Part shown: positions 1-55,637 of the stretch, one piece after another | How positions within the stretch are numbered: position 1 is the first letter of the stretch | Layout of the letters: each line of letters opens with the position of its first letter | Assembly: GCA_027452045.1 (NCBI GenBank) | Contig: DAIDHH010000011.1 | Location: 1 to 55,637 of the forward strand | DNA: 55,637 nucleotides | Direction: 5' to 3' | Origin: Gammaproteobacteria bacterium | Lineage (GTDB): Bacteria > Pseudomonadota > Gammaproteobacteria > Steroidobacterales > Steroidobacteraceae | The notes under the pieces: model-generated | Databases searched by the model: none | Seen by the model: only the letters and a program-made list of their open reading frames with translations | What the model was told of the DNA's origin: nothing | Translations under genes and position numbers: made by a program

Positions 1-2169
1 CTAGGGCAGGCGCAGCTCGAAGCAGCGGTGAATCCGCGGGTTGCGCTCGAAGTCCCGGGGAAGCGTGGCCGCGGAGACGTCACGGACCGCGTAGTGCTCG
101 TTGAGCGCCGGCTCGAGGCGGAAGCGCTGCGCATTGGTCGAGAAGATCAACACACCGCCGGGGGCGAGCAGCCCCATGCACCCCTCGATCAGCTGCCGGT
201 GATCCCGTTGCACATCGAGCACCGCCTCCATGCGCTTGGAATTGGAGAACGTCGGCGGATCGAGGAATATGAGGTCGTAGCGTTCGCGTGAGCCCGCGCG
301 CAGCCACTGCAGGCAGTCGGCCTGGATGAGCTGGTTCCGAGGGCCGGCGAATCCATTCAGTTCCAGGTTGCGTCCGGTCCAATCGAGGTAAGTCCTCGAC
401 AGATCGATCGAGGTGGTCTCGGCCGCACCACCCGATGCGGCGTAGACCGTCGCCGTGCCGGTGTAGGCGAACAGATTGAGAAAGCGCTTGCCATTCGCCT
501 CGCGCCGCAGCATCTGCCGGGTGAGGCGATGATCGAGAAACAGCCCGGTATCGAGGTAGTCCCCGAAGTTCACCGCGAAGCGCAGACCGCCTTCGCTCAC
601 GATGTGAAACTCGGCATGTCCGGCCAGCTTCTCATACTGCTCGCCGCGTCGGGTTCGGCGGCGCACGCGCACCTTGATCCGCTCCCTCGGCACGCCGGTC
701 ACACCCGCAAGGCTGGCGAGGACCTCGCCACGGCGCCGCCGCACCGCCTCGGCCTCGATCTCCCCGGGAGCGGCGTATTCCTGCACGTACAGCCAGTCTT
801 CCTGCGGCTGCACGGTGCGATACAAATCGATGGCGAAGGCGTACTCCGGCATGTCCGCGTCGTAGAGCCGGTAGCACGAAATGTCTTCCCGCTGCGCCCA
901 GCTCTTGAGCCGCTTCAGGTTCTTCGCGAGCCGGTTGGCAAACATGCGCGCGCCCGGGGTGTCGCTGAGCGAGACATCGGACTTCGCCAGGGTTCCGGGC
1001 CGTCGCAGGCTTGCGGGCTCCACGGTCATCCTGAGCAACCGGCACTCGATTGCCCCGTTCCATAGCGTGTGCGTGCGCGCCGCGCGGATTCCGAGCTCCA
1101 TGCCGAGTTGCGGCGCGCCGGTGAGCACCGATGCCTGCCATCCCTGGAACCTCTCGCGCAGCACCTCTCCGAGCTCCCGGTGCACGGCGCGCGCCGCCTC
1201 CAGGTCTTGCAGCCTGACGCCATACGGCGGGTTGGTGCACAACAGCCCCCGCTGGGCGTCGCCCGCCTCCTCCGGCGCCGCATCGGACAGGGGCCGCACT
1301 TCGAATCTCACCCACTGTGCCACGCCGGCGCGCTCGGCGTTGGCGCGCGCGTCGCGGATGGCCGCCGGATCCCGATCCTGTCCACGGATGATCACGGCCG
1401 GTGTGCCGCCGGCACGAGAGCGCGCCACCGCTGCCGCACGCACCTCGCTCCACAGCTCCTCATCGTGCCCTCTCCAGCCGAGAAACCCGAAATACCTGCG
1501 GTTGAGGCCCGGTGCGCAGTGGGCGGCCATCAGTGCCGCCTCGATCACCAATGTGCCCGAGCCACACAGAGGATCGAGGAACTGCGCACCCGAGGCCGCA
1601 AGCTGCGGCCAGCCGCTGCGCTCGAGCACGCCAGCGGCCACGTTCTCCTTCAGCGGCGCCTCGCCGGTGGCGCTGCGGTACCCTCGGCGATGCAGGCTTT
1701 CCCCCGACAGGTCGATGGACAGGGTGATCGACGCGTCATGCGCGTGGGCATGCACGCGCAGGCCGGGCCTATCCAGAACCACGTCGGGCCTCGAACCGGT
1801 CGCCTCTCGCAGTGCATCGACGATGGCGTCCTTCAGCTTGAGCGCCCCGAAGTGGCTGTGCGAGATGGTCGGATGGCGGCCGCTGAACTCGCACGCGAGT
1901 GTCGCTCCGGCCTTCAGCTGCGCCGACCAATGAACCGCGCGAGCGCCTCTGTAGAATGCCTCGGTGTCCGCGGCCTCGAAGCGCGAGATCTCGAGCAGCA
2001 CGCGATTGGCGAGCCGCGACTCGAGACAGGCCCGATACGCCGTTTCAAGAGTGCCGCCGAAGGATACCGCACCCGCGCGTTCGCGCACTTCCACGGCGCC
2101 GAGCGCCGCCAGCTCCCTGGCCAACAGATCGGTCAGGCCGCGGGGAGCGGTGGCCAAAAGACGCAACAT
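1..2169 (-). CDS. rlmL: Bifunctional 23S rRNA guanine methyltransferase RlmKL
   Basis: Two fused S-adenosylmethionine methyltransferases that in E. coli methylate G2445 (N2, RlmL half) and G2069 (N7, RlmK half) of 23S rRNA during large-subunit assembly. The 722-residue protein has an N-terminal THUMP region, a first Rossmann domain with the NPPYG motif near residue 313 and a second with DPPTF near residue 636, the order expected for the fused enzyme. The ATG at 2169 gives the normal start MLRLLATAPRGL; an upstream in-frame extension is Arg-rich and overlaps the preceding gene. The stop codon is the first three bases of the window, so the gene is complete. It begins 2 bases after the stop of the ClC gene, so the two are probably cotranscribed. 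The fused form is typical of gammaproteobacteria. Confidence 0.93.
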   Translation of the reverse strand: MLRLLATAPRGLTDLLARELAALGAVEVRERAGAVSFGGTLETAYRACLESRLANRVLLEISRFEAADTEAFYRGARAVHWSAQLKAGATLACEFSGRHPTISHSHFGALKLKDAIVDALREATGSRPDVVLDRPGLRVHAHAHDASITLSIDLSGESLHRRGYRSATGEAPLKENVAAGVLERSGWPQLAASGAQFLDPLCGSGTLVIEAALMAAHCAPGLNRRYFGFLGWRGHDEELWSEVRAAAVARSRAGGTPAVIIRGQDRDPAAIRDARANAERAGVAQWVRFEVRPLSDAAPEEAGDAQRGLLCTNPPYGVRLQDLEAARAVHRELGEVLRERFQGWQASVLTGAPQLGMELGIRAARTHTLWNGAIECRLLRMTVEPASLRRPGTLAKSDVSLSDTPGARMFANRLAKNLKRLKSWAQREDISCYRLYDADMPEYAFAIDLYRTVQPQEDWLYVQEYAAPGEIEAEAVRRRRGEVLASLAGVTGVPRERIKVRVRRRTRRGEQYEKLAGHAEFHIVSEGGLRFAVNFGDYLDTGLFLDHRLTRQMLRREANGKRFLNLFAYTGTATVYAASGGAAETTSIDLSRTYLDWTGRNLELNGFAGPRNQLIQADCLQWLRAGSRERYDLIFLDPPTFSNSKRMEAVLDVQRDHRQLIEGCMGLLAPGGVLIFSTNAQRFRLEPALNEHYAVRDVSAATLPRDFERNPRIHRCFELRLP

Positions 2170-2171
2170 GC

Positions 2172-3956
2172 TCACTTCGTAACCGTCAGACGGTCGCGGA
2201 TGGCGAGCAGCACGTCGTCGCGCGACACTTCGCCGAGCAGCGTGTGTCGCCATTGTCCAGGCGTGACGGGCAACGTCCTCACCTTCTCGCGCAGGAAGCC
2301 ATCAAGCGCCTCGGTCAGCGACATGTCCGGCGTCAATGTCTCGTTCACCGGCTGGGCGATCGCCCCCACCGGCACATCCCAGCCGATCTCGCCCTTCTGC
2401 AGCCGCTCGAGCAGCTCGCGCGGCCTGAACCAGGCGACGAGATCATCACCATCGGTCACATACACCCGGCGCAGAGTGCGTCTCGAGATGCGGTTGAACA
2501 CTTCCGACAACGGAGTATCGCGCGGCACCACCACCGCCACCGGCTTCACCAACGCCTCCACGGTGCGCAAACGCCAGTCATCGCCGTGCTCGGCCGCCAT
2601 GGCCTGATCCAGCGTGGCGCGATAAACCGACTTGCCGTGCTGGTAAACCTTGGCCGTGTAATGCGCGGTCACGCAGGCGAGCATCAGCGGCAGCACCACG
2701 TTGTAATCGAGCGTCATCTCGAAAATCATCAGGATGGATGTGAGTGGCGCCTGGGTGGTCGCCGCGAGAAATCCGCCCATGCCGATCACGCCGTAAGCGA
2801 CCGGCTGGGGAACGACGTGCGGCATCATCAGCTGCAGCAGACCGCCGAACAGCGTTCCCACGGCCGCGCCGATGAATAGCGAGGGCGTCAGCACACCGCC
2901 CACGCCCCCCGAGCCGACGGTGGAGGCGGTCGCCAGCACCTTGGCCAACAGGATGGCGAGCAGCGTCCAGCCGAAGACCTGTCCGAGCAGGATGTGGCTC
3001 ACCACGCTGTACCCGTTGCCCCAGACCTCGGGGACCAGCAGCGATATGATGCCGACCCCCGCGCCGCCGAGCGCCAGCTGCCAGTAAAGCGGCAGATTCA
3101 TGCGCACGAACTTCGACTTCGCGTAGTCGAGCAGCGCGAGGAACGGCGGCGCGAGATGTCCGAGCAGGACACCGAGCATGATGTAGAAGATCAGCTCCCA
3201 GTTCGTGACCACGACCACGTGGGGCACGTCGAACACGTTTCCGAAGTGCACCACCCGGTGCAAGGTCGCGTTGGAGATGACCGAGGCGATCACGAGCGGA
3301 CCGAAGCTCTCCATCGACATCGAGCCGAGCACGATTTCCGACGCGAACAACGCGCCCGAGATGGGCGCGTTGTAGGCCGCCGCGATGCCCGCGGCCACGC
3401 CGCAGGCCACCATGAGCCGCAGGCGCGGAACCGGCGCGCGTGCGAGCAGGCCGATCCGCGAGCCGAGCATGGCGGAAAGCTGCACCATCGAGCCTTCGCG
3501 TCCGATCGAGCCCCCCGAGGAGATGGTGAGCATCGAGCCCACGCTTTTCAGGATCGAGCCGCGGAAGCCGATCCGGCCGTCGCCGACCTTCACCGCCTCG
3601 ATGTAATCGATGGCCTTGGAGGAGACGAGTCGGCGCTTGACGAACAGCAGCACCGCTCCGGCGAGCAGCCCGCCGATGGCGGGCATGAGGGCCCGGTGCC
3701 ACCAGGGGAGCCTCAGCGCCACATCCACCAGTCCCGAGCCGTGCTCGGAGTAGGGCCAGTAGCCGCTGAACAGGCGCACGCAAAGCCGGATGCCGAGGCG
3801 GAACAGCACACTGGCGAAGGCGCCGGCGATGCCGACCAGCGTGGCCCAGAACACGACGCTGACCAGATCGTCGTGCCCGAACAGGATCAGGCGCAGCCGC
3901 ATCAGCCACGACAGCGGCGTGCGCGAGAATTTTCGGGCCTGGGATTTGGTCAGCAT
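2172..3956 (-). CDS. ClC-family chloride channel/transporter with CBS domains
   Basis: Inner-membrane anion transporter of 594 residues: a ClC core of about 430 residues followed by a pair of CBS domains. Visible signatures are GREGS, containing the external gating glutamate, the NAPISGALFASE segment, and GSGGVGGVLTPSLFIGA near the centre of the pore. Aligned by eye with the E. coli exchanger, the gating Glu is kept, but the position of the internal proton-transfer Glu203 reads Ile (LFASEI). This would fit a channel-like or uncoupled mode, but that is inference. The ATG at 3956 (MLTKSQ) is preferred over a longer open frame whose first 46 residues look non-coding. It is followed almost directly by rlmKL. 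Confidence 0.88.
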   Translation of the reverse strand: MLTKSQARKFSRTPLSWLMRLRLILFGHDDLVSVVFWATLVGIAGAFASVLFRLGIRLCVRLFSGYWPYSEHGSGLVDVALRLPWWHRALMPAIGGLLAGAVLLFVKRRLVSSKAIDYIEAVKVGDGRIGFRGSILKSVGSMLTISSGGSIGREGSMVQLSAMLGSRIGLLARAPVPRLRLMVACGVAAGIAAAYNAPISGALFASEIVLGSMSMESFGPLVIASVISNATLHRVVHFGNVFDVPHVVVVTNWELIFYIMLGVLLGHLAPPFLALLDYAKSKFVRMNLPLYWQLALGGAGVGIISLLVPEVWGNGYSVVSHILLGQVFGWTLLAILLAKVLATASTVGSGGVGGVLTPSLFIGAAVGTLFGGLLQLMMPHVVPQPVAYGVIGMGGFLAATTQAPLTSILMIFEMTLDYNVVLPLMLACVTAHYTAKVYQHGKSVYRATLDQAMAAEHGDDWRLRTVEALVKPVAVVVPRDTPLSEVFNRISRRTLRRVYVTDGDDLVAWFRPRELLERLQKGEIGWDVPVGAIAQPVNETLTPDMSLTEALDGFLREKVRTLPVTPGQWRHTLLGEVSRDDVLLAIRDRLTVTK

Positions 3957-4087
3957 CGGCACCCCGATCCGGGGACTTGACCCTGGGCGCGGGATTATGC
4001 CGAAAGTCCGCCCCGGAAGCGCCCCGAATGTACGGCCGGTCCCCAAATCGGCCCGCCGGGGCGCGCGCGGGCCGCCGAGAGGCTCGC

Positions 4088-4116
4088 TAGACAAATTCCA
4101 GAAAGTTTCCTAGCCT
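4088..4116 (+). promoter_or_regulatory. Candidate sigma70 promoter of sodB
   Basis: TAGACA at 4088-4093, a 17-base spacer and TAGCCT at 4111-4116, about 50 bases before the sodB start. The spacing is ideal but both hexamers are imperfect, so this is a weak prediction. Confidence 0.35.
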
Positions 4117-4167
4117 TCGGCACACGCCCAGCAAGAGCTGATCCCCCGTCACAGTAGGAGAGCCCCC

Positions 4168-4776
4168 GTGACCTTTTCACTTCCCTCGCTTCCCTTTGCA
4201 CCCGGCGCGCTCGCCGCCCGCGGCATGTGCCAGGAAACCCTGGAGCTTCATCACGGCAAGCATCATCAGGCGTACGTCACCGCGCTGAACGGGCTCGTCG
4301 AGAAGAACGACGCCCTCAAAGGCAAGAGCCTGGAGGAGATCATCCGCCTCGCCTACGAGCGCAGCGATCTTGCGGCCGTATTCAACAACGCCGGCCAGCA
4401 TTGGAACCACAGCCTGTTCTGGAATTCCCTGTCGCCGAACGGCGGCGGCATTCCCGGCAGCCTCGAAAAGAAGCTCTCCTCGGACTTCGGCGGCGTCGAC
4501 AAATTCAAGGAGCAGTTCAAGGCCGCGGCCCTCGGGCAGTTCGGCTCGGGCTGGGCCTGGCTGGTGCTCGGCACCGACGGACGGCTGAAGATCACCAAGA
4601 CCGGCAATGCCGGAACGCCGGTGGCGAGCGGCGAGGGCAAGGCGCTGTTGGTCCTCGACGTGTGGGAGCACGCCTACTACGTGGACTTCCGCAACCGCCG
4701 CGCAGATTTCGCGGACAACTTCCTCGCCAAGCTGGCGAATTTCGAGTTCGCTGCGGCCCAGCTCGCCGCGGCCTGA
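4168..4776 (+). CDS. sodB: Superoxide dismutase, iron type
   Basis: Converts superoxide to oxygen and hydrogen peroxide in the cytoplasm. The 202-residue protein has the normal Fe/Mn SOD length. The four metal ligands are visible as H28, H81 (WNHSLFW), D164 and H168 (DVWEHAYY). Q77 lies in the AGQHWNH motif, at the position where iron enzymes carry the second-sphere glutamine, and the C terminus resembles FeSOD, so iron is the likely metal. The start is a GTG at 4168 preceded by TAGGAG at 4155-4160. No signal peptide is present. It is divergent from the ClC gene and convergent with the downstream esterase, so it is probably transcribed alone. Confidence 0.93.
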   Translation: MTFSLPSLPFAPGALAARGMCQETLELHHGKHHQAYVTALNGLVEKNDALKGKSLEEIIRLAYERSDLAAVFNNAGQHWNHSLFWNSLSPNGGGIPGSLEKKLSSDFGGVDKFKEQFKAAALGQFGSGWAWLVLGTDGRLKITKTGNAGTPVASGEGKALLVLDVWEHAYYVDFRNRRADFADNFLAKLANFEFAAAQLAAA

Positions 4777-4863
4777 AGGCAGCCCCTCCCGCGAGTGTCC
4801 CGGACCGGCGCCGCACGGGCGGTCGCCGGTTCCGCGGCCCCGCGGCCAGGCCCCGGGGCGCGC

Positions 4864-6447
4864 TCAGCGCCTGCGCCCGATACGATCGGCGGCCTCGGCC
4901 AGATCGAGCCGCTTGCGCCAGGGATCACGCTCGGCCACCGGGCCGTGCCCGGTGAAATTCAACAACCGGTCGGTGTCGGCCTCATAGCGCGGCCAAGCGG
5001 GCTCGCCCGCCGGATCCGGCCGGCCCGTCTTGGCAAATGCCACCCAATACGAGTGCATGATGCGGGCCATGGCCTGGTCGGCGCGCGACGTGCGCCGGCC
5101 GTAATGCGCCCTGACGGTGTCGAATACGTAGGGAATCTCCGTCGCGTGCGGCGCGCCCGACCACGACTTTCGCATCGAGGTGGCGACGTACGAGAACCGA
5201 TACTCGTAGACCCTCTGTCCGCGGCTCGAAAAAGTCCGCGCGATCGCTCGCGCCGGCTCGATCATCCATTCATCCCGGCCGACTCGCGCCGACACCTGCT
5301 GCAGGGTTCGCGTGCCGGCCGGATCGTACAGGGCACGCGCCGCCGCCGCCTGTGGCCCGAAGGAGGCGAACAGCGCCCGTAACGACTTCTGCGGCATGGA
5401 ACCGAGATCCGCACTGTTGGTGCCGATCATCACCGGCACGCGTGCGCCTTTGCCCTCGGCAAGGACATCGACCGGCACGCCGAAATACAGCCTGTCATCG
5501 ACGATCGGACCGTGAACGTACGTCCGATCGTCCAGCTCGGTCGCCATGTTGAGGCCATCGACCAGGCGCGCGGCGGGCAGGGCTCGCAACCGCTCGAGCG
5601 CCCCGGGCCCCTGCCCCGTAATACCCAGGTGCCGCGCCAGGCGTACCCCGATCGACTCGGCCGACGCCGGTCCCGTGGACAGTGGATGCATCGGCATGTC
5701 GGGGATGTTGCCCCCGAGGCCCCAGGCGGACTCCAGGATGGCCTTCTGGAAGAGCCCGCGGGCGACGGGGGTCGCAAGCAGCGCCGCGACCGACGTGCCG
5801 CCGGCGGACTCGCCGAAGATCGTGACGTTGTGCGGATCGCCGCCGAAGGCGCCGATGTAGCGCCGCACCCATTGCAACGCGGCAATCTGGTCCATGAAGG
5901 CGTAGTTACCCACCTCGCCGGAGCCCATGAGCGCGGGGAAGGCAAAGAAGCCGAAATTGCCCAGCCGGTAGTTGAAACTCACCAACACCACGCCGTCGCG
6001 GGCGAACCGGCTGCCGTCGTACACAGCTGGTGATGTCCCGCCATCGACGAAACCGCCGCCGTAAATCCAGACCATCACCGGGAGCCTGCGCCGCGAAGCG
6101 TTCTGGGGACGCCAGACATTGACGAACAGGCAGCTCTCGGCCGGCACGGTCCGCAGCGGCGCCATGTCCCCCGGTGTCGGCAGCTGCATGCAATCGGGGC
6201 CGAAGTGCAGCGCCGGCCGCACGCCTTGCCAGGGACGCACGGGTTGCGGCGGCGCCCATCTGAGATGGCCGACGGGGGGCGCCGCGAATGGGATTCCCTT
6301 GAAGGCGATGACGCCATGGACCCGGGCGCCGCGAACCCACCCGCCCGTCACCCTGATCCGAAGCGGCATGTGGGCCGCGCCCGCGGCGCTCGCCAGGCCG
6401 AGGGCGAGAACGGCCAACGCGGCGTGGATCCGTCGCTTGCCTGCCAT
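4864..6447 (-). CDS. Secreted type-B carboxylesterase
   Basis: Alpha/beta-hydrolase of the carboxylesterase/lipase type-B family (PF00135), 527 residues, hydrolysing an unidentified ester. It starts with a signal peptide (MAGKRRIH then a hydrophobic stretch ending near ASAAGA). The family's N-terminal signature FKGIPFAAPPVG, the oxyanion loop IYGGGF and the nucleophile elbow FGESAGG are all present. The catalytic His is probably the one in GAPHATEIPY. The ATG at 6447 has AGGAGAAAGG about 10 bases upstream, which decides against a start 17 codons earlier. About 240 bases without a gene separate it from the RND pump gene. Confidence 0.88.
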   Translation of the reverse strand: MAGKRRIHAALAVLALGLASAAGAAHMPLRIRVTGGWVRGARVHGVIAFKGIPFAAPPVGHLRWAPPQPVRPWQGVRPALHFGPDCMQLPTPGDMAPLRTVPAESCLFVNVWRPQNASRRRLPVMVWIYGGGFVDGGTSPAVYDGSRFARDGVVLVSFNYRLGNFGFFAFPALMGSGEVGNYAFMDQIAALQWVRRYIGAFGGDPHNVTIFGESAGGTSVAALLATPVARGLFQKAILESAWGLGGNIPDMPMHPLSTGPASAESIGVRLARHLGITGQGPGALERLRALPAARLVDGLNMATELDDRTYVHGPIVDDRLYFGVPVDVLAEGKGARVPVMIGTNSADLGSMPQKSLRALFASFGPQAAAARALYDPAGTRTLQQVSARVGRDEWMIEPARAIARTFSSRGQRVYEYRFSYVATSMRKSWSGAPHATEIPYVFDTVRAHYGRRTSRADQAMARIMHSYWVAFAKTGRPDPAGEPAWPRYEADTDRLLNFTGHGPVAERDPWRKRLDLAEAADRIGRRR

Positions 6448-6691
6448 GTACCTTTCTCCTGATTTTCCGGCCGGTGCGGCCGCTCGAGGTCTCAGCATGC
6501 GGCAAAGCCGCGGCCGGCAAAGAACTCGGTCATCGTGCGCACGCCCGCAGGTTCGTTCCGGTCGAGCCCCCGCAGACGCTCATGCGATCGACCACATCGG
6601 GGATGAACGAGGGTTCGACTCGCATCGGAATGAGGTGCGTGTCGGCATTCGCCTAACTTAGCACTTCACGGCGCCGCCGGACAGTTGACGC

Positions 6692-9600
6692 TCATTCGGA
6701 TGCGGGCAGGGCCGAAGCCGCCGCGAGCGCCTCGGCCTTCTGCCGGTCGCGCTCGTGATCCTGCGCGAGCACCAGATACACCGCCGGGACGATGAACAGC
6801 GTGAACAGCGTGCCGATCGACAGTCCGGTGAAGATCACGATACCCATGGCCTTGCGTCCAGCGGCCCCCGCGCCGCTGGCGAGCACGAGCGGCAACACAC
6901 CCACCACCATCGCGGCGGTGGTCATGAGGATCGGGCGCAGCCGCACCTCGGCGGCCTCCTCGATCGCCTCGAGCTTGCTCTTGCCCGCACGCTGCAGGTC
7001 ATTGGCGAACTGCACCATGAGGATGCCGTGCTTGCTGATCAGGCCGAGCAGCGTCACCAGACCCACCTGGGTGTAGATGTTGAGCGACTGGGACGGCAGC
7101 ACGTTGATGAACAGCAGCGCGCCAAAGAGTGCCGCCGGCACCGACACCAGGATCACGATCGGATCGCGGAAGCTCTCGAAGAGCGCCGCGAGCGCGAGGA
7201 AGACGATGACCAGCGCGAATCCGAAAGTCATGAGGAAGCTGTTGGAGCCCTGCATGAACTGCCGCGACTCGCCCGCGTACTCGGCCTTGTAGCCGCTCGG
7301 GGCGATCTGCTTCAGAGTCTTCTGCAGGAAGGCGAGCGCCTGCCCCTGGGGGACCGCCGGCGCGCCCATGATCGTTGCGGAATTCAGCCGCTGGAAGTGA
7401 TTGATCGACTCGGGCACGACCTCGGACTTCAGGTGCGCCACCGTCCGGAGCTCCACCAGCTTCCCCGATGCGGTGCGCAGGTGGTAATCGAGCACCTGGC
7501 TCGGATTGAGGCGGAATCGCTGCAGAACCTGCGGCATCACACGGTAGGAGCGGCCGCCGAGCTCGAAGTAATTGACGTAGCCGCCGCCGAGCGCCGCGCC
7601 GAGCGTCGAGGCCACGTCCTGCTGCGTGAGGCCGAGATCGGCGACTTTGTCCGGGTTGACCACCAGCTCATCCTGCGGCTGATCGATCTTCAGATCATCG
7701 TCCACGAAGAAGAACAGGCCGCTTGCCTTGGCTCGATCGAGCACCTTCGTCGCGACCGCATTCAGGTTCGCGATCGGCTCCGCCGTGGTGATCACGAACT
7801 GCACCGGCATGCCCTGCGCCCCGGGGAGCGAGGGGAACTGGAACGCCGCCACACGCGCCCCGGCGATGTGGTTCCAGCGCTTCTGCAGCACCTGCTGCAG
7901 CTGCGTCGCGGTCCGGGTGCGCTGATCCCAGGGCTTGAGCAGGATGCCGCCGAAACCCTGGTTGACCGTCGGGTTGCCGATCAGCTGGAAGGCCTGGCGG
8001 TACTCCGGCAGCGTGCGCGCCGCCTGATAGACCTGCTCGGTGTAGGTTTCCATCTGTCTGAGCGTCGCATCGGCGGGACCGATAAGCTGGTAGAGCACCA
8101 CCCCCTGGTCTTCCTGGGGCGCGAGCTCGGTCTTGGAGGTCACGAAGAGATAGAACACCCCGCCGAGCAGCAGCGCCCCGAGCACGATCAGCACCGGCCA
8201 GGTCGAGAGCCAGTTGGACAGGACGCGGTGATAGCCCCGGCGCAGCGCGCCGAACCAGCGATCGAGCAGATGGGCGAAGCGGCCCTCCTCCTGCTCGGAT
8301 CGGAAGATGCGCGAGCACATCATCGGCGAGAGCGTGAGTGCGATGATGGCCGAGGCGGTGACCGCCCCCACCAGGGTGAAGGCGAACTGGGTGAACAGCG
8401 TTCCCGTGAGTCCGCCCTGAAAGGCGATCGGCACGTATGCCGCCACCAGCACGGCGGTCATCGCGATGATGGGGCCGCCGAGCTCGCGAGCTCCCTGGAT
8501 CGCCGACTCGAACGGCGTACTGCCCTGTTTCATGTGGCGATCGATGTTCTCCACCACGATGATGGCATCATCGACCACCAGCCCGATCGCGAGCACCAGC
8601 GCGAGCAGCGTCAGCAGGTTGATCGAGTAGCCGAGAGCCAGCATGACGATGAACGCGCCCACGATCGACAGGGGCATGGCGAGCGCCGGCACGGCGACCG
8701 CGCGCGCGCTGCCGAGGAACAGGTAGATCACCACCGTGACGATGAGCAACGCCTCGACCAGCGTGCTCACCACATCGACGATCGAGGAATGCACGAAGCT
8801 GGTGGCGTCGAACACCACCTTCTGGGTGATGCCGGTCGGCAGCTGCCGCGCAATGACCGGCATTTCCGCCCTCACCCGCTGGGCCACGTCGAGAATATTG
8901 GCGCTCGGGGCGGCCTTGATGCCGATGAACACGCCCGGCCGGCCGCTGAAGCGCACGCTGAAGTCGTAATTTTCCGCGCCCAGCACCACCGTGGCCACAT
9001 CTCTCAGGCGCACGATCGCGCCGTTCTGATCGCGGATCACGAGGTTGCGGAACGCCTGAAGAGTGCGCGGATCGGTGCTCGCCCGCAGCTTGATGCTGAC
9101 CATCTGCCCTTTGGTCTGGCCGGCGGCTGACAGGTAGTTGTTGGCCGCGAGCGCCTGGTAGACGTCGGCCGCCGTGACACCGTGGGCCGCCATGCGGTTC
9201 GGATCGAGCCAGGCGCGCAGAGCGAACGTGCGTCCACCGAGGATTTCGGCGTTTTGAACGCCCGGCAGCGCATTCAGCTGCGGCTGCACCACGCGCAGCA
9301 GGAAGTCGGTCAGCGCGTTCGGCTGCAGCACCTTGCTGAAATAGCCGAGATACATCGTGTCGGTGGTCTGGTTCTTGGCCAGCTGGATGACCGGCAGCTG
9401 CGACTGCGCCGGCAGCTGGTTGCGCACGGCGTTGACCTGGGCGCTGATCTCGGTCAGCGCCTTGTTGGGATCGTAATTGAGGCGCAGCGTCGCCGTGATC
9501 ACCGACTCGCCGGCCATCGACTCGGAGGAGAGATAGTCGATGCCCTGCGCCTGGGCGATGGCCGTCTCGAGCGGCTGGGTGATGAAGCCGGCCACGGTGT

Positions 9601-9769
9601 TCGCATCGGCACCGTAGTAGTACGTGCTCACCGTGATCACCGCGCTCTGGGTCTTCGGGTACTGGGTGACCGGCAGCTGGAAGATGGCGCGCAGGCCGAG
9701 CACCAGGATGAGCAGGCTCACGACGGCCGCGAGAACCGGCCGCCGGATGAAGATGTCGGTGAATCTCAC
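6692..9769 (-). CDS. RND multidrug efflux pump, inner-membrane subunit
   Basis: Proton-driven exporter of the HAE-1 (AcrB/MexB-like) family, 1025 residues. It has the N-terminal membrane helix IFIRRPVLAAVVSLL, a second helix bundle with GLVVDDAIIVVENI containing the paired aspartates of the proton relay, and duplicated porter loops. It starts with GTG 10 bases after the stop of the adaptor gene, so adaptor and pump form an operon. No outer-membrane channel gene lies beside them; the channel of the emr operon near 20.1-21.6 kb or one elsewhere could serve. Substrates cannot be read from the sequence. Confidence 0.92.
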   Translation of the reverse strand: MRFTDIFIRRPVLAAVVSLLILVLGLRAIFQLPVTQYPKTQSAVITVSTYYYGADANTVAGFITQPLETAIAQAQGIDYLSSESMAGESVITATLRLNYDPNKALTEISAQVNAVRNQLPAQSQLPVIQLAKNQTTDTMYLGYFSKVLQPNALTDFLLRVVQPQLNALPGVQNAEILGGRTFALRAWLDPNRMAAHGVTAADVYQALAANNYLSAAGQTKGQMVSIKLRASTDPRTLQAFRNLVIRDQNGAIVRLRDVATVVLGAENYDFSVRFSGRPGVFIGIKAAPSANILDVAQRVRAEMPVIARQLPTGITQKVVFDATSFVHSSIVDVVSTLVEALLIVTVVIYLFLGSARAVAVPALAMPLSIVGAFIVMLALGYSINLLTLLALVLAIGLVVDDAIIVVENIDRHMKQGSTPFESAIQGARELGGPIIAMTAVLVAAYVPIAFQGGLTGTLFTQFAFTLVGAVTASAIIALTLSPMMCSRIFRSEQEEGRFAHLLDRWFGALRRGYHRVLSNWLSTWPVLIVLGALLLGGVFYLFVTSKTELAPQEDQGVVLYQLIGPADATLRQMETYTEQVYQAARTLPEYRQAFQLIGNPTVNQGFGGILLKPWDQRTRTATQLQQVLQKRWNHIAGARVAAFQFPSLPGAQGMPVQFVITTAEPIANLNAVATKVLDRAKASGLFFFVDDDLKIDQPQDELVVNPDKVADLGLTQQDVASTLGAALGGGYVNYFELGGRSYRVMPQVLQRFRLNPSQVLDYHLRTASGKLVELRTVAHLKSEVVPESINHFQRLNSATIMGAPAVPQGQALAFLQKTLKQIAPSGYKAEYAGESRQFMQGSNSFLMTFGFALVIVFLALAALFESFRDPIVILVSVPAALFGALLFINVLPSQSLNIYTQVGLVTLLGLISKHGILMVQFANDLQRAGKSKLEAIEEAAEVRLRPILMTTAAMVVGVLPLVLASGAGAAGRKAMGIVIFTGLSIGTLFTLFIVPAVYLVLAQDHERDRQKAEALAAASALPASE

Positions 9770-9779
9770 GCTCGCCGCC

Positions 9780-10970
9780 TCACTCTTCCTGGGGAGCCGG
9801 GTTGGGGTTACTGGTAGGCTGCACGCTGTTGTTGATCGCGATGCGCGTGCCGTTCTTGAGCTTCAGCTGCCCGCTGGTCACGATCTGCTCGCCCGCCGAG
9901 AGCCCCTTCAGCACGGCGACCTGGTCACCGCGCGTCGGGCCGAGCTCGACGAATACCTGCTGTACGGTCGGATCGGAGGTGGCGCCCTTGCCCTTGCCCT
10001 TGCCCTTGCCCTTGCCCTTGCCCTTGCCCTGGCCCTGGCCCTGGCCCTGGTCGCGCACCACGAACACGGTGTCACCGTAGGGGTTGTAGCTGATCGCCGT
10101 CTCCGGCAGGGTGAGATAACGCTGCGGCGCGCCCGATTCCACCGCGGTGTCGACGAACATGCCGGGCTTGAGCTGGCGCTGCGGGTTGCCGATGGTGGCC
10201 TCCACCTCGAAGTTGCGCGTCGAGGTGTCGACCGCCGGGTCGATGGAGGTGACCCGGCCGCTGAACACGCTCCCCGGGAATGCGTCCGCCGTGACGCGCA
10301 CGGTCTGTCCGACCTTGATGCGCGACAGATCGCCCTGCGGCAGCCTGAAATCCACGTAGATCGGATCGAGCGATTGCAGCGTCACGATCGAATCGCCCGC
10401 CTTGAGGTACTGCCCGGGGTTGACCGTGGTGATGCCGAGCCGGCCGTTGAACGGCGCGCGGATGGTCATCTCCGCGATCAGCGCCGCCTCGGAGGCCTTC
10501 TGCGCCTCCAGGCTATGCCAGTTGGCCGTCGCGGCATCCAATACCGCCTTGCCGATGGCCTGCGCCTTGTACTGGAGGACGTCGCGGTCGTAGGTCAGTC
10601 TGGCGTAATGCGCCTGCGCCGTCAGTGACTTCAGGGTCGCGATTTCCGGGTCGGCGTTCAACTGCACGAGCGGCTCACCCGCGCGGGCATCGGCCCCGGA
10701 CTGGAACCGCACCTCGCGCACCAGACCGCCCACCTGCGTGGTCACCTCCACACCGTGCACGGCACGCAGGCTGCCGACGGACTTCACCTGCGGCTGCCAG
10801 CTCGAGTATTCGGCGACGGCGGTGCTCACTGTCTGGGGGGCCAATGCGTTCATGGCCATGAACTTCTGCATGAAGTGGGCCTTGATCAGGTTCCAGGCCA
10901 CCACCAGACCGATCAGCAGCGCCATCGAGACCAGCACGACGGCCAGTCGTCGCCCCATCACATTCTTCAT
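9780..10970 (-). CDS. RND efflux periplasmic adaptor (membrane fusion protein)
   Basis: Periplasmic adaptor of the AcrA/MexA type, about 396 residues, linking the adjacent pump to an outer-membrane channel. An N-terminal membrane anchor (RRLAVVLVSMALLIGLVV) is followed by the lipoyl half-motif, a helical hairpin, the second lipoyl half (IRAPFNGRLG) and a beta-barrel region. In the C-terminal part a run of four QG and seven KG dipeptides interrupts the domain; it is encoded by the hexanucleotide repeat listed separately. Two adjacent ATGs at 10973 and 10970 follow GGGAGG; the second gives the better spacing. It is the first gene of the pump operon. Confidence 0.9.
   Translation of the reverse strand: MKNVMGRRLAVVLVSMALLIGLVVAWNLIKAHFMQKFMAMNALAPQTVSTAVAEYSSWQPQVKSVGSLRAVHGVEVTTQVGGLVREVRFQSGADARAGEPLVQLNADPEIATLKSLTAQAHYARLTYDRDVLQYKAQAIGKAVLDAATANWHSLEAQKASEAALIAEMTIRAPFNGRLGITTVNPGQYLKAGDSIVTLQSLDPIYVDFRLPQGDLSRIKVGQTVRVTADAFPGSVFSGRVTSIDPAVDTSTRNFEVEATIGNPQRQLKPGMFVDTAVESGAPQRYLTLPETAISYNPYGDTVFVVRDQGQGQGQGKGKGKGKGKGKGKGATSDPTVQQVFVELGPTRGDQVAVLKGLSAGEQIVTSGQLKLKNGTRIAINNSVQPTSNPNPAPQEE
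9985..10050 (+). repeat. Hexanucleotide tandem repeat inside the adaptor gene
   Basis: Eleven perfect six-base units in a row: seven CCCTTG followed by four CCCTGG on the + strand. On the coding strand they give seven Lys-Gly and four Gln-Gly pairs. Because the unit is six bases, copy-number change would lengthen or shorten the linker by two residues without breaking the frame. Confidence 0.95.
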
Positions 10971-11222
10971 CATGCCTCCCGACCTGAACTCACTCGTGTG
11001 CTGATGTGCAGCCCGCTTCGAACCGGGCCGTCTCGCGCCGATCGGACACCCCGAGAGAGGGCCGGACCCTGGCCACGCGCAGCCGCAAAGGAATTGGAAA
11101 CGGTCTGATTCTACGCCCGAACTCCGCAATGCTCATGCGGCCCGACGCGCCCAGGGACGCGCTCGTCGCAGCAGCGCCCGGACTCTCCCTCGAAAGTAGG
11201 AGAGAAATGTCTGCCCGAAGGG

Positions 11223-11750
11223 CTAGAGGGGCCGCACGGCCGCGCGCGCCTGGCGTCGGCGGGCAATCTCGGCGAAAAAGGACTTCTGCAGGAAGGAGGT
11301 TGCCTGGAGACGCCCCTTGAGCTGGAACTGGGCCACGGTAAAGCCACCATTGGCGAGCGGTACGGCAAAGCCGATCTGCGCCGCATCGGCGATGCTCGCC
11401 TCGAGCTTCTTTTGATTCATGAGCGCCATGCCAAAGGTACGGCCGCCGAGCGCGCCGCCGCAGAAAATGGCGATGGGGTTGGCGCCGCTCTTGGAATTGG
11501 CGAGGATGGGGTAGACGTCTCCGAAGCGGCAGGGCGTGCGCACGGCGAGGAGCCAGCGGCACGAGGCCGAGTGGTAGTCGCAGAACTCCCCGAAGACCTC
11601 GCCCCTGCCGTTCACCGTCGCCGCGTAAACGTCACCGCCGTCCGCCGAAGTGGCCACCAGCCAGCGCCCGAAGGTCACCGATGCGGCAGAGGCGTGTCCG
11701 GCAATGGCGCAAAGGAGGACTGCCAGCAGGGTGCCGTGCATTGTTCTCAT
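11223..11750 (-). CDS. Small secreted protein of unknown function
   Basis: I do not recognise a specific family. The 175-residue product begins with a clear signal peptide (TLLAVLLCAIAGHASA) and continues as a soluble domain with three further cysteines and an aromatic-rich start (VTFGRWLVATS). The pattern of a short exported domain with a motif like TFGRWLV recalls invasion-associated locus B proteins, but the match is weak. GGAG lies about 10 bases before the ATG. It stands alone between the thioesterase and the efflux operon. Confidence 0.65.
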   Translation of the reverse strand: MRTMHGTLLAVLLCAIAGHASAASVTFGRWLVATSADGGDVYAATVNGRGEVFGEFCDYHSASCRWLLAVRTPCRFGDVYPILANSKSGANPIAIFCGGALGGRTFGMALMNQKKLEASIADAAQIGFAVPLANGGFTVAQFQLKGRLQATSFLQKSFFAEIARRRQARAAVRPL

Positions 11751-11929
11751 TGGTATTCTCCATTCGGTGGTGCGGGTCGCGATCAGGCGGCCCTCTGCGG
11801 ATCCCCGTCGCCTGCGCCGCGCGCCGGTGCGAGGGAAATTCTAATTTTGTGAATTTACTCCTTGCGCCGGCCGTCGCCAATGCGCTAGCGGACATAATCC
11901 GGCGGATCGATGCGCTCGAATGCCCCCGG

Positions 11930-12403
11930 TCAGCCGCTCGAGCGCCCCTGCCTCAAGGCCATCACCCCGGTGGCCGTCGCCACCTGCTCCTCGGTCCCTT
12001 CGAGGACGAGGCTCGCCTCGGCGAACGCCAGGCGGGATCCCATGCGCTGGATGCGGCCCTGGGCGACGTACCGCCCGATGCGCGTCGGCCGCAGCAGATT
12101 GACCGAGAACGATGCGGTCGAGTGGCTGCGACCCGCCTCCAGACGGGTGAGGACCGATAGCGCCAGCGAGAAGTCGAGCATCGCGGCCACGATCCCCCCT
12201 TGCACGCAGCCATTGCCCTGCAGGAACTGCGGCCCCGGCTCGAAACCAAGCGTCACGGTACCCTCCACCGCATCGGCCGCGAGCAATCGCGTTCCCAACG
12301 ACCGCGCCAGAGGGTTGGCATCGAAAGGCCGCGGTGCGCGGTCACCGGCGAGAAACTCTTGCATCAGCGCCTGGTCGGGATTGAGGGGAGTGCAGGGACT
12401 CAT
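11930..12403 (-). CDS. PaaI-type hotdog thioesterase
   Basis: Acyl-CoA thioesterase of the hotdog fold, 157 residues. The central helix segment NGCVQGGIVAAMLDFSLA matches the HGG-type active-site helix of PaaI/YbgC-like enzymes, with VQGG in place of HGG. FSVNLLRPTRIG and the downstream strand pattern also fit. Start ATG at 12403 with GAGAGGATCCC in front. It begins 9 bases after the cydC stop on the same strand, so it is probably the last gene of the cyd operon, although no functional link to cytochrome bd is known to me. Confidence 0.85.
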   Translation of the reverse strand: MSPCTPLNPDQALMQEFLAGDRAPRPFDANPLARSLGTRLLAADAVEGTVTLGFEPGPQFLQGNGCVQGGIVAAMLDFSLALSVLTRLEAGRSHSTASFSVNLLRPTRIGRYVAQGRIQRMGSRLAFAEASLVLEGTEEQVATATGVMALRQGRSSG

Positions 12404-12412
12404 GGGATCCTC

Positions 12413-14137
12413 TCAGGCAGCGCGCTCGCGCGCGAGATAGTCGCTCACCGGCACTCGCGCGGCGATGCGCCCGGCATGCATCACCACCACCTCCTCGACG
12501 AGGTGCGCAAGGCCGCTCAGGCGGTGTGTGATCAGCAGCACGGTGCGGTTGCGCGCCGCCACCTCGAGCTCGACGTACAACTCGCGGGCGGTGCGCGTGT
12601 CCAGGCCTTCGGTTGGCTCATCGAGCACCAGCACCGGAGCATCCTGAAGCAGCGCGCGCGCGATGCAGATGCGCCGCGCCTCGCCGCCCGAGACGAGCCC
12701 CCCTCCCTCGCCGAGCAAAGTGTCGTAGCCATCGGGCAGTGAGGCGACGAAGCGGTCCAACCGGGCCAGCGTGACGGCGCGCTCGATCTGCGCGGCATCG
12801 GCATCGGGCGCGCCGAGGACCAGATTGTCGCGCAGTGAGAGGTTGAAGAGTACGGTGTGCTGCGCGATGACCGCGATGTGCCGGCGCAGCGTGTCCCCCT
12901 GCAGCGCCTCGAGCGGCTGGCCTCCGAAGAGCACACGGCCCTTCTGCAGCGGATGAAATTTCAACAGCGCCGCGAGCAGCGAGCTCTTGCCCGCACCTGA
13001 AGCACCGACCACCGCCACCCGCGCCCCCGGGGAGAGCGTGAGATCGACCCCATCGAGCGCCCACGGCGCATCCTCGGCATAGCGCAGACAGGCACGCTCG
13101 AACACGATGGCCGGAGCCGGCGGCAGGGGCGCGCAGATCTCGGGCTCGAGGAAGGCGGGCGGCGTGTCGGCGAGCTCGAACACTCGTGTCCCGGCGACGA
13201 GCGTGGCGTGCCATTGCGGCAGAGCCTCGGACAGCGGCGCGATGACCTCGAACACCGACAGCACCAGGAGCGAAACCATCACGAGCAAAGTCGGCGTGAG
13301 TGCGCCGCGATGAACCGCCGCGAGACCCGGCACCAGCACGGCGAGCAGCGTCAGTTGCCCGCACAGTCCCGCCGCGCCTGCGGTCACGGCCTGCAGCCGT
13401 TCCGTACGGGTCCTGCGCGCATCCAATCGAGTCGCCAGGGCATCGATGCGCGCGGCCTGCGCCTCGACGCCTCCCCACGCCAGCAGCTCCGCATGGCCTC
13501 GCAGCGCATCGAGGAGCGAGCCACGCAACTCGGCGGCTTCGCGCACTGCCTGCGCGGCATCGTGCGCGGCCCGGCGCTGCATCCAGGCCGGCAGGAGCAC
13601 ACCGGCGGACAGTGCGCCAAGCAGCAACGGCACCGCCGCGGCAGGCAGAACAATGAGTGCGACGAGCAACCCCGCGGCCACGCTCACCAGCGCCACCGCG
13701 GCGGGCACCAGCACGGCCAGATAGAAGTGCTCCAGCGCATCGATGTCGGCGCGCAGACGCGCGAACAGCTCGCCGCTGCGCAGCGCCGACAGCCGCGCCG
13801 GGGCTAGCGGAATCAGCCGTTGAAACAGCCAGGAGCGCAATCCCGCAAGACCGCGCAGCGTCGCTTCGTGCGTGACGAGGCGCTCGGCGTAGCGGCCGCC
13901 GCTGCGCAGGATGGCGAACGCCCGGATCGCCGCGGCGGGGGTGAAATAGTCGATGGCGGCCCCTGCGGCGCCGGCGAGCGCCATGGCGGCGATGAACCAG
14001 CCGGAGAGCGCCATCAGGCCAATCGCCGCAAGGGCGGCGAGCAGGGCCAGCGCCGCGCCGCCGGCCATCCAGGCACGATAGGGGCGCAGCACCGTGAGCA
14101 GACGGCGCACGACCGGGGGCAACAGCGGCTTGTGCAT
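12413..14137 (-). CDS. cydC: CydC, ABC exporter subunit for cytochrome bd assembly
   Basis: Half of the heterodimeric ABC exporter CydDC, which moves cysteine/glutathione to the periplasm and is needed to assemble cytochrome bd. The 574-residue protein has an N-terminal six-helix membrane domain and a C-terminal ATPase with Walker A GASGAGKSS, a signature reading LVSGGE and Walker B VLVLDEPTEGLD. The ATG at 14137 overlaps the last base of the cydD stop (TGATG); a GTG one codon earlier is the alternative. Gene order and overlap show coexpression with cydD. Confidence 0.93.
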   Translation of the reverse strand: MHKPLLPPVVRRLLTVLRPYRAWMAGGAALALLAALAAIGLMALSGWFIAAMALAGAAGAAIDYFTPAAAIRAFAILRSGGRYAERLVTHEATLRGLAGLRSWLFQRLIPLAPARLSALRSGELFARLRADIDALEHFYLAVLVPAAVALVSVAAGLLVALIVLPAAAVPLLLGALSAGVLLPAWMQRRAAHDAAQAVREAAELRGSLLDALRGHAELLAWGGVEAQAARIDALATRLDARRTRTERLQAVTAGAAGLCGQLTLLAVLVPGLAAVHRGALTPTLLVMVSLLVLSVFEVIAPLSEALPQWHATLVAGTRVFELADTPPAFLEPEICAPLPPAPAIVFERACLRYAEDAPWALDGVDLTLSPGARVAVVGASGAGKSSLLAALLKFHPLQKGRVLFGGQPLEALQGDTLRRHIAVIAQHTVLFNLSLRDNLVLGAPDADAAQIERAVTLARLDRFVASLPDGYDTLLGEGGGLVSGGEARRICIARALLQDAPVLVLDEPTEGLDTRTARELYVELEVAARNRTVLLITHRLSGLAHLVEEVVVMHAGRIAARVPVSDYLARERAA

Positions 14138-15903
14138 CACCGTGCGGCCTCCAACAGCGCGTTGTAGGCGCCTCGCGAGCGCGCCAGCTCGAGCGGCGCG
14201 CCCTGCTCGATGACACGGCCGTCGCCGAGTACGATCACCCAGTCCGCCAGGTGCGCGGCGCTCAAACGGTGCGCGACCAGCAGCACCGTGCGCGTGGCGG
14301 CGGCGGCGCGGATGACCGTCTCCACCGCGCGAGCGCCCTCGGCATCGAGATGCGCTGTGGGCTCATCGAGCAGCCAGACCTTGGCACTCTCGCGCAGCAG
14401 CGCGCGCGCCAGCGCCAGACGCTGGAGCTCTCCTCCCGAGAGACCCACTCCACGCTCGCCGAGCTGCGTTTCCCAGCCCTTCGGCAGTCGCGCGAGCACC
14501 GCCGCGAGGCCGCTGCGTTCGGCCGCCCGTCGCAGCGCACCGGCATTGGCGCCCGGGTCGGCCAGCTGCAGATTCTCACGCACCGTGCCCTCGAAGATAT
14601 GGGACTGCTGCGGCACCCACGCCACCCCGGCGCGCCAGTGCGCGAGGTCGAACGTGGCGAGATCGGCGCCATCGATGAGGATGTGGCCGCTATCGGGCGC
14701 GGCGAATCCGAGCAGGAGGTTGAGCAGCGTGCTCTTGCCTGCCCCCGTGGCGCCGACCAGCGCGGTCACCCGCTTCGCCCGCAGCGTGAAGCTGCACTCG
14801 CTGAGTCCCGCCCCGCGGTCGCGATACGCGTACCCGAGGCGCTCGATACGGATCTCGGGGGCAGCCGCGAGCGGCGCTCGCGCAACACCTGCGGCCGTCG
14901 CACCCACGGCGGGCGGAATATCCTCGAGCGCCGAGAGCTGCTGCGCCGCCGCCAGCGCATCCATGCGCGTGTGGCGCAGTGCGCCAAGGGAGCGCAGCGG
15001 CGAGTAGATCTCCGGCGCCAGCAGCAACACGAACAGCCCCGCGCGCAGAGTCAGCTCGCCCCACATCAGGCGAAAGCCGATCAGCACCGCGACGACCGCT
15101 ATGCCGACCGTGGCGAAGAACTCGAGCACCAGCGCGGAGAGAAACGCGATGCGCAGCACCTTCATCGTAAGCGCGCGATACTCCTCGCCCTCGCCCTCGA
15201 GTCGCTGCGCGACGCGCCTCGCGGCCCCGAGCTGGCGCAGCGTGACGAGACCGCCCAGCGCCTCCATGAACGAGGCGCCGAGCCGTGTGAGCTGCGCGTA
15301 GCGGCGCTCGCTCGCTCGCGCGGCGGCGCTGCCGGCCAACACCATGAACAGTGGAATGAGCGGCGCGGTCAGCAGGAGGACCAGGCCGGAGATCCAGTCT
15401 GCCGGAAATACGGACAGCACCAGGATCGGCGGTATGAGCGCCGCGCCGGCGACCTGCGGCAGATAGCGCGCGAAGTAGCCGAGGACGGCATCGATCCCAT
15501 CGACCAGGCGGGTGATGAGATCGCCGCTCGCCTCGCGGCGCAGTCCATACGGGCCGAGGCGCTGCGCACTGCGAAGCAGCCGCGCACGCAGGCTCTGCGC
15601 GAGGCTCTGGGCGGCCAGAAGCGCGCTGCGCCGGGCACCGATGCTCAACGCGAAGCGCAGCGCCGCCAGAGCGAGCAGGCCGAACCAGGGGAGCCACAGG
15701 CGCGAGAGCGGCGCACGGGCGAACACCGCCTCATAGAGCACTGCCGAGAGAAGCCATGCCTGCCCGACCATGGCGGGCGCCGCCAGGGCGGTCAACAGCG
15801 CCGCGCGCCGCAGGGGCTGTCGGACCCGCCGCGCCTCGAGCCGCAGCCACTGCGCGGCGGGCACGCCGTAGCGCGCATCCCCCGGAGCCGCGGCGGGCTC
15901 CAT
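14137..15903 (-). CDS. cydD: CydD, ABC exporter subunit for cytochrome bd assembly
   Basis: Partner of CydC, about 588 residues, with an N-terminal exporter membrane domain and a C-terminal nucleotide-binding domain: Walker A GATGAGKSTLL, signature GLSGGELQR, Walker B WLLDEPTAHLD. In the related E. coli complex the CydD/CydC pair exports low-molecular-weight thiols for periplasmic redox balance. The start is uncertain: ATG at 15903, or GTG three codons upstream at 15912; neither has a strong ribosome-binding site. It lies 23 bases (or 14 bases with the GTG start) after the cydX-like gene. Confidence 0.92.
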   Translation of the reverse strand: MEPAAAPGDARYGVPAAQWLRLEARRVRQPLRRAALLTALAAPAMVGQAWLLSAVLYEAVFARAPLSRLWLPWFGLLALAALRFALSIGARRSALLAAQSLAQSLRARLLRSAQRLGPYGLRREASGDLITRLVDGIDAVLGYFARYLPQVAGAALIPPILVLSVFPADWISGLVLLLTAPLIPLFMVLAGSAAARASERRYAQLTRLGASFMEALGGLVTLRQLGAARRVAQRLEGEGEEYRALTMKVLRIAFLSALVLEFFATVGIAVVAVLIGFRLMWGELTLRAGLFVLLLAPEIYSPLRSLGALRHTRMDALAAAQQLSALEDIPPAVGATAAGVARAPLAAAPEIRIERLGYAYRDRGAGLSECSFTLRAKRVTALVGATGAGKSTLLNLLLGFAAPDSGHILIDGADLATFDLAHWRAGVAWVPQQSHIFEGTVRENLQLADPGANAGALRRAAERSGLAAVLARLPKGWETQLGERGVGLSGGELQRLALARALLRESAKVWLLDEPTAHLDAEGARAVETVIRAAAATRTVLLVAHRLSAAHLADWVIVLGDGRVIEQGAPLELARSRGAYNALLEAAR

Positions 15904-15926
15904 CGAGGCCACTGGCGAGCGCCCGG

Positions 15927-16142
15927 TCAGAGCGGCTTGCGCTCGGTGCCGGCCGTCTCAGCCGCGGCGTGCTCTTCCTGGGCGTCGAGCAGCGCCCCAC
16001 CGGCCGCCGAGATGAGCACGAGCATGGTGGTGCCGATCAGCCATGAGAAATACCAGGCGCCCTCGTCTCCGAGGATGGCGGCGAGCACGGTGACCATCAA
16101 GGCGATGATCAGGAACAACAGGAAGTAGAGAACGCTGCGCAT
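15927..16142 (-). CDS. cydX: CydX-like small subunit with an additional N-terminal membrane helix
   Basis: Product of 71 residues with two membrane segments. The second half reads AWYFSWLIGTTMLVL and ends in acidic residues, closely resembling E. coli CydX (WYFAWILGT, then an acidic tail), the small subunit that stabilises the haem site of cytochrome bd. Unlike the usual CydX of 30-40 residues, it has a first helix (SVLYFLLFLIIALMVTVLAA) before that motif, and there is no Met, Val or Leu start immediately ahead of the WYF motif. It lies 10 bases after cydB and before cydD, the normal place of cydX. An upstream start at 16169 would overlap the end of cydB. Confidence 0.8.
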   Translation of the reverse strand: MRSVLYFLLFLIIALMVTVLAAILGDEGAWYFSWLIGTTMLVLISAAGGALLDAQEEHAAAETAGTERKPL

Positions 16143-16152
16143 GCTCGTGCCC

Positions 16153-17286
16153 TCAGTAAGCGTGGTCATCGCGGGCGATGGTCTCGGCGCTGACCTTACC
16201 CCGCATCACCCAGAACGCCCAGCTCGTGTACCACAGGATGAGCGGCACGAAGAACGCGGCGAAGCCGATCATCCACAGCAGGGTCAATTTGCTCGAGCTG
16301 GAATTCCACACCGTCAGGCTCATCGACGGATTGCTGCTGGAAGGCAGCATGAACGGGAACAGCGCGGCGCCGGCGGTGCCGATCACACCGATCCACGCCA
16401 CGGCGCCGAGCCACCACCCGAGGTGCGAGCGGCCGGCGCGCGCGGCGATCAGCGCGCCGATCATGCCGCCAAAGCCCGCAAGCGGCACGACCCAAAGGAT
16501 GGGATGCGCCTCGAAGTTCGCGAGCCACGCTCCGGGCAACACGCTGACCGACTGCTCGAACGGGGTCTGCAGCACGCCAGGGCCCGGGCCGCCGGTGAGC
16601 CGGTAGCCGCCGAGCGCGCGAACCCAGAAGCCGCCAATGGCAAACAGTGCGATCGCCGCCGCGGCGCCCACCTGCGCGATGCCGCGGGCGCGCTCGAACA
16701 TCGGGCCCTCCGCCCCGTTCATTACCGTGAGCGAGCCCATCATCGCCGCGAGCGCAAGCGAGAGGACCCCGGTCAGGATGGCGAAGGGATTGAGCAGCCC
16801 GAGGAAGCTGCCGGTGTAGTAGGAAGTCATGTTCCACTCGAAGTGAAACGGCACTCCGTGGAAGAGATTCCCGAAGGCGGCGCCGAATACGATCATCGGC
16901 ACCGCGCCGCTCACGAACAGCACCCAGTCCCACACCCCGCGCCAGTCCGCACTCGCGATCCGGCTGCGGTACTCGAAGCCGAGCGGGCGCATGATCATCG
17001 TCCACAGCAGCAACAGCATCACCACGTAGAAGCCCGAGAACGCCGTGGCGTAGATCAGCGGGAAAGCCGCGAATATCGCGCCGCCGCCCAGGATGAACCA
17101 CACCTGGTTGCCGTCCCAGTGAGGCCCGATGATATTGAGCGCCACGCGCCGCTCCTCGTCGGTGCGGCCGACGTAGCGCAGGATCGCCCCGACGCCCATG
17201 TCCATGCCGACCATCACCGCGAGCCCCATGAGCAGCACCCCGAGCAGGAGCCACCAGATCACCTGCGCGACCGCATAGACTTGCAT
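16153..17286 (-). CDS. cydB: Cytochrome bd ubiquinol oxidase subunit II
   Basis: Integral membrane subunit, 377 residues, which pairs with CydA in the proton-motive quinol oxidase with high oxygen affinity. The conserved IIGPHWDGNQVW block, the long series of membrane helices and the C-terminal SWAFWVMRGKV end are typical. The ATG at 17286 lies 3 bases after the cydA stop, so translation is probably coupled. Length matches E. coli CydB (379). Confidence 0.96.
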   Translation of the reverse strand: MQVYAVAQVIWWLLLGVLLMGLAVMVGMDMGVGAILRYVGRTDEERRVALNIIGPHWDGNQVWFILGGGAIFAAFPLIYATAFSGFYVVMLLLLWTMIMRPLGFEYRSRIASADWRGVWDWVLFVSGAVPMIVFGAAFGNLFHGVPFHFEWNMTSYYTGSFLGLLNPFAILTGVLSLALAAMMGSLTVMNGAEGPMFERARGIAQVGAAAAIALFAIGGFWVRALGGYRLTGGPGPGVLQTPFEQSVSVLPGAWLANFEAHPILWVVPLAGFGGMIGALIAARAGRSHLGWWLGAVAWIGVIGTAGAALFPFMLPSSSNPSMSLTVWNSSSSKLTLLWMIGFAAFFVPLILWYTSWAFWVMRGKVSAETIARDDHAY

Positions 17287-17289
17287 GAC

Positions 17290-18900
17290 TCAGCCCTCCA
17301 GTTTGTTGCCGTATGCCGCGGCGGGAACGGCCCGCCCGCCAAGCGTGGGCCGCGTCTGCGGGGGCGAATCGCCCGTCCCGCCGTGCGCCTCGGGACCGAG
17401 CCGGATCGCGCGCACCATGAGATACATCTCTACGGCGATGAAGATGGAATAGAGCGTCACGAACCCGATCAGCGAAAAGGCCATGTAACCGACGCTGTGG
17501 GTCGAGGCGCTCATCCAGGTCGGCAGCACGCCGAACACCGTCCAGGGCTGACGGCCGAGCTCGGCCACGAGCCAGCCCATCTCATTGGCCAGGAACGGCA
17601 CCGGGATCATCCACACCGCCACCTTCAGGATCCAGGTCTTCTTCTGGATCCTGTTGCGCAGGGTGTAGAGCGCGGCCAGCACGAAGTAGGCGAGCATCGC
17701 GAGCCCCAAGCCCACCATCAACCGAAACGACCAGAACACCGCCGCCACCGGCGGAATGGTGTCACGCGCCGCCTCCTGCACCTCCTGCGGCGTGACATTG
17801 TTCAGATCGGGCGCGAAGCGTTGCACGAGAAATCCATAGCCGAGGTCCGCCTTGTGGGCATTGAACTGCGCGAGCGCGGCCGCATCCTGTGGATTCTTCG
17901 AGAGCGTCTCGAGCGCCTGCACGGCGGGAATGCCGTTTTCGATCCTGCCCGCCGCCTGGCTCTCGAGGGCGGTGATCCCCGGCACCGTACCGGTGAGCGA
18001 ATGGGTCACCAGAAGCGACAGCACCGCCGGCACCTGCACCTTGCCGATGTTTCTCTGTTGCGCCTGCTCGGGAAAGGCGACGACGTTGAAAGGCATGGGC
18101 GCGACTTCCTTTCTCCACAGCCCCTCCATGGCCGCGAGCTTGGTCGGCTGCACCCGTGCCGCGACGAAACCGAGCGCGTCCCCGAGGGTGATCACGCCAA
18201 TCGTTGCCAACACACCATAGAGCGCCGCCATGCGGAACGAGCGCTTGGCGAGATCGAGATGGCGATTGCGCAGCATGTAGTAGGCACTGACGCCGGCCAC
18301 GAATATCGCCGCGGTGACGTAGCCTGCGATGCTGGTATGCACGAATTTGGACTGCACGTCGGGGCTGAAGATCAGCTTCTGGAAGCTGGTCAGCTGCATC
18401 CGCATGGTGATCGGATTGAAGGCCGCGCCCACCGGGTCCTGCATGAAGCCGTTGGCGACCAGGATCCACAGCGCCGAGAGGTTCGAGCCGAGAGCGACCA
18501 GCCAGGTGACCGCCAGGTGCTGGCCCCGCGACAGGCGCTCCCAGCCGAACACCATCAGTCCGACGAAGGTCGACTCCATGAAGAACGCCATCAGTCCCTC
18601 GATGGCGAGCGGCGCCCCGAAGATGTCGCCGACGAAACTCGAGTAGAACGACCAGTTGGTGCCGAACTGGAACTCCATGGTGAGTCCGGTGGCCACGCCG
18701 AGCGCGAAGTTGATCATGAACAACTTGCCCCAGAACTGCGCCATCTGCCGGTAGATCGGCTTGCCGGTGGTGACGTAGACGGTCTCCATCGCGGCCAGCA
18801 GAAAGCTCAACCCCAGAGTCAGGGGCACGAACAGGAAGTGATACAGCGCGGTGGCCGCGAACTGTATGCGCGAGAGATCGACAACGGTCCCGTTAATCAT
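17290..18900 (-). CDS. cydA: Cytochrome bd ubiquinol oxidase subunit I
   Basis: Catalytic haem-bearing subunit, 536 residues. Haem ligands are visible: H21 (ALYHFLF) for the high-spin haem, and the histidine in KFVHTSIAGY and methionine in LANEMGWLVAELGRQPW for haem b558. The quinol-binding Q-loop starts with the KLAAMEG motif, and an insertion after it makes this the long-loop, E. coli-like type. The ATG at 18900 has GGAGG about 9 bases upstream, better than the GTG three codons earlier. First gene of the operon cydA-cydB-cydX-cydD-cydC-thioesterase. Confidence 0.96.
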   Translation of the reverse strand: MINGTVVDLSRIQFAATALYHFLFVPLTLGLSFLLAAMETVYVTTGKPIYRQMAQFWGKLFMINFALGVATGLTMEFQFGTNWSFYSSFVGDIFGAPLAIEGLMAFFMESTFVGLMVFGWERLSRGQHLAVTWLVALGSNLSALWILVANGFMQDPVGAAFNPITMRMQLTSFQKLIFSPDVQSKFVHTSIAGYVTAAIFVAGVSAYYMLRNRHLDLAKRSFRMAALYGVLATIGVITLGDALGFVAARVQPTKLAAMEGLWRKEVAPMPFNVVAFPEQAQQRNIGKVQVPAVLSLLVTHSLTGTVPGITALESQAAGRIENGIPAVQALETLSKNPQDAAALAQFNAHKADLGYGFLVQRFAPDLNNVTPQEVQEAARDTIPPVAAVFWSFRLMVGLGLAMLAYFVLAALYTLRNRIQKKTWILKVAVWMIPVPFLANEMGWLVAELGRQPWTVFGVLPTWMSASTHSVGYMAFSLIGFVTLYSIFIAVEMYLMVRAIRLGPEAHGGTGDSPPQTRPTLGGRAVPAAAYGNKLEG

Positions 18901-18947
18901 CGGCGCCACCCTCCACGATCACTGCCGCGCGCTGCGCGGCGACGAAT

Positions 18948-18975
18948 GCTCTACACTGCATGGCGAGCCCGGCAA
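18948..18975 (-). promoter_or_regulatory. Candidate cydA promoter
   Basis: On the minus strand TTGCCG (18975-18970) and TAGAGC (18953-18948) are separated by 16 bases, about 48 bases before the cydA ATG. I see no convincing FNR or ArcA box nearby. Weak prediction. Confidence 0.35.
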
Positions 18976-19299
18976 CCCCGCTCACGAAGACCGTGGCGGG
19001 CTTCGGGGGCTCTGCCGCAGCCATCGCCCGCACCCGTGGGGAGCGCATCCGGAGGCCACTCAAGCCCGCCCGGCATCCACGGGGATTCGCGGCACGTCGC
19101 CGCCGGCTCTTCCAAGCGAGCGACAGCTTAAGCAGTGTCCGGCGCCGCGGGCATGCGGAGCAGACGAAAGGGCTTTGCGGGAAGTACCTAGATTTCCCCG
19201 TGGTGCGACGGGATTCACGGTACACGGCGCCGCGGCGTCTGGCGTAATGCGAGCGCCTGCGGTAAGTTACGCGGCTCGCCTGTCCGCGCAGGGGTTGCC
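18976..19299. other. Intergenic region without a recognised gene
   Basis: About 320 bases between the divergent cydA and SPOR lipoprotein genes. Several open frames cross it but all are Arg-rich and lack family resemblance or a ribosome-binding site. It must hold the promoter of the lipoprotein gene, but I cannot point to clear hexamers. Confidence 0.6.
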
Positions 19300-20007
19300 G
19301 TGAAAAAAACATCGATCGGATTCTACGCCGCATGCGTCATGTCCGTGGCGCTCGCGGCCTGCAGCTCGCCGAATGCCGACTGGAACAAGGCGTCGGCCCA
19401 GAATACCGTGGCCGCCTACCAGAGATTCATCCAGCGCCACCCGGATGACGCACGGGTGCAGCAGGCGCGCAATCGCATCGATACCCTGAAGGACGAGCAG
19501 GCGTGGGGTGCGGCCAAGAGCGCCGCCACCGTCGATGCCTACCAGCAATACCTGCAGCGCTACCCGGACGGGGCGCACGCCGCCGACGCGCAAAGCGGCA
19601 TCACCACGCTCGAGCAATCGAGCGCATGGCAGAGCGCCCAATCCGCCGGCACGGTGAGCGCCTATCAGGCTTTCCTGCAGAACTACCCGAACGCGCCCCA
19701 GGCCAGCCAGGCCCAGGCGCAGATCGACAAGCTGGCAGGGTTCCAGGTATTGCTCGGCACGTACGGCTCGCCCGCCGCGGCGCAATCGGCCGCCAAGCAG
19801 CTGAAGGCGAAATTCGCCGCCACCCTCGCCGATGTGCTCGTCCTGCCGCCGCAGGGCAAGAGCAAGCTCACCGAGGTGCGCTCCGCGCAGATGAGCCGCA
19901 GCGCCGCCCAGTCCGCTTGCGCGAAGCTGCGCAAGGCCCATCAGCGCTGCTCGGTGGTCAAGATCCGCGCCGCCGCGTCCTCGAGCACGAGTCTCTCTAC
20001 GCTTTGA
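19300..20007 (+). CDS. Lipoprotein with three TPR-like repeats and a SPOR domain
   Basis: Exported lipoprotein of 235 residues. The signal peptide ends in the lipobox LAAC with lipidated C21. Three similar helical repeats of about 40 residues follow, each built as W..A....TV.AYQ.FL.R.P and ending in an Ala/Gln-rich helix, resembling tetratricopeptide units. The last 75 residues (FQVLLGTYGSPAAAQSAAKQL onward) look like a SPOR domain, which binds septal peptidoglycan stripped of side-chain peptides, so a role at the envelope or division site is likely. GTG start at 19300. It is convergent with the efflux operon to the right. Confidence 0.8.
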   Translation: MKKTSIGFYAACVMSVALAACSSPNADWNKASAQNTVAAYQRFIQRHPDDARVQQARNRIDTLKDEQAWGAAKSAATVDAYQQYLQRYPDGAHAADAQSGITTLEQSSAWQSAQSAGTVSAYQAFLQNYPNAPQASQAQAQIDKLAGFQVLLGTYGSPAAAQSAAKQLKAKFAATLADVLVLPPQGKSKLTEVRSAQMSRSAAQSACAKLRKAHQRCSVVKIRAAASSSTSLSTL

Positions 20008-20065
20008 CAGGGGAGCGAAGCGCGCGCCGCGCTTCCGCCACCCCGCCCTCTGGTTGTCCCGATGC

Positions 20066-20094
20066 GCCGGCACCCGCGTGATGCGGGTGCCGGC
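20066..20094. terminator. Strong hairpin between convergent genes
   Basis: Perfect 12-bp inverted repeat GCCGGCACCCGC / GCGGGTGCCGGC around a 5-base loop, midway between the convergent lipoprotein and efflux channel genes. No T-run follows on either strand, so it may act with Rho or simply as an mRNA 3'-end stabiliser for both transcripts. Confidence 0.6.
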
Positions 20095-20105
20095 CGGATC
20101 GCTTC

Positions 20106-21575
20106 TCAGGCGACCGGACCGCCCGAGGCGAGCAGCAGCCGGATGGTATCCAGGTACTGGTGCTCCTCGGCCCGCAACAGACCGAGGTCGGCGCGCTCGC
20201 GCTGCCGTTCCGCGTCGAGCACTGGCAGCAATCCCGAGTTGCCCGCACGATAGCTCTCTCGCTCGAGCAACAGGCGGGTTCGTGACAGCGCGCGCGCGTG
20301 GGCTTGCGCGGCCACCAGATCCGCGTCGTAGCGCAAGGCATCGAGCGCGTCGGATACCTGCCGGAAGGCCACCAACACCACCTGCTGATACGCCTGCGCC
20401 CGTTCGTTGAGCACATCGAGCGCCGCGCGCCGCTCGGCACGCAGTCTGCCACCATCGAACAGCGGCTCGGTCACTCCCCCGATGAGGGACCAGGCGAGCG
20501 AGCCGGGCCCGAACAGATTGCCGGGCCGCAGCGCCGCCTCGGTCAGACTCCCGGTCAGATCGATGCGGGGATAGAGATTCGCCGTGGCCACCCCCACAGC
20601 CGCCGTGGCGGCATGGAGCTGTGCCTGTGCGGCGAGGATGTCAGGTCGGCGGCGAACCAGTTCCGAGGGCACTCTGAGCGGCACATGCCGGGGCAATGTG
20701 ATCTCGGCCAGAGTGGGATCCGGCTGCGACCATGCAGCCGGAGAACGGCCGAGGAGCACGGCGAGTGCGTGCCGCGCGATGGCCAATTGCTGGTACAACG
20801 GTGGCAGCAGCGTCTGATCGCTCGCAAGCTGGGTGCGTGCGGTCAGCTCGTCGAGGCGAGGAACGGAACCCGCTGCGACGGCAGCGCGCACCAGATCGAG
20901 GTTGGCGCGGTCCTCGGCCAGCAATCCCTTCACGGCATGGATCTGCGCATGCGTGGCGGCAATCACGATCGCCTGGGATGCGACCTCCCCGGTGAGGATC
21001 AGGCGTGTGGCTCCGGACTCGCTGCGTTGGTATTGGAGGAGCGCCTGCCGCTCTTCCACCGTGCGCGCCAAGGCGCCGATGTAGTCGAGGCGATAACTGA
21101 CGCTTGCTCCGAACGCCACATAACTGAAGGGCGGAAAGGCATCCGGCCCGAGGAAATTTGCCCCGTACTTCTGGCGCCCTCCGGAGGCATCGCCCATCAC
21201 CTGGGGATAGCGCCCGGCGGCTTGGACGGCCACGAGCTCCCTCGCCTGCGCCACGGCGGCCCGGGCGGCGGCGAGGTCGTGGTTGTCGGCCAGCGCCTGG
21301 CGCATCAGGGCATCGAGTTGCGGCGAGTGAAACAGAGTCCACCAGGGCGCCCTCTGCCGTGCGCCGTGCTCGATCCGTTGTCGATAGCGGTCCGGCGCGG
21401 AGGACTTGCGCGGCGCGGCGCCGGCCGCCTCACCGGTCGGACGGTAGCGCGTGGGCAGCAGGAGGTGCGGGCGATGGAAGGAGGGACCGGCCACGCAGCC
21501 GCCGAGCATGGCCGAGAACACCAGGGCCGCGCCGAGGGCCGGCGCGCGCAGCCGATCTTGCGCACGGTTGATCAT
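20106..21575 (-). CDS. NodT-family outer-membrane efflux channel lipoprotein
   Basis: TolC/OprM-type outer-membrane channel of 489 residues, giving the EmrAB pump an exit through the outer membrane. It begins with a signal peptide and lipobox ending LGGC, followed by the long helical repeats typical of the family (two outer-membrane efflux domains, with motifs such as DLAAARAAVAQARELV and the second-half LYPRIDLTGS). Its ATG is separated from the emrB stop by a single base, so it is the last gene of the marR-emrA-emrB operon. Confidence 0.9.
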   Translation of the reverse strand: MINRAQDRLRAPALGAALVFSAMLGGCVAGPSFHRPHLLLPTRYRPTGEAAGAAPRKSSAPDRYRQRIEHGARQRAPWWTLFHSPQLDALMRQALADNHDLAAARAAVAQARELVAVQAAGRYPQVMGDASGGRQKYGANFLGPDAFPPFSYVAFGASVSYRLDYIGALARTVEERQALLQYQRSESGATRLILTGEVASQAIVIAATHAQIHAVKGLLAEDRANLDLVRAAVAAGSVPRLDELTARTQLASDQTLLPPLYQQLAIARHALAVLLGRSPAAWSQPDPTLAEITLPRHVPLRVPSELVRRRPDILAAQAQLHAATAAVGVATANLYPRIDLTGSLTEAALRPGNLFGPGSLAWSLIGGVTEPLFDGGRLRAERRAALDVLNERAQAYQQVVLVAFRQVSDALDALRYDADLVAAQAHARALSRTRLLLERESYRAGNSGLLPVLDAERQRERADLGLLRAEEHQYLDTIRLLLASGGPVA

Positions 21576-21576
21576 G

Positions 21577-23085
21577 TCAGTCCAGCACCACGGATTCTTC
21601 CTCGAGATGCGCGCCCTTGGTCCGCAACAGCAGCAGCAGCGGCAGCAACGACAGCGTCATGAGGAACATCAGCTTGAAGTCGTCGTTGTAGGCGATCATC
21701 TGAGCCTGGCGCGTCACGGCGTCATTGAGCGCGGTCAGCCCCGCGGGAGAATTGAAGCCGAACGGCGCGTGCAGCTGGATCTGAGCGCCGTAGGGAACGA
21801 TGTGCGAGGCCAGGCGCTCGTGCATGATCTGGGTGTTGCGCGTCAGCAATGCGCTCGTGCCGGCTATGCCGATGCTGCTGCCGATGTTGCGCAGCAGATT
21901 GAACATCGATGTCCCCTCGGATCGATGGTGGGTGGCGAGCGTCGCAAACGTCACCGTGGTGAGCGTCACGTACGCCATCCCCGTGCCGAGTCCCTGAAGG
22001 AAGGTGCTCGACCAGATGAGTCCCTGGGGCATCTGCGTGGAGTAACCGCACATGATGAGGAGCGAGGCGGCGGTCGTGGCGAGCCCCGCACCGATCAGCA
22101 GCCGCGAATCCACCCGGCCGATGAGCCGGCCGGCTATGGTCATGGCGACGAAGCTGCCGAAGCCGCGCGGCGCCATGGCGATGCCCGAGGTGGTCACCGG
22201 ATAGCCGAGCAGGTCCTCGAGAATCGGCGGCAAGAGCGCGAGGGTCGCAAACAACACCACGCCCACGACGAAGATGAGGAAATTGCCGACGGCGAAATTG
22301 CGGTCCCTGAACAGCCCGGGGCTCACGAACGGCTCGCGCGCGGTCACCGTCTGCACCATGAACACCCAGAACGCGGCGGCCATCACGCCCGCCTCGATCC
22401 AGATCTCGGGCGAGGCGAACCAGTCCTTGAGCTCGCCACGATCGAGCAGCAGCTGCAGCGCCCCGACCGCGACGCTGAGCGCGCCGAAGCCGAGGAAGTC
22501 GAAGGACGAGCGGCGCGGCTCGGTCTCGCGCAGATAGGTCATGAGACCGATGGCGGCCAGGATGCCGAACGGCACGTTGATGTAGAAGACCCAGCGCCAG
22601 CTGTAGTTGTCGGTGAGCCAGCCACCCAACACCGGCGCCAGCATGGGTCCGAGCACCACGCCCTGGCCCCATAACGCCATGGCGCGGCCGTGGCGCTCCG
22701 GCGGGTTGATGTCGAGGAGCACCGCCTGCGAGAGCGGCACGAGCCCCGCGCCCGAGGCGCCCTGCAGCAGCCGGAAGAGGACGATCTGGTCGATCGACTG
22801 TGCCATGCCGCACAGCATCGAGCTCACCGTGAACCCGATCACCGACAGCACCAGCACGCGCTTGCGTCCGTAGCGGCCCGCGAGCCAGCCCGACAGCGGC
22901 GTCATGATGGCCGCAGCCACGATGTACGAGGTGAGCACCCAGTCCATCTGCTCGAGAGTCGCGGACATGCTGCCGCCGATGCGGGGCAGCGCGACGTTCG
23001 CGATGGTCATGTCCACGGCCTGAAGCACCGTGGCGAGCGTGACCGAAATCGTGATCGGTACGCGATGGACGGAGGCGTTCTCCAT
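21577..23085 (-). CDS. emrB: EmrB/QacA-type MFS drug exporter (DHA2 family)
   Basis: Proton antiporter of the DHA2 family with about 14 membrane helices, roughly 502 residues. Family motifs are VDMTIANVALP in helix 1, WLAGRYGRKRVLV in the loop after helix 2 and VVLGPMLAPVLGGWL (motif C of antiporters). With EmrA and the outer-membrane channel it forms a tripartite drug pump. ATG at 23085 gives MENASVHRVP; a TTG at 23121 that overlaps the emrA stop is an alternative. Neither has a strong ribosome-binding site. EmrB name is by family, substrates are unknown. Confidence 0.9.
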   Translation of the reverse strand: MENASVHRVPITISVTLATVLQAVDMTIANVALPRIGGSMSATLEQMDWVLTSYIVAAAIMTPLSGWLAGRYGRKRVLVLSVIGFTVSSMLCGMAQSIDQIVLFRLLQGASGAGLVPLSQAVLLDINPPERHGRAMALWGQGVVLGPMLAPVLGGWLTDNYSWRWVFYINVPFGILAAIGLMTYLRETEPRRSSFDFLGFGALSVAVGALQLLLDRGELKDWFASPEIWIEAGVMAAAFWVFMVQTVTAREPFVSPGLFRDRNFAVGNFLIFVVGVVLFATLALLPPILEDLLGYPVTTSGIAMAPRGFGSFVAMTIAGRLIGRVDSRLLIGAGLATTAASLLIMCGYSTQMPQGLIWSSTFLQGLGTGMAYVTLTTVTFATLATHHRSEGTSMFNLLRNIGSSIGIAGTSALLTRNTQIMHERLASHIVPYGAQIQLHAPFGFNSPAGLTALNDAVTRQAQMIAYNDDFKLMFLMTLSLLPLLLLLRTKGAHLEEESVVLD

Positions 23086-23117
23086 GGTGGCGCCGGCTGC
23101 CGTTGAGCCTTTGTTCC

Positions 23118-24248
23118 TCAATGCGCGGCGGCCACGCGCGCCGCTGCGGAATGCGTGTCTATCGTCACCGAGGCGCTGAGCCCCGAGCGCACCGCGGGCA
23201 GAGGATCCAGCAGCTTCAGCCGCACGCCGAGCCGCTGCACCACCTTCACCCAGTTGCCGGTCGCATTCTGCGGCGGCAGGACGGAGAACTGCGCTCCCGT
23301 GCCGGGAGTGATGCTGGTCACCACGGCGTGGAAGGTGCGCCCCGGATAGGCGTCGATGGTCACCGTGGCGCGCTCGCCCGGCCTGATGTGGGTCAGCTGA
23401 TTCTCCTTGTAATCCGCCTCCACCCAGACCTCGTGGGTCGAGACCAGCACGAAAGCGGGCGTGGCCTCGGGAAGATAGCCGCCGACCTGAAGATGCTCGA
23501 CACCCGTCACGATGCCATCGGCGGGTGCGCGGATGGTGGTGTACGAGAGATTGAGGCGCGCTCGATTCAGGGCCGCAAGGGCTTGCTCGACCCGCGGGTG
23601 CGCGTCCACGGGCAACCCGGGGTTGCCGCCCAGGCGGGCGAGCACGCCCATGATGCGCTGCCGGGCGGCCGTCACCCCCTCCTGGGCCTGCTGCAGCGCG
23701 AGCCGCGCCCGATCCACCTGCGATTGCGAGGCCACACCGATCTTGAGCAGCCGGGACTCCCGGCGGAATTCGCGCCCGGTGTAGGCGAGTTCGCTCTCGG
23801 CAGAGTGCAGCGCCGCCACACTGCCGCGGTAGTCCGCCTGGAGCGATTCGACCGCGAGCCGCGCGCCGGCGAGCCGGGCTTGCGCGGCCTGCACGGCGAT
23901 ACGATAGGCCCGGTCATCCAGCCGGAAGAGAATCTGTCCGCGGCGCACTCGCTGATTGTCCCGTACGTCGACCGCGCTTACCCTGCCCGATACATCGGCG
24001 CTGATCGCAACCTGCGCCGCCCGCAGGTACGCATCGTCGGTCGACTGATAGCGGCCGCTGGTGAGGTAGAAATACAACCCCGCGCCCACCATGAGGAGCG
24101 GCACGCCCCACATGAGCGGGCGGCGCAGCCGCTCGCGCCAGGAGCGCCGCGCCGGCCTCGCCTCGGGCGCGTGAGCGGAATCGATGCTTGCAGTCTCGGC
24201 AGGCGATGGCTCGCCGAGCCGAGCCGCGGTTGTGGCCGAATCGTTCAC
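23118..24248 (-). CDS. emrA: EmrA-type membrane fusion protein
   Basis: Periplasmic adaptor of the HlyD/EmrA family, 376 residues. A short cytoplasmic Ala/Pro-rich segment is followed by one membrane helix (MWGVPLLMVGAGLYFYL), the STDDAYLRA lipoyl motif, a helical hairpin and TTIRAPADGIVTG, then a beta-barrel. The GTG at 24248 overlaps the marR stop (GTGA) and is preceded by AAAGGATC; the open frame extending upstream through marR is not the gene. It bridges the EmrB pump and the NodT channel. Confidence 0.9.
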   Translation of the reverse strand: MNDSATTAARLGEPSPAETASIDSAHAPEARPARRSWRERLRRPLMWGVPLLMVGAGLYFYLTSGRYQSTDDAYLRAAQVAISADVSGRVSAVDVRDNQRVRRGQILFRLDDRAYRIAVQAAQARLAGARLAVESLQADYRGSVAALHSAESELAYTGREFRRESRLLKIGVASQSQVDRARLALQQAQEGVTAARQRIMGVLARLGGNPGLPVDAHPRVEQALAALNRARLNLSYTTIRAPADGIVTGVEHLQVGGYLPEATPAFVLVSTHEVWVEADYKENQLTHIRPGERATVTIDAYPGRTFHAVVTSITPGTGAQFSVLPPQNATGNWVKVVQRLGVRLKLLDPLPAVRSGLSASVTIDTHSAAARVAAAH

Positions 24249-24742
24249 TTTGAGATCCTTTGCGCCTTTCTCGAGGGCTCGAGCGGCGGCGGCGGTGGCG
24301 CAGGGAGCGGCGGCAATGCGGTGAGGTTCGCGTGCAGCCGCTCGAGCAGTGTCACGAGCAGCGTGCGCTCCTCGCCCGAGAGCCCCTGCAGCATCTCGGC
24401 TCGAGTCTCGCCGATCAGCTGCCAGACATGCTCGACAACGGGCTTGGCCTTGGCGGTAAGCCAAAGCGCATGCGCGCGACGGTCCGCGGGATCGAAGCGT
24501 CGCTGCACCCACCCGTCGGATTCCATCCGGTCGAGGATGCGCACCAGGGTCATGGGATCGAGCTCGGTAAGCTCCGCCAGACGTTTCTGGCTGACGCCTT
24601 CGCTCCCCTCGAGATAGATGAGCGCCTTGCACTGCGGCAGGGTGAGCGAAAGGCTCTGTGCCCGCTCCTCAAAGCGGCGCGTGTAGCGGCGGCTCACGTC
24701 CTTCAGCAGGAAGCCGAGCTGGCGGTGGTGATCGGCGGTCAT
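24245..24742 (-). CDS. MarR-family transcriptional regulator
   Basis: DNA-binding repressor, 165 residues, with the MarR winged helix (CKALIYLEGSEGVSQKRLAE, LDPMTLVRILDRMESDGWV, RRFDPADRRAHALWLT). It leads the efflux operon marR-emrA-emrB-channel and overlaps emrA by four bases, so it most probably represses its own operon until a toxic ligand binds. The ATG at 24742 follows AGGATAT with good spacing; the longer open frame upstream is rejected because it would run through the palindromic operator. The C-terminal tail is Pro-rich. Confidence 0.9.
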   Translation of the reverse strand: MTADHHRQLGFLLKDVSRRYTRRFEERAQSLSLTLPQCKALIYLEGSEGVSQKRLAELTELDPMTLVRILDRMESDGWVQRRFDPADRRAHALWLTAKAKPVVEHVWQLIGETRAEMLQGLSGEERTLLVTLLERLHANLTALPPLPAPPPPPLEPSRKAQRISK

Positions 24743-24755
24743 ATATCCTGCGATA

Positions 24756-24774
24756 ATATCACTGTATATGATAT
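24756..24774. promoter_or_regulatory. Palindromic operator upstream of marR
   Basis: Perfect inverted repeat ATATCA-N7-TGATAT, 13 bases before the marR ATG in an unusually AT-rich patch of a GC-rich region. Size and position fit a MarR dimer site giving autorepression; this is inferred. Confidence 0.6.
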
Positions 24775-24877
24775 GTGGCGATACGATTGCGTCGCACATC
24801 GGCCGCGCAGCGCCTCGCGGGCCCGTGCGCGTACAATGCGTGGCATCGTTCCCCCTCAAACCTTCGGCTGACGAATC

Positions 24878-25144
24878 ATGGCCACTGGCTGGGCCGGCGA
24901 TGGCGCCGTGCAAGATCAAATCGATGCGACCGTGAGTGACGGCGTTCGCCGGGCACAGAGCCGCCTGCCGCAGGGGCCGAGTCTCACCCATTGCGCCGAG
25001 TGCGGAGCCGCGATCCCCGAGGCCCGCCGCCAGGCGATCCCCGGCGTACGCCTGTGTCTGGCCTGTCAGGAAGCGACCGACCGGAAGATCGCCGCGTTCA
25101 GCGGCTACAACCGCCGGGGGAGCAAAGACAGCCAGCTGCGCTGA
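24878..25144 (+). CDS. Short DksA/TraR-type C4 zinc finger protein
   Basis: 88 residues ending in the DksA/TraR zinc finger: CAECG then LCLAC give four cysteines 17 residues apart in the middle, the PEARRQAIPG link is typical. It lacks the long coiled coil of full DksA, like TraR or YbiI, which bind the secondary channel of RNA polymerase or are of unknown role. A TACAAT hexamer at 24832-24837 could be its -10 box. It is divergent from the marR efflux operon. Confidence 0.82.
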   Translation: MATGWAGDGAVQDQIDATVSDGVRRAQSRLPQGPSLTHCAECGAAIPEARRQAIPGVRLCLACQEATDRKIAAFSGYNRRGSKDSQLR

Positions 25145-25348
25145 GCGTGCGCTCCTTGGGTCTCTTGCGCCGAGCGGTTCAATGCGCTCGACCGGCGGGG
25201 TATCCCGAGCCCCCGGCCAAAGCGTAGGCTGTGCCGCTCATCGAGGGGCCGGTGCCCGCCTCCTCGCCTCGCGCCCGCCTGCCTTCGGGCGCGGGTGTCG
25301 GCCGTCTGCGCGGTTTACCGGCCAAACGACAACAACAGGGGATATGGC

Positions 25349-27703
25349 ATGTCCTTGAAGCTCAATCGATACCGCCTCCTCGGTCCGCTCGTCGCAGGAC
25401 TCCTCGCGGCGTTGCTCGCCGGCGGCGCGCTGGCCGGAGGGCGCCAGCTCACCGCGCAGGACTATGCGCGCGCCGAGCGCTTCATGCCATACAACACCCA
25501 GCCTCTCGTGGATCACGCGGTATACGCCGTTCATTGGCTCGGCAACGGGCGGTTCTGGTTCATCGATCACGATGTCGCGGGCGATCATTACCGGGTGATG
25601 GATGCGGCAACGCGCAAAGTCTCGCGCGCGTTCAACCAGATCAAGCTCGCCGCCGCACTCAGCGTGGCCACGGGCAAGGCGGTGCTCGCCTCCAAGCTCT
25701 CCATCTCCGCGCTGCGCATCCTGGCGGATGACCACTACGACATCACCCGCAAGGGCAAGCATTTCCTGTGCGATCTGCGGGGCGCCGCCATCTGCCTCGA
25801 CAAGGCGAGGCGGGTCAAGACCGGCACGGAGCCGGGCATCCTCTCGCCCAACGGCAAGCTCGAAGCCTTCATCCGCGACTGGAACCTCTGGGTGCGCAAC
25901 GTCGCCACCGGCAAGGAGACCCAGCTCACCTTCGATGGCGTGAAGAATTTCGGCTACGCCACCCACAACGCCGGCTGGGTGCACTCCGACAAACCGGTGC
26001 TCAACTGGTCGCCGGACTCGAGGGAAATCGCCACCTACCAGCAGGACCAGCGCAAGGTGGGCGACATGTACCTGGTCAGCGCCCGCATTGGCCACCCCAG
26101 GCTCGAGAAATGGAAGTACCCGCTGCCCGGCGACCAGCACGTGCTCATGATCGAGCCCGTGGTGATTGACGTCGCCACGCGCAAGGTGGTGCGGCTGAAG
26201 CTGCCGCCGCAGCAACGGCTGTCAAGCCTCTGCGATGAGCTCAGCTGCAAGAACGACGGACATTGGGACGATCTGCAGTGGGCGCCGGACAGCAGGACAT
26301 TCGCGCTCGTAACGACCTCGCGCGACCGCAAGCACGAGTGGTTCCGGGTGGCCGATGCGCGCACCGGGGCCGTGCGCACCGTATTCGAGGACAGCGTCCG
26401 CACCTACTTCAACAGCGGCAACAGCGCCCTGGCCGCCGTGGACTGGCGCTATCTGCCCGAATCGCACGCCGCCATCTGGTACAGCGACCGCAGCAACTGG
26501 GGCAATCTCTATCTCTACAGCCTGAAGACCGGCCGGATGGAGCATGCCATCACCTCCGGCAAGGGCAACGTGACGCAGGTGCTGCGCGTCGATCGCAGGA
26601 CCGGCACGATCTGGTTTCGCGCCGTGGGTCGCACCCCTGGGCTCAACCCGTACTACGAGCAACTGTGGAGGGTGAGTCTGCGCGGCGGCACACCCAGGCT
26701 GCTGACGCCCGAGCCTTGCGATCACCTCATCAGCATGGCGCCCAATGGCAGGTACTTCGTCGACAGCTGCTCGACCCCGACCCGCCCGCCGGTCACCACG
26801 CTGCGTAGCGCCCGCAACGGCCGTATCCTCGCCACCGTCGCCCGCGCGGATCTCACCCGCCTGAAGGCGGCGGGCTGGCGGCCACCCGAGCAGATCGTGG
26901 TGAAGGGCCGGGACGGCAAGACCAATCTCTACGGGCTGCTCTTCAAGCCGACGAACTTCGATCCCCACAAGAAGTATCCCATCGTCGACTACATCTACCC
27001 CGGCCCGTTCATCGGTTCGATTTTCACCTTCCGCTTCGAGCCCTCGGACTACGACGATCAGTCGCTCGCCGAGCTCGGCTTCATCGTGGTGGCCATCAAC
27101 GGCATGGGCACGCAGTACCGCTCGGCCGCCTTCCGCCACCTCTGGTACGGCGACATGGGCGACAACACCCTGCCCGATCAGGTGACCGCCATCAAGCAGC
27201 TTGCGCGGCGTTTCCCCTGGATAGACCTCGACCGCGTCGGCATATGGGGGCACTCCGGCGGCGGCTATGCCACGGCGGACGCCATGTTTCGCTACCCTGA
27301 CTTCTTCAAGGTCGGCTGGGCCGAGAGCGGCAACCACGACAATCGCGACTACGAAACGCAGTACAGCGAGATGTACCAGGGTCTGCTGGTGCGCCATGCA
27401 AACGGCACCACCAATTACGACAACCAGGCGAACGAGCTGATCGCCTCGCACCTCGAGGGACACCTGATGCTCACCTACGGCACGATGGACGACAACGTGC
27501 CTCCGGAGAACACCGAACTCGTGGTGCAGGCGCTGATCAAGGCGAACAAGAACTTCGACATGATCGCGATTCCCAACGCGCGTCACGCCTATGGCTACGC
27601 CACCCCGTACATCACGCGGCGGCGATGGGACTACTTCGTGAGATATCTGGCGGGCAACGTTCCGCCCAAGCAGTACGCGCTCAAGCCCTGGCCCTGGAAC
27701 TGA
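25349..27703 (+). CDS. Secreted S9 prolyl oligopeptidase-family peptidase (DPP IV type)
   Basis: Serine peptidase of 784 residues. A signal peptide (LLGPLVAGLLAALLAGGALA) is followed by the N-terminal beta-propeller of dipeptidyl peptidase IV proteins (about residues 90-510) and the C-terminal alpha/beta-hydrolase domain. The nucleophile is S636 in GHSGGGYA, with D714/D715 in TMDDNVPPENT and H746 in NARHAYGY completing the triad. It probably releases dipeptides from the N termini of peptides in the periplasm or outside the cell. The ATG at 25349 follows AGGGGATATGGC and is preferred to a start 18 codons earlier. It stands alone. Confidence 0.9.
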   Translation: MSLKLNRYRLLGPLVAGLLAALLAGGALAGGRQLTAQDYARAERFMPYNTQPLVDHAVYAVHWLGNGRFWFIDHDVAGDHYRVMDAATRKVSRAFNQIKLAAALSVATGKAVLASKLSISALRILADDHYDITRKGKHFLCDLRGAAICLDKARRVKTGTEPGILSPNGKLEAFIRDWNLWVRNVATGKETQLTFDGVKNFGYATHNAGWVHSDKPVLNWSPDSREIATYQQDQRKVGDMYLVSARIGHPRLEKWKYPLPGDQHVLMIEPVVIDVATRKVVRLKLPPQQRLSSLCDELSCKNDGHWDDLQWAPDSRTFALVTTSRDRKHEWFRVADARTGAVRTVFEDSVRTYFNSGNSALAAVDWRYLPESHAAIWYSDRSNWGNLYLYSLKTGRMEHAITSGKGNVTQVLRVDRRTGTIWFRAVGRTPGLNPYYEQLWRVSLRGGTPRLLTPEPCDHLISMAPNGRYFVDSCSTPTRPPVTTLRSARNGRILATVARADLTRLKAAGWRPPEQIVVKGRDGKTNLYGLLFKPTNFDPHKKYPIVDYIYPGPFIGSIFTFRFEPSDYDDQSLAELGFIVVAINGMGTQYRSAAFRHLWYGDMGDNTLPDQVTAIKQLARRFPWIDLDRVGIWGHSGGGYATADAMFRYPDFFKVGWAESGNHDNRDYETQYSEMYQGLLVRHANGTTNYDNQANELIASHLEGHLMLTYGTMDDNVPPENTELVVQALIKANKNFDMIAIPNARHAYGYATPYITRRRWDYFVRYLAGNVPPKQYALKPWPWN

Positions 27704-27769
27704 GCCGCGCGCGCCCGCGGCAGCCTGCCTCGGCCGGCGGGCTCGCTCGCGCGCGACCCGCGGCCGGGC

Positions 27770-28807
27770 TCACCCCGGACGGCCGGCGAGCGCCTGCGCG
27801 AGGGGCTGGTCGGCGAGATTCTCGATGAACCAGTTCGGATAGACCGGGGCTGGAACCGTCGCGGCGTCGAGTTCCGCGATGTCCCCCTCGCTCAACGCCA
27901 GGTCCGCCGCACGCAGGTTGTCCTCGAGCTGGTGCAGCTTCGAGGACCCGAGCAACACGCTGGTCACGGCGGGCTTGGCGAGGAGCCACGCGATGGCCAC
28001 CTGGGCGACGCTCGCCTGGCGGGCCGAGGCGATGGCACGCATGCGCTCGATGAGCCCGAATCCGGCTTCCTTGTCGAAGGGCAGCAAGTCGAAACCGGAC
28101 ATGCGATTGTCGGGATCTGACAGGCTCTCGCGCGTGTACTTGCCGCTCAGGAAACCGCCGGCGAGCGGACTCCAGACCGTCAGCCCGAGGCCATAGCGGC
28201 GCATCATCGGGATCACGTCCCGCTCCACATCCCGGCCGAGCAGCGAGTAATACATCTGACCGTGCGTGAACTGCGCAAGGCCCCTTGCCCGCTGCAGTTC
28301 GAGAGCCGCCGCGACGCGCCACGCCGACCAGTTGGAAAAGCCTAGATAGCGCACCTTGCCCGCGCGAACCACCGCATCGAGCGCCTCGAGCGTCTCCTCG
28401 AGCGGCGTGTGCCGGTCCTCCCGATGGGCGATGTAGACATCGATCCAGTCCGTGCCGAGGCGCCTGAGGCTCTCATCCACCGACCAGAGGATGTGACGCC
28501 GCGAGAGTCCTGACTGGGTCAGGGGCTCACCGCTGCGGAAACCCACCTTGGTGGCGATCACGACGCGATCGCGGTGAGGTCTGAGCGCCGCGCCGAGGAG
28601 CGACTCCGACTCCCCGCCCGCGTAGGCATCGGCGGTATCGAAGAAATTGATGCCGGCATCGAGTGCGCGCTCGATGAGCTCCCCGGCCGCCTTGGCGCCC
28701 ACTTTGTACACCGCGCCGAGATCGCGGTTCCCGGCAGTGAAGGTCATCGCTCCGAAGGCGAGTCGGGAAACGAGGAGTCCCGTGGACCCCAGGATCGAGT
28801 ACTGCAT
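27770..28807 (-). CDS. Aldo/keto reductase
   Basis: NADPH-dependent carbonyl reductase of the AKR superfamily, 345 residues, TIM barrel. The tetrad is visible: D and Y in FFDTADAYAGG, K in IATKVGF and H in YIAHRED. The C-terminal cofactor site LLGSSKLHQLEDN is intact. Close to the YajO/Tas/YghZ group judging by its opening MQYSILGSTGLLVSRLAFG. Convergent with the S9 peptidase; upstream genes on the same strand (DUF1993) may be cotranscribed, with a 34-base gap. Confidence 0.9.
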   Translation of the reverse strand: MQYSILGSTGLLVSRLAFGAMTFTAGNRDLGAVYKVGAKAAGELIERALDAGINFFDTADAYAGGESESLLGAALRPHRDRVVIATKVGFRSGEPLTQSGLSRRHILWSVDESLRRLGTDWIDVYIAHREDRHTPLEETLEALDAVVRAGKVRYLGFSNWSAWRVAAALELQRARGLAQFTHGQMYYSLLGRDVERDVIPMMRRYGLGLTVWSPLAGGFLSGKYTRESLSDPDNRMSGFDLLPFDKEAGFGLIERMRAIASARQASVAQVAIAWLLAKPAVTSVLLGSSKLHQLEDNLRAADLALSEGDIAELDAATVPAPVYPNWFIENLADQPLAQALAGRPG

Positions 28808-28841
28808 GGCTATTAGGGAGTCCCGCCGCGCCCGCAACGCC

Positions 28842-29360
28842 TCAAGTCATGGTCATCGGGATGGCGCCGAGGAAATCACGCTTGCCGAGATCCACCCCGT
28901 TGTGGCGCAGAATGCCGTAGGCGGTGGCGAGGTGGAAGTAGAAGTTCGGCAGCACGAAATGGTTGAGATAGTCAGCGCCCCGCATGTGGCCCTTGTGATC
29001 CGGCCCCAGGGGGAAGGTGATGTCGCGATCGGCAGACCCGTCGATGCTCCTGGCATCGAGCGCTTTGACGTACGCGAGCGTCTTGGATATCCGCGCCTTG
29101 AGCTCCCCGATCGTCTTTTCGCTGTCCTCGTGCCGGGGCGGCTCGACGCCGGCCAGCCTCGCGCCACCGTTCTTCGCCTGGTCGCACACGATCTGGACCT
29201 GACGGGCGAAGGTGAACATGTTGGGGAACAGACGCTCGTTGAGCAGCACGGCCGGATCGATCTTCTTCGCTTCGGCATACGCCTCGGCCTTCTCGAGCAG
29301 CGCCGAGAGCGCGTTCAGGCCGATTTCGAATACGGGAAGGGACGCCTTGGACATGGACAT
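28842..29360 (-). CDS. DUF1993 family protein
   Basis: 172-residue cytoplasmic protein of the DUF1993 family (PF09351), a four-helix fold similar to DinB; function unknown. Family features seen are PVFEIGLNALSALLEKAEAY at the N terminus, LFPNMFTFARQVQIVCD in the middle and NFYFHLATAYGILRHNGV near the end. The ATG at 29360 has GAGG eight bases upstream. It is divergent from osmC with a shared 104-base promoter region, and precedes the aldo/keto reductase on the same strand. Confidence 0.82.
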   Translation of the reverse strand: MSMSKASLPVFEIGLNALSALLEKAEAYAEAKKIDPAVLLNERLFPNMFTFARQVQIVCDQAKNGGARLAGVEPPRHEDSEKTIGELKARISKTLAYVKALDARSIDGSADRDITFPLGPDHKGHMRGADYLNHFVLPNFYFHLATAYGILRHNGVDLGKRDFLGAIPMTMT

Positions 29361-29370
29361 GTCGGGAACC

Positions 29371-29399
29371 TCACTTCGGAATTGCGCATACGATATAGT
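29371..29399 (+). promoter_or_regulatory. Candidate osmC-family gene promoter
   Basis: TATAGT at 29394-29399 is a good -10 box; TCACTT 17 bases earlier is a poor -35. Predicted start is about 60 bases before the OsmC ATG. Confidence 0.35.
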
Positions 29400-29464
29400 C
29401 CCGCACGGGCCACGGCAACCCGCTTTCGGGGGGTGGGCCCCAAGCGCCAATTGAGGATATTCTC

Positions 29465-29926
29465 ATGGCTTCACACAAGGCCACGGTGGAGTGGCGCCGC
29501 GGCTCCCAGCCCTTCCTCGACAACAGGTACGAGCGCGCCCATGTCTGGACTTTCGATGGCGGCGCGAAAATCGACGCATCGAGCTCCCCGCACGTGGTGC
29601 GCGCGCCGCTCTCCAATCCGGATCTCGTCGATCCGGAGGAAGCATACGTGGCGGCGCTCTCGAGCTGCCACATGTTGTGGTTTCTCAGCATTGCCGCCGC
29701 CAACGGCTATCGGGTGGATACGTACCGCGACGAGGCGATCGGCCACATGACGCGCAACGAGAAGGGAAAGCAGTGGGTGAGCCGCGTGGAGCTGCGGCCC
29801 CGGATCGTCTTCTCCGGAACCAGACTCCCCGAGCCATCGGACGTGCAACGCATGCACCACGAGGCTCATGCGGAGTGCTTCCTCGCCAACTCGGTGCGCA
29901 CCGAAGTGTCGGTCATTGCAGCATAG
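29465..29926 (+). CDS. OsmC-family peroxide-reducing protein
   Basis: 153-residue protein of the OsmC/Ohr superfamily, thiol peroxidases for organic hydroperoxides. The two redox cysteines are present, one in LSSCHMLWFLS and one in HAECFLANS, at the usual separation. The opening ATVEWRRG is a common OsmC start. GAGGATATTCTC precedes the ATG. Divergent from DUF1993; it belongs with the redox and metal stress genes that follow. Confidence 0.88.
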   Translation: MASHKATVEWRRGSQPFLDNRYERAHVWTFDGGAKIDASSSPHVVRAPLSNPDLVDPEEAYVAALSSCHMLWFLSIAAANGYRVDTYRDEAIGHMTRNEKGKQWVSRVELRPRIVFSGTRLPEPSDVQRMHHEAHAECFLANSVRTEVSVIAA

Positions 29927-30007
29927 TGTCAGGCGCAGGCCTTGACCGGCGGACCCGGTAGAACACACCGCCCTGCAGAGGCAGGTCCGCTGCGCCGCAG
30001 CAAAGAG

Positions 30008-30547
30008 CTACAAGGCGTCCCGGGACCGCCTGTCGAGCCACAGCACGATGAGCCGATCGGCCGACAACCGCCCCGGACCGAGGGTGATGAGCGAGAGCGC
30101 GATCGCGGCCCAGGGCAGGTGGAAGTTTTCCCAACCCGAGGGCACGGTGAGCTGGATGACTCCGATCATGACCAGAAGCCCCGCAGCGCTGAATCGCGTG
30201 GCGAGACCCGCCATCAGGAGAATGGGCAGACCCACCTCGGCCACCGCATCGAGGTGCGCAAGGAGATCGGGCATCGGGAAGGGGTAGAGATGCCCGAACA
30301 GGTGCAATCGGAACAGCGACTCGAACAGGTAGTCCGCCACTGGCGAGACGTGCAGCCAGCCGCTCCACTTGGTGAGACCGGAGCGCAGGAAGGGAATGGC
30401 GATGGCGAAGCGCGCAGCGAGGGGGGCGAGCGGGGCCGCGCCCCTCGCGAGACGCTCGAGCAGAGGCTGCGCGGCGCGCACGGCGCGATCGGCAAGGGCT
30501 GAGGAAGGGAGACTCGGGGTGTTTCCCGGGGAATGATTCAGCGACAT
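30008..30547 (-). CDS. DoxX-family membrane protein
   Basis: 179-residue membrane protein with about four helices and the DoxX pattern (LRSGLTKWSGW, AEVGLPILLMAGLATRFSAAGLLVM). Members often accompany DUF2282/DUF692/DUF2063 genes; the role is undetermined, possibly redox or quinone-linked. Its ATG at 30547 overlaps the end of bufC by 10 bases, making it the last gene of the bufferin operon. Confidence 0.88.
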   Translation of the reverse strand: MSLNHSPGNTPSLPSSALADRAVRAAQPLLERLARGAAPLAPLAARFAIAIPFLRSGLTKWSGWLHVSPVADYLFESLFRLHLFGHLYPFPMPDLLAHLDAVAEVGLPILLMAGLATRFSAAGLLVMIGVIQLTVPSGWENFHLPWAAIALSLITLGPGRLSADRLIVLWLDRRSRDAL

Positions 30548-31344
30548 GAGAGGCTCTTCTTCGGGCTGCAGGTGGGGCGGCGCCTGCGCAGGCGGGCGCC
30601 GGTGATGAGACCGCTCTCGAGGAGCGCGGTGAGGTGTTGGGTGAGATCGAACGATTCGCTGGCAGCGGCAGCGGCCGCTGCCAGGGACTCGCCCCGGGCG
30701 AGGGCCCGCAGAAACCGCGCCCCGTCCGGGGGCACGAGGCGGACCTCGACTTCGGCCGCGGGACGGACGATCAGGGCCGCCTGCGCGCCCGAATCGAGGT
30801 CAATGGGCGCGGGGCTCTGCTCCAGCCTGTTTGCGTGCCAGATCGTGAGCGCCGGGAAGGCCGAGCGCACCAGGCGCATCGAGGGATGGAGCGTGAAGCG
30901 CAGGTCTGCCATCCGATGCGCGGGGATGCTCGCAAGGACTTCCCGGTGGAGCGGCTCGGCCTCGGCGGCGTGATAGGCCTCTATCCAGGCGCGCTCGATG
31001 CGCGCGACATCGCCGAGGTAGGGATGGCCCGAGAGCGGCTCGAAGTGGTCGAGGAACTCGGGGAAGCCCTCGCCGTAGTGCAGCATGATGGGCGAGCGGG
31101 GCGGATCTTGCAGCGCGTGCAGCCCCGCCACGGCGCGAAAGTATTCCTCACCCACGAGACGGCGCACGACCGGATAGGCGACCTCGAGCGCCTCGATGAG
31201 ACTCGAGGCCACGTTGTTGCGATAGACGGCGAAGCGCCGCATATCGGCATGCCCCGAGGGATCGATGCACTCCGCGGGCATGGAGCGCCGCGGATCGAGC
31301 AACGCCGCGACGAACGCCCTTTGTCGCTCAGCCAGCGGCCGCAC
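30538..31344 (-). CDS. bufC: BufC, DUF2063 partner protein of bufferin maturation
   Basis: 268-residue protein of the DUF2063 family, the usual partner of DUF692 enzymes in peptide modification; thought to present the precursor peptide to the iron enzyme. Typical features are LAERQRAFVAALLDP at the N terminus, RRFAVYRNNVASSLIEAL and the YPVVRRLVGEEYF segment. The GTG at 31344 has GGGGAGAGGG five bases ahead, so I prefer it to the ATG at 31374, which would lengthen the overlap with bufB. The C terminus is a winged-helix-like domain. Lies between bufB and doxX. Confidence 0.87.
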   Translation of the reverse strand: MRPLAERQRAFVAALLDPRRSMPAECIDPSGHADMRRFAVYRNNVASSLIEALEVAYPVVRRLVGEEYFRAVAGLHALQDPPRSPIMLHYGEGFPEFLDHFEPLSGHPYLGDVARIERAWIEAYHAAEAEPLHREVLASIPAHRMADLRFTLHPSMRLVRSAFPALTIWHANRLEQSPAPIDLDSGAQAALIVRPAAEVEVRLVPPDGARFLRALARGESLAAAAAAASESFDLTQHLTALLESGLITGARLRRRRPTCSPKKSLSCR

Positions 31345-32251
31345 GGACCCTCTCCCCGACGGCTGCGCAATCATTCATCAGACCCTCGGCCCGCAGGGCT
31401 TGCCCGTGCAGCCTCTCCCAGGCCGGCAGGCATTGGTCCCACTCGATGAGGGTTGGGATGGGGCCGAGGTCTCCGATCACACGCGCATAGAGCCCCCAGA
31501 CGGTGTCGCAGATTTCGCGGTCGTGCGAATCGATCAACAGAGGCCGCTCCGCCGCATCGGCATCGGTGGCGTGGCCCGCAAGGTGAATCTGGCGCACCGC
31601 GGTGAGCGGAAACGCATCGAGATATCGCCACGGATCCCAGCCCTGGTTGGTGCAGGAGACGTAGGCGTTGTTCACATCCAGCAGCAGCGCACAACCGCAG
31701 CGCTGCGCCACCTCGGCGATGAAATCGGTCTCGGACCAGTCGCTTTCGGCGAAAGCCACATAGGTGGAGGGGTTCTCGAGCAGCAGCTGCCGCCCGAGCG
31801 TCTCCTGCACCTGATCGATGTGCTCGCAGACGAGCCCGAGCGTCTCGGTGGTATAGGGAACGGGCAGCAGGTCGTTGAGGAAGGCCGTTCCGTGGGAGCT
31901 CCAGGCGAGGTGCTCCGATACGAGCGCCGGCTGGTAGCGCCGTACGAGCACGGCGAGACGGCGCAGGTGTTCCCGATCGAGCGGACGGGCCGCCCCGATT
32001 GACAGTCCCACACCGTGCAGGGACAGCGCGTAGTGGGAGCGGATCTCGCTGAGATAACGGTGGGGAGGGCCACCCTCGCCCATGTAGTTCTCGGCGTGTA
32101 CCTCGAAGAAGCCGACGTCGGGCCGGCTCTCGAGGATGTGCCGATAATGCGCCGGCTTAAGGCCAACCCCGGCGCGCGCGCGCAGGGTGTCAGGCCAGGG
32201 ACAGGACCCGGTGCGCGCATCGCGGCGCAAGGCGTTGCTTCGTTCTCGCAT
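31328..32251 (-). CDS. bufB: BufB, DUF692 multinuclear iron oxidase (MNIO)
   Basis: 307-residue TIM-barrel enzyme of the DUF692/MNIO family, whose di- or tri-iron centre oxidises cysteines of ribosomally made peptides into heterocycles such as thiooxazoles. Iron-binding and family motifs seen are GVGLKPAHY, FFEVHAENYMG, SLHGVGLSIG, SEHLAW, LLENPSTY and LLLDVNNAYV. GGGGAGGACCTC precedes the ATG. It follows bufA1 after 48 bases and overlaps bufC by 17 bases, so the peptide, enzyme and partner are made together. Confidence 0.92.
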   Translation of the reverse strand: MRERSNALRRDARTGSCPWPDTLRARAGVGLKPAHYRHILESRPDVGFFEVHAENYMGEGGPPHRYLSEIRSHYALSLHGVGLSIGAARPLDREHLRRLAVLVRRYQPALVSEHLAWSSHGTAFLNDLLPVPYTTETLGLVCEHIDQVQETLGRQLLLENPSTYVAFAESDWSETDFIAEVAQRCGCALLLDVNNAYVSCTNQGWDPWRYLDAFPLTAVRQIHLAGHATDADAAERPLLIDSHDREICDTVWGLYARVIGDLGPIPTLIEWDQCLPAWERLHGQALRAEGLMNDCAAVGERVRAAAG

Positions 32252-32299
32252 GAGGTCCTCCCCTGACCGGGGGATGGCCCCCGGTCAGGACGTCGAGGC

Positions 32300-32638
32300 T
32301 CAGATCGAGCCGAGCTGACCTTTGATCATCGTGAGGCTGCCGTGGCCGAGCGGCGTTTTGATCGAAGTGCACGTGCCCGTCGGCACCAGCTTGAACGCAT
32401 TGCCCGCGTAGTTGCGTGCAGCGGTGCCCGCGCAGGTGGTGCCGGGTCCGGCGTAACAGTCGTTCTGCCCGGCAAGCGCCACGCCGAAGCACTTCTCCCA
32501 TTGCCCGGTCTTCAACGCCCGCATGGTCTTCTGCGGCGGGGTCATCTTCATCCCGCCGGCGCTCGCCGGCTGTGCGCTCAAGGACGCCGCGGCGGCAAGC
32601 GCGCCCGCCACGATCATCGATGCGGTTCGAGTGGACAT
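32300..32638 (-). CDS. bufA1: BufA1, bufferin-type DUF2282 precursor peptide
   Basis: 112-residue precursor of the DUF2282 family with a signal peptide ([20 protein letters not shown]) and a core with four conserved cysteines in EKCFG, NDCYAG, TTCAG and TGTCTS, the spacing of bufferins. In studied bacteria such peptides are modified by BufB and exported to the periplasm, where they bind copper and protect the cell. The ATG at 32638 has GGAGATAA in front. It is first in the operon and is preceded by an ECF-type promoter at 32718-32743. Copper as the metal here is inference from homologues. Confidence 0.9.
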
Positions 32639-32717
32639 AGAGTTATCTCCGAAAATGGGTTGATGGCATGAGCCGGCGGATCCGCTCGCACCGCGGATTG
32701 CGCGTGGCTGCCGTACA

Positions 32718-32743
32718 TTCGGGCGAGAGGGCGCGAAAGTTAC
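32718..32743 (-). promoter_or_regulatory. ECF sigma (SigF-type) promoter of the bufferin operon
   Basis: Minus-strand GTAACT (32743-32738), 16-base spacer, CGAA (32721-32718), about 80 bases before bufA1. It matches the GTAACC-N16-CGAA type promoter that I recall for the Caulobacter SigF (ECF16) group, and a second copy faces the sigma gene. Confidence 0.72.
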
Positions 32744-32792
32744 AGCGCCGTGCGAGCGCACGACCCGCCTGCCCCCTGGGCCGCGCACCCCT

Positions 32793-32818
32793 GTAACCTT
32801 TCGGGCCGGCCAAACGGA
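32793..32818 (+). promoter_or_regulatory. ECF sigma promoter of the sigF operon
   Basis: GTAACC (32793-32798), 16-base spacer, CGGA (32815-32818), 104 bases before the sigma GTG. Same elements and same spacing as the bufferin promoter, so the sigma factor probably drives its own gene. A TACAAT at 32840-32845 could be a separate housekeeping -10 box. Confidence 0.68.
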
Positions 32819-32922
32819 TGATGGGCAGAGGGTATGCGTTACAATCGCATGCCCGGTGGAGCTGCAGGCTTGCAGGTCCCGATCCTGGAATCGCCGGAGT
32901 GACCGGCCGAGGAGAGAGTTCC

Positions 32923-33453
32923 GTGGCGGACGAGCACTGGCGGACGCTGATGATGGCGGTACAGGCCGGCGATACCGTGGCCTACCGGCGCCTGCTCGTC
33001 GAAGTCGGCTCCTGGCTGCAGGCCTACTACTCGAGGCGCCTGCCCTCGGGCATGGTGGACGATGCCTCCCAGGAGGCGCTGATGACCCTGCATGCGAAGC
33101 GGCACACCTACGACCCCTCGAAACCCTTCGGACCGTGGCTTGCGGCGATCGCGCGCTACAAATGGATCGATCGGCTGCGCGCCATGAAAGCCGCTGCGAC
33201 CGAGGAGCTCTCCGAGGAGCCCGCCGTGCGGGACTGCGGCGAAGCCGTGCAGAGCGCGCGCGCGCTCGAGGCGCTCCTCGAGAGACTCAAGCCCGCACAG
33301 GCCAACGCCATACGACTGGTCAAAATCGAGGGTCTCAGCCTCAAGGAGGCCGCCGAAAAATTGGGTCAGACGATCTCGCTCGTCAAGGTCAACATCCACA
33401 GGGGACTCAGGCAGCTCGGCGAGCTTGCCCAGGAGGAAGGCCATGAATTTTGA
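32923..33453 (+). CDS. sigF: ECF sigma factor, SigF (ECF16-like)
   Basis: 176-residue extracytoplasmic-function sigma factor with region 2 ([35 protein letters not shown]) and region 4 ([26 protein letters not shown]). The GTG at 32923 has GGAGAGAG six bases upstream and replaces an upstream ATG at 32818, which lies on the promoter itself. It overlaps the anti-sigma gene by 11 bases. In Caulobacter the homologous pair responds to heavy metals and controls bufferin and MsrP-type genes; the same regulon is likely here. Confidence 0.88.
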
Positions 33454-34084
33454 CAGCCTGATCGATCGCCTGGCCGACGATCTGACACCCGTTCGCCGAC
33501 GGCGCCCCTGGGCGGACATGCTGACCGTCGCGGCCATCGCCGTGGCGGAACTGGCGCTGCTGTTCGCCGTGGGCTTCGCACACATGAGCCTGCACAGGAT
33601 GATGACCGAGCCCACGCTGTGGTGGCGTCTCGCAAGCCTCGGCCTGATATCGCTCCTGAGCGGCGCACTCGCCATCCGATCCTTCGATCCCGCCTACTCC
33701 CCGCGAGACGGGCTGCGCTGGCTCGCGCTGATCATCGCGCTCTGCCTGGCATTCGGATTGCTCATGGGCGGACTGCCGGGCGGACTGGCGAGCATCGCGC
33801 GACGCCTGGATTGGACGAGCGGCGTTCAGTGCGCGTACAAGATGGCACTGTTGTCCGTCCCGCCCCTGATCGGTCTTGCCCTGCTCGGACGCCGCGGCGC
33901 CCCGACAGACCTGCGGCGCACCCCGTTGTTGATCGGGCTGGCAGCCGCGGCCTGGGGCGCCTTTGCGTTCGTATTCGCCTGCCCGTTCGACGATCCTCTG
34001 TACATCGCCGTCTGGTACAGCGTGGGATGCGGCATCGTGATCGGGCTCGCCCGGCTGATCCTGCCGCGCATCGCGCGCTGGTGA
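33443..34084 (+). CDS. nrsF: NrsF-type anti-sigma factor (DUF1109)
   Basis: 213-residue membrane protein with a short cytoplasmic head ([19 protein letters not shown]) and six membrane helices, as in DUF1109/NrsF, which holds SigF inactive until metal or oxidant stress. Cysteines in or near helices 3-6 (IALCLAFG, VQCAYKM, FACPFDD, VGCGIVIG) may be the sensor, since conserved cysteines of NrsF are needed for the response. AGGAGGAAGG precedes the ATG at 33443; the start four bases inside the sigma gene suggests coupled translation. Confidence 0.86.
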   Translation: MNFDSLIDRLADDLTPVRRRRPWADMLTVAAIAVAELALLFAVGFAHMSLHRMMTEPTLWWRLASLGLISLLSGALAIRSFDPAYSPRDGLRWLALIIALCLAFGLLMGGLPGGLASIARRLDWTSGVQCAYKMALLSVPPLIGLALLGRRGAPTDLRRTPLLIGLAAAAWGAFAFVFACPFDDPLYIAVWYSVGCGIVIGLARLILPRIARW

Positions 34085-34114
34085 GGCAAGGGCCAGGGGC
34101 CGCTCCCGGCTCAC

Positions 34115-34142
34115 GGAACCCGCCGCGTCGACAGACATCTAA
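34115..34142 (+). promoter_or_regulatory. Candidate RpoE-like promoter of msrP
   Basis: GGAACC (34115-34120) and TCTAA (34138-34142) with 17 bases between, resembling the GGAACTT/TCTRA envelope-stress sigma-E promoter. The predicted start is only about 6 bases before the msrP ATG. No GTAAC-N16-CGAA promoter is seen here, so msrP may otherwise depend on read-through from sigF-nrsF. Confidence 0.4.
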
Positions 34143-34154
34143 TCCAATACCGTC

Positions 34155-35138
34155 ATGGCAGCACGCATCCCTCGCATCGCCCCTTCCGAGATCACCCCCC
34201 CTGAGGTGTATTTCAACCGCCGCGCGTTTCTCACCGGCGCCTTGGCCGCCGGCGCCGGGGCGGCGCTCGGCCGCGCCGGAGCCGCGATCGTGCCGGCACA
34301 ATCCGGTGCGCCGCTCGGCTACACGCTCGACGCGGCGCAATCCGTCGACGCCCTGGTCCACGCGCCGGGCCAGAACGAGCAGCCCAATACCTGGGAGCAG
34401 ATCACCCACTACAACAACTACTACGAGTTCGGCACCGGCAAGTCGGACCCCGCCGAGTACGCCGGCCAGCTCAAGACCCGCCCCTGGAACGTCGTCGTCG
34501 ATGGAGAGGCGGAGGTCACCGGGAATTTCCCGCTCGAGGAGTTCCTCAACCCCTACGCCCTGGAGGAGCGGATTTACCGCTTTCGCTGCGTGGAGGCGTG
34601 GTCGATGGTCATCCCCTGGGTGGGGTTTCCCCTGGCCACGCTGCTCAAGCGGTTCAAGCCCACCTCGCGGGCCAAGTACGTGGCGTTCCAGACGCTTTAT
34701 CGCCCGAGTCAGATGCCCGGCCAGCGTCTGGACATCCTGCAATGGCCCTACCGCGAGGGACTGCGCATCGATGAGGCGATGAATCCGCTCGCCTTCATGG
34801 TCGTCGGCCTCTATGGGCGCGTACTGCCCAACCAGAGCGGCGCCCCGCTCAGGCTGATCGTGCCCTGGAAATATGGTTTCAAGGGCATCAAGGCCATCGT
34901 ACGGATCACCTTCGTGGAGAATCAGCCGGCCACCACCTGGAGCCAGGCGGCCCCCGATGAGTATGGCTTCTACGCGAACGTCAACCCCGACGTACCTCAT
35001 CCACGCTGGAGTCAAGCCACGGAAAGACGCATAGGCAATCCGTTCTTTCACGAGCGCCAGCCGACGCTCATGTTCAACGGCTATGCCAACGAGGTGGCCT
35101 ACCTCTACAAGGGCATGGACCTGCATCGGTACTTTTGA
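34155..35138 (+). CDS. msrP: MsrP, periplasmic methionine sulfoxide reductase, molybdopterin subunit
   Basis: 327-residue molybdenum enzyme (YedY/SUOX fold) that reduces methionine sulfoxide in periplasmic proteins. A twin-arginine signal ([13 protein letters not shown]) shows folded export; the molybdenum-binding cysteine is in [11 protein letters not shown], and the conserved [15 protein letters not shown] and FTERRIGN-like ([11 protein letters not shown]) segments follow. It lies 70 bases after nrsF and 13 bases before its haem partner msrQ on the same strand, so one operon from the sigma gene onward is possible. Confidence 0.93.
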
Positions 35139-35151
35139 ATCGATATCCGCC

Positions 35152-35877
35152 ATGACGGCCGCATCGCCCACACACGCCAGACCCTTTCTCGGCCTGAACG
35201 TCGAACGCCGCTACCGGCTCCTCTACAAGCCGGCCGTGTTCCTTGCGGGCCTCGTGCCGATTGCCTGGATCGCCAGCCATCTGCTCGGCTGGTTCGGCTT
35301 GCTTCCCGCGGTCGATCCGGTGAAATTCCTCGAGCTCGAGTTCGGCCAGACCGCGCTCAACTTCATCCTGCTCACCCTGATGATCACCCCGGTGCGCCAG
35401 CTCGCCGGACTGACACATCTGCCACGCCTGCGCCGGATGCTCGGGCTGTTCGCGTTTTTCTACGCGGCGCTGCACTTCACGGTGTATGTGGTACTCGATC
35501 TCGATCTCAACTGGCGCATGGTCGGAGCGGATATCATCAAGCGCCCCTACATCACGGTAGGTTTCACCGCGCTCCTGCTGCTGATTCCGCTCGCCGTGAC
35601 CTCCACTCAGCGCATGATGCGCCGCCTCGGGAAGCGCTGGACGAAGCTCCATCGCCTGATATACCTGATTGCAATCCTCGGTGTCTGGCACTACTACTGG
35701 CAGGTGAAGCTCGATGTGCGCGAGCCGCTGCTCTACGCCGGCATTCTCGCGCTGCTGCTCGGCTACCGCGCGGTGAGGTCGCTGCGCAAGCGCGCGCCTC
35801 AGCGGACCAGCAAGCGGCCCGGCGGCATGTGCGGGCATGCGGTAGCCGCTGCGTGCGATGACATCCACACGGCCTAG
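35152..35877 (+). CDS. msrQ: MsrQ, haem-b membrane partner of MsrP
   Basis: 241-residue integral membrane cytochrome (YedZ family), with six helices, which passes electrons from the quinone pool to MsrP. The haem-ligand histidines are in FFYAALHFTVYV and in LHRLIYLIAILGVWHYYW. The ATG at 35152 follows msrP after 13 bases; earlier in-frame codons belong to the msrP end. The C-terminal tail is longer than that of E. coli YedZ and basic (KRAPQRTSKR). Confidence 0.92.
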   Translation: MTAASPTHARPFLGLNVERRYRLLYKPAVFLAGLVPIAWIASHLLGWFGLLPAVDPVKFLELEFGQTALNFILLTLMITPVRQLAGLTHLPRLRRMLGLFAFFYAALHFTVYVVLDLDLNWRMVGADIIKRPYITVGFTALLLLIPLAVTSTQRMMRRLGKRWTKLHRLIYLIAILGVWHYYWQVKLDVREPLLYAGILALLLGYRAVRSLRKRAPQRTSKRPGGMCGHAVAAACDDIHTA

Positions 35878-35889
35878 CCGCGTCCTCGC

Positions 35890-37365
35890 ATGCCCAAACT
35901 CCGCGCAGCCTCAGAACCGTCATCGCGCCCCGTCATCGTCTGGTTCCGGGATGACCTGCGCCTGAGCGACCATCCCGCGCTTTCGGCCGCGGTCCGATCC
36001 GGGCGGCCCGTCATTCCGCTCTACATCCTCGATGATCGCCTGGGCCGCCCGCCCGGCGGCGCGGCCCGCTGGTGGCTCCACCACAGCCTGCTGGCGCTCG
36101 CCGCGTCGCTGAGCGCAACGGCCATCGGTCCGCAACGCCCGGCGCGGCTCATTCTGCGCCGGGGTCCGGCCGCCGAGGTGCTGCGGAAGCTGATCGAGAC
36201 GACGGACGCGTCGGGCGTGATCTGCAATCGCTCATACGACCCGGATCGAGAGGCGGCGGACCGCGTACTGCGGTCCACGCTGCGCTGCGAATTTGAAACG
36301 TTGCCCGGCGCGCTGCTCGCCGAGCCGTCGGCGCTTCGCACCGGCGGCGGCGATCCGTTTCGCATCTTCACGGCCTTCTGGAACCGCCTGAGCAGCCTCG
36401 AGATCGCGGCACCGCTCCCCAAGCCGCGCCTCATCCCGGGGCATGCCGGGACGCTCGAGAGCGAGCGTCTCGAGGACTGGAAGCTTCTGCCGCGCGTTGC
36501 CTGGGATGAGCAGTTCCATTCGCTGTGGACGCCTGGCGAGCAGGGGGCCGCCGCGCGCGTGCGCACATTTCTCGGCAAGAGGCTCGCGGACTACCGCAAT
36601 ACACGCGACAACCCCTCGCTCGAGGGTACCTCGCGTCTCTCGCCGCACCTGCGCTTCGGCGAGGTGAGCGCGAGGCAGCTCTGGCACGCGGTGCTGCACG
36701 GCCACGCGCACGCCCCAAGCGAACTTACCGGCAACGGATTTCTGCGCGAGCTCGGCTGGCGGGAATTCGCGCAGCACACCCTGCATCATTTCCCGAGCCT
36801 GCCGGAGCGGGCGCTGCGCCGGGAATTCGAGGCATTCGAATGGCGGGAGGACGCCGCCGCGCTCGAGGCTTGGCAACGCGGGCGCACGGGCTACCCCATC
36901 GTCGATGCCGGCATGCGCGAGTTGTGGCACACCGGTTGGATGCACAACCGGGTGCGCATGATCGTCGGCTCATTCCTCGTGAAGGATCTGCTGCTGCCCT
37001 GGCAACGGGGCGAGGCGTGGTTCTGGGATACGCTGGTCGATGCCGACCGGGCGAGCAACGCGCTCAATTGGCAATGGGTGAGCGGCTGCGGCGTCGATGC
37101 CGCGCCGTACTTCCGCATCTTCAATCCGGTTGCCCAGAGTGAGCGCTTCGATCCCGAGGGCGCGTATCTGCGCAGATGGCTGCCGGAACTGCGCGAACTG
37201 CCGGCACCGGCCATTCATTCGCCGTGGACGATCGCGCCACTGGTGCTCGCCAGCGCCGGCGTCAGGCTCGGCGAGACCTACCCATGGCCGCTCGTCGAGC
37301 ACGCGGCGGCGCGCAAGGCCGCGCTCGCGCGTTTCGAAAGACTCAGACAGCGCGCGGCACGATGA
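35890..37365 (+). CDS. phrB: Deoxyribodipyrimidine photolyase (class I CPD type)
   Basis: Light-driven DNA repair enzyme, 491 residues, which splits cyclobutane pyrimidine dimers with FADH. The N-terminal antenna domain opens VIVWFRDDLRLSDHPAL. The FAD domain has LRFGEVSARQLWH, the signature TGYPIVDAGMRELWHTGWMHNRVRM and DADRASNALNWQWVSGCGVDA. It begins 12 bases after msrQ, so it may be cotranscribed with msrPQ. Photolyase genes are known in SigF/metal stress neighbourhoods; this link is inference. Confidence 0.92.
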   Translation: MPKLRAASEPSSRPVIVWFRDDLRLSDHPALSAAVRSGRPVIPLYILDDRLGRPPGGAARWWLHHSLLALAASLSATAIGPQRPARLILRRGPAAEVLRKLIETTDASGVICNRSYDPDREAADRVLRSTLRCEFETLPGALLAEPSALRTGGGDPFRIFTAFWNRLSSLEIAAPLPKPRLIPGHAGTLESERLEDWKLLPRVAWDEQFHSLWTPGEQGAAARVRTFLGKRLADYRNTRDNPSLEGTSRLSPHLRFGEVSARQLWHAVLHGHAHAPSELTGNGFLRELGWREFAQHTLHHFPSLPERALRREFEAFEWREDAAALEAWQRGRTGYPIVDAGMRELWHTGWMHNRVRMIVGSFLVKDLLLPWQRGEAWFWDTLVDADRASNALNWQWVSGCGVDAAPYFRIFNPVAQSERFDPEGAYLRRWLPELRELPAPAIHSPWTIAPLVLASAGVRLGETYPWPLVEHAAARKAALARFERLRQRAAR

Positions 37366-37410
37366 GCGGAAGCGAAGTCATCCCAACTTCGTGACGCCCA
37401 TGGGCGCGAG

Positions 37411-38751
37411 TCATGGGCTGGGGGGATCGGCCTTAGCGGGATCGGCCTTAGCGGGATCGGCCTCGCTCGAGGATGCGCCGCCCGCCGCCGATCCGGCTGC
37501 GCAGCGGTGCGAGCCACACTTCGAGGCAGGGTGCGCGGGAGCGGGCCTGGGAAGATCGTCGACGTGCGCCAGAGCCTTGCGCTGCTCGGGCGTGAGGGTC
37601 CCGGCGTATGCCTTGTGCAGCGGCGTGGTGGCGAGCGGCAGGTCCGTGCTGCCATTCCAGGTGGACCCGGCGGGCAGCCGGTTCTGCACCCGGGTCGCAT
37701 CGGCGAGGATCTGCTCGAGACCCGGGCTGCTCCTGCCCGAGACGGGCACGGGTATGCCCCGGGGGGAAGCGACGAGCTGCCCGACCCGTCTCCAGTCGAT
37801 CCGCTGCCCATGCTTGCGCAACTCAACACGCTCGGCACGGGTGAGCATTCTCGGCAGGAGGCGCCGCCACTCCTTCTTCCAGGGCCGCTTGTCGCCCTTC
37901 AGCGGCCCGTAGGCCACCATGTACAGCCTGCCGTCCTTCCAGCCAAAGAGGTACGGCTGGTTGACGACGCGCACCTCGGTGCCGTTCGGCACCATGTAAA
38001 AGATCTGCTTGATGTCCTCGGGAAAGAGATGGACGCATCCATGGCTCACCCGCCACCCGACGCTCACCGGTTTGTTGGTGCCGTGGATGAGGTACCCAGG
38101 CCAGCCGAGGTGCAGCGCGTAGTCGCCGAGCGGGTTCTCGGGCCCCGGTCCGACCACTTTGGGCAGCGGTGCACCCTCCTTGGCGTGCTCGGCGAGAATC
38201 GACGGCGGCACTTCCCAGACGGGGTTCTTCTCGTGCCACATGACACGGGTCACCCCCTGGGGAGTGACGAATCCGCGCCGCCCGATGCCGACGGGATGGG
38301 TGATGAGGAGCTGGGGCTCGCCGCGCTTGTGCGCCGGGAAGTAGAAGAGCCGCATGGCCGGCAGATTCACCACGATGCCCCGATGCGGCGCGTCCGGAAG
38401 GACGAACTGCGTCGGCAGGACCACCGCCGTGCCCTCGTGGGGAATCCAGGGATCGACTCCCGGGTTGGCCCGGGTCATCTCCCGGTAGCCGAGGTTGAAG
38501 CGGCGGCCGATATCGGTGAGGACCTGCCCCTTCTGGACCTTCACGACCTGGAGCGCACCGACGACGTCCTGTCCCGGCGCGAGAACGAACTTCTCGGTCT
38601 GTCGAGGACGCGGCAGCGGCGGCGGCGGTGGAGGAGCGACCTTCGCGGGCGGCGGCGGCGCCCTGCGCAGCGGGGGACCCATCAACGAGCAGGCGCTGGC
38701 AGCGAGCGCCAGGCTTGCGGCCAGCGCGAGGCGGAAGGTCGTGGTTCTCAT
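37411..38751 (-). CDS. L,D-transpeptidase lipoprotein
   Basis: 446-residue envelope protein of the ErfK/YbiS/YcfS/YnhG group that forms 3-3 peptidoglycan cross-links or attaches proteins. A lipobox (ASAC near residue 21) follows the signal peptide, then a Pro-rich linker, a LysM-like domain (VQKGQVLTDIGRRFNL) and the YkuD domain with catalytic SHGCVHLFPEDI. The C terminus ends in tandem ADPAK repeats encoded by a 15-bp DNA repeat. The ATG at 38751 is preferred over an upstream one. Convergent with phrB. Confidence 0.9.
   Translation of the reverse strand: MRTTTFRLALAASLALAASACSLMGPPLRRAPPPPAKVAPPPPPPLPRPRQTEKFVLAPGQDVVGALQVVKVQKGQVLTDIGRRFNLGYREMTRANPGVDPWIPHEGTAVVLPTQFVLPDAPHRGIVVNLPAMRLFYFPAHKRGEPQLLITHPVGIGRRGFVTPQGVTRVMWHEKNPVWEVPPSILAEHAKEGAPLPKVVGPGPENPLGDYALHLGWPGYLIHGTNKPVSVGWRVSHGCVHLFPEDIKQIFYMVPNGTEVRVVNQPYLFGWKDGRLYMVAYGPLKGDKRPWKKEWRRLLPRMLTRAERVELRKHGQRIDWRRVGQLVASPRGIPVPVSGRSSPGLEQILADATRVQNRLPAGSTWNGSTDLPLATTPLHKAYAGTLTPEQRKALAHVDDLPRPAPAHPASKCGSHRCAAGSAAGGASSSEADPAKADPAKADPPSP
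37423..37466 (+). repeat. 15-bp tandem repeat in the L,D-transpeptidase C terminus
   Basis: GGGATCGGCCTTAGC occurs twice in full (37423-37437, 37438-37452), followed by a near-complete third copy. It encodes Ala-Lys-Ala-Asp-Pro units on the minus strand; copy number could vary without a frameshift. Confidence 0.9.
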
Positions 38752-39206
38752 CGTTTGATTATGGCATCCGGCACCGGCGGCAACCCAGCCTGTCGGCAAT
38801 CCGATACGGTGCTCGATTTCAAAATGAGTGATGGATCAGCGGCCTCGGGCTGAGCCAGCACAAGGCCGTGCCGGCATGATGGTCTTTCCGTCCTGAATCG
38901 CGCCTGAATAACGCCTCCGTGGCAGGCGGCTGCCTCTCGGAGCAGGAGCTCTCCTGGCGCGGCCGGCAAGCGCCAGCATGTCGTAGAGCGCCTGGGCCGC
39001 GGGCGAGAGAGATGCGCCGCTCGGCGCTCATGGCAAGCTCGAGCACGAGCAAAGTCGTGATCGTCTCGGGCCCGTCACGGCCGGATTGCGACGCGGAGTA
39101 TCTCTTCGGCGCGCGGTCCATCGGCCCGCCCGCTCATGGAAGGCTGGGTCCTGGTGCCGGTCGGTTGAGTCCGGCGCCACAGCCCCGAGCGGATCCGACT
39201 CGCCCC
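38752..39206 (-). other. Intergenic region, possible degraded gene
   Basis: 455 bases between the L,D-transpeptidase and the RND pump. No intact gene is recognised. On the minus strand the frame ending near 39000 reads LVLELAMSAERRIS, and after a one-frame shift continues SPAAQALYDMLALAG, which looks protein-like. This suggests a frameshifted remnant but the evidence is thin. Confidence 0.3.
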
Positions 39207-42200
39207 TCACGCGCGCCCGGCATCGGGCTTCAGCCATCGCGCCGCGAGCGGCGGCACCAACAGCAGACTGACGACCGTCGAGGACACCAGGCCGCCGAGG
39301 ATCACCACCGCCATCGGCCCCTCGATCTCGTGTCCGGGCTGGTGCAGCTGTACCGCCACGGGCAGGAGCGCCAGCGCGGTGAGCAGCGCCGTAAGCAGCA
39401 CCGGCGTCAACCGTTCCTCGGAGCCGCGCAGCGCCGTTTCCAGTCCCCAGGGCTCACCTTCGGATTGCACGAGGTGATCGTAGTGCGACACCAGCAGGAT
39501 GGTGTTGCGCGCTGCCATGCCGAACAGGGCAACGAAGCCCACCATCGCGCCAAGCGTCAACGTCGCTCCGGTGAGCGCGGCGGCGACCACCCCGCCGATC
39601 AGGGTGCTGGGCAGCACGAGCAGCACCAGGACCACGTGGCGCGCATCGCCGAATGCCAGCGCCATCAACAGGACGATCAGCACCAGTGCCGCCGCGGCGT
39701 GCAGGTAGAGCTGGTGAGCCGCCGCGACCTGCGCTGCAGCCACGCCGCCATAGCGCAGGTACACCCCGGTGGGCAGCCTGACATGCGCGGCGCTCGCCCG
39801 GCGCGCGGCCGCGGCGAAGCCTGTCTGATCCGCGGTAGTCGGGTTCGCGGTCACCACCTGGCGGCGAAGCCCGTCCTCGTGATCGATCTCGCTTCGGCCG
39901 GACTCCATTTCGAGCGTCGCGACGGCCGAAAGCGGCACTACCGCGCCATCGGAACCGCGCAGTGGCAGCGAGCCGATCACCTGAGGCGAGGCGCCTGCAC
40001 CGGCGATGCGCACCGCCACCGGAATGGTGCGATCGGTCTGCGTGAGCTGGCCGACGATCGCGCCCTGGTATGCCGCGTTGACCGCCCGCAACACATCGCT
40101 CGGCCTCAAGCCATAGAGCGCCAGGCGCCCGGGCCGAAGCGTGACGTGCAGCTCCGGTTGGCGCGGCGGAACCTGCAGGCGCACCGCGCCGGCGTGCGGC
40201 AGCTTGTTCAGCACCGCCGCGACCCGCCTCGCCACCGCGTCATCGGTATCCAGGTCGTTGCCGAACACACTGACCACGAACGGCGCGGTCTCACCGGACA
40301 ACGTCTCGCCGATGCGCTCGGCGAGCACCGAGTAGACCTCGGTGAGCTGGTTTGGGAAGTCTTCGAACACTTTGCGGATCGCCGCCTCGATCTGACCGGG
40401 CGTGTAGCCCTTGGACGGATCGATCTGGATGTCGAATTCGCTCTTGTTCGGCGCGTCGCGATCCTGGCCGTTCACGGCGCGACCGATCTGCTCCGCCACG
40501 CTCTTGACGCCGGGGATCGCGAGCAGCCGTCTCGAGATGCGCACTCCGACCCGGGTGGTCTCGCGCAGCGAGATGCCCGGGCGCAGGCTCGCATGGGCGA
40601 TGAGGTAGTTCTCGCGGAAATTCGGCAAGAGACGCTGGCCGAACAGTGGCAGCAGCGCCGCCCCGGCGATCCCGATGCCAAGGAGCAGCGCCAGCACCAC
40701 GCGCGGATAGCGGTGGAGCCGCTCGATCGTGCGCCGCTGGAAGCGCTTGCAGACGAGGAGGAAGGGCGCCTCGGGCGGTGGGCTGCGCTTGCGCATCAGT
40801 AGCGCGCACAACGCTGGCGTGGCACTCATCGCCACCAGCAGCGAGATGCCGACGGCGAGCAGGAAGGCGAGCGACAGCGGCCGAAAGAACGATCCTTGGA
40901 TGCCGGTAAGCATGACGATCGGCAGGAACGCCACCGCCACCGCAGCGGTGGCATAGAACACGGGCTGCCGCACTTCCAGCGAGGCGCCGACGAAAAGTTG
41001 CCGGGCATCGAGCGCCCCGCCGGCGGCGCCGGCGTTGCGACGCCTGCGGGTGATGTTTTCGACGTCGATGACCGCATCGTCTACGACCACCCCGAGCGCC
41101 ACCACCAGGCCGCCGATGGTCATCGTGTTCAGCGACAGCCCGAACAACTCGAGGATCCACACGGCCGCCAGCAGCGACAGCGGGATCGAGGAGAACGAGA
41201 TGAGCGCGCCGCGCCAGTCGCGCAGCGTCGCGAGCAGCAGAATGACCACCAGGACCGCGCCTATGAGCAGCGAGGCGCGCAATTTGACGAGCGCGCTCTC
41301 GATGAAGCTCGCCGGCCGCAGCAGCGCCGGGTGGTAGATCACCCCCTCCCTTTCGAGCGCCGGAGCAAGCTCGTTCAGCCGATGCTCCAGCGCGCGAGTC
41401 ACCGTCAGGGTGTTGGCGCCATACTGCGTCGAGGTCTCGACGAGAATGCCAGGCTCACCGCCGATGACCCCGTCACCGAAGCGCGGCGCCGAGCCATCAC
41501 GCACGGTAGCGATGTCTCCGAGCCGGATGGGCAGACCGTGGCGCGTAGCGAGCACCGCCTGCGCCAGCGCCTGCGGCGTCGCGCCGGGCGCCTGAGCGCG
41601 CAACACGATGCGCTGCGAGGGTGTCTGGATGTAGCCACCGCCGATGAGCTCGGTGCCGCGCCGCGCGGCGCGCAACACCTCGTCCAGAGTCACACCGTCG
41701 GCGAGCAGCTTCTGCGGATCGACGATCACCTGGCGCTCGCGCTCGGCCCCGCCGTAGAGCATCACCTGCGCCACGCCGGGCACCGCCAGGATCTGCGGCT
41801 CGACCACCCAGCGCGCCACGCTGCGCAGCTGCACCGGCGTCAGCCGGTCACTGGTGAAGCCGAAATGCTCGAGATACTGCATCGATGAGGAAAGCGGCGA
41901 GAGCAGCGGCGGGCCGACGCCCGCGGGCAGGATGCCCGCCGCTCCCGCCAGGCGCTCGGTGACTACCTGGCGCTGCCGATACGGATTGCCGCGGCGCTTG
42001 AACACCACGTAGATCGCGGACAGGCCCTGGATCGACTTCGAGCGCACCGTCTCGACGCCATCGGTGCCCGCAAGCAGGCCCTCCAGCGGACGCGTCACCA
42101 ACGCCTCGACCTGCTGGGCGTCGAGTCCTGGCGCCTCGGTCTGCACGGTCACGTGCGGCGGCGCGAAATCAGGGAAGACATCGAAGCGCGCGTGCAGCAG

Positions 42201-42290
42201 CGCGCCGATGCTCAGCGCCGCGACCAGAATCGACAGCGCGGTGACGATGCGCGGATGCGCCAGCGAGGCGCGCACGATGGTGCTGAGCAT
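39207..42290 (-). CDS. Heavy-metal-efflux-type RND pump (CzcA/CusA-like)
   Basis: 1027-residue RND protein of the HME group by overall architecture: RFDVFPDFAPPHVTVQTEAPG near the N terminus, ALGVVVDDAVIDVENITRR with the proton-relay acidic residues and a second helix bundle after 850. The CusA methionine motif (LPEIDEG then methionine-rich) is replaced by LPNFRENYLIAHASLRPG, so copper/silver transport like CusA is not supported. Substrate unknown, possibly a divalent cation. Its ATG overlaps the adaptor stop by 4 bases. Confidence 0.88.
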   Translation of the reverse strand: MLSTIVRASLAHPRIVTALSILVAALSIGALLHARFDVFPDFAPPHVTVQTEAPGLDAQQVEALVTRPLEGLLAGTDGVETVRSKSIQGLSAIYVVFKRRGNPYRQRQVVTERLAGAAGILPAGVGPPLLSPLSSSMQYLEHFGFTSDRLTPVQLRSVARWVVEPQILAVPGVAQVMLYGGAERERQVIVDPQKLLADGVTLDEVLRAARRGTELIGGGYIQTPSQRIVLRAQAPGATPQALAQAVLATRHGLPIRLGDIATVRDGSAPRFGDGVIGGEPGILVETSTQYGANTLTVTRALEHRLNELAPALEREGVIYHPALLRPASFIESALVKLRASLLIGAVLVVILLLATLRDWRGALISFSSIPLSLLAAVWILELFGLSLNTMTIGGLVVALGVVVDDAVIDVENITRRRRNAGAAGGALDARQLFVGASLEVRQPVFYATAAVAVAFLPIVMLTGIQGSFFRPLSLAFLLAVGISLLVAMSATPALCALLMRKRSPPPEAPFLLVCKRFQRRTIERLHRYPRVVLALLLGIGIAGAALLPLFGQRLLPNFRENYLIAHASLRPGISLRETTRVGVRISRRLLAIPGVKSVAEQIGRAVNGQDRDAPNKSEFDIQIDPSKGYTPGQIEAAIRKVFEDFPNQLTEVYSVLAERIGETLSGETAPFVVSVFGNDLDTDDAVARRVAAVLNKLPHAGAVRLQVPPRQPELHVTLRPGRLALYGLRPSDVLRAVNAAYQGAIVGQLTQTDRTIPVAVRIAGAGASPQVIGSLPLRGSDGAVVPLSAVATLEMESGRSEIDHEDGLRRQVVTANPTTADQTGFAAAARRASAAHVRLPTGVYLRYGGVAAAQVAAAHQLYLHAAAALVLIVLLMALAFGDARHVVLVLLVLPSTLIGGVVAAALTGATLTLGAMVGFVALFGMAARNTILLVSHYDHLVQSEGEPWGLETALRGSEERLTPVLLTALLTALALLPVAVQLHQPGHEIEGPMAVVILGGLVSSTVVSLLLVPPLAARWLKPDAGRA

Positions 42291-43228
42291 CAGTCGTCGC
42301 CGGAGACGCTACCCAGGCCCTGCAGCGACCACAGCACGCCGGCACCCCGAACGACGATGCGATCGCCGGCATGGAGGCCGCTCACCAGCCAACCGCTGCC
42401 GAGCGGCTCAAGGAGAGTCACGCGCAAGGGCGCGAACCGCGTATCGCCGTCTTTCGCCCTCTCAGGCAGCTCCCGGTACACGTACACGCCCTGCTCCCCG
42501 TACAGCAGGGCTCCACCGGGCACCACACGTCCGTCGCGGTTGCCGCCTTCCAGCGTAACGGGCAGCTGCGCGCCAGGTCCGAGGCCACCCGGCGGACGCC
42601 GGATCTGCAACAGCAGGCCAACGCCCTGTACCTGCGCTCCCGCTCGCGGCAACAGTCCGAGCACGCGCGCCGGCACCTTCAATCCATCGACATCAACCAA
42701 CGCGTGCCTCGGCAGCGTGCCCAGGCTGTGTCGGCCCGCAATGGCCGCTCGCAACAGCAGTTGCGAGGCATCGGCGAGGTGTTCGATCAGCGCTGCGCGC
42801 TGCGCGGCTGTGAGCCGGGCCAGCGGCCCCCAATGCAGGAAGAATCGAGTCCGAGCCTGTTGTACGCGGACCTGCGCTTCGGTCCGCGCCGCTTCGGCCC
42901 TCTGCACCGCCTTCAAAGAGGCGTTGGCGCCGCGATACAGTTCCTTCAGTCGGGCCGACTCCGCCGCGGCCGCCTTGGCGATGGCGCGCGCGGCATCGAG
43001 CCGGCCGGCATCGGCCACCAGGCGCGAGGGATCGAGCACTTGCCAGTAGGCGTCGAGGCGGTTCGGTGCTCTTGCCTGCGGAGCCCCGGCGACCCTGATG
43101 CCAACGGCGCGCTGCTGCTGCAAGCTGAGCGTCGGCAACGGGGGGCTCCCGCCGGCCTCGGCCGCTCGCGGCACGGACAGCAACAACACCGCGCAGGCCA
43201 GCGGCAGCAGATACCTCAGCGCCGTCAT
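42290..43228 (-). CDS. Short RND periplasmic adaptor
   Basis: 312-residue exported adaptor cotranscribed with the HME pump (ATGA overlap). Signal peptide YLLPLACAVLLLSVPRAAEA, then a short helical hairpin (RLKELYRGANASLKAVQRAE, TEAQVRVQQART) and barrel-like strands ending GDRIVVRGAGVLWS. It is shorter than CzcB/CusB (about 400 or more) and I do not see a complete lipoyl pair or a metal-binding N-terminal extension. GGGAG precedes the ATG at 43228. It faces the channel gene across 64 bases. Confidence 0.8.
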   Translation of the reverse strand: MTALRYLLPLACAVLLLSVPRAAEAGGSPPLPTLSLQQQRAVGIRVAGAPQARAPNRLDAYWQVLDPSRLVADAGRLDAARAIAKAAAAESARLKELYRGANASLKAVQRAEAARTEAQVRVQQARTRFFLHWGPLARLTAAQRAALIEHLADASQLLLRAAIAGRHSLGTLPRHALVDVDGLKVPARVLGLLPRAGAQVQGVGLLLQIRRPPGGLGPGAQLPVTLEGGNRDGRVVPGGALLYGEQGVYVYRELPERAKDGDTRFAPLRVTLLEPLGSGWLVSGLHAGDRIVVRGAGVLWSLQGLGSVSGDD

Positions 43229-43278
43229 CGTCGGACTCCCGTGCCGGATTCGCGGCGACCACCCCCAAAGCTTCGTCG

Positions 43279-43286
43279 AGTATAGT
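43279..43286. promoter_or_regulatory. Overlapping divergent -10 boxes
   Basis: AGTATAGT holds TATAGT on the + strand (43281-43286) and TATACT on the minus strand (43284-43279), so promoters of the adaptor and channel genes may overlap. The + start would fall on or next to the channel ATG, suggesting a leaderless mRNA. -35 boxes are weak. Confidence 0.4.
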
Positions 43287-43292
43287 GACTCC

Positions 43293-44762
43293 ATGGTCAC
43301 GCGAGCGAAGACGGCCCGCCGGCCCAAACTGACCGTCGGATCTGCTCTGCAAACGGCACACGCCGCCCCGGGCATCCTGCTGCCCCTCTGCACGATTTGC
43401 GCCAGCCTACTCGCCGGCTGCGCCCACTTTCAGCCGAAGCCCCTGTCCGCGCAGGCAAGCATCGCCCGCTTCGAATCTCGCTCGCTCGACTCGCCCCGGC
43501 TGCACGCCTTTCTGGCAGCGAATCATGCCGCGGCCCCGGCCGGTGGCGCACCCTGGAGCCTCAAGGCGCTGACGCTGACCGCGCTCTATTACCAGCCGGC
43601 CCTGGCGGAAGCGCGTGACCAACTCCTTGCCGCACAGGCCGCCCGGGTCACCGCGGGCGAGCGCCCCAATCCATCGCTCTCCCTGACCCCCGCCTATGAC
43701 AGCGGTGTTCCAGGGGCGATACACCCTTGGATCGTGCCGCTCTCGCTCGATTGGCCCATCGAAACGGCCGGCAGACGCGGCGACCGCCTCGCGCAAGCCC
43801 GTCATCTCGCCGCGGCCGCCCGCTGGGACCTCGTAGGCATCGTGTGGCAGGTGCGCAGCCGCCTTCGAGACTCGCTCCTGACGCTCTATGCGTCACGCCG
43901 GTCCGACTCGCTGCTTGCGCGGGAAGTATCGGCGCGGCGGAAAGTCGTTCGCCTGCTCAGCCGCCAGTTGAGCGCCGGAAATGTCTCGAGTTACGATGTG
44001 GCGGCGGCACAAATCGCGTTGGATCGCGCGACTCTTGCCCGGCAGGCGGCGGCCGCCCGCACCCGGCAGGCGCGCATCGCCCTTGCAGGGGCCCTCGGGG
44101 TGCCACTCAGCGCCCTCGAGAACGCGAGATTCTCGTTCGACCTGGGGAATCTCCCCACGGCGCTCACCCGGCCCGAGGTGAGGCGGCAGGCATTGCTCGA
44201 GCGTGCCGATGTCCGGGCCGCGCTCGAGCGTTACGCTGCCAGCCAGTCGGCCCTGCAGCTTCAGATCGCGCGCCAGTGGCCGGATATTCACCTCGGGCCC
44301 GGCTTTGCCTGGAATGCACAGCTCGCTGGCGACCGGCAATGGAAGCTCGGCCTGTCCCTGCCCCTGCCCGTGCTCAACGACAATCAGGGCCCGATCGCCG
44401 AGGCCCGCGCGCAGCGCGCACTCGCCGCCGCCCATTTCCTCACGGTCCAGACGGCCGCCCTCACCCGGATCGACGGTTCACTCGCCGCCTACGACTCGGC
44501 CCGCGCGCAGCTGGCGACGGCCAACTCCCTGCTCCGCGCTCTCGAGCGCCAGGTGAGCTCCGTCGAAGCACGGGTGCGTGCCGGGGAGCTGCAACCGCTC
44601 GATCTGGCGAACGCTCACCTGGCCTGCGATGCGGGCCTCGAGAATCGGCTCGCCGCGCAGGTACGCGCGCAGCGGGCACTGGGACGGCTCGAGCAGGCCC
44701 TGCAGAGCCCGCTCACCCTGGCGCCCGCCACGGCGCGAGCCGCACTGCGCACGATGCACTGA
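43293..44762 (+). CDS. CzcC/TolC-type outer-membrane efflux channel lipoprotein
   Basis: 489-residue outer-membrane channel for the neighbouring HME pump. The signal peptide ends at a lipobox LAGC, followed by two efflux-protein repeats rich in coiled-coil alanines (ALTALYYQPALAEARDQLLA, LSAGNVSSYDVAAAQIAL, LPLPVLNDNQGPIAEARAQR). The NDNQGPIAEA motif is typical of CzcC-like members. The ATG at 43293 lies directly downstream of TATAGT; no ribosome-binding site is visible. It is divergent from the adaptor-pump operon. Confidence 0.86.
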   Translation: MVTRAKTARRPKLTVGSALQTAHAAPGILLPLCTICASLLAGCAHFQPKPLSAQASIARFESRSLDSPRLHAFLAANHAAAPAGGAPWSLKALTLTALYYQPALAEARDQLLAAQAARVTAGERPNPSLSLTPAYDSGVPGAIHPWIVPLSLDWPIETAGRRGDRLAQARHLAAAARWDLVGIVWQVRSRLRDSLLTLYASRRSDSLLAREVSARRKVVRLLSRQLSAGNVSSYDVAAAQIALDRATLARQAAAARTRQARIALAGALGVPLSALENARFSFDLGNLPTALTRPEVRRQALLERADVRAALERYAASQSALQLQIARQWPDIHLGPGFAWNAQLAGDRQWKLGLSLPLPVLNDNQGPIAEARAQRALAAAHFLTVQTAALTRIDGSLAAYDSARAQLATANSLLRALERQVSSVEARVRAGELQPLDLANAHLACDAGLENRLAAQVRAQRALGRLEQALQSPLTLAPATARAALRTMH

Positions 44763-44831
44763 ACGCCGCCCGACGATGAGGGCTTGCAGCCCTGACGGCC
44801 GTGGCGAGGCCGCACGCTCTGCTCCGGCGCG

Positions 44832-44860
44832 TTGCGCACCATCCACCCATCGGCTAGACT
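44832..44860 (+). promoter_or_regulatory. Candidate ybiT promoter
   Basis: TTGCGC (44832-44837), 17-base spacer, TAGACT (44855-44860). This implies a leader of nearly 200 bases before ybiT. No other gene is seen in 44763-45059. Confidence 0.4.
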
Positions 44861-45059
44861 GCGCGGCCCGCCGCGGGCCTGCCCCCGGGCGGCACCCCGG
44901 CACCCACGCTATTTGCGGCCGCCTCTGCCCCGCCAGGACGGGGCATGGCGTCACGATCGTGGCGCCCCACTGCGCACCGGCCGCCCCCGAACCGCCTACG
45001 GAAGGCCAGCCATCCGAGGCCAGGGCGCAGCCGGCGCTGCGCCATTTGAACGGATCGAT

Positions 45060-46664
45060 ATGCTTTCCACATTCAACGTCATGATGCAGTTCGGGGCCAA
45101 GCCGCTGTTCGAGCAGGTCACCGTCAAATTCGCCGATGGCAATCGCTACGGCCTGATCGGAGCCAACGGCTGCGGCAAATCGACGCTCATGAAGATCCTG
45201 AGCGGCGAGCTCGAGCAAAGCGCGGGCGACGTCGTGCTGCAGCCGGGCAGACGCCTCGGCACGCTCAAACAGAACCAATTCGCGTACGAAGACGAGCGGG
45301 TGCTCGATGTGGTGATGCAGGGCCACGTCGAGATGTGGCGCGCCATGCAGGAGCGGGACCGCATCTACGCCGACCCCAATGCCTCGGACGCGGACTACAT
45401 GAAGGCGGCTGAGCTGGAGGTGAAATACGGCGAGTACGGCGGATATGACGCCGAGGCGCGCGCCGGAAGCATCCTGAGCGACATCGGCATCGCCGAGGCG
45501 CTGCACGAGCGGCCGATGCGCGAGGTGGCGCCCGGATTGAAGCTGCGGGTCCTGCTGGCGCAGGCCTTGTTCTCGAAACCCGACGTGCTGCTGCTCGATG
45601 AGCCGACGAACAATCTCGACATCCACTCGATCCGCTGGCTCGAGGGCGTGCTGAACGACTATGACGCCACGATGGTCATCATCAGTCACGACCGGCGCTT
45701 TTTGAACCAGGTCTGCACGCACGTCGCCGACCTCGATTACCAGCAGCTCAAGGTCTATCCGGGCAACTACGATGACTTCATGCTGGCCTCGCTCCAGGCA
45801 CGCCAGCGAGTGGAAGCGGCCAATGCCAAGGCGCAGGAGCGCATCTCGGACCTGCAGGAATTCGTGCGCCGCTTCTCCGCCAATGCCTCGAAGGCACGCC
45901 AGGCAACCTCGCGCCGCCGGGAGCTCGAGAAGATCAAACTGGAAGAAGTTCGGCCATCTTCACGGCAAAATCCCTATATCCGCTTCGAACAGCGCAAGAA
46001 GCTGTACCACTCCGCGGTTTCCGTGGAAGGTCTGTCGTTCCGGTATCCTGGCGCCGAACGCGACGTCCTCAGGAAGGTCAGCTTCAATGTCCGCGCCGGC
46101 GAGCGGATCGCGATCATCGGCGCGAACGGGGTGGGCAAGACGACCCTTGCACGCTGCCTGATCGGCGAACTGAAGCCCACCGCGGGCGAGATCCTCTGGG
46201 TCGAGAACGCCGAGCCCGGCTACATGCCGCAGGACTCCCAAGCGGACTTCGCGGAGAAAGTCGACCTGTTCACGTGGATGTCCGAGTGGACGGGCAAGGC
46301 GGACGATGACCTGATCGTGCGCGCCACCCTCGGCCGCCTGCTCTTCTCGGGCGATGAGGTGAAGAAATCGGTCAAGGTGCTGTCCGGGGGCGAAAGGGGC
46401 CGGATGATCTACGGCAAGCTGATGCTGACCCGGCCGAACGTGCTGGTCATGGACGAGCCCACGAACCACATGGACATGGAAACCATCGAGTCCCTGCAGA
46501 CCGCGCTCGAGCTGTATCCCGGAACGCTGATCTTCGTGTCCCACGACCGCGAGTTCGTCAGCGGCCTTGCCACGCGAATCATCGAGCTGAAGGCCGATGG
46601 GACCATCGAGGATTTCACCGGGACCTTCGAGGAGTACCTGGCGGCACATCCGCTGGTCGCGTAA
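45060..46664 (+). CDS. ybiT: YbiT, ABC-F translation factor ATPase
   Basis: 534-residue ABC-F protein with two ATPase domains and the linker between them, no membrane segment; it acts on the ribosome near the exit site. First domain: [10 protein letters not shown], a degenerate signature APGLKLR and [11 protein letters not shown]; second domain: [18 protein letters not shown] and [10 protein letters not shown]. The linker [20 protein letters not shown] and the C-terminal [14 protein letters not shown] resemble E. coli YbiT closely, as does the degenerate first signature. The ATG at 45060 is preferred; the open frame upstream is an Arg/Pro-rich extension. Confidence 0.95.
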
Positions 46665-46930
46665 CGGGCGGCCCGCCCTCGGGGATCCGCGGGAAAGGCC
46701 ATCCCCGGGGGCAGCTCACCGCCCGGGAATCCCTCGGGGGCACCTGCCGCACAGGCGCGCGGCAGCGCGATATGGCGCGCGGCGCGTCCGCACGAAAGTC
46801 TGGCAACCCCGCTCGATGTCCTGTAGTCTGCGGCGCTGGCTCGTGACCTTTCGGCTTGTCTGCCATGGCCCTGGCGCGCATTTTCGGCCAGTCTGCCCTG
46901 ACTCCATTCCTGCAAAGCTCGACGAACCAC

Positions 46931-46953
46931 AGTGGGAGCGGGTTGCACCCGCG
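46931..46953 (+). repeat. REP-like palindromic element
   Basis: AGTGGGAGCGGGTTGCACCC followed by GCG: the GTGGGAGCGGG head and hairpin GCGGGT-TGC-ACCCGC resemble repetitive extragenic palindromes common in pseudomonads and xanthomonads. Only one copy is seen in the window. It lies 31 bases before the RRM gene. Confidence 0.5.
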
Positions 46954-46983
46954 GCATCGATTTGCGTTCTAGTGAGAGCTGCA

Positions 46984-47265
46984 GTGACAAAATTATACGT
47001 TGGAAATCTTCCCTTTACGGCGACTGACGAGTCCGTTCGCGCCTTGTTCTCCAATCACGGCACGGTGGAGAAGGTATCGCTGATCACCGATCGCGACACC
47101 GGTCGTCCGCGTGGATTCGGGTTCGTCGAGATGTCGAATGCGGATGCGGCGCGAGCCATTCAGGCATTGGACGGCACTGATTTCGGCGGACGCCCGCTGA
47201 AGGTGAACGAAGCGCAGGAGCGCTCGGGCGGCGGCGGTCACCGCGGCGGCCCGCGTCGATACTGA
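46984..47265 (+). CDS. RRM-type RNA-binding protein
   Basis: 93-residue single-RRM protein: RNP2 KLYVGNL at the N terminus, RNP1 RGFGFVEM in the middle, and a Gly/Arg-rich tail (RSGGGGHRGGPRRY). Such short proteins bind single-stranded RNA and are often cold-inducible in gammaproteobacteria and cyanobacteria. The GTG at 46984 follows GAGAG; a GTG four codons earlier at 46972 is an alternative. The 319-base leader after ybiT carries a REP-like element. Confidence 0.9.
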   Translation: MTKLYVGNLPFTATDESVRALFSNHGTVEKVSLITDRDTGRPRGFGFVEMSNADAARAIQALDGTDFGGRPLKVNEAQERSGGGGHRGGPRRY

Positions 47266-47272
47266 GCAAGAG

Positions 47273-47300
47273 CTGCACGGCCGCGTAAGCGGCCGTGCAG
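47273..47300 (+). terminator. Terminator-like hairpin after the RRM gene
   Basis: Perfect 12-bp stem CTGCACGGCCGC / GCGGCCGTGCAG around the loop GTAA, 7 bases after the stop. No T-run follows, so it may stabilise the 3' end rather than terminate alone. Confidence 0.6.
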
Positions 47301-47815
47301 TCGCCTCAAACGCCCACCGCGACAGCGGCATCCCAAGAGAGGCGGAGGCGTCCTTGGCCACTGCGGGTATGTATCACGCAATGGGGCCGAGGAAGTTCGC
47401 GGGGGCGGAATGGCGCGGGCGCAAGCGACCGCGCCAGGCGGGGCATGCGCGCTCAGCATCGAGCATCGCAGAGCAAGACCTCATCGCCACGTCCAAAGCG
47501 CCAGAATGGCTCCCTTCCGTCCGTGACGCCTGACCGTTCCCGCCCTCAGGGAACGATCATCGCTCGCCGGCACACCACAGACGCCTCAACGGACCTCGCC
47601 CCGAACCCTCGCCAGTGGACGCGGGTTCTCCAGAGCATACGCATCGGCGACTGCGCCCGGCATCCGACGTGCATCACGCACGCCGCGCGCATCAATTTAC
47701 GTGAGAGCCGCGCCACAGCGGCCATGACGAAGCATTACGATCCGCCGCGCGACCGCGCGAATCGGGCTCGTCACCCTTGCAGAAACACAAATTCGAGACA
47801 CGTTGGGGGTATTCC
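47301..47815. other. Intergenic region, no gene recognised
   Basis: About 515 bases between the RRM gene and the desaturase gene. Open frames here are short and of biased composition. A small hairpin CGTTCCC-N7-GGGAACG lies at 47535-47555. Nothing else convincing. Confidence 0.55.
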
Positions 47816-48913
47816 GTGGATTCGATTGAATGCGTGAGGCGCCAGAAGTGCGCCATGATCAGCCAATATGCCGTATCCGATGATCTGCAGGGCCTCACCC
47901 AGGTTCTCGCGACCCTGATTCCGTTCGCGCTGCTTTGGTGGGCTGCAATCCGCCTGGCCGGCATATCTGTCTGGCTGGTCGCGCTCCCGTTGCCCCTCAT
48001 CATCCTGCTGAATGTCCGCGCCTTCGGCCTGATGCACGAGTGCGGCCACGGGAGCTTGTTTCGCAGCCGCAGGCTCAACCGCGCCACTGGCTTTCTCCTC
48101 GGCGTCATCTCCGGCATGCCCCAGTACGTCTGGGCGCAGCATCACAATTACCACCACGCTCACAACGGCAACTGGGAGAAATACCGCGGCCCCTACGCGA
48201 CACTCTCCGTCGACGAGTACGCGGCCCTCACCCCTGCCCGGCAGCGCATGTACCGGTACAAGTGCAGTGTGCTCGGCGCGCCTCTCGCAGGCTTCGTCTA
48301 CCTCATCTTCAATCCCCGCTTCACCTGGCTGCGCGGCAGCATTGGCCTGCTGATTCACACCATCAGGCGCAAGATCGCCGAGCCGGCCCTCTCGCTACGA
48401 GCTCATGCCGCGGCCTACCGGGCCCGCCACTGGAAGACGGCAAGAGAATATCGGCACATGCTGTGGAACAACGTCGCGCTGTTGAGCGCCTGGGCGATAA
48501 TGTGCGGCCTGTGCGGCGCGGCGCAGTTCTTCTCGATCTACGTTCTCAGCCTGTCGATCGCCGGCGGCGCGGGCATCGTGCTGTTCACGGTACAGCACAA
48601 CTTCCGGCACGCCTACGCGAGCGACACCGAACATTGGGACCCTGACGCCGGCGCGATCGAAGGCACGAGCTTCCTGGTGCTGCCGCGCTGGCTCAACTGG
48701 TGCACCGTCAATATCGGCTACCACCACATACACCATCTGTCGGCCAGCATCCCGGGCTACCGCCTGGTGAAATGCCATGAGGAGTATGCGCACCTGTTTT
48801 CACGCGTCACTCGCGTGAGGCTCGGCGAAGTCCTCGGCGCACTGAAATGCATCCTCTGGGACCGCCAGGCTCAGCAGATCATCTCCATCGCCGAATACCG
48901 GCAGCGCGCCTGA
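47816..48913 (+). CDS. Membrane-bound fatty acid desaturase
   Basis: 365-residue integral membrane di-iron desaturase (PF00487): His boxes HECGH, HHNYHH and YHHIHH are all present in order, between pairs of membrane helices. It inserts a double bond into a lipid acyl chain; regiospecificity cannot be told. The GTG at 47816 follows GGGGGT and is preferred to a TTG at 47777. Downstream a rho-independent terminator ends the transcript. Confidence 0.86.
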   Translation: MDSIECVRRQKCAMISQYAVSDDLQGLTQVLATLIPFALLWWAAIRLAGISVWLVALPLPLIILLNVRAFGLMHECGHGSLFRSRRLNRATGFLLGVISGMPQYVWAQHHNYHHAHNGNWEKYRGPYATLSVDEYAALTPARQRMYRYKCSVLGAPLAGFVYLIFNPRFTWLRGSIGLLIHTIRRKIAEPALSLRAHAAAYRARHWKTAREYRHMLWNNVALLSAWAIMCGLCGAAQFFSIYVLSLSIAGGAGIVLFTVQHNFRHAYASDTEHWDPDAGAIEGTSFLVLPRWLNWCTVNIGYHHIHHLSASIPGYRLVKCHEEYAHLFSRVTRVRLGEVLGALKCILWDRQAQQIISIAEYRQRA

Positions 48914-49004
48914 GGCGCGCAGGCGCCTCGGTAGTACCCGATCGACCGACGCTCGGCCGCGAGTCATGCAGCGGGCGGACAGGGTAGCAGATACGGGAAT
49001 GTAA

Positions 49005-49031
49005 CCGGCCACCCGCAGGTGGCCGGGTTTT
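49005..49031 (+). terminator. Rho-independent terminator
   Basis: Perfect stem CCGGCCACC / GGTGGCCGG with loop CGCA followed by G and TTTT, 92 bases after the desaturase stop and between it and a convergent gene. Confidence 0.75.
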
Positions 49032-49096
49032 GGGGGAAAGCCGCGCCTTTTGCCCAAACCGCGCCGGGCGGGGCAGGAGCCCCGATCCAGCGCTTC

Positions 49097-50158
49097 TCAA
49101 TAGACGATTTCGTGCGATATGTCGCACGCATTGGTGTCGTTCGACCAGGTGCTCTGCATGGCGTAGGCGCCATTGCCCATGCTGACATCCGCCGCGCCCC
49201 CCGGCTGTCCCGGACTGATCCAGGCGCACTCGTCACCATTCTCCTCGCCAGTGCTGGGATTGGTCCAGCCGCCCGAGGGCAGCATGTCGGTGAGCGTCTC
49301 GGCGTATTCGTGCCCGGCCACGATCGAGAAGCCGTCGTTGACCCCGGCAGGCCCGGGGTTGACGAAGTTCTGTCCGCAGCTGGTCCCGAGATCATCCACG
49401 TACGGCATGTTGGTATAGGCAATGGGGCCATATGAGGAGGTCGTGTAATCATGCCAGGCGCAGAAACTCGCGTGGCCGAAGCCATCGGGACTGGTTCCCG
49501 ATGGGGACACCACGAGATACATGACGTAGCGATTGGATGAGGCGGTGGTGTTGCCGAAATGTGCCGCGGCAGCAACCGCTTCGGCGGCGATCTGGCTGGT
49601 CTTGGCGCGACTCGGCGCCGGGCTCCCCGAGTCGTACCACACACCCGCGAGGGCGCCGCCCGTCGGATAGCCGACCTGCACCGCACCTGCGCTCGGGCAG
49701 GAGGTCATCCCTTGGGCGACGCCGCTCCCGTCACAGTACTGGGTCATGGTGCCGGACCACAGCTCGCCGCCGGTGCCGATGCCAGTGAACAGGTTGGTCA
49801 GATAATGCGCCGCCCCGTCGGGATCCCCGCTCGAGGTCTGCCACTGGCTCCCCCAGAAGACCAGGTACACGCGCGGCGTGCCGCTCACGACACCGATGCC
49901 GCTGGTGCCGCCGCCGTACGCGAGAATGTCCGATGCGCCTCCCTTGCCGTGAGCGCCGTGCACCTTGGCCCACTGTGCGATCAGACTGGCCACCTCCCGG
50001 GTGGGCACCGCGCCATGGCGATAGGGGTGCTGGAAGCTCGGAGCATAGGGATTGGCGTTCAGTCCCCCTGGCTGCGCGGCCGATGCCTGGGCCGTTATCA
50101 GACCTCCGACGATCAGAGCGGCCGCAGCCGACCTCGAGATGTGCGCGAGTGTGTGCAT
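49097..50158 (-). CDS. Secreted protein with a HExxE motif
   Basis: 353-residue exported protein, signal peptide AALIVGGLITAQASA. The body resembles secreted proteins of actinobacteria and EXORDIUM-like proteins (PRVYLVFWGSQW at the start, GFSIVAGHEYAETLTDM late, then ENGDECAW and a C-terminal NACDISHEIVY). The HEYAE motif suggests metal binding, but peptidase activity is not established. GGGGACAG precedes the ATG at 50158. Convergent with the desaturase. Confidence 0.6.
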   Translation of the reverse strand: MHTLAHISRSAAAALIVGGLITAQASAAQPGGLNANPYAPSFQHPYRHGAVPTREVASLIAQWAKVHGAHGKGGASDILAYGGGTSGIGVVSGTPRVYLVFWGSQWQTSSGDPDGAAHYLTNLFTGIGTGGELWSGTMTQYCDGSGVAQGMTSCPSAGAVQVGYPTGGALAGVWYDSGSPAPSRAKTSQIAAEAVAAAAHFGNTTASSNRYVMYLVVSPSGTSPDGFGHASFCAWHDYTTSSYGPIAYTNMPYVDDLGTSCGQNFVNPGPAGVNDGFSIVAGHEYAETLTDMLPSGGWTNPSTGEENGDECAWISPGQPGGAADVSMGNGAYAMQSTWSNDTNACDISHEIVY

Positions 50159-50697
50159 GGATCTGTCCCCCATTGAGCGCTTATTGGTATTCGGGCACGG
50201 CGATTTGCCGGGCGACATTCACCGGCGATTGAACGCCCGGTGCTTCGCACCAGTGTTTTCACCGATTTACCGGCATTCCATGCGTTCCAGCGGCCTCCCC
50301 AGGACGCCCTGTTCTTACGCAGGCGCGAGTCATCATAGTCGCGCCGCCTCTCCGGTCAAGAGTGCCGATGCGTTGCGCGAGCACAACGACTTTGCCGCAA
50401 AGCAGCCAGCCAGGTCATCCGTGCGCGGCTGATGCGGGCTTGGCACCGGGCGCCGCCGCAACCACGGACCCGCCGCTTCGGTTCCTCGATGTCCGACACT
50501 CCGCCAGAATCGAGGCGCTTCGGCTCTGGATTCAAATCAGGATCTTGGAGATCTACCTGACCTTCTGCATGGGCATTTCGGTCTTGAGGTTCCAGACCTC
50601 CTTGAGCGTGCCCGGATGTCACCGGATTCCTCGAGCAACCGCACCCGGCGCGGACATGGCGAGGGAGATGCCTCTCCTTGCTCTTCCGGCGCGCTCG
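50159..50697. other. Intergenic region, no gene recognised
   Basis: About 540 bases with only short overlapping open frames of no family resemblance. No clear repeat or terminator. Confidence 0.5.
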
Positions 50698-52824
50698 TCA
50701 GTAACGACACGAAAGTTGTAGTCCGACGGTCCTCGGACGGATCCGGCCCAAATATTCCGTGAATGCGCCATAGCCCGGAATCGGCGCCTTTTGATAGTTG
50801 TTAAGGTTGTCCACGAAAAGAGTTGCCGTCCACCGCTGTCTGAACGCGAGCGATAGACTTGCCCTGGACGAAAGCAGCGGATCACCGCGACCCGTGACCA
50901 CCGCAGAACCGAGCTGGACCGTGTTATCCAGACTCGAGACATAGTTACCCCCAAGCGAAATGTGTCCGGTGAAGCCGCCTGCACCCAGGGGTATCGTATA
51001 GTCGACGGCAGCGCTGGCTGTATATTCGGCGGAAAAATTCAGACGCCCTCCCTGCGGAAAGAGCAGCGCTCCGCCTGAGTAAACGTTCCGGTCCATGTGC
51101 AGGTCATTCCAGCTGAAGGTCCCGCTGAAAGTCAGTCGGTCGACCGGCGCGATCGTCGCATCCAGATCCACGCCCTTCCCGCTGGCGGAATGGCCGTTTA
51201 TCGTTCCCGCAAAAGGGAGTCCGTTTACGGTGACAGTAACGTTCTGCTGCACACGCCGCCATTCCATGTAATAGACAGACAAGTCCAAAACGAGCCGACC
51301 GGCAAGGAAATTGCCTTTTGAGCCTACCTCGTAGTTCTTCAGTACATCGGGTTCCGTGGACGGCAGCACCGCGGAGGGCGCATTCTGCGGAAAACCGCTG
51401 CGGAAGCCCTCGGAATACGAGGCATAGACCATCAAACTTCGTCGTGGGTGCCAGGCAACCACTGCGCGGGGCGTAGTGGCTGCCGCCGTGCTGGCGCCGG
51501 GCACGACTGGCGCATTCGTTCCCGTCTGGTCGTTCTGCGATATGTCGTCGTGAAAGTACCTAAGCCCCGCCGTCAACTCGAGTCTCCCGTCAAAAAGAAG
51601 ACGGGTTAACTCTCCGTAGACTGCGTCCGATTTCGATTCATCAATATAGTGAAGACCAAAGGCGAACTGCGGTATGTCCTGCGCCAGATTCTCCGTAGCC
51701 TTGCGATACATGTTACCAATCAGCCAACGCCACGGTCCCTCATCGGAAGAGACCGCTTGCACCTCTTCCGCGAACACCCGGGAACCCAGGCTGGTTCCTA
51801 ACTCAGTCGCCAAACCCTCGAACGGCGTGAAATCGAGATTGCTATTGCTCGAATAGTCAAGATAGCTCGTCGTACTCGTGATTGAGAGAGCCGCGGCCTG
51901 ATAGGCCACCTTGAGGCCCGTTGTGGTATATCCATTGTGAATGGGTTCCGGGAAACGCGTCGAGTTGAACCGTGGAGCATCCCCCGTAGATGGCCCGCCG
52001 TAGTCGTCTCTGGAATTCCACACCGAGAGAGCAACCGACAGCGCCTCCGTCGGCCGGGCATTGACCTTGAGCCGAAGATTCCGCAGACGTGCATCGTTGA
52101 AGTTGTGCTTGAGTGTGGTATTTATCCACCCGCTCTCATTTTGATATCCTACAACCGCTCGCGCAGCCAGCTTGTCTTTGATTAGCGGCACATTGAGAGC
52201 CATATCCGCGCGATAATTACCACCGCCACCATCAGTACTCGACCCCGAGACTCTTCCCTTGATCAGGTACTCGTGCAGGTTCGCGTCATTCGTCAGGATG
52301 CGCACCACTCCGTTCAGCGCATTCGCCCCGTACAACGTGCCCTGAGGGCCCCTCAGAACCTCTATCCGCTGCAAATCGTAGGCGTCCTCATCGGGGGCTA
52401 TGGCCTCCTTCACCAGCCCAAAGGGCATGGAGTCAACGTAGTACGCCACCGTGCCCGCGCCATTTAGCATTGCCTCCCCCGCGCTCACGCCGCGCATCAT
52501 CACGAGCGTGCCTCCTCCCTGATAGGACTTCATCGTGGCAACTCCAGGGACGGCATTGAGTATCTGGGAGATTCCTTGACTGGTAGCGGCATCCAATGCC
52601 GTTCCGCTCAGAACCGTGATGGAAATGGGCACTTTCTGCAACCGCTGCTTGCGCTTCTGGGCTGTGACCACGACTCCTTCGAGCTGCGCGATTGGCTGCG
52701 ACACAGTCTCCATTGCCCCGCCTGAGCTGGAATTCCCCATCGCACCGTTCTGATTTGCGCAGGCGAGACTGACTGCAATCATCTGGGCAATAGCGCCGCA
52801 CCATAGCCAAGCGCCGATGCGCAT
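50698..52824 (-). CDS. TonB-dependent outer-membrane receptor
   Basis: 708-residue receptor: signal peptide, plug domain starting EGVVVTAQKRKQRLQKVPIS, plug motif LRGPQGTLYGANALNGVV, and a C-terminal 22-strand barrel ending in Tyr (LSCRY). It takes up a siderophore, cobalamin, or a sugar or peptide in TonB-dependent fashion; ligand unknown. The ATG at 52824 (MRIGAWLWCG) is likely; a GTG at 52863 is possible. Codon use is less GC-biased than in its neighbours, suggesting acquisition. Confidence 0.88.
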   Translation of the reverse strand: MRIGAWLWCGAIAQMIAVSLACANQNGAMGNSSSGGAMETVSQPIAQLEGVVVTAQKRKQRLQKVPISITVLSGTALDAATSQGISQILNAVPGVATMKSYQGGGTLVMMRGVSAGEAMLNGAGTVAYYVDSMPFGLVKEAIAPDEDAYDLQRIEVLRGPQGTLYGANALNGVVRILTNDANLHEYLIKGRVSGSSTDGGGGNYRADMALNVPLIKDKLAARAVVGYQNESGWINTTLKHNFNDARLRNLRLKVNARPTEALSVALSVWNSRDDYGGPSTGDAPRFNSTRFPEPIHNGYTTTGLKVAYQAAALSITSTTSYLDYSSNSNLDFTPFEGLATELGTSLGSRVFAEEVQAVSSDEGPWRWLIGNMYRKATENLAQDIPQFAFGLHYIDESKSDAVYGELTRLLFDGRLELTAGLRYFHDDISQNDQTGTNAPVVPGASTAAATTPRAVVAWHPRRSLMVYASYSEGFRSGFPQNAPSAVLPSTEPDVLKNYEVGSKGNFLAGRLVLDLSVYYMEWRRVQQNVTVTVNGLPFAGTINGHSASGKGVDLDATIAPVDRLTFSGTFSWNDLHMDRNVYSGGALLFPQGGRLNFSAEYTASAAVDYTIPLGAGGFTGHISLGGNYVSSLDNTVQLGSAVVTGRGDPLLSSRASLSLAFRQRWTATLFVDNLNNYQKAPIPGYGAFTEYLGRIRPRTVGLQLSCRY

Positions 52825-53645
52825 GCTGCGACGCCCTGGAGTCTGCCCATCAGTTGTTGTCACTTCTCCCCCAACACGCTTTCGCTGTAATCGATGGACG
52901 GCACTGATACGCACCACATCGCAGTTTCGGCGATCTCGTTCACAGCGATCAATCTGAATATTTCTTCGTACAAGCTCTACATGTGCGGCCACACAGTGAC
53001 TTCACGGAGCTCATTTCGCCAGGTGCTCGAAGGCATAAGCCTCGCATTCTTCTGCTCTGCAAAGGACCCGCCAGTCCCTGATCGATGTATTGCGAACCAG
53101 TGCTCAATCAAGAATGCGGTGACCGATCTCAAGCAAAACGCGGACTGGGCCCGCGTGAATCGGCGCGCATTGCAAACCGTGATTGACCAGCACCACTCCT
53201 ATCATTAGTACGCACACCTCGCGAAACTGACAATAGTCATCTCCGCAACTATCGCGCAGGGTGGCATCCCTATCGTGGGAGCCCATTTCGCTCCTGGAAA
53301 GGAGCCAGAATACGGCAAGGAGGCCAGAAGCCGGGCCAGCTCCGCAAGGACACTGCCCGACTTCACGAGGAGTATCACTCAAGTCGTTGTATCGTGGTAA
53401 CGGCGGCTACCACACTGAGGACGCCGCTGAGGACGCCGCTGAGGGCGCCGCCGAGCACGACATCGGCGAGGCCACTGAGCTTGATATCGTGACGCCGCGA
53501 AGAACCCTCGCCGGGGACGACACCACTAGACGCGCCAGATGCAGGAGTACCAACTGCCTGTTTTAGACCAAGTCTAGGTTTATAGGGTCCTTATTGAAGA
53601 ATTTGACTTCCAGGTACTCCGCGGCTTCTCATTGATTTCATTGAT
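52825..53645. other. Non-coding stretch between receptor and repeat
   Basis: About 820 bases without a recognised gene. Short open frames on both strands do not resemble known proteins. A 12-bp tandem repeat lies at 53415-53450. The stretch may be scarred insertion DNA. Confidence 0.5.
53415..53450 (+). repeat. 12-bp tandem repeat, three copies
   Basis: CTGAGGACGCCG twice, then CTGAGGGCGCCG, in direct succession. In one frame this encodes Glu-Asp-Ala-Ala, but no gene is supported here. Confidence 0.75.
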
Positions 53646-53801
53646 CGAGGGAGAGGGACGCGAACCCTCGACCCCGGCATGATGAGCTCGCTGCTCCGCT
53701 CGAGACAGGCTTTATATTCAAAAACTTGCCAACGGACGCACCGTTGCGATTGGCACGACGAAGCACCACCGAGCACGACCGGTTCCCGCAAGATTCCCGC
53801 A
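53646..53801. repeat. Direct repeat, left copy, with a tRNA 3'-end-like sequence
   Basis: 156 bp aligned with 55051-55206 at a constant offset of 1405 bp, about three quarters identical by eye. On the minus strand it contains a T-arm (GAGGG TTCGCGT CCCTC) and a sequence like the 3' part of a tRNA, as seen at integration sites. It lies just before the Fic gene. Confidence 0.75.
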
Positions 53802-53810
53802 ATCTTCTGT

Positions 53811-53912
53811 CTCCGCGTGCGGAGAATACGATCCTAATATCCGCATTGCTCGCGGAGATTAAACTTGCCGCCGCGGAGGATAGGCAGCATAATCTCCGCA
53901 TTATAAGCGGAG
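53811..53912. promoter_or_regulatory. Repeated palindromic operator of the fic gene
   Basis: Three inverted repeats of CTCCGC/GCGGAG: 53811-53824 (2-base centre), 53840-53856 (TCCGC-N7-GCGGA) and 53894-53912 (7-base centre ATTATAA), plus half site GCGGAG at 53873-53878. The last ends 5 bases before the fic start, so it should block translation or transcription when bound. Autorepression by the C-terminal winged helix of the Fic protein is inferred. Confidence 0.6.
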
Positions 53913-53917
53913 CTTAA

Positions 53918-55021
53918 GTGTATATCTGGGAGCTCAGAGACTGGCCTGACCTCACCTGGGACTGCGGACACCTTGCCACCTCGCTCGCGCAGGTATCCCG
54001 CGAACAAGGCCGTCTGCTCGGCAGAATGCAGAGCCTCGGATTCGATCTTCGCCGCGAGGCGCAGCTGAGCACCCTGACCGAGGACGTGGTCCGCTCGAGC
54101 GAGATCGAAGGCCAGAAACTCGATGCTGATCAAGTTAGATCCTCGATAGCACGGCGGCTCGGCATGGACATTGGCGGGCTGACGCCGGTCGATCGCGATG
54201 TCGAGGGTGTTGTCGAAATGATGCTGGACGCGACGACTCATTACGTGCGGCCCCTGACGGCGGACCGATTGTTCGACTGGCACGCCGCACTCTTCCCGAC
54301 GGGCCGCAGCGGCATGCAAAGAATTACGGTCGGCACGTGGCGCGATGACAACATCGGGCCGATGCAGGTCGTCTCGGGCCCGATCGGGCGGCAGAGAGTG
54401 CATTACGAAGTGCCGCCCGCTGCGCGGGTCCCGGAAGAAATGAATCGCTTCCTGCGATGGTTCGAATCTCCTGGCGGTGCCGATCCGCTGCTGGTCGCGG
54501 GGCTCGCACATCTGTGGTTCGTTACCGTCCATCCATTTGAAGACGGCAACGGGCGCATCGCGCGCGCGATTGCCGATATGGCGCTCGCCCGTACCGAACG
54601 GAGCAACCAGCGTTTCTACAGCCTGTCAGGACAGATTCGCCGCGAGCGCGCCGACTATTACATGATGCTCGAGCATACGCAGAAGGGCACGCTCGACGTT
54701 ACGCCATGGCAGGAATGGTTTCTCTCCTGCCTGAGGCGTGCGATCGAAAGCTCGCAAGACACGCTGCGCGCCGTCTTACAGAAGGCGCATTTCTGGGAAC
54801 GCTTCGCACAACAGCGACTGAACGCACGGCAAGTGAAGGTGCTGAACCAGCTTCTTGACGGCTTCGAGGGAAAGCTCACGACCTCGAAATGGGCCAAACT
54901 GACCAAGAGCTCACAGGACACTGCTTACCGCGACATCATGGATCTGGTCGAGCGGGGCGCGCTGCGCAAAGGTCCCGCCGGTGGCCGCAGCACCAGTTAC
55001 TCGCTCGCAATCGACAATTAG
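53918..55021 (+). CDS. Fic-family protein with DUF4172 domain
   Basis: 367-residue Fic enzyme that probably transfers AMP from ATP to a target protein. An N-terminal DUF4172-like domain (YIWELRDWPDLTW) contains the inhibitory helix RSSEIEG near residue 62, whose glutamate blocks ATP in class II Fic proteins. The catalytic loop HPFEDGNGRIAR starts at H205. The C-terminal ~80 residues form a winged helix (SKWAKLTKSSQDTAYRDI). GTG start at 53918. It sits between direct repeats and behind palindromes, as in toxin-like accessory genes. Confidence 0.92.
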   Translation: MYIWELRDWPDLTWDCGHLATSLAQVSREQGRLLGRMQSLGFDLRREAQLSTLTEDVVRSSEIEGQKLDADQVRSSIARRLGMDIGGLTPVDRDVEGVVEMMLDATTHYVRPLTADRLFDWHAALFPTGRSGMQRITVGTWRDDNIGPMQVVSGPIGRQRVHYEVPPAARVPEEMNRFLRWFESPGGADPLLVAGLAHLWFVTVHPFEDGNGRIARAIADMALARTERSNQRFYSLSGQIRRERADYYMMLEHTQKGTLDVTPWQEWFLSCLRRAIESSQDTLRAVLQKAHFWERFAQQRLNARQVKVLNQLLDGFEGKLTTSKWAKLTKSSQDTAYRDIMDLVERGALRKGPAGGRSTSYSLAIDN

Positions 55022-55050
55022 CGCCGAAGCAGGCCCCCGCGAATGCGGGT

Positions 55051-55206
55051 GGAAAGGGAGGGACCCGAACCCTCGACCCTGGCATTATGAGCCTGCTGCT
55101 CAGCTTGAAATAGCATTTACATTCAATGCCTTATCCGCGTGACGTCCGTTGCATTTGTCACGACGAAGCACAACTGAGCACGACTGATTCCCGCAAATCT
55201 CCCGCA
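55051..55206. repeat. Direct repeat, right copy, with a tRNA 3'-end-like sequence
   Basis: Right partner of 53646-53801. On the minus strand: CTCATAA as in the anticodon loop of elongator tRNA-Met, then a T-arm GAGGG TTCGGGT CCCTC and a short acceptor-like end. It lies 30 bases after the fic stop, so the pair brackets the gene. Not a functional tRNA, since the anticodon stem does not pair well. Confidence 0.75.
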
Positions 55207-55263
55207 GGACTGACAGCGACGTCCCGCTGATCCTCGGTTGAGCCGGACCTGGAATGCGAGTAC

Positions 55264-55280
55264 ATTCGCTGTTTGCGAAT
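55264..55280. promoter_or_regulatory. Palindrome before the HTH gene
   Basis: Inverted repeat ATTCGC-TGTTT-GCGAAT, 13 bases before the ATG, followed by two further CGAAT-like half sites. Possible autoregulatory operator. Confidence 0.45.
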
Positions 55281-55292
55281 CTCGAATAACGA

Positions 55293-55637
55293 ATGTCCAT
55301 GAAACGTTCCATTAACTCACAGGCCGTCCTCAAGCCCCAGGATCTCGTCGTCCTTCTGAAGCTGCTGCTCCTGGGCGATCAGCGGCGTAGCTTCGCCGAA
55401 CTGGCGGCGGAACTGTCGATGTCCGCCTCAGAAGTCCACGGAAGCGTGCAGCGAGCGATCGCGGCCCGACTGGCTTACCAGGTAGACAGCCAACTAAGGG
55501 TCTCGAAAGCCGCACTGAAGGAATTCGTGCTGCACGGGGCAAAGTATGCATTTCCTGCGACTTTCGGTGTTCCAACGCGCGGCATGCCGACTGCCTACGC
55601 TGCTCCGCCGCTATCCGCCGTGATCGTGCACTCGAGT
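55293..55637 (+). CDS. HTH regulator, partial at window edge
   Basis: Open frame of 115 codons running to the last base, no stop seen. The sequence (MSMKRSINSQAVLKPQDLVV onward) has a winged-helix segment SFAELAAELSMSASEVHGSVQRA, like short DNA-binding regulators paired with nucleotidyltransferase-type genes. Start at 55293 or 55299. The rest lies beyond the window, so the partner cannot be seen. Confidence 0.7.
   Translation, partial: MSMKRSINSQAVLKPQDLVVLLKLLLLGDQRRSFAELAAELSMSASEVHGSVQRAIAARLAYQVDSQLRVSKAALKEFVLHGAKYAFPATFGVPTRGMPTAYAAPPLSAVIVHSS

Follow-up and report, generated by a model that had tools for sequence, protein, structure and literature searches.

The closest described counterpart of the locus analyzed here is the SigF/NrsF regulon of Caulobacter crescentus (CC3252-CC3257, CC2905-CC2907, and CC2748; PMC3511200, PMC8224329), which contains the same protein families. 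According to PMC3511200, its SigF-dependent genes encode DUF2282, DUF692, DUF2063, DoxX, and YedY (MsrP) proteins, and the SigF element is GTAACC-N16-CGAA. The same report describes increased expression of the regulon when NrsF cysteines C131 and C181 are replaced by serine, and the appearance of SigF in the soluble fraction with dichromate; the YedY response is only partly SigF-dependent there, and the SigF genes are reported as not induced by reactive-oxygen agents. Copper raises the expression of sigF, nrsF, both DUF692 operons, and MsrPQ in every condition examined, with two of the values passing only a less strict test; a strain carrying sigF::Tn5 is copper-sensitive and grows poorly with copper (PMC8224329). 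The bufferin-1 of Caulobacter chelates copper by cysteine-derived thiooxazoles (PMC12452194). SigF-type systems with MsrPQ are also described in Brucella, where the system controlling MsrPQ answers hypochlorous acid (PMC8315932), and in perchlorate reducers, where it belongs to hypochlorite detoxification (PMC4623255).

The window (the whole analyzed stretch of 55,637 nucleotides) contains two divergent operons within positions 30008-35877, separated by a spacer of 284 bp (Table 1). The minus-strand operon has the order bufA1-bufB-bufC-doxX and the plus-strand operon the order sigF-nrsF-msrP-msrQ, followed by a photolyase gene; bufB, bufC, and doxX overlap in turn, and nrsF overlaps sigF. This facing arrangement, proposed in an earlier note from the letters of the sequence, is borne out by the coordinates and by Pfam and NCBIfam matches, and the gene order confirms that the peptide, its maturation, the sensor, and periplasmic methionine repair are adjacent. 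We consider it highly probable that the two operons together form a SigF/NrsF envelope-stress regulon that is complete in itself.

Table 1. Genes and SigF-type promoter sites of the locus (window positions)
Feature	Positions	Strand	Description
doxX	30008-30547	-	Membrane protein encoded at the end of the bufferin operon; Pfam DoxX, 51.3 bits; 10 bp overlap with bufC
bufC	30538-31374	-	DUF2063 partner of the MNIO enzyme; Pfam PF09836, 90.5 bits; 47 bp overlap with bufB
bufB	31328-32251	-	MNIO bufferin maturase; NF050167, 386.5 bits (cut-off 310)
bufA1	32300-32638	-	Bufferin-1 precursor, DUF2282; Pfam PF10048, 79.6 bits (cut-off 22.4)
bufA1 SigF-type promoter	32718-32744	-	TGTAAC-N17-CGAA; TGTAACTTTCGCGCCCTCTCGCCCGAA at 32744
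sigF SigF-type promoter	32792-32818	+	TGTAAC-N17-CGGA; TGTAACCTTTCGGGCCGGCCAAACGGA at 32792
sigF	32923-33453	+	ECF sigma factor; passes the Pfam cut-offs for sigma70 regions 2 and 4
nrsF	33443-34084	+	Membrane anti-sigma factor; Pfam PF06532 (DUF1109/NrsF), 115.6 bits (cut-off 26.8)
msrP	34155-35138	+	Periplasmic molybdopterin methionine sulfoxide reductase; NF003767, 461.4 bits (cut-off 207)
msrQ	35152-35877	+	Heme membrane partner of MsrP; NF003831, 193.9 bits (cut-off 130)
photolyase	35890-37365	+	Pfam photolyase domains; starts 12 bp after msrQ

The family assignments are of two kinds. BufB, MsrP, and MsrQ pass the cut-offs of their own NCBIfam equivalogs, and the PDB relatives are 3bww and MbnB for BufB and 1xdq for MsrP (E 7.7e-101). 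The other proteins exceed Pfam or general cut-offs and stay under those of more specific models: DoxX under HvfX (46.9 of 80 bits), BufC under the HvfC equivalog (37.9 of 142), NrsF under the anti-sigma-F equivalog NF042994 (47.3 of 300), the photolyase under PRK10674 (346.5 of 506), and the sigma factor under the best named model, PRK12539 (147.3 of 171), while passing the general ECF model TIGR02937. BufA1 matches Pfam with no NCBIfam match, and its comparison with PDB sequences gave none up to E = 1. This precursor consists of a signal peptide, judged by eye and with a simple A-x-A rule, a 22-residue Met-containing arm, and a four-cysteine core, so that the DUF2282 precursor with signal peptide and four cysteines, the MNIO enzyme, and the DUF2063 partner of a Buf1 cluster are all in place. 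Similarly, the ECF sigma factor adjoins a DUF1109/NrsF anti-sigma factor with two conserved cysteines, and MsrPQ comprises a Tat-exported molybdopterin subunit, with the twin-arginine signal NRRAFLTG read directly, and a heme membrane subunit. For sigF we chose the GTG start, where alignments of close relatives begin; a longer frame, with its ATG at 32818, would reach the promoter. The ECF16 label of the sigma factor, given in the earlier note and used in PMC8315932, is putative.

Several residues are conserved among the aligned relatives. The BufB positions H35, E50, E54, H79, H114, D127, E159, E174, D192, H223, D241, H243, E270, and D272 are kept in 24 of 24 rows, and BufA1 cysteines C50, C61, C69, and C90 in 26 of 26. 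MsrP C145, which we take to be the catalytic cysteine, is present in all 16 rows. In NrsF, C130 is found in 45 of 45 rows and C180 in 41 of 45; judged by number and spacing, they match the published C131 and C181 of the Caulobacter protein.

The earlier note had placed one promoter region between the operons, and a single shared promoter is rejected, since the spacer holds two separate divergent SigF-type sites. Both are close to the published Caulobacter element, with GTAAC followed by C or T and then CGAA or CGGA. In the window, GTAACNTT-N14-CGRA matches at these two sites and nowhere else, and it has no match in 100 shuffles; this window count is not by itself an independent test, as the pattern was picked after viewing these and related sites. 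The independent tests are the absence of the pattern elsewhere in the genome and the relatives. In the 3.72 Mb, 75%-complete assembly the same two sites are the only exact matches, and the reversed-pattern control gave none. With one mismatch allowed, the draft genome yields 19 matches vs 35 for the control; the extra 17 are thus indistinguishable from chance, a wider regulon in this genome is rejected as a candidate, and no further member can be named. Since the assembly is only 75% complete, other regulon members may be missing from it. Within 29400-37600 no sigma-70-like promoter was found, and three terminator-like sites occur at shuffle level.

As in Caulobacter, a DUF2282-DUF692-DUF2063-DoxX operon (there numbered next to sigF-nrsF) is combined with MsrPQ in one regulon, and the type of promoter element and the two conserved NrsF cysteines are also common to both. 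In Caulobacter, the locus numbers place msrPQ and another DUF692 operon elsewhere, whereas in the window one bufferin operon and msrPQ flank sigF-nrsF as one block. The Met-containing arm of the window BufA1 may be a further difference. Brucella BcrS/AbcS-bcrXQP and the perchlorate-island sigF/nrsF-mrpX-yedYZ similarly bring together a SigF-type sigma factor, an NrsF-type anti-sigma factor, and MsrPQ, in Brucella with divergent GTAACC...CGAA sites, but the partner described there is a methionine-rich scavenger peptide and not a bufferin (PMC8315932, PMC4623255). A separate Met-rich peptide gene of the MrpX/BcrX type, as in Brucella, was rejected for the window: inspection by eye revealed none among ORFs of at least 60 amino acids in 28500-37500. 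Buf1 bufferin clusters, or gig operons, share the DUF2282, MNIO, DUF2063, and DoxX genes together with sigma and NrsF genes; the word MsrP is absent from the main text of PMC12452194, and Oxidored_molyb and ferric-reductase genes come up there in connection with EGKCG/oxazolin clusters. Because the gene families are those of the copper-induced SigF regulon of Caulobacter and SigF sites are present here, we interpret the locus as a known regulon, the SigF/NrsF response to copper and envelope stress, in compact form at a single place.

Most of this biology has already been worked out in Caulobacter, where the SigF control of bufferin and MsrP-type genes stated in the earlier note proved correct (PMC3511200, PMC8224329), and the function of the present locus is read from such relatives. 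By analogy, the inner-membrane anti-sigma factor NrsF would hold SigF at rest; copper, another thiol-reactive metal, or an oxidant would perturb the two NrsF cysteines, and the freed SigF would fire the two back-to-back promoters. The left operon would then supply BufA1, whose cysteines BufB with BufC would convert to copper-chelating heterocycles before export, as in other family members, together with DoxX. The right operon would provide more SigF and NrsF, plus MsrPQ to repair oxidized periplasmic methionines. The envelope response to copper or oxidants suggested earlier is supported, by analogy, by the copper induction of the same gene set in Caulobacter and by SigF-type sites on both arms. 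An oxidant could also be the signal, given that SigF-type systems with MsrPQ answer hypochlorous acid in Brucella or detoxify hypochlorite in perchlorate reducers; the lack of induction of Caulobacter SigF genes by reactive-oxygen agents speaks against it.

A search with NrsF gave 30 related loci, whose neighbors were typed by tblastn with the window proteins. The msrP gene directly follows sigF-nrsF in 11 of them (L007 and L027 are cut at contig ends), bufA1 is nearby in 10, and both are present in two, L002 and L027. In a sample of 58 genomes of the genus, the window's own included, NrsF was found in 25 and DUF2282 in 16; MsrP and BufB exceeded their cut-offs in 40 and 36 genomes, respectively. 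The proposed search for the same block in related genomes recovered it in four of the 58 (G000, G066, G029, and G008, the last up to a contig end); these counts are not independent of the 30 loci, as L002 and G066 lie on contigs of equal length (53536) and the NrsF proteins of L027 and G008 are the same. Among 397 Pseudomonadota genomes, 81 had NrsF over cut-off; in 30 loci, one each from 30 of the best-scoring genomes, tblastn with the window proteins detected bufA1 or bufB within the sigF-nrsF locus in seven and msrP or msrQ within about 1.5 kb of nrsF in none, a range that more distant msrPQ genes would escape. Since the two sites are unique as exact matches in the window and the draft genome, and this gene order is found again in related species, the layout is above chance. 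The all-in-one layout is real, and few of the genomes and loci searched have it.

Several side observations were made in these searches. Short mechanical ORFs with more than 10% Met were flagged in six of the 30 wider loci; in four of the six the ORF (83-88 amino acids) has the same orientation as a GTAAC-type site that diverges from sigF. Two plasmid records contain NrsF relatives of 44.1% and 38.8% identity. In genus mates, extra SigF-like sites were seen by eye near DoxX-like ORFs (L131 and L132) and near a TonB-receptor-like ORF (L134).

We analyzed SigF sites across the genus. The motif GTAAC-N17-CG[AGT]A occurs at most 550 bp upstream of the DUF2282 match at 14 of 20 bufA1 places: at all five that face sigF (L001, L032, L033, L048, and L080) and at nine of the 15 that are not beside it, with the start of the site 101-105 bp ahead of the gene in these nine. 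The six places lacking it include five with no site (L034, L044, L045, L047, and L081) and one with a near match by eye (L039). The same expression matched five of 60 background windows, a number equal to that of the loci with a sigF site on the opposite strand, recorded as a count and not by identity. Upstream of sigF, a SigF-type site was observed in 11 of 15 genes, sampled from 31 genus NrsF places as those with sigF present and NrsF at least 59% identical to that of the window; this selection excludes L076, where no sigF was recognized, and the NrsF groups that are more distant. The four genes of the 15 that lack the site (G019, G022, G023, and G025) show GAAACC-N16-CGTA in their upstream sequence. 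Over the 58 genomes the pattern has 55 matches, not above the 59 of the reversed-pattern control (a total added up from the table), so only where the matches lie is informative: we count 22 of the 55 upstream of bufA1 or sigF/nrsF. Bufferin in this genus is a movable arm, often keeping its SigF site.

The four deviating sigF-side sites, unlike those on the bufA1 side, would fit another reading, in which the two operons are adjacent by chance or old synteny and answer separate signals, bufferin copper, and sigF-nrsF-msrPQ reactive chlorine or oxidants as in the Brucella and perchlorate-reducer systems. MsrPQ is also the commoner partner of nrsF in the 30 loci, and the bufferin operon is present at this position in some relatives and missing in others. 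We nevertheless regard separate signals as unlikely: the same rare site is found on both arms of the window, most bufA1 places away from sigF carry a SigF site, and both gene sets are reported as SigF-controlled and copper-induced in Caulobacter (PMC8224329).

The history of the bufferin operon at this locus can be followed in close relatives. In L022, whose NrsF is 92% identical, osmC, sigF-nrsF-msrPQ, and the photolyase are kept, and about 0.3 kb without a long match replaces the bufferin operon and its promoter; in L003 sigF-nrsF-msrPQ is present and the bufferin operon is absent here. The NrsF tree joins L022 with the operon-bearing L002 (support 99/92), the window lying just outside the group; loss in L022 is therefore the simplest explanation, and a recent insertion of the operon is not supported. 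For L003 and the deeper absences, gain and repeated loss are both possible. In the BufB tree the window, L002, L027, and L032 group with the displaced copy of L079 (96/96). The commoner core in the genus is sigF-nrsF-msrPQ.

The photolyase at the end of the locus indeed follows msrQ closely, but it lies beyond position 35877, where the locus as first delimited ends, and of nine relatives with at least 1.4 kb of flank it was found after msrQ in L002 and L022 and not in the other seven. That it is a functional member of a locus answering light- or singlet-oxygen-linked damage, as the 12-bp distance and the adjacency kept in two relatives might hint, is highly improbable in view of those seven loci and of the lack of an exact SigF site of its own. 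It is a lineage-restricted neighbor, probably a passenger or a read-through gene.

Methionine-rich stretches are Cu(I) ligands and oxidant sinks. At 15 of the 20 genus places BufA1 is of the long type; in these proteins, 22-31 residues separate the predicted signal end, set by a simple rule, from the first cysteine, and this arm is Met-rich in all 15, with 67 Met in 378 residues vs 3 in 952 in the cysteine core; the enrichment in the window protein is modest (3 of 22). Linkers of 0-18 residues with at most one Met occur in five short-type proteins (L006, L013, L014, L016, and L045, of which not all are confirmed genus members) and in six relatives outside the genus, some of these extractions being cut at the N-terminus. 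By eye, a short linker with 0-1 Met was also seen in L044, L047, and L081 and in seven proteins from other Pseudomonadota, so that the arm was not seen in 13 BufA1 relatives outside the genus. Of 34 papers matched in a literature search, none of the 10 listed deals with a Met-rich bufferin, judging by title and abstract beginning, and the word methionine is absent from the main text of PMC12452194. We suggest that the arm is a new, genus-specific detail and treat it as a lead; it might be a substrate of MsrP. A rather doubtful extension is that the genus BufA1 is a two-part scavenger, in which the Met-rich arm (MxM, MM) would bind Cu(I) and soak up oxidant, the cysteine core would bind copper via heterocycles, and MsrPQ would keep the arm reduced.

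The compactness of the locus could allow a complete SigF copper response, from sensor and sigma factor to the chelating peptide, its maturation proteins, and methionine repair, to be studied as a single unit. Natural versions exist among genus mates, either lacking bufferin at this spot (L022 and L003) or carrying it elsewhere. The Met-rich arm points to a testable explanation for bufferin and MsrPQ sharing a regulon. If the two-part scavenger were true, bufferin would combine what a separate Met-rich peptide and a bufferin each do in known SigF systems, and this would account for one switch common to MsrPQ and bufferin.

In the long-type BufA1 proteins of this genus, a methionine-rich arm lies between the signal peptide and the cysteine core, with as many as 8 methionines in 28 residues. 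The loci encoding such precursors are listed below together with other genes of the window.

Long-type BufA1 loci and other genes of the window
Feature	Window position	Strand	Related loci
Superoxide dismutase	4168-4776	+	
Cytochrome bd oxidase subunit II	16153-17286	-	
Long-type BufA1 with Met-rich arm	32300-32638		L034, L037, L039-L041, L046, L082
RND-type pump	39207-42290	-	
Fic protein	53918-55021	+	

A second sigF-nrsF pair of the genus, with no adjoining msrPQ, is located opposite a short-type bufA1 operon (loci L048/L075 on contig C34 of genome G006, and L014); both kinds of pair are present in G006. At L136 (G034, contig C169) / L076, a SigF-like site immediately precedes nrsF-msrPQ, and no sigF was recognised beside these genes. 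SigF-like sites also precede a long ORF at L134 and L135 (G006, contig C35, and G069, contig C49), with a divergent NrsF-family gene (27-28% identity) on the other side of the site; judged by eye, the L134 ORF looks like a TonB-dependent receptor.

The BufB maturase scored above the cut-off in 21 of the 58 genus genomes in the absence of any DUF2282 match, and thus a different precursor is likely in these genomes.
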